Below are positions 1 through 64,000 of a stretch of 64,000 nt of DNA, in pieces; position 1 is the stretch's first letter, and every line of letters starts with the position of its first letter. The DNA is from Sphaerolaimus hirsutus (taxonomy: Eukaryota > Nematoda > Chromadorea > Monhysterida > Sphaerolaimidae), in assembly GCA_964036195.1 (NCBI GenBank), contig OZ038453.1, positions 2,127,438 to 2,191,437 on the forward strand. Direction: 5' to 3'. The position numbers were made by a program, and so were the translations under genes. The notes below the pieces were generated by a model. That model saw only the letters and a program-made list of their open reading frames with translations, was not told the DNA's origin and searched no databases.

Positions 1-149
1 GCGCTCACTTTGCGAATCGCGCCATGGGCGCCCTTGGCGCCTGGCGCCATTTTTCTGTGGCGCCCTTGGCGCTTGGCGCCCACTTCCCGAATGGCGCCAT
101 GGCGCCCTTGGCGCCTGGCGCCCTTTTTTTCGGCGCTTTTCCATCACTA
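1..149. mobile_element. 3' end of GCGCC-rich hAT-like MITE (TAGTGATGG family)
   Basis: Short words of the type GGCGCCATTGGCGC are repeated and end in the terminal motif CCATCACTA at 141-149. The same terminus bounds complete copies elsewhere in the window (for example 49910-50241, flanked by an 8-bp duplication). The left end lies outside the window. Confidence 0.7.
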
Positions 150-150
150 A

Positions 151-985
151 CGCCGGAATTAGAGCTCAGCGGCGTTTGACGTGAAATGATTACGTCGTAA
201 AATTGATTACATCAAAATGGACAAAGGTACAGCATTGAAATTTCAGAATTAGATAGTTCTAGTAATTGTGTGTAATGTCCCAAACAAATTTTATCAAATA
301 ATCATTATTTAAGTACCGTATTTCCTCGAAATACCCCCCAGGGGGTGATTGTTTCATAGTGGTCCCGAGAGGGGGGGGGTTAAACGAGGGGGGGGGGTAT
401 TTCGAGGGGGGGGTTATTATTTCACAAGAAAATTTTTGAAAACCAAGTACGAAATTGTCGTTGGAAAATGCAACAAAAACCGCCATTTATAAGGTTCTGT
501 AGACTAATATTAGTATGTAGATGGTATGTACACTGTTCTAACGTGACACCGACATTGTTTTAACGTGTGTTCTGCAGTACACTGAACACAAACTACAGTT
601 ATTGTCATGTACATTCCCTTTACACTCAATTTGGGGGGGGGGTATTTCGAGGGGGGGGTAATTGTTTCATAGTGGTCTCGAGAGGGGGGGGTCAAACGAG
701 GGGGGGGGGTATTTCGAGGAAATCTGGTAGTTATTAATTTACCGTCGAAATTTACACATTCTACTTCAACATTTCATGTCAAACATTTTACGTCACCAAA
801 AAATTTTGATGGTAAGTTAATAACTACTTAAATAATGATTATTTGATTAATTTTTTTTGGGACATTACACACAATTACTAGAACTATCTAATTCTGAAAT
901 TTCAATGCTGTACCTTTGTCCTGATGTAATCAATTTTACGTCGTCATCATTTCACGTCAAACGCCGCTGAGCTGTAATTCCGGCA
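151..985. mobile_element. PIF/Harbinger-like palindromic MITE (GCCGGAATTA family)
   Basis: The ends GCCGGAATTAGAGCTCAGCG and its inverse bound a near-palindromic element with TAA on both sides (148-150 and 986-988). Other copies lie at 39589-40399, 42430-42688, 47093-47520, 48000-48426 and 48885-49157; several have TTA or TAA duplications, as expected for PIF/Harbinger (TWA targets). A TA-type MITE sits inside this copy at 314-729. Confidence 0.75.
314..729. mobile_element. TA-flanked poly-G/C MITE (CCGTATTTCCTCGAA family)
   Basis: The terminal inverted repeats CCGTATTTCCTCGAA and TTCGAGGAAATCTGG are flanked by TA on each side. The related element at 40129 carries the empty site AAGTAGTTATT, so one TA was duplicated on insertion, as for Tc1/mariner-type MITEs. 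The interior is runs of G and C with words such as GGTATTTCGAGG. Confidence 0.8.
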
Positions 986-1590
986 TAAATTAGTGAGTGA
1001 GGTGAGGGTTGGTAAAGGTATGGCACCAAAACACAAAAAAATGTTTTTCATGATCTAAAAAATATAAAATTCTTTGATATACCTGAGAGGATGTTTTTAA
1101 ATGATCACCCTTACCTATATTTTTTCAAATTGAAATAAAGTTCAATATGTCTACCATTGACAACGATTTACAATGATTTGTTTAACACTGATTTTTGTGC
1201 TGACAAAAAGGTGTACACAAAGGCCAATTGGCAGATAATTTAGCATGTCGTTCAAGTTTTAAAATGAATTTCAGTTGTCTGTAAGTACTTCAGTTTCAAA
1301 ACAAAAAACCCATTTTGAAACCAAACCTTCAACTGAAATTCATTATCAAGCTTCAATGACAATCACTAATTATCTGCAAACTGGCATGTGTGTACATACT
1401 TCACTGCTTTTTTTTGCAGATATGAAACGTTATACCAAGATTATGGCATTCTTTCTTTGGATGATTATATCAGGATTATGGCAGAACTTTCTAACTCAAT
1501 GCTTTGTCGGCATAGGAAACAGTGTAAACGTTTTATTTATTTTGTTTTATTTTTAATGTTTGAGGACACACAATGCAAAACAAAACTAAC

Positions 1591-4500
1591 AGTTCATATT
1601 GTTGCAGTATCGTAGATTTGGGTAGCCAGGTGAGGTGATTTCTCTGGGTGTTCTAATTGTTTGTGATCCATCCAGACACATACATGCTGAAGTAGTGTGT
1701 ATGTATTTAGATGGGACATAATGGTAAATCTGTGAAGATAGTGGTAAAAGTCAACCTATTCATACTTGACTTTTCAAAACATTTTTGTCTGAAGAAACAA
1801 TATTGCATAACAGAATATAGGTACAAATATGTTTCATGATCAAAATGAATATATTTAGGTACAATAAATATAAAAAATTGCCAAAATGTATTGAACTTAT
1901 CCAAACCACATAAAAAGCCAAACAAAAAAGTATAAAAGAACCATGTTTGTCACTGTCAGATCTCTCAACAGTGAGCTTGAATCCACCATTTCCCATGGAA
2001 GATGCCAGAGAATGTTCAATGACCAAACGCTGCCCCAGTGAAATGTATTCCATTGGAAGTGTGACGTCATTTGCATTGCTGATGCTGCAGGTGTGGTTAA
2101 TCATGGTAAAGCTTTAATTTAGTTCATTGAAAACAGTTAGGTGAGCACAAAAAACTTTTTTGGGTACACTTCTAGTGGTGAATACACTCAGTTTGCAATC
2201 ATGTTGCAAAACTGTCCTGACATATATGATATAAATATGTCATGTTGCAAAACAAATGATCACAGCAAAAAATGGGTGTGTGATGCGTTGTGAAGCATCG
2301 TGAAGTGTCTTCACGTTGACACTCCCCAACGCTATGAAGCACTGGTTGGCACTTCCCAGCGCTTCACAAACCATGCAAAGTATGCTGCCATAGTTCGTGA
2401 AGTGCACTTCATGAACTTCAGTCCCTGTGATGATAGGTGAAGTGTGTGGGAGACACACTTCACAAACAAACTTGAAAAATTTTGTGATGTGTGGTGAAGT
2501 GTGTGGAAGTGTCTTCACAGAGGTTGCTTCACGCAGATCCAGCCCGCTTCCACACACTTCACAAACCTATTTTTTGCTGTGGTTGTTCCTTTTTACTGTA
2601 TGGCATAATTGAGTCCACTGACAATACAAAAATATGTTTCACCTGAGCACTGCAGCGCCATTCTTTGCAGAATTGTGGGCAGCTTCATACAAGTGCCAAG
2701 ATTCAGCTGCGCCAGATGATTTGAAGTGTTGAAGTGTCAATTTTATTGAACAGTGCACATCATTTGCACATGCCTGCATTAGAATGTAAGATTAGTTATT
2801 AGGTTGGGGTGCTCGCCCATCATAAGATTCCTGACACTTCTATCATTACACCTCACAGCCAGGGTTGGTTGTGTAACATTCATTTTACTAAAATTGTAGT
2901 AAAATTGTATTAAAATTGCATTTAACTTTTTTTTCTCTTCAATTTTTCATTTTCATTAGATTTTTTTTTCTGTGATTTTGCCAACCCTGCTCACAGCAGA
3001 TTAGCTCACAAATGAAAATATAACATGTTACAAAAAAATGTGCATATCTTACCTGTTGACCATCTATCACATAGTAACATTTCATAACTCCGCCCCTTTT
3101 GGGAAATCCTGCAGATGATAGCTCCAGTGTCCCGTCGTGTGGAACTTCATAAAATGTTTCTGGACAACCACTGACTGAAAAATATTTGCATAGTTTGGTA
3201 TCTGGTTACAAATAGTTTTGAATGTGCCATGAAGTTTAAATGAATAAATTCCTGAGACTGAAAATTATTGGTGCTGTGGTTGTGATCAGCATTCCAAAAT
3301 TGCTGTTTTCAAAAGATATAATTCAAGAGGATCCCCAAAGAACTGAAAATGATGAATATCTCTTGAAATAGCCTGGAAAGACCCAATTTTGTCTACATTT
3401 TCTTATGAATCATTAAAAACTATCACATAAAAATATATTGTCCTCAGTATTCCATTGTATTCCCTGCATTTGATCATGCTGATGCTCAGTGAAAAAAATC
3501 TGTTCACTAAGCGCAAGGAAGTGGTGCGTTTCCACACACTTCCACAACATCATGAAATTCCAGGTGGAGTGTCTTCCACATGCTTCCCCCACTTCACCAT
3601 GTACCTCCAAAATTGTGGAAGACACTTCATTCACTTATACATGCTTCACTAACGTATACATTTGTGTGCCAGCACCTCACTTAGAAGCGTGAAGTATCTT
3701 CACGCAGACTTTCGTGATGTGTGTGGAAGCGTAGCATGCTTGGTGAGGCATTGGGAAGTATCAGCGTGAAGGCACTTCACAGCGATTCACACAGCACCCA
3801 TTTTTTGCTGTGTAATATGGAAGTATCCTAACACACACAAAAGGAATAACAAAATGATGTACCATTGACTCTGGTGAATGAAGCAAAAAATCCACTGTCT
3901 GTTTTATACCAATCTGAGACAAGCTGCAGTGTGACACCAGCACCAGGAGGAGTGATGAAGGGAGCATTGTACTCATTAGTCATGCTGGGAAAATTAGGTT
4001 GTAGGTTTATTTATTTAAATTGAACTTTTTTAATTTTCTTTGTCAACAAATATTTTTAGAAGTCTGGATGTTGTTTTATTTGGGGTTACCTCCCAAATGA
4101 TGAAGCTATTTATCTACTGTATGTCCTCAGAATTACTCCCCACCCTTGAATAACTCCCCCCTCAAAAACACTGACAAAAAAATAACTCCCCCTTGACTAA
4201 CTCCCCACCCTTGAATAACTCCTCCCTATGATGAATGGAGAAGATACTGCAACAAGTGAAAAAAATGAAGTACAAATGCAGTGCTGTGCATGATACAAAA
4301 AATACAAAAGGATATTAGCCTACGCAGAGGAAGCAGGATGTACAGTGTGTATTTTACGCATTGTATACACACCTACCCACCTGCAAGTTTTCCTGAACGT
4401 TATGATGAAAAAATAACTCCCCCCCCCCCCTTGAATAACTCCCCACCCTTGATTAACTCCCACCCCCCAAAATCTCTGATGAAAAAATAACTCCCCAGGG

Positions 4501-5084
4501 GACTTATTTGAGGATATACGGTATCTATCCTGGAGGCTGCACAGCTATTTATCATCCCTCATTACATATACTCGTGGAAAAATGTCTTATGCCGATACTT
4601 GTTTGATTGAATGCGCATCACATTCAGAATTTTTGTTTGCTTTTTTGCAGTTTTTGAAAACTGCAAATGCCATGCTGAGAACTGCAGCATTTTAATTTGT
4701 TCCAAATATACATGTCAACAGTGGATTTCTATTGTGAGTTTGCTGATTGACAAAATAAAAAATTTCTAAAAGTCAAAATTCAAATACTGTTTTTTTTGGA
4801 AAATGTGACAACTCAGCCTCTTTAAAAAGGCACTAACTGATGTAAATACACCATCACACATTTTGCCAACAGCATTAAACCAACCGATGATTATAAACAT
4901 TCCTCAATTCACCACCCACATGGCCATTTGTCACATTCAAATGCAAAAAAGCATTCCGAGTATCATACTCTTTAAAATCAACTTTTATAGCCATATCATT
5001 GCTGTCAGATGGCTCTATAATCCAGGTGCAGTTCAAATCAAGACAATATTCTTCAGTGTGTTTCGGTGACTTTATGGTGCCTGT
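1591..5084 (-). CDS. CUB-domain protein A (partial, six exons)
   Basis: This is the partial coding region of an extracellular protein with at least three CUB domains; ligand and family name are not recognised. Exons read on the minus strand: 5084-4885, 3984-3863, 3174-3053, 2773-2643, 2084-1942 and 1686-1591. All have AG acceptors and GT donors, and the phases chain (0-2-1-0-2-1-1). Exons 1-2 form CUB1, which contains the core NCTWIIEP and the strand motif FASFTRVNG. Exons 3-5 form CUB2 (starting SGCPETFYE, ending GGFKLTVERSD). Exon 6 starts CUB3 (SPGYPNLRYC). The boundaries between CUB domains are phase-1 introns, the usual pattern of shuffled extracellular modules. The exon 5 donor could instead lie 11 nt earlier. 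The 5' end was not found, and the 3' exons fall beyond the left edge of the window. The paralogue on the other strand is CUB-B. Confidence 0.82.
2261..2581. mobile_element. CACAGCAAAAAATGGGTG-family MITE in CUB-A intron
   Basis: The inverted ends CACAGCAAAAAATGGGTG and CCTATTTTTTGCTGTG surround a GTGAAG/CTTCAC-rich interior. Related copies lie at 18546-18902, 44966-45252 and 50487-50818. The last occupies the homologous intron of CUB-B, so this insertion is older than the duplication. Confidence 0.7.
4115..4523. mobile_element. TA-flanked poly-C MITE in CUB-A intron 1
   Basis: Diverged ends CTGTATGTCCTCAG and GAGGATATACGG are flanked by TA. The interior alternates AATAACTCCCCC words. A related but not identical element occupies the matching place in CUB-B (ending at 43107). 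Confidence 0.7.
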
Positions 5085-5406
5085 CTGCACATTTTTTCCA
5101 TATACTGGAGCAGTTATACTGGAGCAGTTGCATGGCTTTGTTCGAAATTCTGCGTGACAAATGTGGAGTATTTGTGCAGTTTTGTATCACTGCAAAAATG
5201 GGATTGTGAAGCGTGTGGAAGTGGGCTGGATGTGTCTGAAGTGGCCTCGGGGAAGACACTCCCACATGCTCACAGATACTTAATGAGCCTTGAGGTGAAG
5301 TGCCTTCCACACACTCACAGTGAAATGTATCTCTCTGACAACTCGCCTCCAACTCGCTGACAACGATTTGTTTACTGTTGGCGGCGAGTTGGAACATAGT
5401 TGTCAG

Positions 5407-6528
5407 TAACGATGGCCAAAAAAGATTCGAAAATTCGAAAACATTTTCGAATTTTCGAATTTTTTCGGAATTTTCGAATTTTTATTTCACCCCTAGAAAA
5501 AACACTTAAAAATCGATTTATTTTTCAAAAAATTCGAAAATTCAAAAATTCGAAAATAGTTTTCGAATTTTTCAGGCAATTCAAGGCAACAAAACGCATT
5601 CTTACGTTCAACGTGCCAAATAAAGCCCCCCCCCCCCTCAATATTTGAAATGTCATCCGCGGCTGAAGAGGCGGACTTCGACACATCCGTTTTTATACCG
5701 TATTTCCTTGAAATATCCCCTCCCCTCAAAATACCCCCCTCAATATTTGCCCCATGAATTTATAACCCCCCTCGAAATACCGCCCCCAAATTTGGTGTAT
5801 AGAGAACGTTTGTGTGGTTTGTTATCTGGAAAACACGTCAAAAACAATGACTGTGTTGCGTTAGAACAGGGTTTGTACCGTCTACGTACTTATATAAGTC
5901 TATAGAGTCTTATAAATGGCGGTTTTTGTTGCATTTTTTACATCTGTGTTACTTACAAAAAAAAAACAATTTAGCACTGGGATTTCGAAAAATCTCTGGC
6001 AAAGTAATAATTAGGGGGGGGGGGTTAATTCAAGGAAATACGGTATTCGATGCCAATATTTTATTTGATGCCAATATTCTATTTGATGCCAATATTTTAT
6101 TTGACACCGATTTTTAAATTGTTGTTTTTGTTGCCTTTGCTGCGTTGGTGAATTGAATGTGTCAATGTGTGAATTAAATGAAGAAGTTGGACACTGGTCT
6201 GTATAACTCCTTCCACCATTTTTAATGCTAAATTATGGTAAAAATAAAGTTATAAAAACTGAGGAGAATATGAAAACAGTCCAAATAATGTGTTTAAAGC
6301 TTCAGACTCAATACTTTTCCAAAAAAATTCGAAAATTATTTGAAAAAATTCGAAAACTGGCCAAAAAAATTCGAAAATTGCTAAAAAAGATTCGAAAATT
6401 CTAAAATTCGAAAATTAAATTCTAAATTCTAAAATTAATGTGGGGAAAAATTCGAAAATTCGAAAATTAATTTTAGAAAAAACACTTAAAAATTTAAATA
6501 CTTTTTTCTCGGGGGTGTGCCATCGTTA
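5407..6528. mobile_element. hAT-like MITE, TAACGATGGC family
   Basis: The ends TAACGATGGC and GCCATCGTTA are flanked by the perfect 8-bp duplication GTTGTCAG (5399-5406 and 6529-6536). The subterminal parts are ATTCGAAAATTCGAAAA arrays. A TA-type MITE is nested at 5696-6045. Confidence 0.85.
5696..6045. mobile_element. TA-flanked poly-C MITE
   Basis: The ends CCGTATTTCCTTGAAA and TTCAAGGAAATACGG are flanked by TA. It sits inside the hAT-like element 5407-6528 and is therefore younger than it. Confidence 0.8.
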
Positions 6529-6760
6529 GTTGTCAGCGATGTGTTTTCACAGTAGCTGCACACTTGTCAGCGAGTTGTCAGCAAGCTGCACACATATTAA
6601 AAGCATGTGTTGCACTGTTTGTCAGAGAGCTGAAACCTGCCACTTATAAGTTGGCAGCGAGCTGTCAGCAAGCTGCATTTTCTTGTCAGCGAGCTTCCAC
6701 TAATTTTTATGCTGGGCAAGCAAGTTGGCAGCGAGTTGTCGGAGAGCTACATTTCAGTGT

Positions 6761-7467
6761 GACTGTATCATCACGAGAAATATCTGTAGGAATTCTCTGA
6801 AGTGTCTCCATGCTTCCATTGCACATCTGCATGAAGACGCATTGCAACACTTCACAACGCTTCACAAACCTATTTTACTGTGTACATATTATGTAGATTG
6901 GTGCTGTGAAGTGTGAACTGTTTTTTTAAAGAACACTTGCACTAGAGATCAACAAAGAGTGTTGTGTTGCCCAAGACATGTTATCATAAAATAACAAAAT
7001 CAATCATCCATGAACATGTAATGAATCAAATGTAGGATACAACATACTTATAGAATGTGCATTTTGCCAGAAGAGTGAAGCCAAAATAAATGTCTTGATT
7101 AATGCAGCCATCTGTGTATATCATGAGGAATCAGTAAATTATAAATATTATTGATAAATTGGTATATAACGTATTTTCAATTCTTATAATACCTATCTGC
7201 AACCTAGCAGCTTATACTTCACAGACCAAAATATTTACATACACACTGTACCTAAGCTTTTGTAGAAACTTTGAGGACACTTTGGTTGGCAGGAATTAAT
7301 ATTTTATCATTTCAGTCAACTGTATAGGGTGCCTCATAGCTCCTAACACATGTAATTTGTTTATTACATGAATTTACACTGTGCACACTTGATTTAGCAT
7401 TTAGCAACAACATTTCGCACATGCAACCTTCATTTAAAATAATCATGGTTTTAATATCATCAAGTTA
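6761..7467. other. AT-rich duplication-arm sequence, no gene seen
   Basis: This non-coding stretch of the left duplication arm matches 39170-41230 in reverse complement. No open frame with recognisable protein similarity is present. Confidence 0.5.
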
Positions 7468-7746
7468 TACCGTTTTACCTCGAAATACGCCATGGGCGTT
7501 AATTATTTCGCTAGCAAAATTTGAGGAGGGGTTTATTCGAGGGGGTTATTATTTCGTTAGAAATTTGCGTGAGGATCGTAGTAAATAGTAGGCATTTGCA
7601 TACCCAAAACGGGTAATAAATGTGTCCAAACAGGACATAAATATTTGGACATACGTAACAACGTAGATAGCTACACAAACTAGTCTATATGTAGCTGGAA
7701 TGCAAATTAGCAGTAATAAATACATCATGTACATTGCATACATGAT

Positions 7747-8000
7747 GTATACTCGGTGGATCGCACGCTATGCATTTTTCTGAAGGAAACACTCCATCAT
7801 GATGTCATCATTAACAAAATCAAAATAATTCTAGCAAAAAAAAATCATTTCAGGTAAAAACATTCCTCGTTTTTCTTTTTCGGCCTTTTTTTTCAATATT
7901 TTTCTTTTTGTGGAAGTGCATACATAAGTATCCGGCTCGCGCGTTATCTACCAAGACGTAAATAATTTTCGGCTAATACTTTGCAGTCTGCCGAGTATAC
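7747..8000. mobile_element. GTATACTCGG-family MITE
   Basis: It is bounded by GTATACTCGG and CCGAGTATAC. The interior word AAACACTCCATCATGA is shared with elements at 26534-26771, 36845-37243 and 51838-52047. Confidence 0.65.
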
Positions 8001-8012
8001 ATCATTCCGGAG

Positions 8013-8880
8013 TAGGATGTCAAAAAAAATTTTCACAGAAAACGGAAAGGTAACAATTTTTCACTTTACAGAAAACGGAAAACTGAAAGGTAAATAAAAA
8101 TTTCTGCCGGAAAACGGAAAGGTAAAAAAATTACACTCAGCGGAAAAAGGAAAACGGAAAGGTAAAAAAAAATTATTGGCCAGAAAACGGAAAACAGAAA
8201 AATGAAATGCCAGAAAACGGAAAACGGAAAGCAAAATTTTCACGGAAACGGAAAAAAAGGTGAAATTTGCACAGAAATGGGCAAATTTGCAGAAGGAAAA
8301 CCTGCATGCTGGTTTGCCTGTTTGGCTTTGATTGTGGTAGCTGTACATTCTGCAACTATGGATCATGCCAGTAGTTGAAACTTAACTGAACCAACAAAAA
8401 ATTGTCAAAAGTAGCAAAAACACACTACAACAACAATAAGAATTTAGCAAAAGTGAACTGTGATGTAACTGAACAGTAATAAGTATACTAACGGACTGCT
8501 AAGAACGTGTCCAAAATTACTTTGTGTTTTTTGCAGATTTGGATACAGATAAAAATTATGAACAACACAAGAACCTGGTAGTTAAAAACACCATAGTGGC
8601 AAAAGAAAAATACAGATTGGAAAAAATAATGGAAAAATGCCGGAAAACTGAAAATCAAGCCTGAAAATGGAATAATGGCCTGGAAAATGGAAATACAGAA
8701 AGGTGAAAAATTTTCAGCCCGAAAACAGAAAAATGGGCCGGAAAAACAGAAACGGAAAGGTAAAAAATTTTCAGCTGCCAGAAAACAGAAAGGTAAAAAA
8801 TTTCCGGCTGCCGGAAAATGGAAAACGGAAAGGTAAAGGAAAGGAAAGGTGGAAACAGGAAACGGAAATTTGACACCCTA
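8013..8880. mobile_element. hAT-like MITE (TAGGGTGTCAAA family), internally deleted copy
   Basis: The ends TAGGATGTCAAA and TTTGACACCCTA are flanked by the perfect 8-bp duplication TTCCGGAG (8005-8012 and 8881-8888). Subterminal arrays repeat GGAAAACGGAAAGGTAAA. The interior around 8610-8660 keeps the tail of the Bel/Pao fragment seen in full at 23831-25802, so this copy is an internal-deletion derivative of that element. Confidence 0.85.
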
Positions 8881-9982
8881 TTCCGGAGTTGTTATTTCAG
8901 GGGGGGGGGGATTATTATATCCTCATCCCATTTATAAGGGAGGGATTTATTCGAGGAAAGGGGGTTAATTCAAGGGGGGTAATTCAAGGTAATACAGTAA
9001 CTTTACACTTATACTTTAACGTATTCATGCAGTATTATGCTATGGGATTACCTACATGTATTTACCACATTAAAGTCAAAATGTATCTAAAGCTGGCTTT
9101 ACAAACTTGCGAAAATTGCTCTACAACGAAAACTGGCATGTAGCCCCTACTGTTCAATGCAACTGAATTTTTTGTAGTTGTTAAACAGTTTTCACAGAAA
9201 TGATCATGTAAACGTGTTAGTGTAAACTGAGTGTGTCTGTGTTCGATCAAGTTTCCTCTAAACTGTTTATATGTCACAGCTGGCATTTTAAAGATTTCAT
9301 AATATTTATATTTTTTACAAAAATAAAATTATATTAATATATTTATTATTTTAAAATAATATCTAAAAATAAAATTTTTCATTGAAATTTACTTTTTGTG
9401 GGATTGTTAAAATAAAAAAATAATGTGTTTATATTTTCATATGCCTCTTCCATGTTCTCACATTTCCCAGATAGATTATAAATATATTTTACTAAAATAT
9501 GACAGTATTCTGTGCTTTAAGCTACTAATATGGCTAGTTGTGTTTGATCATTGGTGCCACAGCTATCAATGCCATCTCACTTTTACTTTGGTTACCACAA
9601 AAACATTGAACATGTAAACACTTTAATGTAAACAAAGTCCTGTCAGTATCAAGTTTCCTTTAAAATGTGTCACAATCAGTGTTCTTATTAAAATTGTATA
9701 CAAAATGCTTTTTTTAACTTTTTTTAATTTGTATTTCATTCAAGTTTCATTTGATTTGATTTGTTTCTGAAATGTCATTGAAAATAAAATGACACCATTA
9801 CTAACAGGAATGTAACAACTCTGCTCGTACAACTCATAGATAAAAAGTGAGAAAACAAAATTCACCGATGAAATTTCACGAGGCAGCGACAGTTTTTCCA
9901 CGCACTCGATTCATCGTTCACGATGCAAAAGTTTCAAGCGTTTTACCCGAAAAAAAAGTTGTCGATAAAAATCCGACCAGGG

Positions 9983-10412
9983 GCCAGTTCCGAAAATGGA
10001 AAAGTTAAGAGTTGAGTAAAATAACAAATGGCAAGTAAAGAGTAAAGTTGATAAATGATGAGTTAAGAGACAAGAGTAAATTTAAGAGTAAAGTTAAATG
10101 ACAAATGATTAGTTAAGAGATAAAAGTAAAGTTAAGAGTCAAGAAAGTGTATCCAAATCTTTTTTATCTTCATATCCGTATCTTATGTTTTTGCATCCAA
10201 ATCTTATTTTACGACATAAGATTTGGATACAAAAAAAAGATTTGGATACACTTGCTTGACTCTTAACTTTGCTCTTATCTCTTAACTAATCATTTGTCAT
10301 TCAACTTTACTCTTGTCTCTTAACTCATCATTTATCATTTAACTTTACTCCAAACTTGCCATTTGTCATTTTACTCAACTCAACTGTTAACTTTTCCACT
10401 TGCGGAACTGGC
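9983..10412. mobile_element. Palindromic MITE, GGCCAGTTCCG ends
   Basis: Inverted arms start GGCCAGTTCCG and end GCGGAACTGGC, with AAGTTAAGAGT/ACTCTTAACTT arrays between them. A centre of ATCCAAATCTT words (10147-10255) is shared with the long introner copies near 27.8, 36.2 and 41.3 kb. Confidence 0.65.
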
Positions 10413-11189
10413 ACCAGAATTTAATCAATGCGCAACGAATGGCGAAACGCAGGTGAGCGCCTGGAATTGAGCACCTTATGTTTCGGGGGGATGTATTCGA
10501 AGTTCGCCATTTTACAGGGCATTTCACATGACTTTTGACTTTACAATACATGAATTTGAATTGACCGCTCGATTTTGGTGAACTGTAAATCAGATAGGAT
10601 CATTTATGAGAACTTGGCCCACGTCCAAGGTACCGGTTGCGTATTGTACAAAAGAGAGTGAAAGTTTGAATTTTAACTCAAAATTACTATAAATCGCAAA
10701 ATTTTGCCAAGTTCACATTGATCATCGCTATTTTTGTCTGTTTTTAAGCCATGTTTGACCTATTTTATTTATACTTATAGCTATTTCGAAAATTTTGGGC
10801 GACAGCCAAGTTACCATAAGGGTATCACAGTGTAATTCTATATTGTATATAGGAGGTGATAAATATACAAAGGTTTTAAAATGCATGCACACTTCGTGGA
10901 CGTTTTCCAATTAATCATCATTTAATATTAGTCATTCAAGTTTGATTCCAATGCGGAGCTATGATATATTGAACTTTTTCCGTCAAAAAAGTGTTGCATT
11001 TTGTAGTTTTGTGATAATGAATTTACGGATGCATATAAAGTTCAAGTATTTTTGTTAATAAAAAGAATTGTCTCTGGCCTTTAAAAAATTTCTTCAGGCG
11101 GCTGCTCCTGTGAAAGGCTGACCTGCTAGGCGAAGTCACATTTGCACACACTTTATATTTACTTGTCTATTCTTCGGCCCGCGTAAAGT

Positions 11190-11441
11190 TTAGATGGTCA
11201 TACGCTCTCCCGAGTTAGTTTTGTCCACTTTGGCACTGTTCCAAGTGTGAATATCTGTGAATTTGTGCTTCAAATCCGCCCAGGTATCGTCAAAGTTCGC
11301 TGAGAGTAAATCTTCGAGAAGATGCCGATTTGCTACGTGCATTTTCGTTGGACCCCCCCCCCCTGTTTTACTTTTGGTTCGCAAGATTTTCCGGTGAGTT
11401 TCATTACGCGTTTTGGGGTTCGCATTTGTTGGATCGTTCAA
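11190..11441 (-). other. Possible coding remnant, unrecognised
   Basis: An 83-codon open frame includes a stretch of ordinary protein-like composition (around LEDLLSANFDDTW) without simple repeats. No start, splice site or family could be assigned. It may be a gene or transposon remnant. Apart from this, 10413-11770 shows no gene or clear repeat. Confidence 0.15.
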
Positions 11442-11770
11442 CGTATTTAGACTTGGCCCGTATCCAATTTTCTATTGGATACGGTTGGATATTGAGAGAA
11501 TGAGTGTAAAAGATGCACGATTTCCGTTCATGACACCGATAATCGCCATAGAATGCGATTGAGCCTCCGGAAATGGTCAGTAATTGCGGCCCACGCACTA
11601 GTCGACACATATAATTGATGTAAACACCTTCCCGGTCACGTCCGGCACCCTATTTTTGATCGTACTTGTGACACCCTATCTCCAGCTCTAGTGCGCGCCA
11701 GAAGCTGAAACCTGGGGGAGGTATTGGTGCAACCCCCCTCTACTTCTCATGAATTTGGGGGGTCGCGGCG

Positions 11771-12591
11771 AGCCATCTCAGGGTGGGTCGCCCTAAGTGC
11801 AAAATTTTTTTTGGCTTTTTTTGGTGTCCCACAGCAGGTCCGGCACCCGCTGATTTCTGATCTGTGGGAGCGGTATAAATCTAAAATTTTGGGGATGTGT
11901 TACCAACACCATTCCCCTACTATACTATTCAATCATGTGAGACTAACGTGAAAAATTTCTAAAAAATTCGCTAATTCTCCAAATAAAACACCACTCCCCA
12001 ATAGATGGATGACAAAAAAATCACTTTTTGGAACTTTTTTATTAGACACTTGAAGAGATGGTTTACGATACTTTAAAGGGAAGGGTATGATGTTTAAAGT
12101 TATGACAAGAATCATACCTCTAAAATGCATGCATTGTCAAATTTACTTGGGGGGAATTTCAAAGTGTAAATTTTGCAAATTTTTGTTCGTGCAATGATGT
12201 CATAAAATTCGCCCTAAGTAAATTTTGCAATGCAGGAGTTTTAGAGGTATGGTTCTTTACATAACTTTAAACATCAAACCCTTCCCTTTAAAGTATTGTA
12301 AACCATCTCTTCAAGTGTAATAAAAAAGTTCCAAAAAGTGAATTTTTTGTCATCCATCTATTGGGGAGTGGTGTTTTTTTGGAGAATAAGCAAATTTTTG
12401 AGAAATTTTTCACTTTAATCTCACATTATTGAATAGTGTATAGTAGGGGAGTGGTGTTGGTAACACATTCCCAAAATTTGAGATTTATACCACTCTCACA
12501 GCTCAGAAATCAGCGGGTGCCGGACCTGCTGTGGGACACCATAAAAGCCAAAAAAATTTTTTGCACTTAGGGCGACCCACCCTGAGAGCAT
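11771..12591. repeat. Long foldback element
   Basis: Arms of about 360 bp (CTCAGGGTGGGTCGCCC inward from the left, GGGCGACCCACCCTGAG at the right) are inverted around a centre near 12180. No clear target duplication or open frame is visible. Confidence 0.7.
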
Positions 12592-13060
12592 AGGGGATTT
12601 TCTGGGTAGCATTTTGGGGGGGGGGGTCCGCCAAAGTTCGCATGGCTATAACTTTGCAACCACTTGGCGAAATTTGACGACAATTTAACATAATGAGGTT
12701 TCAGGTCGGGGCGGTATTGAAAATCGAAATCGACTTTATACGACCCCCCTGACCCGAGATAGGGGGGGTCTATAAAAAGACCCATTTTTCGATTTTTTTC
12801 GCTGTCGCCCCAAACACGCGAACTTTGAATGTCAATAACTCCGTCATTTCACGACCGATTTTGTTCATTCAACTTCTAAAATGAAGAAAAATCTTTGGAG
12901 ATTCCATTTTTGAGGTCATTTATGTGATGTACAGTTGCGGTCATATCGATTTGACCCCAATTTCTGAATGCCAAATTTTGAGCAAAATTTTTTTTTTTGA
13001 ACATGCTATCATATACTCTTGGTCGAGAGAAACAACATATAAAAAAATTAAGTCGATATC

Positions 13061-13483
13061 TCTTTCCGATCAAAAGTTATGGCGCTTCAAACTTTTCCCT
13101 CCCATCCACATAATAACCACATCCATGCAACTTCAAAACTCCATATCTTGGCCATTTCTCAGCCGATTTTCACTGATGAACACTTAAAATGATCAGAATA
13201 ACATGTAGATATAATTTTAATCTACAGTTTATTTGTATGCATTTTCATTATGGCAATTTAATTCAAGAGTTTGCATTATTTTCTTGTATTGGAAATCTGC
13301 TGAAATATACGGATAATCTGGTCCTAAAAATGATATCTACATGTTATTCTGATCATTTAAGTGTTCATCAGTGAAAATCGGCTGAGAAATGGCCAAGATA
13401 TGGAGTTTGAATTTGCATGCATGTGGTTATTATGTGGATGGGAGGGAAAAGTTTGAAGCGCCATAACTTTTGATCGGAAAGAG
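13061..13483. repeat. Palindrome running into an assembly gap
   Basis: The sequence at 13061-13190 (CTCTTTCCGATCAAAAG and onward) is repeated in reverse at 13340-13483, around an AT-rich loop. The right arm stops at the N run, so the element is incomplete. Confidence 0.75.
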
Positions 13484-13683
13484 NNNNNNNNNNNNNNNNN
13501 NNNNNNNNNNNNNNNNNNNNNNNNNNNNNNNNNNNNNNNNNNNNNNNNNNNNNNNNNNNNNNNNNNNNNNNNNNNNNNNNNNNNNNNNNNNNNNNNNNNN
13601 NNNNNNNNNNNNNNNNNNNNNNNNNNNNNNNNNNNNNNNNNNNNNNNNNNNNNNNNNNNNNNNNNNNNNNNNNNNNNNNNNNN
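13484..13683. other. Assembly gap, 200 N
   Basis: Exactly 200 undetermined bases, a conventional placeholder length. The flanking palindrome probably stopped assembly. Confidence 0.98.
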
Positions 13684-14783
13684 GATTTAGGGTAAGCTAC
13701 CTATACCTTATATTGGAGGTAATACGGTATGTGCCGTTGAACGGTTCGCTCAAATGTCTTCAAAAAAATCTATTGGAAGATTTATGGCATGTGATCCCAA
13801 GTTTGTTTTGCAAATGCGTTTGGATAGCCGCGACATTACACTAACTTGAAACTTTTTTGAACGTTAAAAATTACTGCAAATTCACCGGGTCCTGCTGATA
13901 TAAATACAGTTGAGTCTCAATCATTTCTCACTACAACTTCACTGTTTCATAATTTAGCATCTACCGTAAAGGCCCGCCGAGTTATTGTGGATTCAGGTTC
14001 ACAGCAAGTCAACTATAGTGTGTTGGTTTGAAATCTTGTATTTATTTGATGACTCCGGATTCCTTCCGGACCTTGGTCAACTTTCACAAAATTCTTCCTT
14101 TCATTGCAAAAACAGCTCTTCTTATTTCCTCGTAACCCACCAATATTTGAATCACTTGAAAAACTGCCAGGTCTGAGCGAGCTGGCGTAACAATACCCCC
14201 GCCTTAAAATACCCCACCTGCATTGAGTGTAAAGAGAATAAAAATCAAAGTTATTAAAAATACTAAACTTTTTCAGAGTTAATTTTTTTCATAAAATATT
14301 TATTTTTACTCCCCGCTGAGTACAGAAAATGTAAAGTATAATTTTTTACTTTTACACAGCGTAAAAGTTGAGTAAAATACTATTCTTGTAGGGAAAACAT
14401 AAAAAGGGGGTATTTTACAGAGTTGGAAAAACGTATTTACGTTTACCCGAAATACCTGGTTATTCGGGTATTTATACTTACGTTTACGTTTACGTTTTCC
14501 AAAAATACCATTACGTTTTGTTACGTTTTCCTGACCAAAATACCTGGGTACTATGGAAAACGTAAAATTCTTATGGAAAATAGAAAAACTGCGATTCATT
14601 TAGAATATTTTCAAAACCCTGTGCATAAAGTTCATGTGCGGTGACTTTTGGTGTGGGAATATCAGATAAGTGGGAGTATTTTATGATGTTAAATACAGCC
14701 ATACACTGGCTGCGTACCAATGGTAAAGCATTAAGATGGTGATTTCTGCCATAAAGACCACTTCATATTGACTCTTTGTTACA
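13684..14783. other. No gene; GTTTACGTTTACG-type repeats
   Basis: 14400-14640 consists of TACGTTTACGTTTACG words and their inverse CGTAAAA words, similar to 16260-16690 and 26375-26545. The remainder is AT-rich with nothing recognisable. Confidence 0.5.
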
Positions 14784-15106
14784 TACCTTTGCTTGAATAA
14801 TCCCCCTGGGGGATTATTATTTCGTCAGACATTTTTGAGGGGGGGGGGGCTATTCGAGGGGGGGGGGATAATTCGAGGGGGAATTATTATTGCGTCAAAA
14901 TTTTCAAGCATGTTTATATCAACTCATTTCACGAAATATGCTTTATAAACACAATAATGTGCCATTTTTGTTGTACAACAAATTAATCAAATGTTTAATG
15001 GGCGGATTATTCAGGGGGATTATTATTCCCTCACTCGTCTTACAGGGGGGGGTAATTAGAGGGAGGGGATTATTCAAGGGGGTGAACTATTCAAGCTAAT
15101 ACGATA
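14784..15106. mobile_element. TA-flanked poly-G MITE, GCTTGAATAATC variant
   Basis: The ends TTGCTTGAATAATCC and ATTCAAGCTAATACG are flanked by TA. This is a sequence variant of the CCGTATT family. Confidence 0.65.
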
Positions 15107-15115
15107 TATTGCCAT

Positions 15116-15477
15116 CATAGGCGGCGCAAGGTCCCAATTTGCGCTTGTGACATTCACATTAGGCAAATTTTCACCTTGTGACACCTTTTTATTTGAGGCC
15201 TTATGTGAAGTTGGCAGCCAGCCAAAAACTTCGAAATCGCTATAAATATAAATAAAATTGGCTCAAAATAGGTGTATAACCATGGCTAGTGATTATAATG
15301 GAGAAAATTGGCAAAATGGAGCAAATTTTAGCGATTTTAAGCTTTTTTTAAGCTTTCACTCTCGTTTGTACAATACACACTTGTGAATGTCACAATGTGA
15401 CAGTGAAATTTCGGCTTGTGACACTCAAAATTCCGCTTGTGACATTCACAAGCGCACAAGCACTTACGCCGCCTATG
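15116..15477. mobile_element. hAT-like MITE, CATAGGCGGCG ends
   Basis: The ends CATAGGCGGCGCAAG and CTTACGCCGCCTATG are flanked by the perfect 8-bp duplication ATTGCCAT (15108-15115 and 15478-15485). CTTGTGACATTCACAAG words lie inside. Confidence 0.85.
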
Positions 15478-15485
15478 ATTGCCAT

Positions 15486-16888
15486 TGCTCAATGTTTGTG
15501 AATTTAAGTGAGGTTGTGCATGGAAAAGTGCTTTAAAAAAGTTATCAACGAAGGTAAAAACATTGGGAGTGATCTTTCAGACCGTGGAAGTATTGTAAAC
15601 TCGGCAGACATTATGCGAGTCAATGGTCTAACGAATTTTTGTACAAGTGCCATTCTAACCCAATTTCATTGTTATTGACACTCGTATTTCATGCGTAGGG
15701 ATGACCATCAACAAATTTTTCAATTAGATAAGTGAACGTCACCGTCGAAATTTGAATTTAAGATCTACACTTGATGAATATACAATAATTTCTTATTATT
15801 ACGAACATAGTGAGCATTTTATGTTATTCAGAGCAATTTTTAGATTTTCAAAACGATCCAGATTTCGCTAGTGGTGTACAGTGTACAGGGTCGTTCTTCC
15901 CTTGTTCTATCGCACGCACACATACGTACTTTTTTGTTGGAATTTGTCCGGGCTGTTACAATAAAATACCTTGTTATCTGCTTTCATATGACAATATGCG
16001 TGTTCAGTTTATCCTGTTCTCGCATAAAACGTCGGATTGAATAAGATTTACCATGCATCGATTGGAATGCATTCATTCAAATTCAAAATTAACTTAACAA
16101 TTTTAACGAAATTTAAAATTGGTACGTAAGGGCCGAATCACTGATTCCTTTCATGTCTGCCGAGTTTAACAATTTCAGAACTACCGTGGTAGTTACCGTG
16201 GTAGGTAGTTTTTACGATGCAATAAAAAATTGCCGTATGTTTGGTAGTATGTACCATAGTTGTTAAAACGTATTAACGTTTACTGGATAAATACGGATAC
16301 TTTTTGAAAGTACGCGAGTACCGAAAACGTATTTAAGCAGGACATAGACAGTGACATTTTGACAGACAGAACGTGGCAAAAATAGGACATTTTCGTAAGT
16401 AATAGTTAACGGGAGAACAAAACACATATTTGATGTATTCTAGAGTAAAAATTGACAAAATTTCCGACAAAATACGTTTTCCATGAGAATAAATACTCAC
16501 TTTAACATTTTGTATGAGAAAAATACTTATTTTTACGTTTTCTGTGAGAAATAATACTCAGTTTTACGTTTTCTGTGCAAAAAATACTCAGTTGTACGTT
16601 TTCTCTGAAAAAAAAAGAATTTTACTCACGTTTTACGCACTGTAAAAGTATTTTAAAAGTACTTTTCGTTTTCTGTACTCAGGGTTGAGTAAAAATAAAA
16701 TACTTTACGTTTATGTTTACTTTGAAAAAATTTTCAGTACTTTAAACAACTCTGGTATGTACGAAAGTGTAAAATACTGTAAATTGGACTGTTCATTTCA
16801 TCAAACGGTTTTTAATTTTGTAAATATAGAAAAAACAGGCCCACCAAAGCAGTTCGGGGTATTTTAAGCAATTGTTTTTTTTGTATTA
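15486..16888. other. No gene; AT-rich with CGTTTT/TACTCA repeats
   Basis: 16260-16690 repeats words such as AAATACTCAGTTTTACGTTT. No coding similarity was found. Confidence 0.5.
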
Positions 16889-16896
16889 GTTACCGC

Positions 16897-17403
16897 TAAC
16901 GATGGCAAAAAAAATTCGAAAATTCGAAAACGTTTTCGAATTTTCGAATTTTTATTGGACTTTTCGAATTTTTGAGCACGGGGTGAAAAAAATACATAAA
17001 AATCGATTTTTTTTCAAAAGATCCAAAAAGACTTTTCGGATTTTTTTTACGTACTTCAAGGCATTGATATGTATTCTAATTTCAACGTTCTAAATCAATT
17101 GACAATTGACGTGCGGTGTGTCTGAGCTGTAATTAAGACGTAAAACGTTGAGTTCTGAGTTCAATAATGTTCTGAATAAATTTTTTCTCAAAAAATTCGA
17201 AAACTATTTAAAAATTTTTGAAAACTACCCAAAAAATTTGAAAACTACCAAAAAATTCGAAAACTACCAAAAAAAATCAAAAATTCAAAAATTTGAAAAC
17301 TGTTTTTGGGAAAAATTGGAAAATTAGAAAAGCCACTTCAGAAAAAATACTTTTTCTGAAACAGAAAAAAAAACAGAAAAAACTGGAGGGTTTGCCATCG
17401 TTA
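16897..17403. mobile_element. hAT-like MITE, TAACGATGGC family
   Basis: The ends TAACGATGGCAAAAAAA and TTTGCCATCGTTA are flanked by the perfect 8-bp duplication GTTACCGC (16889-16896 and 17404-17411). The interior is built of ATTCGAAAA words. Confidence 0.87.
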
Positions 17404-17474
17404 GTTACCGCTCTATAAATTTGTTTTCAACTGCACGTTTGCTATAATTTGCAGTAGTCCCACTTTCAAAAACG

Positions 17475-18033
17475 TACCGGGTGGCCCACGTCAGCCGCAC
17501 GGTTTCAATTTGCTCCCAACACGCCAATTTTGGATGAAAACTGCTCAAATTTGCTGTGGAGGTACATAAATGTACCCCATTTGTTGTGTTAAATGCACGG
17601 TTCCACATCACACAAATTCATGTCGGAACATGAAGCGCAGTTTAATACGTGTTTGAACGTGGCACACAGATTCAGTAGTCTACCAAAGCACCAATTCTTC
17701 ATAAAAATAGTCCAAATTTGGCATGGTTGTAGATAAATGTACCCTGTTTAGTATGTTAAGTGCACACATGCATATCACAAAATTTTCACATTTATCACAT
17801 GATATGCAAAACAACGTCACTCCACAGGACCACCTACAATGGTACACGCTCAAACACGTAATTATGAAACTGCTTCACGTTCCGACACGAAATCTTGCGA
17901 TATGAAATTGTGCACTTAAGACAACAAATGGGGTACATTTATCTACCCCCATACCAAATTCGAGCAGTTTTCATTCAAAATTGACGTGTTGGGAGCCAAT
18001 TGAAACCGTGCGCCTGACGTGGGCCACCCGGTA
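17475..18033. mobile_element. TA-flanked palindromic MITE, CCGGGTGGCCCACGTCA ends
   Basis: Inverted arms of about 70 bp begin CCGGGTGGCCCACGTCA next to TA at both ends. The interior also carries inverted blocks around GTGTTGGGAGC. Confidence 0.7.
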
Positions 18034-18272
18034 TATTTAGTTTACATCACTGAATCTGACAGACCCAAATGTTAGACTCAGATACATGAAAAATACAGAA
18101 TAACTTTTTTCCGCAAATCTGCTCGTTAAACTCCCGTTGAACTTTCAAATTTCAAGGATAATATTTCGTGACACAAGACAGTGTACAAAAAGTAAACATG
18201 TCAGAAAGTATACATGTCAGAAAGTATATTTACATACAACGTGCAAAAATACATGTCAGATAATACACATAG

Positions 18273-18511
18273 GTATACTCCGGTTACTTTACACCTTGCA
18301 CGCGTGGTTCCCGCTGGAAGTGTGCCAACGATGGTTAACGCGTGCGAGTTTCTTAAAAAGATGACAAAATTTATTCTTGTTATAATGGTATTCATTAACA
18401 TATTCACATCGATGAATTTTTGTAATCTTTTTGTCATTAAATAATCATTGGCACCTTTCCAACACGAGACATAAATTATTGCGAGCAGAGTATCATGTAC
18501 GTCGAGTATAC
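18273..18511. mobile_element. GTATACTCCGG-family MITE
   Basis: It begins GTATACTCCGGTTACTTTAC and ends GTCGAGTATA. Related copies lie at 29262-29545, 37894-38143 and, reversed, 59705-59952. Confidence 0.65.
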
Positions 18512-18545
18512 ATGCCAAATTTCAGATAATTTCTGCTACTTCTAG

Positions 18546-18902
18546 CACAGCAAATAATGTGCTCGTGAAGTGCACTGAAGTGGTCTGAAGTGCCCCTTGT
18601 GATCACACTTCAGACCCTGATCACGCCTGATCACCAGGCACTTCACCGCTCGTGATCACACTTCAGACCCTGATCACGCCTGATCACCAGGCACTTCACC
18701 GCTCGTGATCACACTTCAGAGCCTGATCACGCCTGATCACCGCTGGAATGCACTTCACCGACACTTCACGGATTTGTTTACTAAATTGTTTACAGAAATA
18801 AAAAATCAGTAATTCGTGAAGTGCGTTGAAGTGCCTGCGAGCGTCTGCGTGAAGGCACTTCACCGCAGATCACGGCAGATCACCAGCACATTTTTTGCTG
18901 TG
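18546..18902. mobile_element. CACAGCAAA-family MITE with internal minisatellite
   Basis: The ends CACAGCAAATAATG and CATTTTTTGCTGTG contain about three direct repeats (18600-18760) of a GATCAC-rich unit of roughly 57 bp. Confidence 0.7.
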
Positions 18903-19049
18903 TAGGTGTTTTAGGAAAACTTCTCCGTCGCAGCGTGGTCGCGCTTATTCCAACTAGGTGCGTTTCACATGTTTTTTATGTCTTTTCCCAGTAACTATTT
19001 GAGCTAAGTAAATTATTCACATGGTTTCACAGAAAGTTATATCATCACT

Positions 19050-22000
19050 ATGATTAGCTACCTACCAATAATCTGGCTATCAATTTCAACAATTCACGCT
19101 GACTTCATTTACTCCACTCCACATTACAATAATGACACTGACTTCAGAATAAAAGACACAGAAAACACCAAATTCACATCAAAACTACAAGCTAAGCAGG
19201 TGCCGATCCCGCACCCTGTAAAGTGTAACGTCAAGTGTCAAATGTCATGCAAATTTGTCAATTGTCATGCAAAGTGTCAAAAGTTCAGTAATATACCGTA
19301 TTACCTCGAATTAACCCCCCCCCTTGAATTAACCCCCCCCTCGAAATACCCCCCCCCCCTAAATTTCGGCTGAGGAAATAATAAACCCCCCCCTCGAAAT
19401 ACCCCCCTCTAAAATTGAGTGTAACGTGAACGTACATGACAAATACCGCAGTTTGTGCTCTGTACAATGCAGAACACACGTTAAAACTGATGATTAAGTG
19501 ACGTTAGGGAAGGTTTTTTTGTGTATACCGTATTTGCTTGAATAGTACCCCCCTTGAATAATTCCCCCCTCGAATAATCCCCCCCTTAAAGAATTTGCTC
19601 AATTTATTGTGCCCAATTTGAACAAAAATGGCACGTTTTTGTGTGAATAAAGCAGATTTCATAAAATGAGTTGATAGAAACATGGTTGAAAATGTTGACG
19701 AAATAATAATTCCCCCCTCGAATAATTCCCCCCCCTCGATTAGTTCCCCCCTCAAAATAGTCTGACGAAATAATAATCCCCCAGGGGGATTATTCAAGCA
19801 AATACGGTATACAGTTATATATGCCTATAAACACATATACGTCTATGTAATTGTTCGATTTTTCTACGTGTGCGTATGGGGAATTTCCGAAAATTTCTGG
19901 CGAAATAATAGACCCCCCCTCGAATAAACCCCCCCCTCGAATTATCCCCCCCTCAAATTTTGCTGGCGAAATAATAAACCCCCTGGGGGTATTTCGAGGT
20001 AATACAGTAATCTTTTCTATATTACCGTATTTCCTCGAAATACCCCCCGGGGGGTGATTGTTTCATAGTGGTCCCGAGAGGGGGGGGGGTCAAACGAGGG
20101 GGGGGGTATTTCGAGGGGGGGGGTTATTATTTCACAAGAAAATTTTTGAAAACCAAGTACGAAATTGTCGTCTGAAACGTACGCAGACGTCGAAAAATGC
20201 AACAAAAACCGCCATTTATAAGGTTCTGTAGACTAATATTAGTATGTAGATGGTATGTACACTGTTCTAACGTGATACCGACATTGTTTTAACGTGTGTT
20301 CTGCAGTACAGTGAACACAAACTACAGTTATTGTCATGTACATTCCGTTTACACTCATTTTGGGGGGGGGGGGTATTTCGAGGGTGGGGGTGATTGTTTC
20401 ATAGTGGTCTCGAGAGGGGGGGGGTCAAACGAGGGGGGGGTATTTCAAGGGGGGGGGTATTTCGAGGAAATACGGTATTTGGTTTGATGGACATTTGAGA
20501 TGACATTTGACACTAGACTTTACAGTGTGCGGGACAGCCCCCAGCTGTCCAACGTGGGCACCATCGGCGTGCGCTTCGAGCCCAATTCCTTGTCCAGTGT
20601 CAATGGCAATTCGTTGCCATGGGGAGAACAGGCACCGGTGCAGATAACCTTTGATGTGGCCGATGTGCGAAAATATGTGCTCTTTGAAGTGCGATATGAT
20701 TGCCAAAATGATTATAATTGCCATTTGGTTGAGAAGGAGATTTTTGTGGTGGAATTGACTGAGGAGAATAATTTTACTGGTCGGGTTTTTTGGTTTTTGA
20801 AATTTGTCTTAGTCTAGTCATTAGGAAGGTATTGAGCAGTGACTTTCAAGTCGACTCATTTTATACCTAGGTAAATCGCCTTTGGTCAAATGTGAAAGAT
20901 TCGAGTGGAGTTGGGCATGGAATAGTGCTAAAAAAGGCTATAAGGGAAGGTTGATACACAGGCGATCAAATCAGCCATTTACATAGGCCCCGGCCGGGGA
21001 CCGGTCCCCAGCAAAAAAATTTTTTTTTTCAAAAGTCAATAATTGGTGCGTATGGGTTGTTTGCATATTAATTAGATTAATTAAAGCCAAATAATCATGC
21101 ACAAAATTTCTGCAAGACGGTTACACATGCTAACGCATTTTCATTGGGACGGTTTATAACTTTTTTTTGTTTGGTGAGTTCGCATGCCAAATTTTAGCTC
21201 AGAGCAGTTATTGAATCTTATTGTATTTACACTTTAATTTCCATCGATCACTGTATTTTTGTATAGTGATCAAAATCCCACCGGGGACCAGTCCCTGGCG
21301 GCAATATAAATGGCCCCGACCGGGGCCAAACGTCCACAGTGAGAAAATTCTTTTTTCCAGTAAACAAAGAATTTTGATCCCCAACCTGGGACGTTCGTCC
21401 CCGACAAGGGACAAATTTTTCGTCCCCAGTCGGGGACGAACGTCCCTGGATGGGGACAAAAATTCTTTGTTTATGGAAAAAAACCTTTTTCTCAGTGGGG
21501 ACATTTGGCCCCGGTTGGGGCCATTTCTATTGCCGCTGGGGACCAGTCCCTGGTGGGATTTCGTTCACTATACTAAAATACAGTGAATGATAAAAATAAA
21601 AGTGTGAAAAAATTAAAAATCACCAACCGCTCTGAGCGGAAATTTGGCATGCGTACTCACTAAATGAAGGAGTACAAGCATGCTAAAACTGAGATAAAAC
21701 GAAAATAAATTTTTACACCCCCTAAAGAAAATGCATCACCGCATGTAACCAACTCGCAGAAATTTTGTGCATGCAAATTTGGTGATAATTGACCTAATTA
21801 ACATGCAAACAACCTATATACACCAATTATTGACTTTTGAAAAAAAATTTTTTTGCCGGGGACCGGTCCCTGACCGGGGCCGTTGTAAATAGCCGATCAA
21901 ATCTGTTTAGCTTCAATCAAATCAAATCACATTGCACATGCAGACTCACTGAATGTTTATATTTATGCCCAAATCTGCCCACAACTTTGCAGCCGCAATA

Positions 22001-25000
22001 AACGTGACAATCGATGCAACATTCCTTGGAGAAACCTTCCTAATTCCTGTCCTTTTCACCCAATTGTCTCCGGAACCTGCACCCACATTCGAACTATCCC
22101 CAAAATCGAGCCAAATGCGCATTGTGACACTGAAAACTGTGTTCAGTGAAAAATTCAGCGCGTACTTTACCATCCTGGTGTCAATCTCGGACACTGTAAA
22201 ATGCCCTGTGAAATGTCAAAGGTCATGAAAAATGTTTAAAGTTATGTAAAATGCCCTGTGAAATGTCAAATGTCATGCAAAGTGTCAAAAGTAACGTAAA
22301 ATGCCTACATATATATGTCACAAAACTTAAATGTCATGTAAAACGTATAGTATTTTCATTTTTTCAGAGCATTTTCGATGACTTTTGACACTTTTCATGA
22401 GTGTTTTTATTTTCCAAGACTTTTGACACTTTTCTTGACATTTTCCATTTTCCATGTCTTTTGACGCTTTGCATTGCATTTAGCATTCAAAAAAATCACC
22501 AATTGTTTGGAAAATATATATAAATATATCACCCCAAACATGGAAAAAATATAAATATATATAAATCACTCAAGGCCTTCAGAAAATATAATTAAATCAC
22601 TGAAAAAATAACTCTAAACTCAAAAAAAATCACAAAAAATCACTTGCGGTTTATTTCAATTACAAGCAGAATTCACGCTATATGTGAAAACTGAACATCT
22701 ACAGCATTCTATTGTGGAAAACTGGATGGTGACATGTCACCATTTTTGGCCATTTCAGTTTTCAAAAAAGTCATGGTGAAAACTAGTGTGTGTAGGCACA
22801 ATATTTACCTGCTTCAAACACTATTTTAACTCAATAATGCTCTACATGAGCAGATGAGATATTTTCAGGAGAAAATTCTCTTGCAAAATTCAAAATTCTT
22901 TTGCACAAATTACATGTTTTAGTCATGAAGCGCAATACTTGCACCACAATGTATCTAGTATGAGTGATTGTCTCGGTGATTTTTTTTTCGAATTTGAAAA
23001 ATATATATAAATATATCACTCAGAATTTGAAAAAAATATAAATATATATAAATCACGGGTTATTTATATTTATTGTGATTTTTGAAAATATAAATCACGG
23101 GTTATTTTTCGAATGCTAATTGCATTTTACATCTTACATTTTACATGACTTTTGGCACTTTGCATGACATTTTCCATGACTTTCGACCATATACATGACA
23201 TTTTACATTTTACATTTCTCTACACACTTTGCACGGCACTTTACATTTCCCAAGTTCATTCTCCAGTGTCCGAGACCGCCTGCAGATGGTGGTGTTCGTG
23301 GTGGTGAACACGTTCATGATGGGCACCCAGTTGCAGTGGGCCGCCATTACGCAGTCAGCGAGGAAACCCGTTGGACCACTTATTGGTTTCGTGTGCCAGT
23401 TTGGACAGATGCCTTTGGTGGGTTGGGGGGATGTTTACCGTATTTCCTCGAAATACCCCCCCTCGAAATACCCCCCCCCTCAAAATGGGCACTATGAATT
23501 TGTAGTCCGGGGAATGCATAACAGACATTCAAAACACTTACTGTGTTACTTTAGAACATCGTTTATACCATCTATCATGGTTTATACCATTATAAGGCTG
23601 TAAAAACTTATTAATGGTGGTTATTGTTGCATTTTTCACGTTTCTCTCTCAAAATTTTCAATCTGAAACAATAAACCCTCGGGGGACATTAATACGATCA
23701 CAGCACTGGCGGTAGTTCCACACCTGGTACGGTGTAAAATCAGGTGTCAAATGTCAAGTAAAATGTCAATCAAAACAAAAATGTGCGAAAGTTTATTGAC
23801 AAACTTTGCATGGCAATTATCACTTCAGGTTAGGGTGTCAAAATAATTTTTTTACGGAAAACGGAAAACGGAAAGGTAAAAATTTTTCTCTTTATGGAAA
23901 ACGGAAAACGGAAAGGTAAAAAAAAAATTTCTGCCGGAAAACGGAAAACGGAAAGGTAAAAATTTTTCACTCAGCGGAAAACGGAAAACGGAAAGGTAAA
24001 AAAAAATTGTCGGCCGGAAAACGGAAAACGGAAAAATGAAATGCTGGAAAACGGAAAACGGAAAGCAAAATTTTCACGGAAACGGAAAAAATAAAGTGAA
24101 ATTAGCACGGTAATAGACAAATTTGCAGAAGGAAAACCTGCATGCAGGTTTGCCTATTTGGCTTTGATTGTGGTAGCTGTACATTCTGCAACTATGGATC
24201 ATGCCTGTAACTTCACTTATAGTTCAAGCTTAACTGAACCAACAAAAAATCATCAAAAAGTAGCCATAGTGGCCATAGGAAAAGAAACACTATGACAATT
24301 TCACAGTCTAGAAGCAGTGGGAATCACTGATGACCCCTATGCAATTGATGGCGACATTGCAGAGGAGATGATAATAAATAGCATCAAATTCAACAACAAC
24401 AACAAACGATACTATATTGATTGGCCGTATAAAGAGAGTATCAGTGACCTGCCCACGGGAAAAGCAGAAGCCTTGGTGCAGTTTAAATCACTGATAAGAA
24501 GATTCAACAAAGATCCAAACTTATTCATACAATACCGGAAAGTTTTGGACGACCAACTAGAAAAGGGAGTAATCGAGATCTGTGAGGACAAAACAGACAA
24601 CAAGGGGATTCATTACCTGCCACACCAGCCAGTAATCACGCAGGGCAAATCGACATCATGCAGAATTGTGTACGATGGGTTGGCAGGTAAGCCCAGTTTC
24701 AACGAGTGCCTTTTTAGAGGACCAATTACAACACCATTAGCACTGGGCCTACTCCTGAGGTTCAGTGCAGGCAATCTAGCATTAATTGCCAATATTGAAA
24801 AGGCATTTTTGCAAATAGGATTGCATGACCAAGCTAGAGACTACACACAATTTTTCTGGCTGAAAGATGCCTCAAAACCAGTAACTGAAAATAACTTAAT
24901 AGTACTTTGTTTTAAACACGTACTGTTTGGACTTGTCTGCAGCCCAGCAATATTAGGAGCAGTCATAAAATACCATTTAAATGTGACAATAAACAACATG

Positions 25001-28000
25001 AATGAATATGAAGAAAATGAAGGGAAACAAAACCAGTTGGCGGTGATAATAAACAACATTTACGTTGATAACTTCATCATGAGTGTCACGAATGAAGTTG
25101 AAGCTTTAAAACTATATTACAAAGTCAAAGCTTTATTTAACCAATGTTCTATGAACATGAGGGAATGGCTGTCAAACTCCAGATCAATCATGAATGAAAT
25201 AGCAGAAAACGACAGGAGTCCAAAGGTGAATAAAATTGTCGCAGTAATGGGCATGAAATAAAATCACCAAACTGACATGCTGGCAATATCAACACCAAAA
25301 TTGCAAATTGACAGCATCACAACACCAACCAGATGAAACTTGAATAAATTATTGGTGTAAGCATATGACCCAATTGGGTTCACAGCACCTGTTTCACTGA
25401 CCCTGAAATCCCAGTTGTCAATGCTGCTCCAAGAGACAAAAACAACACAATGGGATGAGCCAATTGAAGATAAATACAGATTGGAAAAACAATGGAAAAA
25501 TGCCAGAAAACTGAAAATCGAGCCAGAAAATGGAAAAATGGCCTGGTAAAACGGAAACGGAAAGGTAAAAATTTTTCAGCCGGAAAACGGAAAAATGGGC
25601 CGGAAAAACGGAAACGGAAAGGTAAAAAATTTTCAGCTGCCGGAAAACGGAAAACGGAAAGGTAAAAATTTTTCGGCTGCCGGAAAACGGAAAACGGAAA
25701 GGTAAAAAATTTTTGGCTGCCGGAAAACGGAAAACGGAAAGGTAAAAAATTTTCCTGCGGAAAGGCGGAAACGGAAAACGGAAACGGAAATTTGACACCC
25801 TACTTCAGGTACTTAATATTTATAATGACAATTGTCACTTTACTTTACATTTTGTCATGACAATTGACACTCTGCATGACATTTTACATGATGTTTGACA
25901 CTTTACTTTACACTTTACAAGTGTCTTGGATTGACGTCTGATTGTAAAAGCGCTATTGCATTAAGCCAAACCTTGTTTCCTACACCACGTATATCCTTGA
26001 ATAAGTCCCCAGGGGAGTTATTTTTGACTGGGGAGTTATTAAGGTTGGGAGGGATAATCGAGCGGAGTTGTTTTACACGCTCCCTTGCAACAAAGCAAAA
26101 TCACTCTGGCTAGTGTAGGTCAAATTAAACATGTCCCCAAAATAATCCCCCCCCCATTTCAGCTAGCATTTGGCTGTATTTTCCTGATCCCCGAGGAATA
26201 CCCTGGCCTTCGGCTCGGCTTTTTTGCACTTGGCTGCTCGCCAGCCGGTGTGGCGAGCAATTTTTGGACGATTTTATTGGATGGAAATTTGGATTTGTCC
26301 GTTACGATGATGTGTGTGTCCAATTTTTCCGCACTTGGTTCGTGGTGGATTTTTATTGAGTCCTTTCGGTGACTGGAGTTGATAAAAGTACTGGATTTTT
26401 TTCAATAGTACGGATACGGGTGAATACTTTGATTTCTACTTGTACTCATAAAATACTCACGTAAAATACTTTTTTTTACTCAGCACCTGCGTAAAAGTGC
26501 GTAAAAGGTTTTTTTTGTAGTGAAAATGTAAGAGTATACTCGGCGGACCGCATGCTATGCATTTTTCTGAAGGAAACACTCCATCATGACATCATCATCA
26601 ATTAAATATAACTAATTCCAGCAAAAAAACATTTCGGGAAAAAAACATTCCTCGTTTGTACGTGACTACGCCTTTAAAAAAATTTTTTTTCTTTTTGTGG
26701 AAGTGCATACATAAATACATAAGTGCATACATACCTGCTCGCGCGTTACATAATTTTTCTACTGAGTATACCTATTTTTCTTGGTACTTGCAATAGGTGT
26801 TTATGCAAGTATTTTTTCTGGGGATTTTTTTTAATATTGGGCCTGAAATTTGAAATTCAACAAACAATTCTTTCCCGTATGATGCAAAATAATTGCCATT
26901 ATTCAGAATTCAGAGGGCAACCCGGGCCCAGACCCTGTAAAAGACCCTGTAAAATGTCATGTATTATATTTACAGTACAACCTTCCCCCTTACACACATT
27001 TAGAATAATGAAAATAAAACACAATGACAACAAAGAGAAAAAACAGGTAAAAAACAAACAGAGCACATAAGGGGCTTCCGACCTACTACGGATATAGGTA
27101 AGTACACACTCGTTCCCATTCCAACCCCAAAAAAACAAATACAACCCCCCCCCCCCCAAAAAAAAACCCCCCAAAAAAAACTCCCACCAAAAAAATTCCA
27201 TCCAAAAAATACATGTCTTACATTCAAAATATTATGGTAACAACAATTACCATAACCCCGAAAAAATAACTGACGCACAACATTTTGCGTCAACCCCCCC
27301 TAAAAAAATCATGACGCACCATATTTTGCGTCAATCTTTTGCACACACCACAAAAACATGACGCAAAACATTTTGCGTCAATACCATAAGCACAACACTG
27401 ACGCACTACATTTTGCGTCAATTCTTTTGCATCAATAACATAACCCACCCACACAAACACTGTGACGCAATTCTTGCGTCACACACCCATTCCCAACACT
27501 AATACACAGAATCTTGCACCTACCGTAACCCAACCCCAAACATGACGCAACTATGACGTCATACAGACACAAGTCTCACAACATGGGGACATAAGTCACA
27601 AAAACGGACACTTTCCGGAATTTTTACTACCATAATCCTACTAGCGTTGGGAAAAGAATGAGTGTGTAATTACCCATGGCCGTAGTAGGTCGAAAGCCCC
27701 TTATATACTGCTAAAACACCCTGTAAAATACCATGTGTCGTGTAAAATGTCATGTGTTATGTAAAATACCCTGTAAAGTGTAAAATATCCTGTAAAAGAC
27801 CATGTAATTATCCAAATCTTATTCTATAGTATCCAAAATTTGTTATCCAAATCTTGTGTTGATTTAAGATTTGGATACAATGATTTAGACACTATAAAAT
27901 AAGATTTGGATACTTTCAGACTCTTTCACATTTTACAGTGCCTTTTACACGCTCTGGGACTACCACATAAATCCCAAATAACCCCCCCCCCCCCAGCCAC

Positions 28001-31000
28001 GATGCCCTTCTGGCTGTACACAGTGGGCAGTTACCTTTTCCACGGCACAGTGGCCCTGCCATTTCTGAACATTCTCGCATCGCTGATGGCTTTGGTCATT
28101 CCGGCCGCGTGTGGATTTTTGCTAGCCAACAAGAGTCCTAAAGTGGTGCCCACCGTGAAGCGCTACATCAAGATCGTCACCCTCTTTGTGCTGTTCGTCG
28201 TGATCGCAGTTTGGCGTGGCGAAAAATGGGTGCTCTTTTTGGAGAGTGTGATTGAATGGAATGTTGGAAAAAGTGTCTAGAAAGTATATTTAATCAGATA
28301 TCTCTGGGAAAACCTACAGAAATAAATATAAAACATTTTATATTTTCTTATATTTTTTAAAATATAAGCTCCCGAACTTTTTAGAAAGTTAATCACAGAC
28401 CGCGTTTGTAAATATTGCTAAATTTGGTAAAAACCCATTCACATCTGTTCCTTTTTTTTGTTCGAGATAGTTGATTATAGAAATTTTCTGAGCTTAAATT
28501 TAATTATATTTTCTGAAAATCATCCATTTTTCGAACGCTAATCACAGTGTCTTCAATTGCGAACTGGTATATAATCCTGCTGTTGAGATGGTACACGATT
28601 GTGCCGGCCATGCTCTTGCCGTACAGTGGATACATCTTGGCCTATTGTGCTGCTAAGGTTGGTTGGGACAGGCATTTTCATGTTTTCTTTGCTTTACGTG
28701 AATTGCATTTATTGGGTTTCGTTTTTGCGGTATGTACCGTATTACCTCGAAATACTCCCATGGGGGTTTATTATTTCGCCAGCAAAATTTGAGGGGGGGA
28801 TTAATTCGAGGGGGGGGGGGGGGTTATTCGAGGGTTTTTTTTTTATTTTCGTAAAATTCATACTAAAGAATATGCCTTTTCTTACACAAAAACGGTAATA
28901 AATGTGAGAAAATAGGTCATATTGGAGCTATAGATGTACAGCTGTACACAAATGAGCGTACAAGTGTAGCTGCGATGCAAATAAGTAGTAATAAATACAT
29001 AATCTACATTGCATACATGATGTACATCATTCCGGAGGGGGGGTATTTCGAGGGGGGGTTTATTTTTTTCCCAGCCCATTTTGAGGGGGGGTAAATTCCA
29101 GGGGGGGGGGTTATTCAAGAGGGGGTAATTTGAGGTAATACGGTATTCACTACACTACCTTCAAATGTATTTTGAGGTCATATGCGATCAACCCCCCTTG
29201 AAATACCCCCATGGCCCAGATTTGATTAGGAAGGCCCAGCATGCCTGACAAATAGCCTGTTACTCTGCACTGGCACTTATTTATGTCTCACGTTGGAAGC
29301 GTGCCAATGATACTTGACGGCGTCCTAAAAAAAGTCTCAAAGGTCACAAAAAGGTCAAGTTGATGTGTTCACGAAAATTTGAAAAAAATTATTTCAGTTG
29401 TTAAGTTAAAAATTCAGTTAACGTATTCACAACAATGACTTTTTGATTTTAAAATAGAAAAATTGCATGGTTTAATTATCATTGGCATGCTTCCAACGTA
29501 AACGAGACATAAATAAGTGCGGGTGTACAGTATCAAGTCCGCCAATGAAATTACTAAAACATAGTCAAAACATGATCGTTTTTGCAGCTTTTTCGCCGCG
29601 ACGAGCGTGACGCGCGGACGATTATGGTGGGAACGGGCATTCAAAATGCCGCTCTGGTGCCAATCCCAGACCCTGTAAAATAGCCTGTAAAATGTCAAAT
29701 GTCATGCAAAGTGTCAAAAGTCATGGAAAATGCCCTGCAAAATGGCAAACGTACGTTTGCCATTTTGCAGGGCATTTTACATGACTTTTGACACTTTGCA
29801 TGACATTTGACATTTTACAGGCTATTTTACAGGGACTGGGACTGCCTCTGGCCATTTTACTGGTGCAATTGTCGCTGGACGCACCCTACAGGGACATGGC
29901 CATTGTTATACCTGTTAGTTTCCGGTTACGGTACTGGTGCCAGTCCCAGACCCTGTAAAATGCCATGTAAAATGTCAAATGTAATGCCAAGGGTTCAAAA
30001 GTCATGGAAAATGCCCTGCAAAATGGCAACCTGGTTGGGACTAGGGTGCCAAAAAATTTTTTTACGGAAAACGGAAAGGTAAATTTTTTTAACTTTATGG
30101 AAAACGGAAAACGGAAAGGTAAAAAAAAAATATCAGCCGGAAAACGGAAAACTGAAAGGTGAAAAAATTTCACTCAGCGGAAAACGGATACGTAAAAAAT
30201 TTTCAGCTGCTGGAAAATGGAAAGGTAAAAAATTTTCCTGCGGAAAAGCGGAAACGGAAAACAGAAATTTGACACCCTAGTTGGGACTGCCGCCAGTTCT
30301 TCAAAAGGCAAGTCGTGCCTAAATCCGGATCATATTTGGGATTTTAGCCATCCCGTGGTCAATATCCCGATTTCGAATTTTTGAAACTCTCAACCTCAAT
30401 CCCAGAAAATATTGTTAAATTTCAAGTGAAAAAATGACTGTTTGTGCAGAAAAATCTGAATGGAAAAATCCAGTATCTGGCATTTTAAGGTGCATTTTTA
30501 GACCTTTTTGTGAAATGTTACGATGTTCTCCAAATCACAAGTTTTTTGGCCAAAGTCACAATGTCGATCCGGGGAGTTCTAAATGCCAATGCCAATCTCA
30601 AAACCCCAATCACTGTCTCAATCCGCACCCCAGAAATAAAAAATCATTTGTTCCCCAGCTCGCTCAAACCAGGGGGGTTGAGGGTCTATTCCATGGGGGT
30701 AATTCGAGGAAATACGATACACCTAAGTAATTACCGTATTACCGTAAACACCAGTGGTATCCAAACATTGTGCACATTCAACATTTTGAAAGTTTAGCAA
30801 GGGCATCTAAAGTCTAAAGTAATTCGAGGTAATATTTACGGTATGCATCTGAAGATTCTACACGCAAATAAACGCAAATTTCATTTAACACAAAAAATTA
30901 CATAAATACAGTAACAATTATACCGTATTACCTCGAAATACCCCCATGGGGGTTTATTTTTTCGCCAGCAAAATTTGAGGGGGGGTTAATTCGAGGGGGG

Positions 31001-34000
31001 GGGCGTTTCGAGGTTTTTTTATATTATTTCGTCAGAAATTTTCGTAAGAATCGTAGTAAATAGTAGGCATTTACATACCAAAACAGGTAATAAATGTGTC
31101 CAAACAGGTGGACATAAAAACGTAGACAGCTACACAAACTAGTCTATGTGTAGCTGCAAATTAACAGTAATATACATCATGCACATTGCATACATGACGA
31201 ATTTATTATGTACATGATGTACCTCATTCTGAATAGGGGGGGGGGGGGTATTTCGAGAGGGGTTTATTATTTCCCCAGCCCATTTTGAGGGGGGTTATTT
31301 CGAAGGGGGTTAATTCAAGGGGGGATAATACGAGGTAATACGGTAAATACCTTTAAACGAGCGAGTTGCGATACTTCCGCCCGCAGGTGTGCGCGATGAT
31401 GTTGGTTCCATTGCCGCTGTGGATTTGGCTGTTCATCCGTTCTTGCCGCAGCCCCCGCAGCCACTCCGCCGACAAGACGGCCCCCCTCGTCGAACTTGGC
31501 ACAGAGCCAACCGCCGCTCATGACCAGGTGCCAGTCCCGGAGCCTGGAAACTGCGTCGTAAAATGTCAGGTATAGTGATGGAAAAGCGCCATGGCGCTGG
31601 CGCCTGGCGCTAGCGCCAAAGCAAAAAGCGCCATGGCGCTTTGGCGCTTGGCGCTAAAACGCTCTGGCGCCATTGGCGCTTGGCGCTGACGTTTGAGAAA
31701 GCGCCATGGCGCTTTTGGCGCTTGGCGCCATTTTCTGGTGGCGCTATTGGCGCCTGACGCCAGCATTTTAAATGGCGCCAAAAAGCGCCAACCATGATAA
31801 TATAAAATTGTTATAATGCAGTGAAATCCACACTCAAGTTGATCAATTTGAGTACAACTGAATAAATATTATTAATATTACAGTAGACTGTAGGTATTTT
31901 AGGCACCAACATCAAATAAAATCACAGGTGCTAAAATGTGTTTTATTTTTCTTAAGAGATCCTCATATTTGAATGTGGAGCAAATACCTATGTTTTTGTT
32001 CGCTCAAAAGCATACTCCTGTTGTACCCACCTTTTTCTTGTTAAGCCTGAACTTATAAACATTGATAACTACGAAAAAAGTTAATAGAAAGAAAATGGCA
32101 TTTTATGCTTGGCTTCTAATTCTTTCTTGCTGTCTAAATCGGGGTTTACCCCCCTCCAAATGCTCCAGTTATCTATCTATCCCCGGGCCACTCAGCTAAA
32201 ATATCTATCTATCCTAGGCAAAATTTTAGGATACCTTCTTTCCCTGACCCCCCCCCCCCCCGCCCACCCAATCGAATGTATCTAAATCTATCCAGAGCGA
32301 CTTTTTAATAGATATTTTGCTCCGATTTTCACAAAAAATGCCAATTGAATACTTTTTTAAATAGTTTTTCACCTCCAAAACCACCATCGATCATGTGAAT
32401 TGTCACCCATTTTCCACCCATTTATCCACCAATTTTTCCAACTCCACCTTTTAGCTGATTGAGGAACAACGAACTCCCCATTGAAAGCTCTCCAGTCATG
32501 ATGCTTGATTGAAAAATATATCACTGCGGATTTTAACAATTTATAAACATTGTACTAGTTCTTTGAACTGGCAAACGTTCAATGGACGTTCACAGGTATA
32601 CTCAGATGACATTATGCCCATTATTATCGCCCACATCTATCACAGGGAATAGTACCTTGCTGACAACTCGCTGCCAGCTCGCTTGCCAAGCAGCAAAAAT
32701 CAGGCCTAGCTCGCTGACAACGTTTTTGCACCTCGCTGCCAGCTCGCTGACATGTTTTTTAAATGTTGTAATGTGTTTATTAAATAGGTGCTTTCAGCAA
32801 GCTGACAGCTCGCTGCCAACTACACTGCAGCCTTTTACAGCTAGCTGCCAGCTCGCTGCCACACGCTGACAACTCGCTGCCAGCTCGCTGCCACACGCTG
32901 CCAGCTCGCTGCCAAGTGTAAACAACTGCTTGTCAGCTTGTTGTCTCCTAGCTGGCAGCGAGTTGTCAGTGAGGTACTATTCCCTGTGTATGCACTCATT
33001 GTGGCCACACAAGCTGGTTTTCAATGTTCCTTTTTGAAAACTCTTCTGGGCGACGCGTCGCTGTACGGTTTTCGAAACTGTGCAATTTTCACTTTTATTA
33101 TTCAAAAAGTGCAAGCATATGTGAATATTGGTTTCGGCAAGTCACAAACGTCACATTTGCTGAACATTTTGGAAAAGTGTAAGGCGACGCGTCGCCTCTG
33201 TAGCGGCGACGCGTCGCCTTTGTAGCGGCGACGCGTCGCCAACGTCGCCCTACGCGTCGCCGACGTCGCTTTACGCGTCGCCAGCGTCGCCGTACGCGTC
33301 GCCAGCGTCGCCGTATGCTTTGCCATGAGCAAAAAGGCAACGTCGCTGTACGCGTTGGCATGAGCAAAAAGGCAACGTCGCCGTACGCGTTGCCATGAGC
33401 AAAAAGGAAACGTCGCCATGAGCAGAAAAATTTGGAAATGTAGTCGCCAGCGTTGCCGTACGGGTCGCCATGAGGAGGAAAAAATTGAATACAATTTTGA
33501 AAACTTTAAGTATAATTCTGTACTTTTCCAACGTGTCCATTACAGTTTTCAAATATGTCTATACAAGAATAATACTTTGATCACAATTTTGAAAAGTAAA
33601 AATATAATTTTATAGTTTTCAAAAGTGTTCAGTACAGTTTTCAAAGATGTCTACACATTTCCAAAACATTTGTGAAAAGTGTGCATCGCCGGTGATGTAA
33701 AGCGACGTCGCTGTACGTCGCTGTACGCGAAAATTTTCAAATTCTGTGGAACATATGTGAAAATGCGTCGCCGTACACCGAAAAAGTAGCGAAATCGTCG
33801 CCAGGCGTCGCTAGTTTACGGATTTTCGCCAACTTACTTCAAAATCCTTTAAAAAAACATGGATGGATGTGTGAATGTAAAATTGAGAGTGTAGATACAG
33901 TTTTTTTGCTGCATGCAATGATGGGGTCGTAGAAAACTTAGCATTCATATAAAATTAAATAAAATTTTTTTAAAAAAACGTCGCTGTGGCGACGTTTCAG

Positions 34001-36405
34001 GCGACGACAGCATATGTCACCTGTTTACATAACCTATTACCAATTTTGAAAAGTAATTATAGTATGACAGAATTCACATTTTTTTGAACAACGCAGAATC
34101 TGGGACTCGGTACTACTGTTACAAAGGGTTCTACAGTATCATCCTGTTCATCGTTGCGTCTGCTGATTTGCGCATTACGCACGTCGATGTGGGCATGCCT
34201 GGCTCACAGGGTGACACTACAGTTTTGGCGACGTCAAAGTTTGGACAGCGATTGAAGTGAGTATATAATGTTCAAATTGTGTAAAGAATTGTTTATATGG
34301 TTGTTGCATATGTCCCACATTTCCCAGAAATGACGAATTGGTCATGCCGCCAGCGTGCCTGCTGGCTGGTATGCCTAACGAGCCGGAAAACTACATTGAC
34401 AGCTTCTTTATCGGTGATCAGGCTTTTGCTTTGACAAAGAGAGTTATGGTGCCATACTGCGTGCAAACTGGGCAAGATCAAAGGCACTACAACTACCGGT
34501 TAAATTAATCTTGCTGATATTTCAGTGTGCAATGCAATTATTACAAATGGTTTGCATTACAGGTTGTCCCGTGCGCGCCGCTGTGTAGAATGTGTTTTTG
34601 GCGTTTTGGCTGCTCGGTGGCGGATCCTGCTCACCACAATTTCAATGGAACCGCAGAGGGTCAGCAAACTGGTGATGGCCGCGTGTTATTTGCACATATT
34701 TATCAAAGAATTGCGCGGCACAAATGTATCCGACCACTTTGACGAGGAAGGAAATGAAATGCCACCTGTGCGCGCTGTCGAAGAAGAAAGTCTACGCGAC
34801 CGAACGGTTAGAAAATCTGAAATATTTAGTTTTTGATTTCAATTAATTTATAAATATTTCTCAATGTTCTTATTACATGCAGTTAGATTGGCGCTTGGCG
34901 TACAACGGGCTAGATGAAATTTCGAACGCAAATCACTTGGATGAAACGCGAGATGCCCGGGGCATCAGAGAGAAACTGAAAGACTGGTTTAGATCTGCTT
35001 ATGGTAGACTTCCATGGATAAATCCGGATCACTTTTGATTTTTCAAAAATGTTAACGTTAATGTAAACTTTCGTTACGCATTTTAGTATGAAATGACGAC
35101 ATATTTGAAAACAATACATTAAAACAGTTTTTATTTTTTGATGCTACTGTATTGAATGTGAAATCGTCGCAGTGAGTGTTCACTTGTTGTGAATTTTTTT
35201 GCCTTTCATTTCCATGCAAAATTGGCTGTCTGAATTGCACTTGTGATTTTTGAAAAAATTATTTCGTTTATTGTTTAAAAAATCCATTATTTATTTTGCG
35301 GACATGTTATTGAACTGAATTTTTTTTTGTTCGATGCGCAAAAATATGGGCTTTTCCATGTGACAATTGTATAATTACACATACACGGATGTAATATTAA
35401 AAAATTATTTAATGTTTTAAACATAACCACAATTTCTCCATCATCTTTCAACTTATATCGCGAAATATGGTATCAAATGAAAGAGAAAAAAAAACTGGAC
35501 ATGGATCTCAGACGAATATCATCTACAACGTAAAACCGAATTTTAAAAAATATTTGTAGGTAGAAAACGAATTAATTTTTAAAAAAATGTATAACAGCGC
35601 TAAAAATATACAACACAGTCCCAAAAATCAAGCATAATTTTCTGCATCACATGCCGTTTACAGCTTGTCCTACAAATTTGTACTTATTGCACAAAAAATT
35701 ATTTTGTCTGCAGCATTTTACCACACTTTTCAAATATGTGTTCTTCCGGAGGAAAAATAGAAAAAAAGTAAAGATGGCGGCCGTTGGGCTCATTACACAG
35801 ACTGTTTAAATGAATTTGAAAACAAAATAATGGGTTTTCACAGAGGGAACCTTGAAAACCAGCTTGTGTGGGGCCATTGTTGTACCATCAATTTGCAGAA
35901 CAAATTTTTTGGCGCTGGCGCTATTGGCGCTTGGCGCCATTACCCTCTGGCGCCATTGGCGCTTGGCGCTGAGGTTCAGAAAAGCGCCATGGCGCTTTTG
36001 GCGCTTGGCGCCATTTTGCTCTGGCGCCATTGGCGCTTGGCGCCGGGGTCAGAAAAGTGCCATGGCGCTTTTGGCACTTGGCGCTAAAAGCCTGGCGCTT
36101 TTTCCATCACTAGACAGGTGTCTTGTAAAGGTCCATGTAGAGTGGCGTGTGTATCCTAAATTTTTTTTGTATTGTATCCAAATATTATGTTTTGTATCCA
36201 AATCTTGTCCAGTGTGGGATTCGGAGACAAAAACATAACGTTTGGATAGTATAGAATGAGGTTTGGTTACACACACACATGGCACATAACAGGGCTTTTT
36301 ACATAGCACATGACATTTTACAGGGTCTTTTACAGGGTCTGGGACTGCCCCCAGGGGCAGGTGCAGTTGCTGTCAGGCAGCTCTTGTCCAATACCGTGCA
36401 GCTAG
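19050..36405 (+). CDS. SLC10-family (bile acid/Na+ symporter-like, P3-type) membrane transporter
   Basis: Eleven exons join in frame to 515 residues: 19050-19199, 20545-20779, 21993-22177, 23286-23417, 26163-26337, 27997-28215, 28548-28657, 29588-29656, 29833-29913, 31387-31527, 36355-36405. Residues 1-18 look like a signal peptide, and 19-190 form an extracellular region as in P3-like members. From about residue 191 the SLC10 core is clear: QFGQMPL, GCSPAGVASN, DGNLDLSV and TGIQN line up in order with the conserved transporter motifs. Family members carry bile acids, steroid sulfates or unknown substrates with Na+; the substrate here is unknown. The usual ETGxQN reads GTGIQN, losing a Na+-site glutamate. 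Introns 1, 8 and 10 are introners, and intron 3 is a diverged one. Inferred: exact ends of exons 4, 6 and 9. The exon 9 acceptor used here adds GLGLPL. Confidence 0.88.
19294..20009. mobile_element. TA-flanked poly-C/G MITE with nested copy
   Basis: The ends CCGTATTACCTCGAATT and TATTTCGAGGTAATACAG are flanked by TA. A second member (19526-19809, ends CCGTATTTGCTTGAATAG and inverse) is inserted within it. Confidence 0.78.
20023..20477. mobile_element. TA-flanked poly-G MITE
   Basis: The ends CCGTATTTCCTCGAAATAC and its inverse are flanked by TA. The interior closely resembles 314-729 and 38379-38835. Confidence 0.8.
20961..21904. repeat. Palindromic element in SLC10 intron 2 with GGGGACCGGTCCC words
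   Basis: Arms around GGCCCCGGCCGGGGACCGG are inverted. A second inner palindrome is built of GGGACGAACGTCCC-like words (21280-21560). No open frame is supported. Confidence 0.65.
22178..23285. mobile_element. Diverged introner forming SLC10 intron 3
   Basis: It begins GTGTCAATCTCGGACACTG after CTG and its 3' part carries CAGTGTCCGAGACC, the inverse of that end. The interior shows the TGTCAAATGTCATGCAAAGTG signature of the introner family. The target is CTG, so the acceptor in use is probably GCCTGCAG at 23285, three bases beyond the duplication. This keeps frame. Confidence 0.65.
23436..23690. mobile_element. Fragment of TA-type MITE in SLC10 intron 4
   Basis: A clear CCGTATTTCCTCGAAATAC end follows TA at 23436-23437. 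The far end is degenerate around 23690. It resembles 40786-41049 in reverse. Confidence 0.6.
23831..25802. mobile_element. hAT-like element carrying a captured Bel/Pao fragment
   Basis: The ends TAGGGTGTCAAAATAA and TTTGACACCCTA are flanked by the perfect 8-bp duplication CTTCAGGT (23823-23830 and 25803-25810). GGAAAACGGAAAGGTAAA arrays occupy both subterminal regions. The central 1.2 kb is a Bel/Pao pol fragment (24302-25530). No hAT transposase is visible, so the element is non-autonomous. Confidence 0.87.
24302..25530 (+). pseudogene. Bel/Pao LTR-retrotransposon reverse transcriptase fragment
   Basis: This encodes the start and middle of a Bel/Pao reverse transcriptase. The frame is open from 24302 to 25258 and shows the family's order of motifs: the LEAVGITDD entry, YLPHQPVI, RIVYDGLAG, the palm segment IANIEKAFLQIGL, a FGLVCSPA block and the active-site box YVDN. 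The same frame continues past stops at 25259, 25339 and 25360, ending in the recognisable AYDPIGFTAPV region. No gag, protease, integrase or LTR is present. It therefore cannot act alone and rides inside a hAT-like MITE. The box is YVDN rather than YVDD; this variant is also known in functional Pao elements, so it is not by itself a defect. The deleted relative at 8013-8880 keeps only its 3' tail. Confidence 0.85.
26534..26771. mobile_element. GTATACTCGG-family MITE in SLC10 intron 5
   Basis: It begins GTATACTCGGCGGACCGCAT and ends ACTGAGTATA. It shares the AAACACTCCATCATGAC core with 7747-8000. Confidence 0.6.
26926..27965. mobile_element. Long introner-family copy inside SLC10 intron 5
   Basis: The left end carries CCCAGACCCTGTAAAAGACC and the right end TTTTACACGCTCTGGGACT. 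The centre contains ATCCAAATCTT palindromes (27810-27915). A 640-bp element (27069-27709) is nested inside. It lies within an existing intron, so it need not be spliced. Confidence 0.65.
27069..27709. mobile_element. MITE with AAGGGGCTTTCGACCTACT ends and TGACGCA hairpins
   Basis: The ends AAGGGGCTTCCGACCTACTA and TAGTAGGTCGAAAGCCCCTT are inverse of each other. Between 27270 and 27480 it carries a run of small hairpins in which TGACGCA is followed about ten bases later by TGCGTCA. Confidence 0.7.
28735..29145. mobile_element. TA-flanked poly-G MITE in SLC10 intron 7
   Basis: The ends CCGTATTACCTCGAAATAC and its inverse are flanked by TA. The inner part (AATACATCATGTAC-like) is shared with 7468-8999, 30921-31345 and 38187-39023. 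Confidence 0.78.
29262..29545. mobile_element. GTATACTCCGG-family MITE, diverged copy
   Basis: It carries the paired blocks CACGTTGGAAGCGTGCCAAT and ATTGGCATGCTTCCAACG of this family, with degenerate outer ends. Confidence 0.5.
29657..29850. mobile_element. Clean introner forming SLC10 intron 8
   Basis: A near-perfect palindrome of about 190 bp starts GTGCCAATCCCAGACCCTG after CTG and ends GGGACTGGGACTGCCT before a second CTG. Its centre is GCAAACGTACGTTTGC. Removing exactly one target copy plus the element gives ...GCC GCT CTG GCC ATT..., which matches the family spacing TGIQNAALAILLVQLS. A canonical acceptor exists only at 29832 (TTACAG) and would add six codons. Confidence 0.82.
29934..30297. 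mobile_element. Introner copy in SLC10 intron 9, split by a hAT-like MITE
   Basis: It starts GTGCCAGTCCCAGACCCTG and its 3' end GGGACTGCCGCC lies beyond a hAT-like insertion at 30042-30279. It is inside an intron and gives no new splice pair. Confidence 0.7.
30042..30279. mobile_element. Short hAT-like MITE, TAGGGTGCCAAA ends
   Basis: The ends TAGGGTGCCAAA and TTTGACACCCTA are flanked by the perfect duplication GTTGGGAC (30034-30041 and 30280-30287). This is the shortest of the three family copies and has no Bel/Pao sequence. Confidence 0.87.
30921..31345. mobile_element. TA-flanked poly-G MITE in SLC10 intron 9
   Basis: The ends CCGTATTACCTCGAAATAC and its inverse are flanked by TA. Degenerate relatives of the family also lie at 30660-30845. 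Confidence 0.78.
32640..32991. mobile_element. CACAGGGAATAGTACC-ended MITE with CAGCTCGCTGCC array
   Basis: The ends CACAGGGAATAGTACC and GGTACTATTCCCTGTG are inverse. The interior is a run of CTCGCTGCCAGCTCGCTG words. It is related to 5336-6760. Confidence 0.7.
33050..34020. repeat. GCGTCGCC repeat field
   Basis: Clusters of GCGACGCGTCGCC and CGTCGCCGTACGCG words occur at 33050-33480, 33685-33830 and 33975-34020, next to the Harbinger transposase. No coding sequence is supported; the long minus-strand frames here are repeat artefacts. Confidence 0.6.
34097..35038 (+). CDS. PIF/Harbinger transposase, C-terminal four exons
   Basis: This encodes the catalytic and C-terminal parts of a PIF/Harbinger (DDE_4-type) transposase, the nuclease that moves elements with TWA target duplications. 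Exons 34097-34256, 34328-34498, 34563-34806 and 34883-35038 join in phase, with good GTGAGT, GTTAAA and GTTAGA donors. Motifs run in family order: CYKGFYSIILFIVA, HVDVGMPGSQGD (catalytic Asp region), FFIGDQAFAL, NYRLSRARRCVE, CVFGVLAARWR and ACYLHIFIKEL, then TGA. The frame is open, so the part seen could be functional. The N-terminal exons and a first catalytic Asp exon were not found upstream, and no MADF partner gene is visible. It lies inside SLC10 intron 10 on the same strand. It could in principle mobilise the TWA-flanked GCCGGAATTA MITEs, but no shared ends were seen. Confidence 0.85.
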
Positions 36406-36416
36406 TGACATGACTC

Positions 36417-36560
36417 TTTTTTATCGATTTGTTCATCCTGCCTGATCTGATCCAAGGCTCATTTTTTGTATCGATTTGTTCATCCTGCCTGATCTGATCC
36501 AAGGCTCATTTTTTTTAATCGATGTGTTCGTCCTGCCTGATCTGATCCAAGGCTCATTTA
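36417..36560. repeat. Three direct repeats just after the SLC10 stop
   Basis: A unit of about 47-48 bp beginning ATCGATTTGTTCATCCTG is repeated three times, starting 12 bp after the stop codon. It would fall in the 3' UTR. No AATAAA signal is evident close by. Confidence 0.7.
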
Positions 36561-36643
36561 TGCTGCCGTGTATGTGAATATTTACGCGTGCCTTTATGTT
36601 TCGCTGATGTTAAGTCAAGCACTCCCGCCCTACCTTCCCAGGG

Positions 36644-36829
36644 GCCTGTTCTTCAAATTGAGAAGTGAAATGGCAAAAGCGAAGTGAATTGAGAAGTAAA
36701 ATGGCAAAAACGAAGAGAAATTACTTTTTATTTTTATCTTATTCCTTTGCCTTTCCCAATTTACTTGCCATTTCACTTCGCTTTTGCCATTTCACTTCTC
36801 ACTTCTCAATTTGCGCAACTGGCAACAGG
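36644..36829. mobile_element. Short palindromic MITE, GAAGTGAAATGGC words
   Basis: Inverted blocks CAAATTGAGAAGTGAAATGG and CCATTTCACTTCTC have ends resembling those of 9983-10412 (CAGTT...CAACTGGC). Confidence 0.55.
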
Positions 36830-36844
36830 TTGAAATTGCCTTTA

Positions 36845-37243
36845 CTCGGCAGACACGATACTCTACAAACAGATAGGAGTTATGTTTTCGGTTGGCAGAC
36901 GGCCAGCCGAGAACTTATGGAAGGCTTCATGATGACGAAGTGATGGCGAGAGATGACGATGACGAAGAAAGTGATGACATCATGCTGGAGTGTTTCCTCC
37001 GAAAAAATGTACAGTGTAATGTCAACCGAGTATATGCACTTTCACAAAAAGAAAAATATTTACAACGAAAATATAAATCATTGTAAATAGTTATAGTTAC
37101 AAAGTTCACGTACAAACGAGGAATGTTTTTTCCTGCCATTTTTTTTCGTTTTTTTGCTGCAATAATTTTTCATTTATGAATGATGACGTCATGATGGAGT
37201 GTTTCCTTCAGAAAGATGCATAGCGTGCGGTCAGTCGAGTATA
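36845..37243. mobile_element. GTATACTCGG-family related sequence
   Basis: It carries CATCATGCTGGAGTGTTTCC and GTCGAGTATAC blocks shared with 7747-8000. 37245-37890 beyond it is AT-rich with degenerate TA-MITE pieces and no gene. Confidence 0.45.
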
Positions 37244-37893
37244 CATTGTCAATGTTGAACGATAAAGTCACGTTAGAAGAGAAAATCGCTGTCTCAATTT
37301 TGGTTGATCGGACCCACTTTACTGCTTTAACTTTGCTTTTAAGCAGTGATTTTTGAGTCCAATAAAACTTAAGGTATTTAATCAAGAAAATGAAAAATGA
37401 ATATAAATTTTACTGTATTTATGTAATTTTCTGTGTTAAATGAAATTGTACGTTTATTTGCGTGTAGAATCTTCAGATGCATACCGTATTATCTCGAATT
37501 AATTTAGACTTTAGATGCCCTCGCTAAAATTTCAAAATGTCGAATGTGCACAATTTTTGGATACCACTGGTGTGTACTGTGGAGTGTTGGCAATTCTTAT
37601 AGAATTTGTATAAAATTTTAGTGAAGCTGCGTTCAGACTGCAAAATGTGCCGACAAATAAAAAAGTGAAAAAGTTCCATAAATCCGGAATTAAGTTCCAT
37701 ATCTGCGAGAAAAAATGGTGAAGTATACTCACTAGTTAGGTGCACTCACATGCCAAATTTAAAATAAATCAGTCTTTTCGTTTCATAGTTATAAGCATTT
37801 GAAAATTTTTGCGTTGTCGGTTCGCTTTTTTTGATCAAATTTTTCGGGGGAGGGGGGACTATTCAAGAGTGGGGAACTCGGTGAGAAAATTCG

Positions 37894-38143
37894 GTATACT
37901 CCGGTTACTTTACACCCTGCACGCGTGGTTCCCGCTGGAAGTGTGCCAACGATGGTTAACGCGTCCGAGTTTCAAAAAAGATGACAAAATTGATTGTTCT
38001 TATAATGTTATTCATTAACATATTCACATCGATGAATTTTTTTCATATTTTTACAGAAATCGCATGATTTAATAATCATTGGCACACTTCCAACACGAGA
38101 CATAAATCAGTGCAAGGGCAGAGTATCACGTACGCCAAGTATA
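37894..38143. mobile_element. GTATACTCCGG-family MITE
   Basis: Close relative of 18273-18511. It begins GTATACTCCGGTTACTTTAC and keeps the CGTGGTTCCCGCTGGAAG core. Confidence 0.68.
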
Positions 38144-38186
38144 TATTATAATAAATATATAATTATAATTTTATATTTGTGAAAAA

Positions 38187-39023
38187 TGTACTGTTTCACC
38201 TCGGATTATCCCCCCCCCTTGAATCAATCCCCCCCTCAAAATGGGCTGGGGAAATAATAAACCCCCCTTGAAATACCCCCCTCCGGAATAATGTACATCA
38301 TGTATTCAATGTACATGATGTATTTATTACTACTTATTTGCATCGCAGCTACACTTACACGCTCATTTCTGTACAGATGTACCGTATTTCCTCGAAATAC
38401 CCCCCCCCTCAAAATACCCCCCCCCCTCGTTTGACCCCCCCCCCTCTCGAGACCACTATGAAACAATCACCCCCCCCCCCGAAATACCCCCCCCCCCCAA
38501 ATTGAGTGTAAAGGGAACGTACATGACAATAACTGTAGTTTGTGTTCAGTGTACTGCAGAACACACGTTAAAACAATGTCGGTATCACGTTAGAACAGTG
38601 TACATACCATCTACATACTAATATTAGTCTACAGAACCTTATAAATGGCGGTTTTTGTTGCTTTTCTCGACGTCTGCGTACGTTTCAGACGACAATTTCG
38701 TACTTGGTTTTCAAAAATTTTCTTGTGAAATAATAACCCCCCCCTCGAAATACCCCCCTCGTTTAACCCCCCCCCCCCTCTCGGGACCACTATGAAACAA
38801 TCACCCCCCGGGGGGTATTTCGAGGAAATGCGGTACTTCTATAGCCCCAATATAGCCTATTTGCTCACGTTTATTACCGTTCTTGTGTAAAAAAGCGTAT
38901 TCTTAACTATGAATTTCACAAAAATTTCTGACGAAATAATAAAACCCCCCTCGAATTAACACCCCCTCAAATTTTGCTGGCGAAATAATAAACCCCCATG
39001 GGGTTTTTCGAGGTAATACGGTA
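38187..39023. mobile_element. TA-type MITE with a second copy nested at 38379-38835
   Basis: The outer ends are CTGTTTCACCTCGG and CGAGGTAATACGG. The inner copy has CCGTATTTCCTCGAAATAC and CGAGGAAATGCGG ends, and its interior is nearly that of 314-729 and 20023-20477. Confidence 0.72.
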
Positions 39024-39588
39024 AATATTCTGAAATGTTTGGAATGCCAGCTGTGACATATAAACAGTTTAGAGGAAACTTGATCGAACACAGACACACT
39101 CAGTTTACACTAACACGTTTACATGATCATTTCTGTTAAAACAGTTTTCACATTAACAACAATAACAACACAAGTTTTCTACTGAAAAAATGAAAAGCTC
39201 ATAATTACCTGTGAATACATTTGAGTTTATTAGAATACACCCTATAGTTGATTGAAAAAAAATTAAAAATTCTAGCCAACCAAAGTGTGTTCAAAGATCA
39301 TGCAAGAGTTACCCCAATTTTTCAAAATTTCAGTAGAAAACTAGTGATTGTGCAAACAGTAGTAATTTTTCATGTTAACATTTTGTTGAGTATAAGCTGC
39401 TAGGCTACAGACAGGTATTATAACAATCTTAAATATTTTATATACCAATTTATAAACCATATTTTTTATATACTGATTCCCCATGATATACTCAGATGGC
39501 TGCATTAATCAAGACATTTATTTTGGTTTCACTCCTATGGCAAAATGCAGATTTTGCAAGTATGTTGTATGCTAAATTTTATTGATTA

Positions 39589-40399
39589 AGCCGGAATTAC
39601 AGCTCAGCGGCGTTTGACGTGAAATGATGACGTCGTAAAATTGATTACATCAAAATAGACAAAGGTACAGCATTGAAATTTCANNNNNNNNNNNNNNNNN
39701 NNNNNNNNNNNNNNNNNNNNNNNNNNNNNNNNNNNNNNNNNNNNNNNNNNNNNNNNNNNNNNNNNNNNNNNNNNNNNNNNNNNNNNNNNNNNNNNNNNNN
39801 NNNNNNNNNNNNNNNNNNNNNNNNNNNNNNNNNNNNNNNNNNNNNNNNNNNNNNNNNNNNNNNNNNNNNNNNNNNNNNNNNNNGCTGCATTAATCAAGAC
39901 ATTTATTTTGGTTTCACTCCTATGGCAAAATGCAGATTTTGCAAGTATGTTGTATGCTAAATTTTATTCATTAAGCCGGAATTACAGCTCAGCGGCGTTT
40001 GACGTGAAATGATGACGTCGTTAAATTGATTACATCAAAATAGACAAAGTACAGCATTGAAATTTCAGAATTAGATAGTTCTAGTAATTGTGGTGTGTAA
40101 TGTCCCAAAAATTTTTTATCAAATAATCATTATTTAAGTAGTTATTAATTTACGTCACAATTTTTTAGTGGCGTAAAATGTTTGACATGAAATGTTGACG
40201 TAGAATGTTTAAATTTTGACGTAAAATTAATAAGCTTATTAATAATAATTATTTTCTTAATTTTTTTAGGACATTACACACAATTCCTAGAACTATCAAA
40301 TTCTGAAATTTTAAACACTGTACCTTTGTCTATTTTGATGTAATCAATTTTATGACGTCATCATTTCACGTCAAACGCCACTGAGCTGTAATTCCGGCT
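39589..40399. mobile_element. PIF/Harbinger-like MITE interrupted by a gap
   Basis: The ends AGCCGGAATTACAGCTCAGC and its inverse are flanked by TTA. An N run and a duplicated flank interrupt it (see the gap entry), so its true length is uncertain. Confidence 0.65.
39684..39883. other. Assembly gap, 200 N, with duplicated flanks
   Basis: Exactly 200 N. The 185 bp before the gap (39499-39683) reappear almost unchanged right after it (39884-40067), which suggests two overlapping contigs placed side by side and not a real duplication. Confidence 0.95.
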
Positions 40400-40785
40400 T
40401 TAAGCTGGAGTTACAGCACAACGATAAATTGAAGATGAAGTGACAAATACATGTCGCCGGAAATTCGATTATTCAAGAACGCTTGAAGATATCCATCTCC
40501 AAATTGACACATCGCAAGCACTAACAAATATCTACATCGTGTCCAAAAATTATCCAAAAAGCTCCAGTGGTTCTTGAGATATCAAAGAAAAACGACAATT
40601 TCGCTATTGTCGGCAACATTTCTAGTTGAGATTGCCAACAAATAGCGAAATTTTCGTTTTAATTTACATTGATATCTCGAGAACCACTGGAGCTTTTTGA
40701 ATAATTTTTGGACACGATGTAGATATCGGTTAGTGCTTTATTCAACATGTCAAGATATGGATGGAAATCTATGAGCGTTCTTGAG

Positions 40786-41049
40786 TAACCGAATTTCCTC
40801 GAATTACCCCCCGGGGGGTTTATTTTTTCAGAGTGAAAATTTTGAGAGAAAAACGTAAAACATGCAACAATAACCACCATTTATAAGTTTTTACATCCTT
40901 ATATAGGGATATAGATGGTATAAGCGGTGTTCTAACGTAACACAGTAAGTGTTTTGAACGTCTGTTATGCATTTCCCGGACCACAAATTCATAGTGCCCA
41001 TTTTGAGGGGGGTATTTCGAGGGGGGGGGTATTTCGAGAAAATACGGTA
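40786..41049. mobile_element. TA-flanked poly-C/G MITE
   Basis: The ends CCGAATTTCCTCGAATTACC and CGAGAAAATACGG are flanked by TA. The interior is shared, in reverse, with 23436-23690. Confidence 0.65.
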
Positions 41050-41324
41050 ACCGAATTTGCGGCGACATGTACCAGGTATTTGTCGCTTCACCTCCTATTT
41101 AGCGTTGTGCTGCAACTCCGGCTTAATACGGTGATTCGATGGAGGCTTGCTTTTGTTATTTTATGAAAAAATGTTTTGGGCAACACAATACTGTTTGTTA
41201 AACACTAGTGCAAGTGTTCCTTTAAAAACAATTCATTCTCCACATCACTGAGGCCATTTCAGACACATCCTGGGGGCAGTTCTTACCTTTGAACACAAGA
41301 TTTGGATACAATAAAAAATATTTG

Positions 41325-41475
41325 ATACACATGACACTACAGGATCTTTTACACCACACTTGACATGTTACAGGGTTTTTTTACATGACATTTGACATGT
41401 TACAGGGCTTTTTACAGGATATTTGACATGTTACAGGGTTTTTTACATGACATTTGACATGTTACACGGTCTGGA
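41325..41475. mobile_element. 3' part of an introner-family copy
   Basis: TTTTTACATGACATTTGACATG blocks repeat and end near ACACGGTCTGG. AAGATTTGGATAC lies just before it, as in the long copies at 27.8 and 36.2 kb. Upstream of CUB-B exon 1. Confidence 0.5.
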
Positions 41476-41623
41476 ATCAACACCAGCCCTCTCCACAAGC
41501 TTCACAATCCTATTTTTGGCAGTGATACAAAACTGAATACTCCACATTTGTCATGTAGAATTTCGAACAAAGCCATGCAACTGCTCCAGTATAACTGCTC
41601 CAGTATATGGAAAAAATGTGCAG

Positions 41624-44600
41624 ACAGGCACCATAAAGTCACCGAAACACACTGAAGAGTATTGTTTGGCTCTGAACTGCACATGGATTATAGAGCCATC
41701 TGGTGCCAGTCCCAGACCCTGTAAAACGCCCTGTAAAATGTCAAATGTCATGCAAAGTGTCAAAAGTCAAGGAAAATGCCCTGCAAGATGGCAACTCGTT
41801 TGCTAGATTGCAGGGCATTTTCCATGTCTCTTGACACTTTGCATGACATTTGACATTTTACATTTGCATGACATTTGACATTTTACATTTGCATGACATT
41901 TGACATTTTACAAGGCTTTTAACAGTGTCTGGGAGTGCCCCCTGACAACAATGATATGGCTGTAAAAATTGATTTTAAAGAGTCTTATAATTTCTTAGCT
42001 GTTTTGCACTTGAATGTGACAAATGGCCAAATGGGTGATGAATTGAGGAATGTTTATAATCATCGGTTGGTTTGATGCTGTTGGCATAATTTGTGATGGT
42101 TTATTTACATCAGTTAGTGCCTTTTTGAAGACTTTCTGAGTGTTCAACTTCTCCAAGGAAAAAGTACCAATTTGAATTTTGAATTTCAATTTTAATATTA
42201 ATTTTGTCAAGAAGCAAACTCATAATAGAAATCCACAGTTGACATGTATTTTATATTTGAAATTAAAGCAAACAAAAAATTCAATAAAGCAAATATCAAC
42301 AACATCAATACATGGGGTTGCAATATTTGTACTATGGGGGGTTGCAATATTTGTACTATGGGGGGTTGAAACTCCTAAAAATATGCGTCAGCCCAAACCA
42401 ACACATTCATGATTGGTATGCAACTGTAAAGCCGGAATTACAGCTCAGCGGCGTTGACGTGAAATGATGACCTCGTAAAAATGATTACATCAAAATAAAA
42501 AAGGTAAAGCATTGAAGTTTCAGAATTACCGCAAAACCCTTCGAATAAGACCACCCCCTCGAATATCTCCCCCCCTTGAATAACTCCCCCTGTTTGCGAG
42601 GTGAGGCAAAATTAACTCCCCCCTCGATGTAATCAATTTTACGACGTCATCATTTCACGTCAAACGCCGCTGAGCTGTAATTCCGGCTTTGCGCAAAAAA
42701 AGATAAAGACATTTTGCCAGATAAGAATGTAATGAGGCGATATAAATACCTAGCTGAGCAGCATCCATGATAGGTGCCGGGTGGGTTAATTATTTCACCA
42801 GAAATTTTTTGAAACGCAGACATAGAAAAATGCAACAAAAACCACCATGTATACGAGTCTACAGCCTTATATAAGTATGTAGATGGGTATAAAACATGTT
42901 TTAACCTAACACAATCATTGTTTTTAACGTGTGTTATGCATTGCACGGGTCATAAACCGCAGCTTTTGTCGTTGACGTTCTCTTTACACTCAATTGGGGG
43001 GAGGGGCATTTCGAGGGGGGTGGTTTATAAATTCATAGTGCCCATTTTGAGGGGGGTATTTCGAGGGGGGTATCTCGAGGGGGGTATTTCGAGGAAATAC
43101 GGTAGATAGATAGCTTTAGCATTTGGGAGGTACCCTCAAATAAAACAACATTCAGAATTTAAAAAAAAACATTTTTTTTTTAATTAGAAAGGAAGGTTCA
43201 TTTTGAATAGATCAACCTACAACCTTATTTTCCCAGTATGACTAATGAGTACAATGCCCCGTTCATCACTCCTCCTGGCGCTGGTGCCAGTCCCAGACAC
43301 CTTAAAAAGCCCTGTAAAATGTCAAATCTCATGCAAAGTGTCAAAAGTTATTGAAAATGCCCTGCGAAATGGCTACCGAGTTGAGTTGAGTGCCAACCGA
43401 GTTGCCATTTTGCAGGGCAGTTTCCATGACGTTAGACGCCTTGCATGCAACGATGGGTAAGTTCTCCAAAAAAAAACACTTTCTGTGTTTTGAGTTTTTC
43501 AAAAATGAATACCTGTGTTTTGAGTTTTTTTCTCGAAAAAAGCTTGAGTAACTCTGTTTTATTTTCTGTGTATTTTGTAAAAACTCTAGTTTTTTGAGTT
43601 TTTTACAAAAAAACTTGAGTTTTTCCCCAAAAAACTTGAGTTTTTCCAAAAAATTATGATTTACGGCATTTCTATGTGGAAACAGTGGTTTTCTTATACT
43701 ATATTGGTTTTGCACATGTTTTGCCCCACATAACATCTGTGTATTCATTCAAGTGTCGAAAAAGTCCATAAAATGTCCACAATGAGGACATCCACATCAC
43801 AACACCAGCATCAACTAAAGGCCCAGAAATAACAATTTATGCAGTACTCCAAAATTCTTCAATGGATGTGCACTGTATGGAAGGCTACAGAATGGATTTT
43901 AACTACAACTTCTGTATTACCTTGGAATGGGGGTTTATTATTTCACCAGCAAATTTTGACAGGGGGGCTTATTTGAGGGGCGGGGGGGGGGGGGGGGTTA
44001 TTATTTTGTCAGACAATTGCATAAGGATCATGGTAAATAGTAGGCATTTACATAACCAAAACAAGTTATAAATGTACAAACAGGACATATTTGAAATAAA
44101 CGTGTAGATAGGTAGCTGCACAATCTAGTACAGTCTATGTGTAGCTGCAATGCATATTAGCAGTAATAAATACACCATATACATTGGATAATACATGTAC
44201 ATCATCCCAGAGGGGGGTATTTGGAGGGGGGCTTATTATTTTGCCATTCCATTTTGAGGGGGGTTAATTCAAGGTAATATGGTATATCGAAACATGTTGA
44301 AACTTTAATTGTCAATTCCACCAGGATATGTGCAATTGTGCGTGCCATCTTTAATTTCTTCTTTCTTCCATAATAAAATATGAATACATTTATGTACATA
44401 TTATTTACATATACTATACATGCATATCTTATCTTGTTGAATTAATTTAGCTGAATTCATGTGAATTCAACCACTTCGCTGAGAAAAAACTTAAAAAACT
44501 TTTCTGTGTTTCCGTGTTTCTGTGTTTCTGTGTTCTCCAAAAAAAACTCATTTGAGTTTTGAGTTTTTCAAAATTTGTGAGTTTCCGTGTTTCTGTGTAA

Positions 44601-46264
44601 AACAAAAACACAGAAACTCAATGAGTTTCTGTGTTCAATTTCTGTGTTCTTTCCATCGTTGCTTGCATGACGTTTGACATTTTACAGGGCTTTTTACAGA
44701 GTCTGGGACTGCCCCCTGGTGTCACACTGCAGCTTGTCTCAGATTGGTTTAGGACAGACGGTGGATTTTCTGCTTCATTCACCAGAGTCAATGGTACATC
44801 ATTTTGTTGTTCCTTTTGTGTTTGTTATGAGACTTAATATTATTTACACAGCAAAATTGGGTGCGTGGATGCTCGGTGAATCGCTGTGAAGTGTCTTTTG
44901 AAGTGTACTGTGAGTGTGAAGTGAATCGCTGGCACTCCCCGATGGTTCACCAAGCACGTTACACTCACAGCAAAAAATGGGTGTGTGATGCGCGGTGAAG
45001 TGTCCTGAAGTGTCCTGAAGGTTCTTCACGCAGACACGCAATGTCGGCGTGAAGACACTTCATTACATCCCAGATGCTTCAGGGCACTTCATGAAGCATG
45101 CAAAAAATGCTGCAAAAGTTTGTGAAGTGCACTTCATGAATTTCGGTCTTCGTGAAGCTAGGTGAAGTGAGTGGAAGACACTTCACCGAAAACTTCGTGA
45201 AGCCTTCACAGAGCGCACTTCCACACACTTCACTAACCCATTTTTTGCTGTGACTTTCACACACATCACAAAAGTCTGTGTGAAGACACTTTACAGTTCT
45301 TGTGCTGGGTGCTGCCGGTGGGCGCTGGCACACAAAAGGATACATTAGTGAAGCGTGTAAAAGTGAAGTGTCTCTCACAATTTGTCATTGTGAAGTGTCT
45401 TCCACAATTTTGAACGCATGTGAGTGCACAGTGAAGCAAAGTGTGGCGTGCGGAAGACACTTCATGTGGAATTTCATGCATTGTGAAGATGTGTGGGAGC
45501 ATGCCACTTCATGAACCCATTTTTTCCTGTGACTGGAACAAACTGATCAGTCACTGAGCATCAGCGTGATAAAATGCAGGGAATACAAAGGAGTTCGCCT
45601 GTCTAAGGACAATATATTTCATGTATATTGTTGTTGTTTTTGCATTATTCATGAAAAATGTTAACTAAATTAGGTATTTGCAGGCTTTTAATGAGAGATT
45701 CATCATTTTGATATCCTTCAGAGATTTTCTTGAATTATAAAGAACATTCTGTTTTGAAAAAAAAACAATTGTTGGAATGCTGATCATTACCACATCACCA
45801 AGAAATTTATGTGTCTCAAAAATGCATTCATTCAAAATTCAAGGCACATTCAAAATAATTATTCACCACAAAACAAACTATGTAAATACTTTTCAGTCAG
45901 TGGTTGTCCAGAAACATTTTATGAAGTTCCACACCAGGGGACACTGGAGCTATCATCTGCAGGATTTCCCAAAAGGGGCGGAGTCATGAAGTGTTATTAT
46001 GTGATAGATGGACAACAGGTGAGATATGCACACTTTATTTACCGCATATTCTTGAAAAAGTCCCCCCTCTGAGTAACTCCCCCTGTCAAATAAGTCCCCC
46101 CCTCTGAGTAACTCCCCCTGTCAAATAAGTCCCCCCTCAAAAAACTCCCCCCACTTTGATTGGTAGATAACATTTCCACAACATTTCACATTTACAAAAA
46201 AAGGTTTGATGTATTTAACATGTAAATATATATATATATATCTATATAAATATATATATATATC

Positions 46265-46301
<37 letters not shown>

Positions 46302-49300
46302 GTAAATCCTCGAATAAGTCCCCGGGGGAGTTATTTTTTCCTCAGAATTTTTTGAGGGGGGACTTATTCGAGGGGGGGAGTTATTCGAGGGGGGGAGTTA
46401 TTTCTTCGTCGGAATATTGAGTAAAATACTTGATCAGTATATCGTCTGAATGGGGTTAAGTAGGCTGCATAAATGTGTGAGCCAGAATAGAAATCCCATA
46501 ATTCATGCAATAAAATCAATGCTAGTGTGCATAAACTGCAAAATAATGAATGCTTTTAATGATCATATACATACATACATAAGTTTTTTATACGTGGACT
46601 TTGTTCCCACCCATAAAAGAGGGGGGAGTTATTCGAGGGGGGAGTTATTTTTTCCTCAGTCAGTTTACAGGGGGGAGTTATTCGAGGGGGGGGAGTTATT
46701 CGAGGGGGGGGGACTTATTCGAGGATTTACGGTATATAGAGTTAACTAACGTTGGTTTCACTGCTTGAATTGTGAATTTTATATTCCTACATAGTGATTA
46801 ACAATGGCAAAAAAGATTCAAAAATTCGAAAACATTTTTGAATTTTCGCATTTTTTTGGAATTTTCGAATTTTTATTTTGCCCCTAGAAAAACACTTAAA
46901 AATCGATTTATTTTTCAAAAAGTCAAAAATTCGAAAATTCTTTTCAAATTTTTCAGGGAATTCAAGGCAACAAAACGCACTCTTAAGTTCGACGTGCTAA
47001 ATACAACGACAATTGATACGCGGTGCATATGGAAAAGCGAAACAAAACGGAAAAAGACATCCAAAAACGTTTAAATGTAAAATGCCCTGTAAAGCCGGAA
47101 TTAGAGCTCAGCATGACTTGGTGTAAAATGACGACGTAAAATTACGTCGTAAAATTTATTAAATCAAAATTGACCAAGGTACGGGGTCGAAATTCCGAAT
47201 TGGATAGTTCTACAAATTGTGCTTTATTTCCCCAAAAAATTAAAAAATAATCATTATTTAATTAGTTATTTATTGTCAAAATTGTAACGTTTTACATCAA
47301 CAAAATTTTTACCTAAAATGTTGACATAAAATTAATCTATAAATAAATTAACTAATTAAATAATGATTATTTTTAAATTTTTTTTGCGATATAACACATA
47401 ATTACTAGAACTATCTAATTCTGAAATTTCAACCCCGTCCGTACCTTGTTCTATTTTGATTTAGTTAATTTTACGGCGTAATTTTACGTCGTCATTTTAT
47501 GCTGAGCTCTGATTCCTGCTTTAAATGTGAAATGTCATGGAAAGTGTCAAAAGGTATGAAAATGTCCTGGACAATGGCTTACATATTTGCCATTTTCCAC
47601 AGCATTTCCATGACTTTGGACACTTTGCATAACAATTGACATTTTACAGAGCATTTTACAGATGTCTGCCATCTGGAACTGCCCATAGGACTTGCACATA
47701 TTTATAAGTAAAAGAGATGTGATCAAAGATATACTCCAGCGAAATTACACCTTACAATGAAAGCTACCATATCCCATCTGAATAAAATAACAAACATAAA
47801 TTTTTTTTTGATAAATATGATGAACATTTTTTTATGTTTGTTCTTTTATTCAGATGGGTTATGGTAGATTTCATTGTAGGTGTAATGTCGCTGGAGTATA
47901 AGAGTGGTTTCAAGTATTTGTTTGAGAAGCCCCTGTATTTTGTGCAGTTAGCACTGTATGCAGTGAGTACGCTCAGTGTGCTATACTTGGGTGACATTAA
48001 GCCGGAATTACAGCTCAGCGGTGTTTGACGTGAAATGATGACATCGTAAAATTGATTACATCAAAATAGACATAGGTAAATACAGCATTGAAATTTCAGA
48101 ATTTGATAGTTCTAGTAATTGTGTGTAATGTCCTAAAAAAATTAAGAAAATAATTATTATTTAAAAAGTTATTAATTTTATGTTAAAATTTACACATTCT
48201 ACGTCAACATTTCACGTCAAACATTTTATGTCACCAAAAAATTTTGATGTTAAATTAATAACTACTTAAATAATGATTATTTGGTAAAATTTTTTTGGGC
48301 ATTACACACAATTACTAGAACTATCTAATTCTGAAATTTTAATGCTGTACCTTTGTCTATTTTGATGTAATCAATTTTACGACCTCATCATTTCACGTCA
48401 AACGCCGCTGAGCTGTAATTCCGGCTTTACAGCCTACATTTTTCTGGAGGTGACCCTCCATCATGACGTCATAACCATAGTCCGCACTGAACTGCGGCTG
48501 ACTGAACCATTTCCGAGTCAGGATGAAGTGGAGTGGAGTGGGGAATCGGTTCACAAGTTTTTGGTTGGCTGTCTGCCAGCCAAAGATATAAATTATATCT
48601 ATTTGTAGATTATCATGTCTGCAGAGTATAGCCACTTTTAAAACAGTCCAAATTCTGTGTTTAAAGCTTCACATACAATATTTTTACGAAAAATTTTAAA
48701 ATTATTTGAAAAATTTGAAAAATAGCCAAAAAAATTTGAAAATTGCCAAAAAAGAAACAAAAATTCGAAAATAAAATTCAAATTGAAAAATAAAATTCAG
48801 GAAAAATTCGATGATTCGAACTTTCATTTCAGAAAAAAACACTTTAAAATTTAAATACTTTTTTGGAGGGTTTGCCATCGTTAAAGCCGGAATTAGAGCT
48901 CAGCGTCGATTCGACGTGGATGTCAAGTTGTTCCCTGACGTAAAATGATGACGTGGAATGATAAAAATTGAATTTTTCAATTCGCTCTAGTTGTGGCTGA
49001 TAACACTCAGTATTGGACACGATTAAGGTATTGATTCATATATTATCCTTAGAAAATTGTAGACCCGTAGCATGATCCACACTCGTGTAATTAATTTCAC
49101 GACGTCATTTAACGTCGTCATTTCACGTTGAATCGACGCTGAGCTCTAATTCCGGCTTAACAGTGATGGAAAAACGCAATGGCGCTTTTGGCGCCAAAAC
49201 GGTCTGGCACCATTGTCGCTTGGCGCTGTGATCCTGAAAAGCGCCAAGTCTGGCGCATTTTCCATCACTATTCCTACAAATGATTATGTTATCAAATTTA

Positions 49301-52300
49301 CCCTGTTCGTGCAGTGCATATTTCTGAAAATGCTGACAAAAAAATAACTCCCCTCTCGAATAACTTCCATTTCCTGAATAACCCCCTCTCAAAAACTTCT
49401 GACCAAAAAATAACTCCCGGAAGACTTATTCGAGGATGTATGGTAGTAACATGCTTATATTTTCATTTGTGAGCTAATCTGCTGTGAGCAGGGTTGGTTT
49501 TAGTAAAATTCTTTTTACTAAAATTGTATTTTATTTTTATTAAAATTGTATTTTATTTTTATTTTATTCTTCAATTTTCCATTTTATTTTTATTTTATTC
49601 TTCAATTTTTCATTTTATTTTTATTTTTTATTTTAGTTTGTGACCAGGATTGATTTAAGTAAAATTCTTTTTACTAAAATTGTATTTTATTTTTATTAAA
49701 ATTGTATTTTATTTTTATTTTATTCTTCAATTTACCATTTTATTTTTATTTTATTCTTTAATTTTCTATTTTATTTTTATTTTTTTCTGAGATTTTGCCA
49801 ACCCTGGCTGTGAGGTGTTATGTAAGAAGTGTCAGGTATTTTATAATGGGCACCTAGTGTCAGGTATTTTATAATGGGCACCTAGTGTCAGGTATTTTAG
49901 TGTCAGGAATAGTGATGTAAAAGATCCATGGCGCTGGCGCCTTGCGCTAGCGCCAAAGCAGAAAGCGCCATAGCAATTCTGGCGCTTGGCGCTATTTTGC
50001 TCTGGCGCCATTGGCGCTTGGCGCCATCCCCATGAAAAGCGCCATGGAGCTTCTGGCGCTAGGTGCTATTTTTGACTGGCGCGGCACTTGGCACTAGCGC
50101 CAAAGCAAAAATCGCCATGGCGCTTCTGGCGCTTGGCGCCATTTTGCTCTGGCGCCATTGGCGCTTGGCGCTAGAGGTCGGAAAAGCGCCATGGCGCTTT
50201 TGGCGCTTGGCACCAAAGTTGTGGCGTGTTTCACATTACTAGTCAGGAAGTGCCAGATATTTTACAATAATAAGCAATCTTGTATTCTAATGCAGGCATG
50301 TGCGAATGATGTGCACTGTTCAATAAAATTGACACTTCAACACTTCAAATCATCTGGCGCAGCTGAATCTTGGCATTTGTATGAAGCTGCCCACAATTCT
50401 GCAAAGAATGGCGCTGCAGTGCTCAGGTGAAACATTTCTTGTATTGTCAGTGGACTTATTAATGCCATACAGTAAAAAGGAACAACCACAGCAAAAAAAT
50501 AGGTTTGTGAAGTGTGTGGAAGCGGGCTGGATGTGCGTGAAGCAACCTCTGTGAAGACACTTCCACACACTTCACCACACATCACAAAGTTTTTCAAGAT
50601 TGTTTGTGAAGTGTCTTCCACACACTTCACCAATCATCACAGGGACCGAAGTTCATGACGTGCACTTCATGAACTATTACAGCATACTTTGCATGGTTTG
50701 TGAAGCGCTGGGAAGTGCCAACGAGTGCTTCACAGCGTTGGGGAGTGTCAACATGAATACACTTCACGATGCTTCACACGATGCTTCACGACGTATCACA
50801 CACCCATTTTTTGCTGTGATCATTTGTTTTGCAACATGACATATTTATATCATATATGTCAGGAGTCCAGGACAGTTTTGCAACATGATTGCAAACTGAT
50901 TGTATTCACCAGTAGTAGTGTACCCAAAAAAGTTCTTTGTGCTCACCTAACTGTTTTCAATGAACTAAATTAAAGCTTTACCATGATTAACCATACCTGC
51001 AGCATCGGCAATGCAAATGACGTCACACTTCCAATGGAATACATTTCACTGGGGCAGCGTTTGGTCATTGAACATTCTCTGGCATCTTCCATGGGAACTG
51101 GTGGATTCAAGCTCACTGTTGAGAGATCTGACAGTCACAACCATGGTTCTATTATTTTTTTAGTTTTATATGAGTCTAAGTATGAATATGTTGACTTTTA
51201 CTAGGGATCTTTACAAATGTACCATTATGTATATGTATACAATTGAGTAATGTCCTAAACAAATACACACTACTTCAGCATGTAGATGTCTGGATGCATC
51301 ACAGACAATTAGAACACCCAGAGAAATGACCTCACCTGGCTACCCAAATCTACAATACTGCCACAATATGAACTGTGAGTTTTCTTTTGCATTGTGTCTC
51401 CTAAATTCGTTTACATGGTTTCATGTGCTGACAAAACATTGAGTTAGAAATTCCATAATCCCGGTGTAAAGTTTCATATTGGCAAGAAAATGCAGTGAAG
51501 TATACTCACTTGTTGAGTGTACACACATGCCAATTTGTGGATAATTAGTGATTGTCATTGAATTTTGATTATGAATTCAAGTTTTCATTTTGAAACTGAA
51601 CTGACAACTGAAATTCATTTTAAAACTTGACCACTTCCACTAATTATCTGCAAATTGGTCTGTGTGTACACTCAACTCAACTAGTGGGTATAATTCACCG
51701 CCTTTTCTTGCAGATATGAAACTTTATACTGGAATTATGGAACTTTCTGACTCTCTGAATTTTTTGTCTGCACATAAATCAGTATAATTTTTGTTATTAT
51801 GGTGATGTTTTCAACTGGAATCCTCAAACAACAACATTACAGCCTACATTTTTCTGGGGGTGACACTCCATCATGATGTCATAACCGCAGTCCGCAGTGA
51901 ACTGCGGCCAATTGAACTTGTTCCGAGTTGGCTTGAAGTGACTGGCTTGAAGTGTGCAGTCGGTTCATAAGTTTTCGCTTGGCTGTCTGCCAGCCGAACA
52001 CATAAATCATATCTATTTGTAGAGTATCATGTCTGCCGAGTATACCTAAAACTTTTCCACACCATTCATGTTTTCAGGCAGTTATCAATTCGAATGTGAA
52101 AAAGGCCAATTTGCTCGATTTGTTCTACATGACTTTTCTGGGGCGGACAGCTATGATTATCTGGACTTCTTTGACAGAAATAGCTTGCATCATCCCTCTG
52201 GTCTGCTAAGGCAAAGGTCTGTTTAGCAAGTGTATATCATGCCTTGTTGAGTACACTGGGACTACAAAGATGGTTACAGCTTGCTGTACTTGATTATGAT

Positions 52301-53611
52301 TGTCAGTATTTTTTGTATTTCATGTAATAGCATCAATTATTATACCATGCAACCTTGAATACCGCACCCATGTAATTGATTTTGGGTGGTATATATGGCT
52401 TATATATGGGTTACAAACAGCAAAAATGGTAAAAAATGGTATGTTTTATTGTTGATAAAGCTAAGTTAGTTAAATTAGTTTATCTGAATGTGTCCAAAAA
52501 TTTTGACAAATGTGAATTTCCCATCAAAAAGTCTGATGAAAAACTATTTCCATAGTGGAATTATTTGAGCAATTTCAATAGGTATATAGATTGTTTCACA
52601 AGATGCATGTATTGATATTTTACTAAGTCTACACACTTTCTAATAAATCCCATGGAATACATTTATAAAATTTGTGCAACAGCACAAAATTTCAAAAGGG
52701 AAATTGCCGGTATTGATAAACAGTATCATAATTGGGAAAAAATACTGCTTCACACACTTTGTTCATTTTCACATATTCTGACAAATTTCTAGATTCATTG
52801 GGGCAGATCACGTTGTTGAAGATATCACATTTGATGGACCCAAGGCAGGGCTACATTTTATAACAAGCAAATATGTCACAGGCAGTGGGTACAATATGTC
52901 TTTTGAGTGCATTACTAGAGGTGAGTAAACATTTATGTATTGATGTATGGTGGCAAACATGTGAATACCATATTTCCTCAAAATACCCCCTCAAAATGGG
53001 CACTATGAATTTGTTGTCCGGGAAATGCATAACAGACGTTCAAACACTTACTGTTACTCAACTCAGACTGCAGCTGTCCCAGCCTCCAGCCACATACACC
53101 TAAACATATATCTGGATAGTGATGTAAAAAGACCCATGAATCATGATGTAAAAAACACTAAAATGTCAAGTTCTGTCTGTGATGGCCAAGAATGTATGTT
53201 CTATTTACAATTCACTCAATTGTAATAAATGATCAAAAATTCTCAAATGTGTTGTTTTATGTTTCAATTTATTATTATAAGTATTGCAAAAAAAACAATT
53301 TTTCAAACATGATTTTCAGAATCAAATTGAACTTTGAAAACTTAATTTAGAAAATAAACTTTTCAAAATTTCAAAAGTTTTCTATATAAATTCTACCACC
53401 ACTACACATCTAAAATTTGACAATCCAGTAAATAATGAGCAAAATCACTCTCTCAGCAGTTTATTTTTTTGTCTTTGGCACAAAAAGAAATTGCCAGTAC
53501 CATGGAACTTTTACATCACTCCCCTGGTACTTTGAGCTTTGAGCACCCAGAGACCGGCTGCACACATATTGACTGCATATATGGTTTTGAAGAACCGAAT
53601 GATAATCAAGG
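41624..53611 (+). CDS. CUB-domain protein B (partial, four CUB domains), with two introner insertions
   Basis: Paralogue of CUB-A with more exons visible: 41624-41702, [41936 or 41945]-42065, 43237-43283, 44719-44793, 45897-46018, 50296-50426, 51003-51145, 51279-51374, 52078-52216, 52793-52920, 53488-53611. CUB1 is the first four pieces, CUB2 45897-51145, CUB3 51279-52920 (CSYQFECEKGQFARF, DFFDRN, GLHFITSKYVTGSGY), and CUB4 starts at 53488 (HHSPGTLSF). Domain borders are phase 1. CUB1's two ancestral exons (200 and 122 nt in CUB-A) are each split by an introner; the remaining coding bases sum to exactly 200 and 122. Expression depends on removal of both. The first can be canonical with three added codons; the second has no harmless canonical acceptor. 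The 5' exons and the continuation beyond 53611 were not found. Function unknown; extracellular by domain type. Confidence 0.8.
41703..41944. mobile_element. Introner inserted in CUB-B exon 1 (empty in CUB-A)
   Basis: It starts GTGCCAGTCCCAGACCCTG after ATCTG and ends GTCTGGGAGTGCCC before CTG. In CUB-A the same codons read GAGCCATCTGACAGCAATG without interruption, so the insertion plus a CTG duplication is read directly. The terminus carries GGGAGTGCC where other copies have GGGACTGCC; the change makes an AG at 41934-41935 that gives an in-frame acceptor adding nine bases. Confidence 0.9.
42430..42688. mobile_element. PIF/Harbinger-like MITE with poly-C insert
   Basis: The ends AGCCGGAATTACAGCTCAGC and its inverse enclose a fragment rich in AATAACTCCCCC words (42526-42626). 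It lies in the intron after CUB-B exon 1. Confidence 0.7.
43284..44718. mobile_element. Introner inserted in CUB-B exon 2 (empty in CUB-A), enlarged by nesting
   Basis: It starts GTGCCAGTCCCAGACACC after GCGCTG and ends GTCTGGGACTGCCCC before CTG. CUB-A reads GGTGCTGGTGTCACACTG straight through. A hAT-like MITE (43448-44661) has entered its centre and itself holds a TA-type MITE. Nearby AGs (exon from 44700 or 44702) add 19 or 17 bases and shift the frame; exact removal would require a GT-TG intron. Confidence 0.9.
43448..44661. mobile_element. hAT-like MITE, CAACGATGGGTAAG ends
   Basis: The ends CAACGATGGG and TTCCATCGTTG are flanked by the perfect 8-bp duplication CTTGCATG (43440-43447 and 44662-44669). 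Subterminal arrays are of AAAAACTTGAGTTTTT and TTTCTGTGTTT words. A degenerate TA-type MITE lies at 43914-44284. Confidence 0.87.
44966..45252. mobile_element. CACAGCAAAAAATGGGTG-family MITE in CUB-B intron
   Basis: The inverted ends CACAGCAAAAAATGGGTG and CCCATTTTTTGCTGTG enclose GTGAAGTG words. Similar material continues to 45535 and matches 3505-3815 in CUB-A. Confidence 0.65.
46225..46298. repeat. (TA)n microsatellite
   Basis: TATATA runs with a few interruptions stand directly before a TA-type MITE, which used a TA of the run as its target. Confidence 0.9.
46298..46734. mobile_element. TA-flanked poly-G MITE, CCGTAAATCCTCGAATAAG variant
   Basis: The ends CCGTAAATCCTCGAATAAGTC and its inverse are flanked by TA. 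A second fragment of the same subfamily precedes it at 46040-46165. Confidence 0.78.
46799..48883. mobile_element. TAACGATGGC-type hAT-like MITE with three further insertions
   Basis: The ends TAACAATGGCAAAAAAG and TTTGCCATCGTTA have flanks ATAGTGAT and, past the adjacent MITE, ACAGTGAT (7 of 8 match). Inside are an introner-family copy (47083-47690) and Harbinger-like MITEs at 47093-47520 and 48000-48426. Confidence 0.72.
47083..47690. mobile_element. Introner-family copy split by a Harbinger-like MITE
   Basis: AATGTAAAATGCCCTGTAA on the left and GTCATGGAAAGTGTCAAAAG through TTTTACAGATGTCTG on the right are separated by the AGCCGG element 47093-47520. It is not in an exon. Confidence 0.6.
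48885..49157. mobile_element. TAA-flanked Harbinger-like MITE
   Basis: The ends AGCCGGAATTAGAGCTCAGC and its inverse are flanked by TAA at 48882-48884 and 49158-49160. Confidence 0.72.
49490..49800. repeat. Duplicated low-complexity TTTTATTTTTATT block
   Basis: Two direct copies of about 170 bp start GTAAAATTCTTTTTACTAAA. A single shorter version is at 2860-2990 in the other arm, so the block expanded after the duplication. Confidence 0.65.
49910..50241. mobile_element. Complete GCGCC-rich hAT-like MITE
   Basis: The ends TAGTGATGTAAAAG and CACATTACTA are flanked by the perfect 8-bp duplication GTCAGGAA (49902-49909 and 50242-50249). The interior is entirely GGCGCTTGGCGCCA-type words. Absent from the CUB-A intron. 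Confidence 0.85.
50487..50818. mobile_element. CACAGCAAA-family MITE in CUB-B intron
   Basis: The inverted ends CACAGCAAAAAAATAGG and CACCCATTTTTTGCTGTG bound the counterpart of 2261-2581. Confidence 0.7.
51838..52047. mobile_element. GTATACTCGG-family element in CUB-B intron
   Basis: It carries CACTCCATCATGATGTCATA and ends GCCGAGTATACC. A close copy of its left part is at 48428-48630. Confidence 0.5.
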
Positions 53612-53633
53612 GTAGGCTGGGGTAAATTTTGGG

Positions 53634-53880
53634 ATACTGTATTACCTTGGAATACCCCCATGGGGGTTTATTATTTCGCCAGCAAATATTGAGGGGGGCT
53701 AATTCAATGGGGGGCTTATTCAAGGGGGGTTTATTTTTGTGTATACTTATACATTTACTTTGCAAAGAGTTTGCTACTTTTAACAAGCTGTTTCAAATTT
53801 ATGAGAACAGTAATGCTATATTCTAAACAATTCGGACTGCCATATTTCTTAGAAATACCCCCTCGAAACCCCCCCCCCTC
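53634..53880. mobile_element. Degenerate TA-type MITE pieces
   Basis: CTGTATTACCTTGGAATACC (53637) and a reversed end near 53840 with poly-C words. They begin 25 bp after the donor of the last CUB-B exon visible. Confidence 0.5.
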
Positions 53881-54061
53881 AAAGTGGGCACTATCGATTG
53901 TTAAACCCCCCTCGAAATCCCCCCACCCCAAATTTAGTGTACAGTGATCGTAATTGCCAAAAGCTGCTGTTTGTGAACCGGGAAACGCAGGACACGTTAA
54001 AAACAATGACTGTGTTATGTTTCGACTGGGTTTATAGCATCTACGTTATATAGGTCTTATA

Positions 54062-54440
54062 TAGTGATGGAAAAGCGCCAGAAAAAAGGCGCCAGGCGCC
54101 AATGGTGCCATGACGCTATTCGGCAGCTGGGCGCCAGGCGCCAAGAGCGCCACAGAAAGAGGGCGCCATGGCGCCATTTGAAAAATAGGGCACCAGGCGC
54201 CAAGGGCGCCAGGCTAAATATGTGTGTAGGGTACCCCGAGTGCAGGGACGTATCCAGGATTTTTGAGCGGGGGGGGGGCTGCTTGTTTACGGGGGCCGGC
54301 GAACGGGGGGGGGGCTCAGCCCCCCCCCTAAATTTTTCCCCTATACAGGGACGGAAAGGCGTTTTGGCGCTGGCGCCATACATAGGCGCAGCGCCATGGC
54401 GCTATTGGCGTTGGCGCCAGCCCCAGGAACCGCTTTTTAT
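54062..54440. mobile_element. GCGCC-type MITE pieces
   Basis: TAGTGATGGAAAAGCGCC at 54062 followed by GCGCCAGGCGCCAA words, resuming at 54350-54440 after a different insertion. No clean right end. Confidence 0.6.
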
Positions 54441-54692
54441 GTATGTAAATATGCATACAAGTACAGCGAAAGCTGCAAAAAAGATGTTCATTTTCAAGGA
54501 TAGTTGTTTACAGGGACCGATCAGCTGAAAATAAAATGCATGAGGAAGAAATTGCGCGCTTGCGCGCAAAATTTTTAACGAACAAAAATATGTACGAAAA
54601 TTTGCATTTTCCGGGACTTTTTAGGTCTCAACCCAGGAGGGGGGGGGGGGCTGCAGCCCCCCCCCCCGCCCCCCCCCCTGGATACGTCCTTG
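54243..54692. mobile_element. hAT-like MITE, CAGGGACGTATCCAGG ends
   Basis: The ends CAGGGACGTATCCAGG and CCTGGATACGTCCTTG are flanked by the perfect 8-bp duplication CCCGAGTG (54235-54242 and 54693-54700). Poly-G and poly-C tracts lie just inside. The terminal motif resembles hAT-type MITEs common in aquatic invertebrates. Confidence 0.87.
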
Positions 54693-54979
54693 CCCGAGTG
54701 TGCTAAAAATATATTTCTAGCACTCTAACACACACATTCATGTCTTTATTCACGTTCCCCAGGATCTAATCATCAAAAATAAAACTAATGAGGCAAAAAA
54801 GTCAAGCATAAAATCATACTCCGTGTGACATTCCATTCAAACACAATGAAAATTGTCATTGAACAAAAAAATCATTCAGTTCATTTAGCCTTTAGCACTA
54901 TTTCATCCATTCTTATGGCGAATTTCGATTATCTATAGACAGTCACCTTGAAACCATGCTGGTGCCATTTTGATGCCCT

Positions 54980-55440
54980 TTTAGGGCAGGGCGCCAGGCG
55001 CCAAAGGGCGCCACAGAAAAAGGGCGCTAAGCGCCATGGTCATCATGGCGCCTTTCAGAACGAATGTGGGCGCCAGACACCATGGGTGCCACAGAAAAAG
55101 GGCGCCAAGCGCCAATGGCGCCATGGCGAGGCACCCTTTGGCACCAGGCTGTCCGCGCCGGAAACGCGTAGTGTTTCCAGCGCGTTTATCGCTGCGCGCT
55201 CGCCAAAATCACAAGCGCTTTAACGGCCGCGCACTAAAGTGTTTGCGGGGGGGAGTCGCTTTAGCGCGCGTGGTTCCCGGGCGGGAGTCGCGCAGCGCAT
55301 GTGCCACCTGCGCGCTTGCGGGGGGGAAACCCTTTAGTGCGCGCGGTTCCCATATCATAAACGCTTTTGCATTAGATGCATTGCGTGTTTGCAGCCGGGA
55401 ACCGCGTTAACGATTTTTGAATAATTTTGGGGTTCCGCGG
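54980..55440. repeat. GCGCC array and GC-rich repeat block
   Basis: 54980-55150 has GCGCCAGGCGCC words. 55140-55430 is unusually GC-rich, with repeated GGTTCCCGG/GGGGGGGAA and TTTAGCGCGCG words. Long frames here are repeat artefacts. Confidence 0.5.
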
Positions 55441-55593
55441 AATGTTTGATGCTCTGATATTAAAATGCTCGATTACTTTGATTTTCGTCCGTTTTTGTTA
55501 AGATTTCAGGTTTCAGGTTTTGCTTCAAATTTCTGACACTTTTCCGTTTTGAAAGTGAAAATGGTTTCCAAAGTCGCTTTTTATTTTTCCAAG

Positions 55594-56784
55594 GACTTCC
55601 AGACACTGTAAAATGCCCTGTAAAATGTGAAATGTCATGCAAAGTGTCAAGAGTCATGGGAAATGCCCAGCAAAATGGCAACCGAGTCACCATTTTGCAG
55701 GCATTTTCCATGACTTTTGACACTTTGCATGACATTTGACATTTTACAGGGCCTTTTACAGGACTTCCAGACACTGTAAAATGCCCTGTAAAATGTGAAA
55801 TGTCATGCAAAGTGTCAAAAGTCATGGGAAATGCCCAGCAAAATGGCAACCGAGTCACCATTTTGCAGGCATTTTCCATGACTTTTGACACTTTGCATGA
55901 CATTTGACATTTTACAGGGCCTTTTACAGGACTTCCAGACACTGTAAAATGCCCTGTAAAATGTGAAATGTCATGCAAAGTGTCAAAAGTCATGGGAAAT
56001 GCCCTGCAAAATGGCAACCGAGTCACCATTTTGCAGGCATTTTCCATGACTTTTGACACTTTGCATGACATTTGACATTTTACAGGGCCTTTTACAGGAC
56101 TTCCAGACACTGTAAAATGCCCTGTAAAATGTGAAATGTCATGCAAAGTGTCAAAAGTCATGGGAAATGCCCTGCAAAATGGCAACCGAGTCACCATTTT
56201 GCAGGCATTTTCCATGACTTTTGACACTTTGCATGACATTTGACATTTTACAGGGCCTTTTACAGGACTTCCAGACACTGTAAAATGCCCTGTATAATGT
56301 CAAATATCATGCAAAGTGTCAAAAGTCATGTAAAATGCCCTGCAAGATGGCAACCGAGTCACCATTTTGCAGGCATTTTCCACGACTTTTGACACTTTGC
56401 ATGACATTTGACATTTTACAGGGCCTTTTACAGGACTTCCAGACACTGTAAAATGCCCTGTAAAATGTGAAATGTCATGCAAAGTGTCAAAAGTCATGGG
56501 AAATGCCCAACAAAATGGCAACCGAGTCACCATTTTGCAGGCATTTTCCATGACTTTTGACACTTTGCATGACATTTGACATCTTACAGGGCCTGTTACA
56601 GGACTTCCAGACAGTGTAAAATGCCCTGTATAATGTCAAATGTCATGCAAAGTGTCAAAAGTCATGTAAAATTCCCTGCAAAATGGCAGCCGAGTCACCA
56701 TTTTGCAGGCATTTTCCATGACTTTTGACACTTTGCATGACATTTGACATTTTACAGGGCCTTTTACAGGACTTCCAGACACTG
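55594..56784. repeat. Tandem array of seven 168-bp introner-like palindromes
   Basis: GACTTCCAGACACTGTAAAA recurs at 55594, 55762, 55930, 56098, 56266, 56434 and 56602, with a closing partial copy at 56770: an exact 168-bp period seven times. Each unit has the introner interior (TGTCATGCAAAGTGTCAAAAG and inverse) and differs by only a few bases. Because 168 is divisible by three, the minus strand is open for 272 codons, which is not evidence of a gene. Confidence 0.9.
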
Positions 56785-57256
56785 CAAAACGACGACAGCA
56801 CAACACAACAATGCTAAAAAACGACAGCACAACAACGCCCACAATGTCACCATCTGTTCGCAGCAGATAAGACAATTTCACAGTGACATAAATACCGGGC
56901 AAATTGAAAACCGGTTTTTCAAAAATACTGCGAAAAGGAGCGACTAACAAAAAAGGAAATTTTTGCACTAATGTTTTATTCCGTTTGAACATTCCCTATG
57001 CCAAGCGACATGCATCTACTGGACAGAATATTTTTGTTAGTTTGAATGAATTTTGATTGATTTTACAACATTTTGAAGCTCCTGCATCCTGATAACGTTG
57101 AGATGGGTTTTTTGGCAACAAGCCAAAATTATTTGCAACATATCAAATGAACAAAATTGGTTGCTGTTTTCATAATGTCCCCACCCGCCACCGCCATAAC
57201 CTTCAAAATCACTAATGTATCCATACAAAACACGCAGTGTGACTTAAATCAAACAG

Positions 57257-57343
57257 TCGCGGCAAACAAAGTGGTTCATTGGCGGCTTGCCAAGCGATTT
57301 CGACGAGGCCCAGTTGAGGGAGCATTTTGAGAAAGTTGGAAAG
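57257..57343 (+). CDS. RRM-domain N-terminal exon, copy 1
   Basis: This could encode the first part of an RNA-recognition motif: KWFIGGLPSDFDEAQLREHF carries the RNP2-type strand and helix 1, of the hnRNP/Musashi style. An AG precedes 57257 and a GTAGAT donor follows 57343. Relative to copy 2 (58490-58611) the bases before FIGGLP carry an indel and a TAA lies close upstream, so this copy may be decayed or need this exact acceptor. The RNP1 half was not found. Proteins with such domains bind single-stranded RNA; no more specific role can be given. Confidence 0.55.
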
Positions 57344-57419
57344 GTAGATTTTTTGTTTTGTGTTTTGATGGTAACATCAAAGCAAATTCTGTCCTCGAAG
57401 CAATTTTTTTTGTTGCTTT

Positions 57420-58440
57420 CCCCTTAACCCCCCCCCCCCATAAATCGCTCACCTATCTATCCATCCAGGCAGCAATTTTATTGACTACTTTCCCCTAACC
57501 CACCTCCCCTCAAATTGCCGAGCAACACCCCCCTTAAATCACCCAGCTATCTATCTATCCCAGCGGCAATTGTTTGGCTTTTCCCCCCCGAATCGCACAG
57601 TTTGTGATCTATCCCGGGGACAATTTTTTCTGCTAATTGCCCCGAAGCCCCCCCAAAAAAATCGCCTGTCTATTTATCTATCCCGGGGGCAATTTTTAGC
57701 TACTTGCCTAAACGCCCCCCTCTCAAATCGCCCAAATATCTATCTATCCGGAGGTGAATTTTTTGGCTACTTTCCCCTACCCCCCCCCAATCGCGCAGCT
57801 ATCTCTCTGTCTATCTATCCCCACACCTATTTTTGTGGCTTTTTGCCCTCCCCCTGAATCGCCCAGCTATTTATCTATCCCGGGGGCAAATTTTTTGGCT
57901 ACTTTCCCCTACCCCTTCCCTGAATCGCCCAGCTATTTATCTTTCCCGAAGGCACTTTCTAAGCTACTTGCCCCAACCCCCCCCCCCCCAAATCGCCCCA
58001 ATATCTATCTATCCGGAAGCAATTTTTTTGGCTACTTTCACCTTCCCGAAATTGCCCAGCTATCTATCTAATCCGGGGCAATTTTTCGGGCTGCTACCCC
58101 GTAACCCCCCCACATCGCCCAGCTATCTATCTATCAGGAGGCGAATTTTTTGGCTATTTTCCGTACCCCCCCCCCCCCCCAAATCGCCATCTATCTGGTC
58201 CGGACTCAATTAGGTGATTTGGCAACAAGCCAAAATTCATTGTGCATTTGATAGGAACACAATTGGTCGAAGTTTTCATAACTTGTCCCAGGCGAATTTT
58301 TTGGCTATTTTCCGTACCCCCCCCCCCCCCAAATCGCCATCTATCTGGTCCGGACTCAATTAGGTGATTTGGCAACAAGCCAAAATTCATTGTGCATTTG
58401 ATAGGAACACAATTGGTCGAAGTTTTCATAACTTGTCCCC
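57420..58440. repeat. CTATCTATCTATCC minisatellite between RRM exon copies
   Basis: About ten degenerate units of 80-100 bp follow the pattern CCGGGGGCAATTTTTTGGCTAC, poly-C, AATCGCCCAGCTATCTATC. 58140-58440 additionally contains two direct copies of a 149-bp segment. The array resumes at 59455-60340, and traces occur at 32110-32300. Confidence 0.8.
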
Positions 58441-58489
58441 ATCATAACCTTCAAAATCACTAGTTAATGTATCCATAAACAACGTGCAG

Positions 58490-58611
58490 CGCGAGTTGCA
58501 GCGCGATTTGAAGGGGGCAAAAAGTTGCGAAAATAAAAAGGTGTTCATTGGCGGCTTGCCAAGCGATTTCGTCAAGACCCAGTTGAGGGAGCATTTTGAG
58601 AAGGTGGGAAG
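58490..58611 (+). CDS. RRM-domain N-terminal exon, copy 2
   Basis: After the acceptor GTGCAG the frame reads RELQRDLKGAKSCENKKVF and continues into IGGLPSDF and QLREHFEKVG: a short charged leader, RNP2 strand and first helix of an RRM. The donor is AG followed by GTTTTT (weak), phase 2. It is nearly identical to copy 1 from FIGGLPSDF to HFEKVG, and the sequence upstream of both copies (around CAACAAGCCAAAAT) is also duplicated. The exon therefore arose by tandem duplication together with part of its flanking sequence. The exon carrying RNP1 is not visible before 64000. Confidence 0.65.
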
Positions 58612-58690
58612 GTTTTTTTGTGTTATGTTTGTTAATTGGTTGGATGCTGACAAGTCTGCATTAAGTTTTGAAGCACACTGCTCTCAAATC

Positions 58691-59405
58691 TAGGGTTCAA
58701 ATGATATATCGTATCGAATATCGAATACCGGATTTCGACCATTTTTTAATATCGAATATCGAATATCTATATCAATAATTTTGAAAAAATATCAAATATG
58801 GATATCGAATATCGACCATTTTTTCGATATATCGAACCTGTATTGTGTCCCCAAATTTACTTTTCATTTTCATTTTGAGATGTTTATGGTTGATCTGATG
58901 TGCTTATAGTATTGTATTTGATGAGTAAAAGTACAGTATTTATAATGTCATTGTTGTTGGAGTGCTAAATTTGAAGCCAGAAAACGCTGATATACTTTTT
59001 TTTGCAACATGCCCTTAAGCAATTAGGTTAGGATGAACTGTAATATCTACCAATTGTTATTTGTCTGATACACTTTGATTCATCAGGTTTTTCTTCTATT
59101 TTCTACCATTGAGTGATATAAAGCTTGTTAAAATCACTTGTACCATTCAAATTTCAGTAAAGAGATGATTAAACATGTGTGCAACCACATGAAAATACAA
59201 TATGCCACTTGAAATATGCTTTGCTATACCAAAAGCATATCGCAATATCGAATATCGAAAATATCGAATATCGAATATCGACCATTTTTCAATATCGAAT
59301 ATCGATATCGAGGTTCCATATAGTATCGATATCGAATATCGAGTTTCAGAAAAAAAAGTCGATTATCGAATATCGATATCGAAAAGTCATATCGTTTGAA
59401 CCCTA
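58691..59405. mobile_element. hAT-like MITE, TAGGGTTCAAA ends
   Basis: The ends TAGGGTTCAAATGATAT and ATATCGTTTGAACCCTA are flanked by the perfect 8-bp duplication CTCAAATC (58683-58690 and 59406-59413). Subterminal arrays are of ATCGAATATCGA words. It interrupts the minisatellite region. Confidence 0.88.
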
Positions 59406-59454
59406 CTCAAATCTACAAATTTCTGTTGTGCGTCTGAACTTTTTCGTACTCAGT

Positions 59455-60340
59455 ATCGGGGGGGGGGCATCTATCTATCCGGGGGTAATTTTTTTGCTTT
59501 TTACCCGATCCCGAACAAAAAGCCAATTCCGATCCCGATCCCGAAAAGTCAATCCCCTACCCCCCCAATCGCCCGGCTATCTCTCTATCTATCCCTATAA
59601 ATTTTGTTTTGGCTTTTTGCCCCCCCCCCAAATCGCCCAGCTATTTATCTATCCCGGGGCTAATTTTTTTGGCTATCTTTCCCTATCCCCCCAATCGCGC
59701 AGCTATACTCAGCGAACATGATACTCTGCCCTCGCACTCATTTATGTCTCACGTTGGAAGCGTGCCAATGTTTATAAAGCATGCGATTTTTATAAAAGAT
59801 GAAAAAATCGTTGTTGCAAAATAAATTAACGTATAGCGTTGTAACAGAGATGACTTCTTTCAACTTTTTATGTAAATCGCATGCGTAAAATCTTGTTGGC
59901 ACGCTTCCAGCGGGAACCACACGTGCTGGGTGTAAAGTGACTGGAGTATATCTACCCATCCCCGCGCCAATTTTTTTTTTACTTTTTGCCCTCCCCCGAA
60001 TCGCCCAGCTATAATTCTATCCCGGGGGGCAATTTTTAAGCTACACTTGCCCCAAAGCCCCCCCCCCAAATCGCCCCAATATCTATCTGTCCGGAGGTGA
60101 ATTTTTTGGCTACTTGCACGTTCCCCTAATCGCCCAGCCATTTATCTATCCCGGGGGCAATTTTTTTGGCTTGTTCCCCTACCCCCCCCCCCCCCGGAAT
60201 CGCCCGGAATCAATCCGGGGACAATTTTTTGGCTACTTTTCTCTACCCCCCCCCCCAAATCGCTCAGCTATATGTATCTATCACTGGGCAATTTGTTTGG
60301 CTACTATCCCCTAACCCTCCCCCCCCAAATCGCAGCACAG
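59455..60340. repeat. Second block of the CTATCTATCTATCC minisatellite
   Basis: About eight units of the same pattern as 57420-58440, containing a reversed GTATACTCCGG-family MITE at 59705-59952. Its last C-rich unit serves as the pyrimidine tract before the possible exon at 60341. Confidence 0.75.
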
Positions 60341-60450
60341 AGTACGATTGCGGCATCTTTACATTTGGATTCGGCATTTACCCCCTGTTGGCTTACCCCC
60401 TCTTGGATTCAGCGCCAGACTGCCAATTGTACACGGTTGGTGGGGAGTAG
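60341..60450 (+). CDS. Possible terminal exon, unrecognised
   Basis: After a long C-rich tract and CACAG, the frame reads YDCGIFTFGFGIYPLLAYPL, continues through DSAPDC and ends VGGE then TAG. Base composition and codon use look coding, and the acceptor context is good. I do not recognise the family. It could be the last exon of the RRM gene or of another gene; the incoming phase (1) does not match the RRM copy 2 donor (phase 2), so at least one further exon would be needed. Confidence 0.35.
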
Positions 60451-60957
60451 GGTTCATCACAAATAGGGATGGAAGAAACGTCTTTTCTTAATGACCTGTT
60501 TTTTAAAGATTTTTTCAAAAGCTCCCAAACACAGTTTGAGACTGATATTTCATGTCACGCTAGCAAGCAAATTTAATTGTTATGTTAAGTCGTTATGTTT
60601 ACCACACATAGCTGACACTCACCCTGACTTCCTACTATCTGCGCATAATTGTCAGTACTGGCATCGGTTTGAAACATATTTGTAGCTTTCAGACAGATGC
60701 TCGCTGAAGGCTCCAGTTTAACTGGATGTGCTTTGGTGGAAGGTGCTACACTGTGGAAAATTGGTCGTCACATAGGGTGGTGGTGGCTGTGCCTGTGGTA
60801 ATATAACGGCTGATGTTTTTAACTAGCATCGCTTGTGTGTCATGTATATCAGCCTTAGTCCATTATCAGTTCTTGGCATTAGACAACAATCTGAACAATC
60901 CAAAAAATGATAGTGGTGGTTCACTGTGTGGGTGCACATTTCCTGAATATTTTATAC
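60451..60957. other. No gene or clear repeat seen
   Basis: Sequence of ordinary composition. No open frame with recognisable similarity was found. Confidence 0.4.
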
Positions 60958-61347
60958 TATCGTATTTCCTCGAAATACCCCCAGGGGGTTTATTTTTTTA
61001 TGAGTGGAAATTTTGAGGGGGGTGGGGTTTATTTGAGGGGGGTGTTGTTTATTCGAGGGGGGGGGCGATATTTTTTTGTCAGAAATTTTTGCGAATTTGA
61101 TAGTAAGGAACATGTTTTTCCGTAACTGGTTATAAATGTGACTAAATAGGAAATTGGGGCATTCAACGTACATCCCTATACAAACTAGTGTAAATGTGTT
61201 TCTGCAATCAAAACTGGTGGCATACATGATGTACATCATTCCAGAGGTATTTCGAGGGTTTTTTTTATTTTTTCCCCAGCTCGAACACCTGGGCGTATTT
61301 CGAGCAGGGGGTTAATCCAACGGAGGGTATTTCGAGGAAATACGGTA
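60958..61347. mobile_element. TA-flanked poly-G MITE
   Basis: The ends TCGTATTTCCTCGAAATACC and GGTATTTCGAGGAAATACGG are flanked by TA. The interior is related to 28735-29145. Confidence 0.75.
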
Positions 61348-61607
61348 TACAATAAACATTGCAAGGAACTGCTATGGTCATCCCTAGTGAATAATTTGTT
61401 TGGTTTTTTAATTGATTTTTTGATTGATTACGTTTGAAATTGCAACATGGCTGCATATTTATTTAACACGTCAACCTGTTAACATTTGTATACAGTACAT
61501 TTTACAATTACACATTTCACATCATTTACATACACATCACACATTAACAAATTTACAAAATACATTTACACTTTTACCAATTTACAAAATACATTTATGT
61601 ACACACC

Positions 61608-62653
61608 ACCTCTGATCACCCATACGTAGACACTTTGAAAATTTTGATAAAAGAATGTGCCGCGGGCGAACTGTAGCTTGACGGCCAACTTCGGCACATA
61701 CAAAAGTAAGCCCCAACATTTGTTTAAAAGTTCATATAGGAGACCCCAGTGAAATCAGCTGTGGGCCGAGTAAACGGCCCACAGTTTTTTTAATACAACT
61801 TTGGGGTGATCACTCACTCGTGAACATGACTCATAACTGACTGAAATCATGTCTTTCAAGGCCGTGTTTAGGCATGAAATTCAGAACAGGCTCAAACGCC
61901 ACTTCAACGGCATTTTTACCCTTAAAAATGAGATAATGACGTATTCATTTTGTAGTGCTTTGTACCGCGGAACGCACCCAACCAGAATTTTTATCGGAGA
62001 ACTTTCTAACGCTGCGAAATGTGATTTAAATGTAATTTAAAACACCTCGCTATATTTTCCACACTACTAATTTGCTTCCTGGTTCAAAATTTAGTGACTC
62101 CTTAAAATTTCACCATGCGTTTTCTCAAATGTGGGAGGGTGTGTATTTCCGCGCAGTAAGTTTAAAAACAATGCCTTCAGTTTAAAAACAATGCCTCTTT
62201 CATGTGGAACTTTTCTTCCTGATCACATTTCGCAGCGTTAGAAAGTTATCCAATAAAAATTCTGGTCGGGTGCGTTCCGCGGTACAAAGCACTACAAAAT
62301 GAAAACGTCATTATCTCATTTTTAACGGTAAAAATGCCGTTGAAGTGGCGTTTGGCACTTCACCATGAGCCTGTTCTGTATTTCATGTTGAAAAACGGCC
62401 TTGAAAGACATGATTTCAGTCAGTTATGAGTCGTGTCCACGTGTGAGTGATCACCCCAAAGTTGTATAAAAAAAACTGTGGGCCGTTTACTCAGCCCACA
62501 GCTGATTTCACGGGGGTCACCTATATGAACTTCGAAACAAATGTTGGGGCTTACTTTTGTATGTGCCGAAGTTGGCCGCTGAGCTACAGTTCGCCCGCGG
62601 CACATTCTTTTATCAAAATTTTCGAAGTGTCTACCTGTGGGTGATCAGAGGTG
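61608..62653. repeat. 1-kb foldback element
   Basis: Two arms of about 500 bp are inverted (left ACCTCTGATCACCC inward, right GGGTGATCAGAGGT), meeting near 62165 at AGTTTAAAAACAATGCC repeats. The arms contain AATGTGCCGCGGGCGAACTG and its inverse. Arm identity is high with scattered differences. No supported coding sequence. Confidence 0.8.
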
Positions 62654-64000
62654 TACATATTTAATGGCGCAACACACTCTATGGCAACTTGTTTTGTGTC
62701 AACTCATTCTAGTTCAATTTAGATTGCAGGACAATTTTCAAGTGCAATGTCAAAAAAGAAGGCACAGTGCATTTGAACATGGTTTTGCCACCTGTCAACT
62801 AAAATCTTTATGAAAACCAGCAAAATAAGATCTTATTCAGATGGATGTCTACTGGGCCAACTGGTTTCTGCAGGGATCTCCAATGGTTTTTTTTTGGGGA
62901 GGGGGGTTTGGTGGTGCCTAACTGTCTTGAGCGATTTTTGAGAAATTATACACAAATTTTTACTCAAAATTGCACCATTTTCAAACCTTTTTGTATATCG
63001 AACCCCTGCAACCCCACCCCCTCTCAACCCCAATTTGTTTCCGGCTATCTATCTATACAAAGGATCTATACAAGCCCCCCCCCCAAGGTCAAAATCTAGA
63101 AGACCCCTGGCTTTCCATCAAGATTTTATTTGATGGGTTGCGAAACCACTTTCAAATGTGCATTGCAATATTGGCAAAGTATGGTAAACTTGAACTTGAA
63201 CGTCTAACTTGAACTAAAATCGAGTTGTGAAAAGAAGTTTGTGAACTATGATGCACAAGGAATGCTTTACAACATTCAAAATGTTATTAATTTCACAACC
63301 AATAATTATGGGCCACAACTGACCCTAAAAACTACCTGAAAGCCTGAAACCTCCAAACAAACAAAAATATTCACATGCAAAAAGTCTATGTATACTCCCA
63401 TCAGACTGCAAAATATGCATCCTATATCAGTTATTCTTGGTTAATAATGCACTGGCTGGCACACAATTATTTTGTGTAAACGTCACTTTACAAAAATGCA
63501 TTAGCTTGCAGTCTGAGGAGTTTACTGAAAAAATTTCAATAGCACACAAAAATCCTGGCAAATTCACCGAAATTCTCAGAAACTTTAAAATTCTCACATG
63601 GCAAAAATAAACTCCTGGACATATTTTCCCTAGCGCTAAAACATCTCGCAAATTCACTTCAATCCTTGCAAATTCACTGAAATACTGAGAAACCTAAAAA
63701 TTCTCAAACATAAAAGTATACTCCTGGACTTGTTGGTTCAAATAATCTCAACTAAAATGAATCCTGCTTCTTCAAATTTGGATTTTTGATACATTTATCC
63801 ACAAGTACATTTTGGACATAAGTGTCATTTGGAAACATGAGACTAAAAACAACAAACAAGTCCACAGAGTTTATATTGAAGATGAGGCAATTTTTTTTAT
63901 ATAAAACAGCGACAGTATCTCAAATTCAAAGCAAAATCAAAATCTATATCCACAAAATATAAACTGCACACATTTCAAATAAAAAATGAATTTCCAAACA
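62654..64000. other. AT-rich, no gene seen
   Basis: A small CTATCTATCTATAC remnant at 63040-63080 recalls the minisatellite upstream. 63500-63730 repeats CAAATTCAC/TTCTCA words. Nothing coding is supported. Confidence 0.4.

Follow-up and report, generated by a model that had tools for sequence, protein, structure and literature searches.

A CWG-targeting MITE in exons of one copy of a CUB-domain gene pair, and its possible part in intron birth

The CUB-domain gene pair

The 64-kb window, by which we mean the whole stretch of 64,000 nucleotides analysed here, holds a CUB-domain gene in two copies of opposite orientation, CUB-A and CUB-B, and, near CUB-B, an SLC10-like gene on the plus strand (about 19.05-31.5 kb). 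The parts of the pair that enter the comparison are as follows.

5084 down to 1591, minus strand: CUB-A, compared exons
4885-5084, minus strand: CUB-A exon 1, uninterrupted, 200 nt, with the empty site CTG at 5006-5008
3863-3984, minus strand: CUB-A exon 2, uninterrupted, 122 nt, the empty site of a second insertion
41624-51374, plus strand: CUB-B, compared exons
41624-41702, plus strand: left piece of CUB-B exon 1, 79 nt, aligned with the CUB-A exon
41945-42065, plus strand: right piece of CUB-B exon 1, 121 nt, aligned with the CUB-A exon
43237-43283, plus strand: left piece of CUB-B exon 2
44719-44793, plus strand: right piece of CUB-B exon 2

The six compared exons sum to 814 nt in either copy and are all open, and the joined products match the CUB domain (6.1e-06 for CUB-B, 2.4e-07 for CUB-A). 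Synonymous divergence between the copies is 0.11, and dN/dS over the six exons (271 codons) is 0.48, with a bootstrap range of 0.26-0.89, which suggests that constraint acted on the pair over much of its divergence and is silent on whether CUB-B works now. The copies differ most in exon 1 (dN 0.12, dS 0.17, against 0.033 and 0.095 in exons 2-6).

CUB-A and CUB-B are separated by two 200-N gaps, the second of which (39684-39883) is flanked by 166-bp stretches that are 99% identical (39499-40049), possibly an assembly overlap left unmerged. Both features would fit a reading in which the copies are divergent alleles or products of misjoined contigs. We regard this as very improbable, given their opposite orientation and a dS of 0.11, and the comparison of filled and empty sites set out below holds even if the two are alleles.

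The insert in exon 1 of CUB-B

The sequence-only reading of this locus had described a palindromic transposon within the first exon of CUB-B, with the intact exon kept in its paralogue, and the structural part of that description stands. The insert and the sites within it are listed here.

41703-41941, plus strand: MITE, 239 bp, left end GTGCCAGTCCCAGACCCTG, right end (reverse complement) GGGGCACTCCCAGACACTG
41700-41702, plus strand: left copy of the target duplication, CTG
41942-41944, plus strand: right copy of the target duplication, CTG
41732-41862, no strand assigned: central palindrome, arms 41732-41794 and 41800-41862, 90% complementary
41703-41704, plus strand: candidate 5' splice site GT (CTG/GTGCCA), U1 pairing estimate -3.8 kcal/mol
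41934-41935, plus strand: candidate acceptor AG (GGGAG/TGC), in frame and stop-free, adding 9 nt (VPP) with the donor at base 1

The CUB-A exon runs without interruption over its 200 nt (5084-4885), the same length as the 79 and 121 nt of the CUB-B pieces taken together; the reported palindrome of 242 bp with a duplicated CTG is recovered as 239 bp between two CTGs plus one of them, and GT does form its first two bases. The empty site GAGCCATCTGACAGCAATG (5015-4997, minus strand) matches once in the window with three mismatches allowed and never in 100 shuffles, and the joined flanks of the CUB-B insert align locally with CUB-A, gap-free, at 105 of 120 bases. The insert is a strong inverted repeat, nearly a palindrome, and RNA of 41690-41960 is predicted to fold far more stably than 200 shuffles of it (z = -13.6); such a hairpin could help splicing or hinder it. 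Its first 19 bases have eight matches in the window at up to three mismatches, where 0.01 would be expected, and thus mark a repeat family. Transposon insertion into a coding exon, as had been proposed, is supported by the target duplication, the terminal inverted repeats and the empty paralogous site, and further by a second clean pair of filled and empty sites in exon 2 and a third, weaker pair upstream.

Further insertions and the order of events

CUB-B carries three insertions of this family, and each occupies a CWG triplet of which CUB-A has a single copy. The two additional ones are the following.

43284-44715, plus strand: second insertion by this family into an exon, 1432 bp long, in CUB-B exon 2, target CTG/CTG
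41273-41483, minus strand: third insertion, lying antisense and upstream of CUB-B exon 1, flanks CTG/CAG with CAG at the CUB-A site; left end placed by eye

At the second site, the empty counterpart in CUB-A is a single CTG across which 120 joined bases align gap-free; the interior of this insertion (43448-44662) has no match to the exon-1 element. At the third site, similarity of the left flank to CUB-A is limited to some 23 bases, and the right flank shows small gaps at a distance from the site itself. Insertion by the family into exons is shown by an empty paralogue in two CUB-B exons, and on the CUB-A side of the window (below 9.98 kb) the end-motif scan found no family end scoring at least 17.

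Three gains in CUB-B are the simplest history, and entry of the elements after the duplication, as the sequence-only reading held, is well supported as the plainest interpretation of three filled and empty sites; the direction of change is deduced from this comparison, and loss from CUB-A by precise excision is possible in principle. The latter reading, in which the elements predate the duplication, draws on the generally precise excision of PIF/Harbinger elements such as mPing (PMC4561436, as far as its available text goes). It requires three independent losses in CUB-A, which keeps one CWG at each of the three sites, and we consider it highly improbable. On the preferred history, the insertion into exon 1 is probably recent.

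The element family and its likely relation to NuwaI

An end-motif scan that ignored the flanks found 13 termini scoring at least 20, and none in 100 block shuffles, both strands included. A CWG triplet adjoins 11 of the 13; the exceptions are the terminus at 27966, which belongs to a degraded copy, and that at 29848, whose end would have to be one base shorter to fit. Eight elements have two recognizable ends, not counting a degraded pair in an SLC10-like intron (26919-27966, without CWG at 27966), the tandem array at 55590-56773 or fragments such as 10501, 25830, 27739 and 47523-47668. One end starts GTG in all eight, and orientation is set by that end; the other, right end starts GGGGC in five. 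Their flanks read CAG/CAG in two cases, CTG/CTG in three and CTG/CAG in three, so that in three of the eight the middle base (W) is not the same in both target copies. All 16 flanks are CWG, with some ends placed by eye with the flank in view. The listing of repeats covered 20 of the 55 repeat families in the window. The array at 55590-56773 consists of tandem 168-bp units that derive from the same MITE family as the CUB-B insert.

With Tourist-like MITEs and mPing, the 239-bp insert shares its short length and inverted repeats, and mPing also has a target duplication of 3 bp. PIF/Harbinger elements differ in their target, TWA (PMC4482050), where the target here is CWG. The closer likeness is to NuwaI, which the available part of its description presents as a group within PHIS with a CWG target duplication, terminal inverted repeats of 12-61 bp and ends that are usually GGG, found in 16 animal genomes and in animals only, and mobilised by a DDE transposase together with a Myb/SANT protein of the same group (PMC4482050). 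Shared features are the CWG target duplication, the inverted repeats and an animal-like host. At the termini the likeness is partial: five of eight right ends start GGG, as is usual in NuwaI, and all left ends start GTG. An animal host is suggested by the CUB-domain genes and by the bile-acid-cotransporter-like SLC10 gene, in keeping with the restriction of NuwaI reports to animals. Going by these characters, the insert is most likely a non-autonomous DNA transposon (MITE) of the NuwaI group in the PIF/Harbinger (PHIS) superfamily, and the family as a whole likely belongs to NuwaI.

In the window, no transposase attributable to the MITE family was found. The 3'-most family member in the SLC10-like gene (31528-36351) contains a nested block, 31573-36112, with TAGTGATGG ends (TAGTGATGGAAAAGCGCC), and fragments of a DDE_Tnp_4 (HARBI1-like) transposase lie at about 34.1-34.8 kb; because they sit within the nested block, with its different ends, they were set aside and are not credited to the surrounding element. 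A repeat at 49910-50241 resembles this nested block, with TAGTGATG ends and GTCAGGAA (8 bases) on both sides, identical flanks such as a hAT element would leave. Two family patterns sought by exact scan in contigs of other genomes, and one sought in viral contigs, returned no matches. The 64-kb window contains no tRNA and no Rfam match at gathering thresholds.

Putative element-bounded introns in the SLC10-like gene

The exons of the SLC10-like gene were modelled from open frames and consensus splice sites. Their joined product, taken as far as part of exon 9, has a match to SBF (5.3e-26), and its transporter portion to chains of bile acid cotransporters (best 2.5e-30). Five of the gene's 11 inferred introns (1, 3, 8 and 9, plus a 3'-terminal one) are bounded by the element at both ends.

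19200-20544, plus strand: intron 1 (inferred), element 19200-20541 plus the right CAG
22178-23285, plus strand: intron 3 (inferred), element 22178-23282 plus CAG, flanks CTG/CAG
29657-29847, plus strand: element of intron 8, flanks CTG/CTG, right end one base short
29937-30296, plus strand: intron 9 (inferred), element 29937-30293 plus CAG, flanks CTG/CAG, right end placed by eye
31528-36351, plus strand: same-family element at the 3' end of the gene, flanks CAG/CAG; the exon after it is speculative

Inferred introns 1, 3 and 9, which resemble each other at both borders, begin at the first base of the element, and a CAG at the target position closes each of them, which would make their removal exact; in introns 3 and 9 the left target copy reads CTG. 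Competing AGs lie 7-32 bases before the exact ends (19 and 7 bases in intron 1, 19 and 11 in intron 3, 16 in intron 9, and others further up). These five distances would all shift the frame, none being divisible by three, and of these choices only the exact end keeps it with a donor at base 1; the AG 19 bases before the end of intron 1 (TTTACAG) looks more typical. Intron 8 would be solved differently: its right end is one base short, and an AG at 29832 therefore keeps the frame, adding 18 nt. The best-chain score of this join is 107.0 bits against 109.1 bits for an exact join, which would lack an AG, and the difference does not decide between them.

Each of the seven elements that border a modelled exon is in sense orientation, for which random placement would give 0.0078, an optimistic figure since the elements helped to place the edges. 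The Pfam match (residues 193-368) spans no element border, and the structure-chain match extends past intron 3 by three residues and past intron 8 by six; with so little overlap, homology shows a single transporter gene, and the borders rest on reading frame and element anatomy. On these grounds we hold it quite probable that the family makes introns, an idea that draws more on the SLC10-like gene than on CUB-B.

Other irregularities in the gene are an apparent one-base frame break in exon 9 (29851-29936), judged by eye, which may be sequence error or damage, and a possible 11-nt exon at 30297-30307 with a GC donor (AAG/GCAAGT). A 321-codon open frame at 24296-25258 matches RVT_1 weakly (5.2e-4, which falls short of the curated cut-off) and is perhaps a retrotransposon remnant.

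Could the CUB-B inserts be spliced?

The search for splice options took in donors lying between 10 bases ahead of an element and 40 bases inside it, and acceptors lying between 70 bases ahead of its right end and 40 bases beyond the duplication. As the right target copy in exon 1 is CTG, no AG lies at the exact end and exact removal is impossible. Of the acceptors in the element's final 70 nt, GGGAG at 41935 is the one that is in frame and free of stops, and it exists because a G replaces the C of the seven other right ends; ten bases before it stands a more typical TTTTAACAG, which leads to an in-frame TGA. An exonic AG at 41980 would drop 36 nt from the exon, and read-through of the insert meets a stop at 41804-41806. 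This in-frame AG is weak evidence of splicing, since chance could have made it: 11 of 180 single substitutions tried would create one, which puts the coincidence at 12-32% for two to six changes. A donor 18 bases into the element, with GT in five of seven cases, would keep the frame and was rejected; its U1 pairing is estimated to be weaker (-1.6 versus -3.7 to -6.8).

A working new intron in exon 1, running from the GT at 41703 to the GGGAG at 41935 and adding VPP, is conceivable and, in our judgement, doubtful. In its favour are a GT at the first base and an in-frame AG made by a G that the other right ends lack; the hairpin could bring its ends together, and introners that add or remove codons are known (PMC9860276, in the part available). 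The acceptor looks weak after GGG, with the more typical AG upstream, and the insertion in exon 2 would have to be solved as well. The U1 pairing of the donor (-3.8 kcal/mol) lies within the range of 18 ordinary modelled donors (-1.2 to -11.1) and is hence non-decisive. Productive splicing of the exon-1 insert is accordingly rated from its sequence as something we would not expect, albeit with a real chance.

For the insertion in exon 2, a donor at base 1 finds no in-frame acceptor within the element, and the in-frame AGs lie only in the downstream exon, where their use would drop 24 or 39 nt; the alternative inside the element, an internal donor at 43321 that adds 54 nt, has very poor U1 pairing. 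Two exonic insertions in one gene, the second lacking an internal acceptor in frame with the base-1 donor, together with the stop met on read-through and the raised divergence of exon 1, also fit a decaying CUB-B in which exons 1 and 2 were broken and any transcript is non-productive, and to this we give nearly an even chance. The six compared exons are otherwise free of stops and length changes, as they would also be after a very recent break, and this bounds only its age.

The exon-1 insert is thus a possible proto-intron or a broken exon. The sequence-only reading had gone further and seen recent intron birth at this site, a claim that we do not uphold in that form: the CTG of the right triplet bars exact removal, the sole acceptor within the element looks weak, and exon 2 too carries an insertion without an internal acceptor in frame with its base-1 donor. 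Birth of an intron here appears somewhat less likely than breakage.

A proposed model for intron birth at CWG targets

The explanation that we favour, and think rather probable as a whole, combines a NuwaI-like MITE, its entry after gene duplication, a GT supplied by the element and an outcome set by the target triplet. A NuwaI-type MITE would insert at CWG and duplicate those three bases, and one such element probably entered a CTG in exon 1 of CUB-B following the CUB-A/CUB-B duplication. With a family end that starts GTG, insertion in sense orientation sets a GT exactly at the exon edge, as the sequence shows, and splicing from it is predicted. A right triplet CAG would supply the AG and make the whole insert exactly removable, as in the inferred SLC10-like introns 1, 3 and 9. 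A right triplet CTG would leave a GT without an AG at the exact end, giving at best an imprecise proto-intron (9 nt added at GGGAG) and otherwise a broken copy.

More tentatively, and at somewhat less than an even chance, we propose that a CWG-targeting, NuwaI-like transposon has turned introner in an animal: its asymmetric left end would bring the GT, a CAG target would yield an exact intron at once, and a CTG target would yield a frame-breaking proto-intron that needs one further change, be it CTG to CAG, the loss of one base or a new AG in the right end. We hypothesize that introns at CTG targets may be rescued by such changes under selection. The antisense element upstream of CUB-B, which lies in no recognised exon, has CTG/CAG copies as well with CAG in CUB-A, so differences between target copies seem to arise without splicing too.

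By analogy, this mechanism would be a variant of one already described, since introner families are on record in which the element brings one splice site and the target duplication provides the other, including a carried 5' site and a borrowed 3' site (PMC9860276). The introners surveyed by Gozashti et al. 2022 (PMC9860276) are likewise non-autonomous DNA transposons at exon edges, the difference being that the introns here are predicted ones. Introner elements of Amoebophrya (PMC7789003) share inverted repeats with hairpin potential and direct repeats of 3-5 nt at exon/intron borders; they differ in their dinoflagellate host, in lying among non-canonical introns and in that no family-specific inverted repeat was detected, according to the sections available. 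The accessible description of NuwaI does not mention intron-making (PMC4482050). In a text search, PMC9860276 was not among the papers matching the word 'Harbinger', and we found no report of a Harbinger-type introner in the open-access literature, which is not proof of absence.

Significance

To our knowledge, few recent intron gains can still be compared with their empty site. If the introner proposal is true, the window would span stages from a fresh insertion (CUB-B) to a settled intron (the SLC10-like gene). Introners are rare in animals in a large survey: among the animals and land plants covered by Gozashti et al. 2022, the available text places them in only two taxonomic groups, both animals (PMC9860276). 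If the family splices, a named transposon group with a three-base target would be linked to intron birth, and a rule testable across the genome would follow, by which the same element in CAG and in CTG targets should differ in splicing and in survival.
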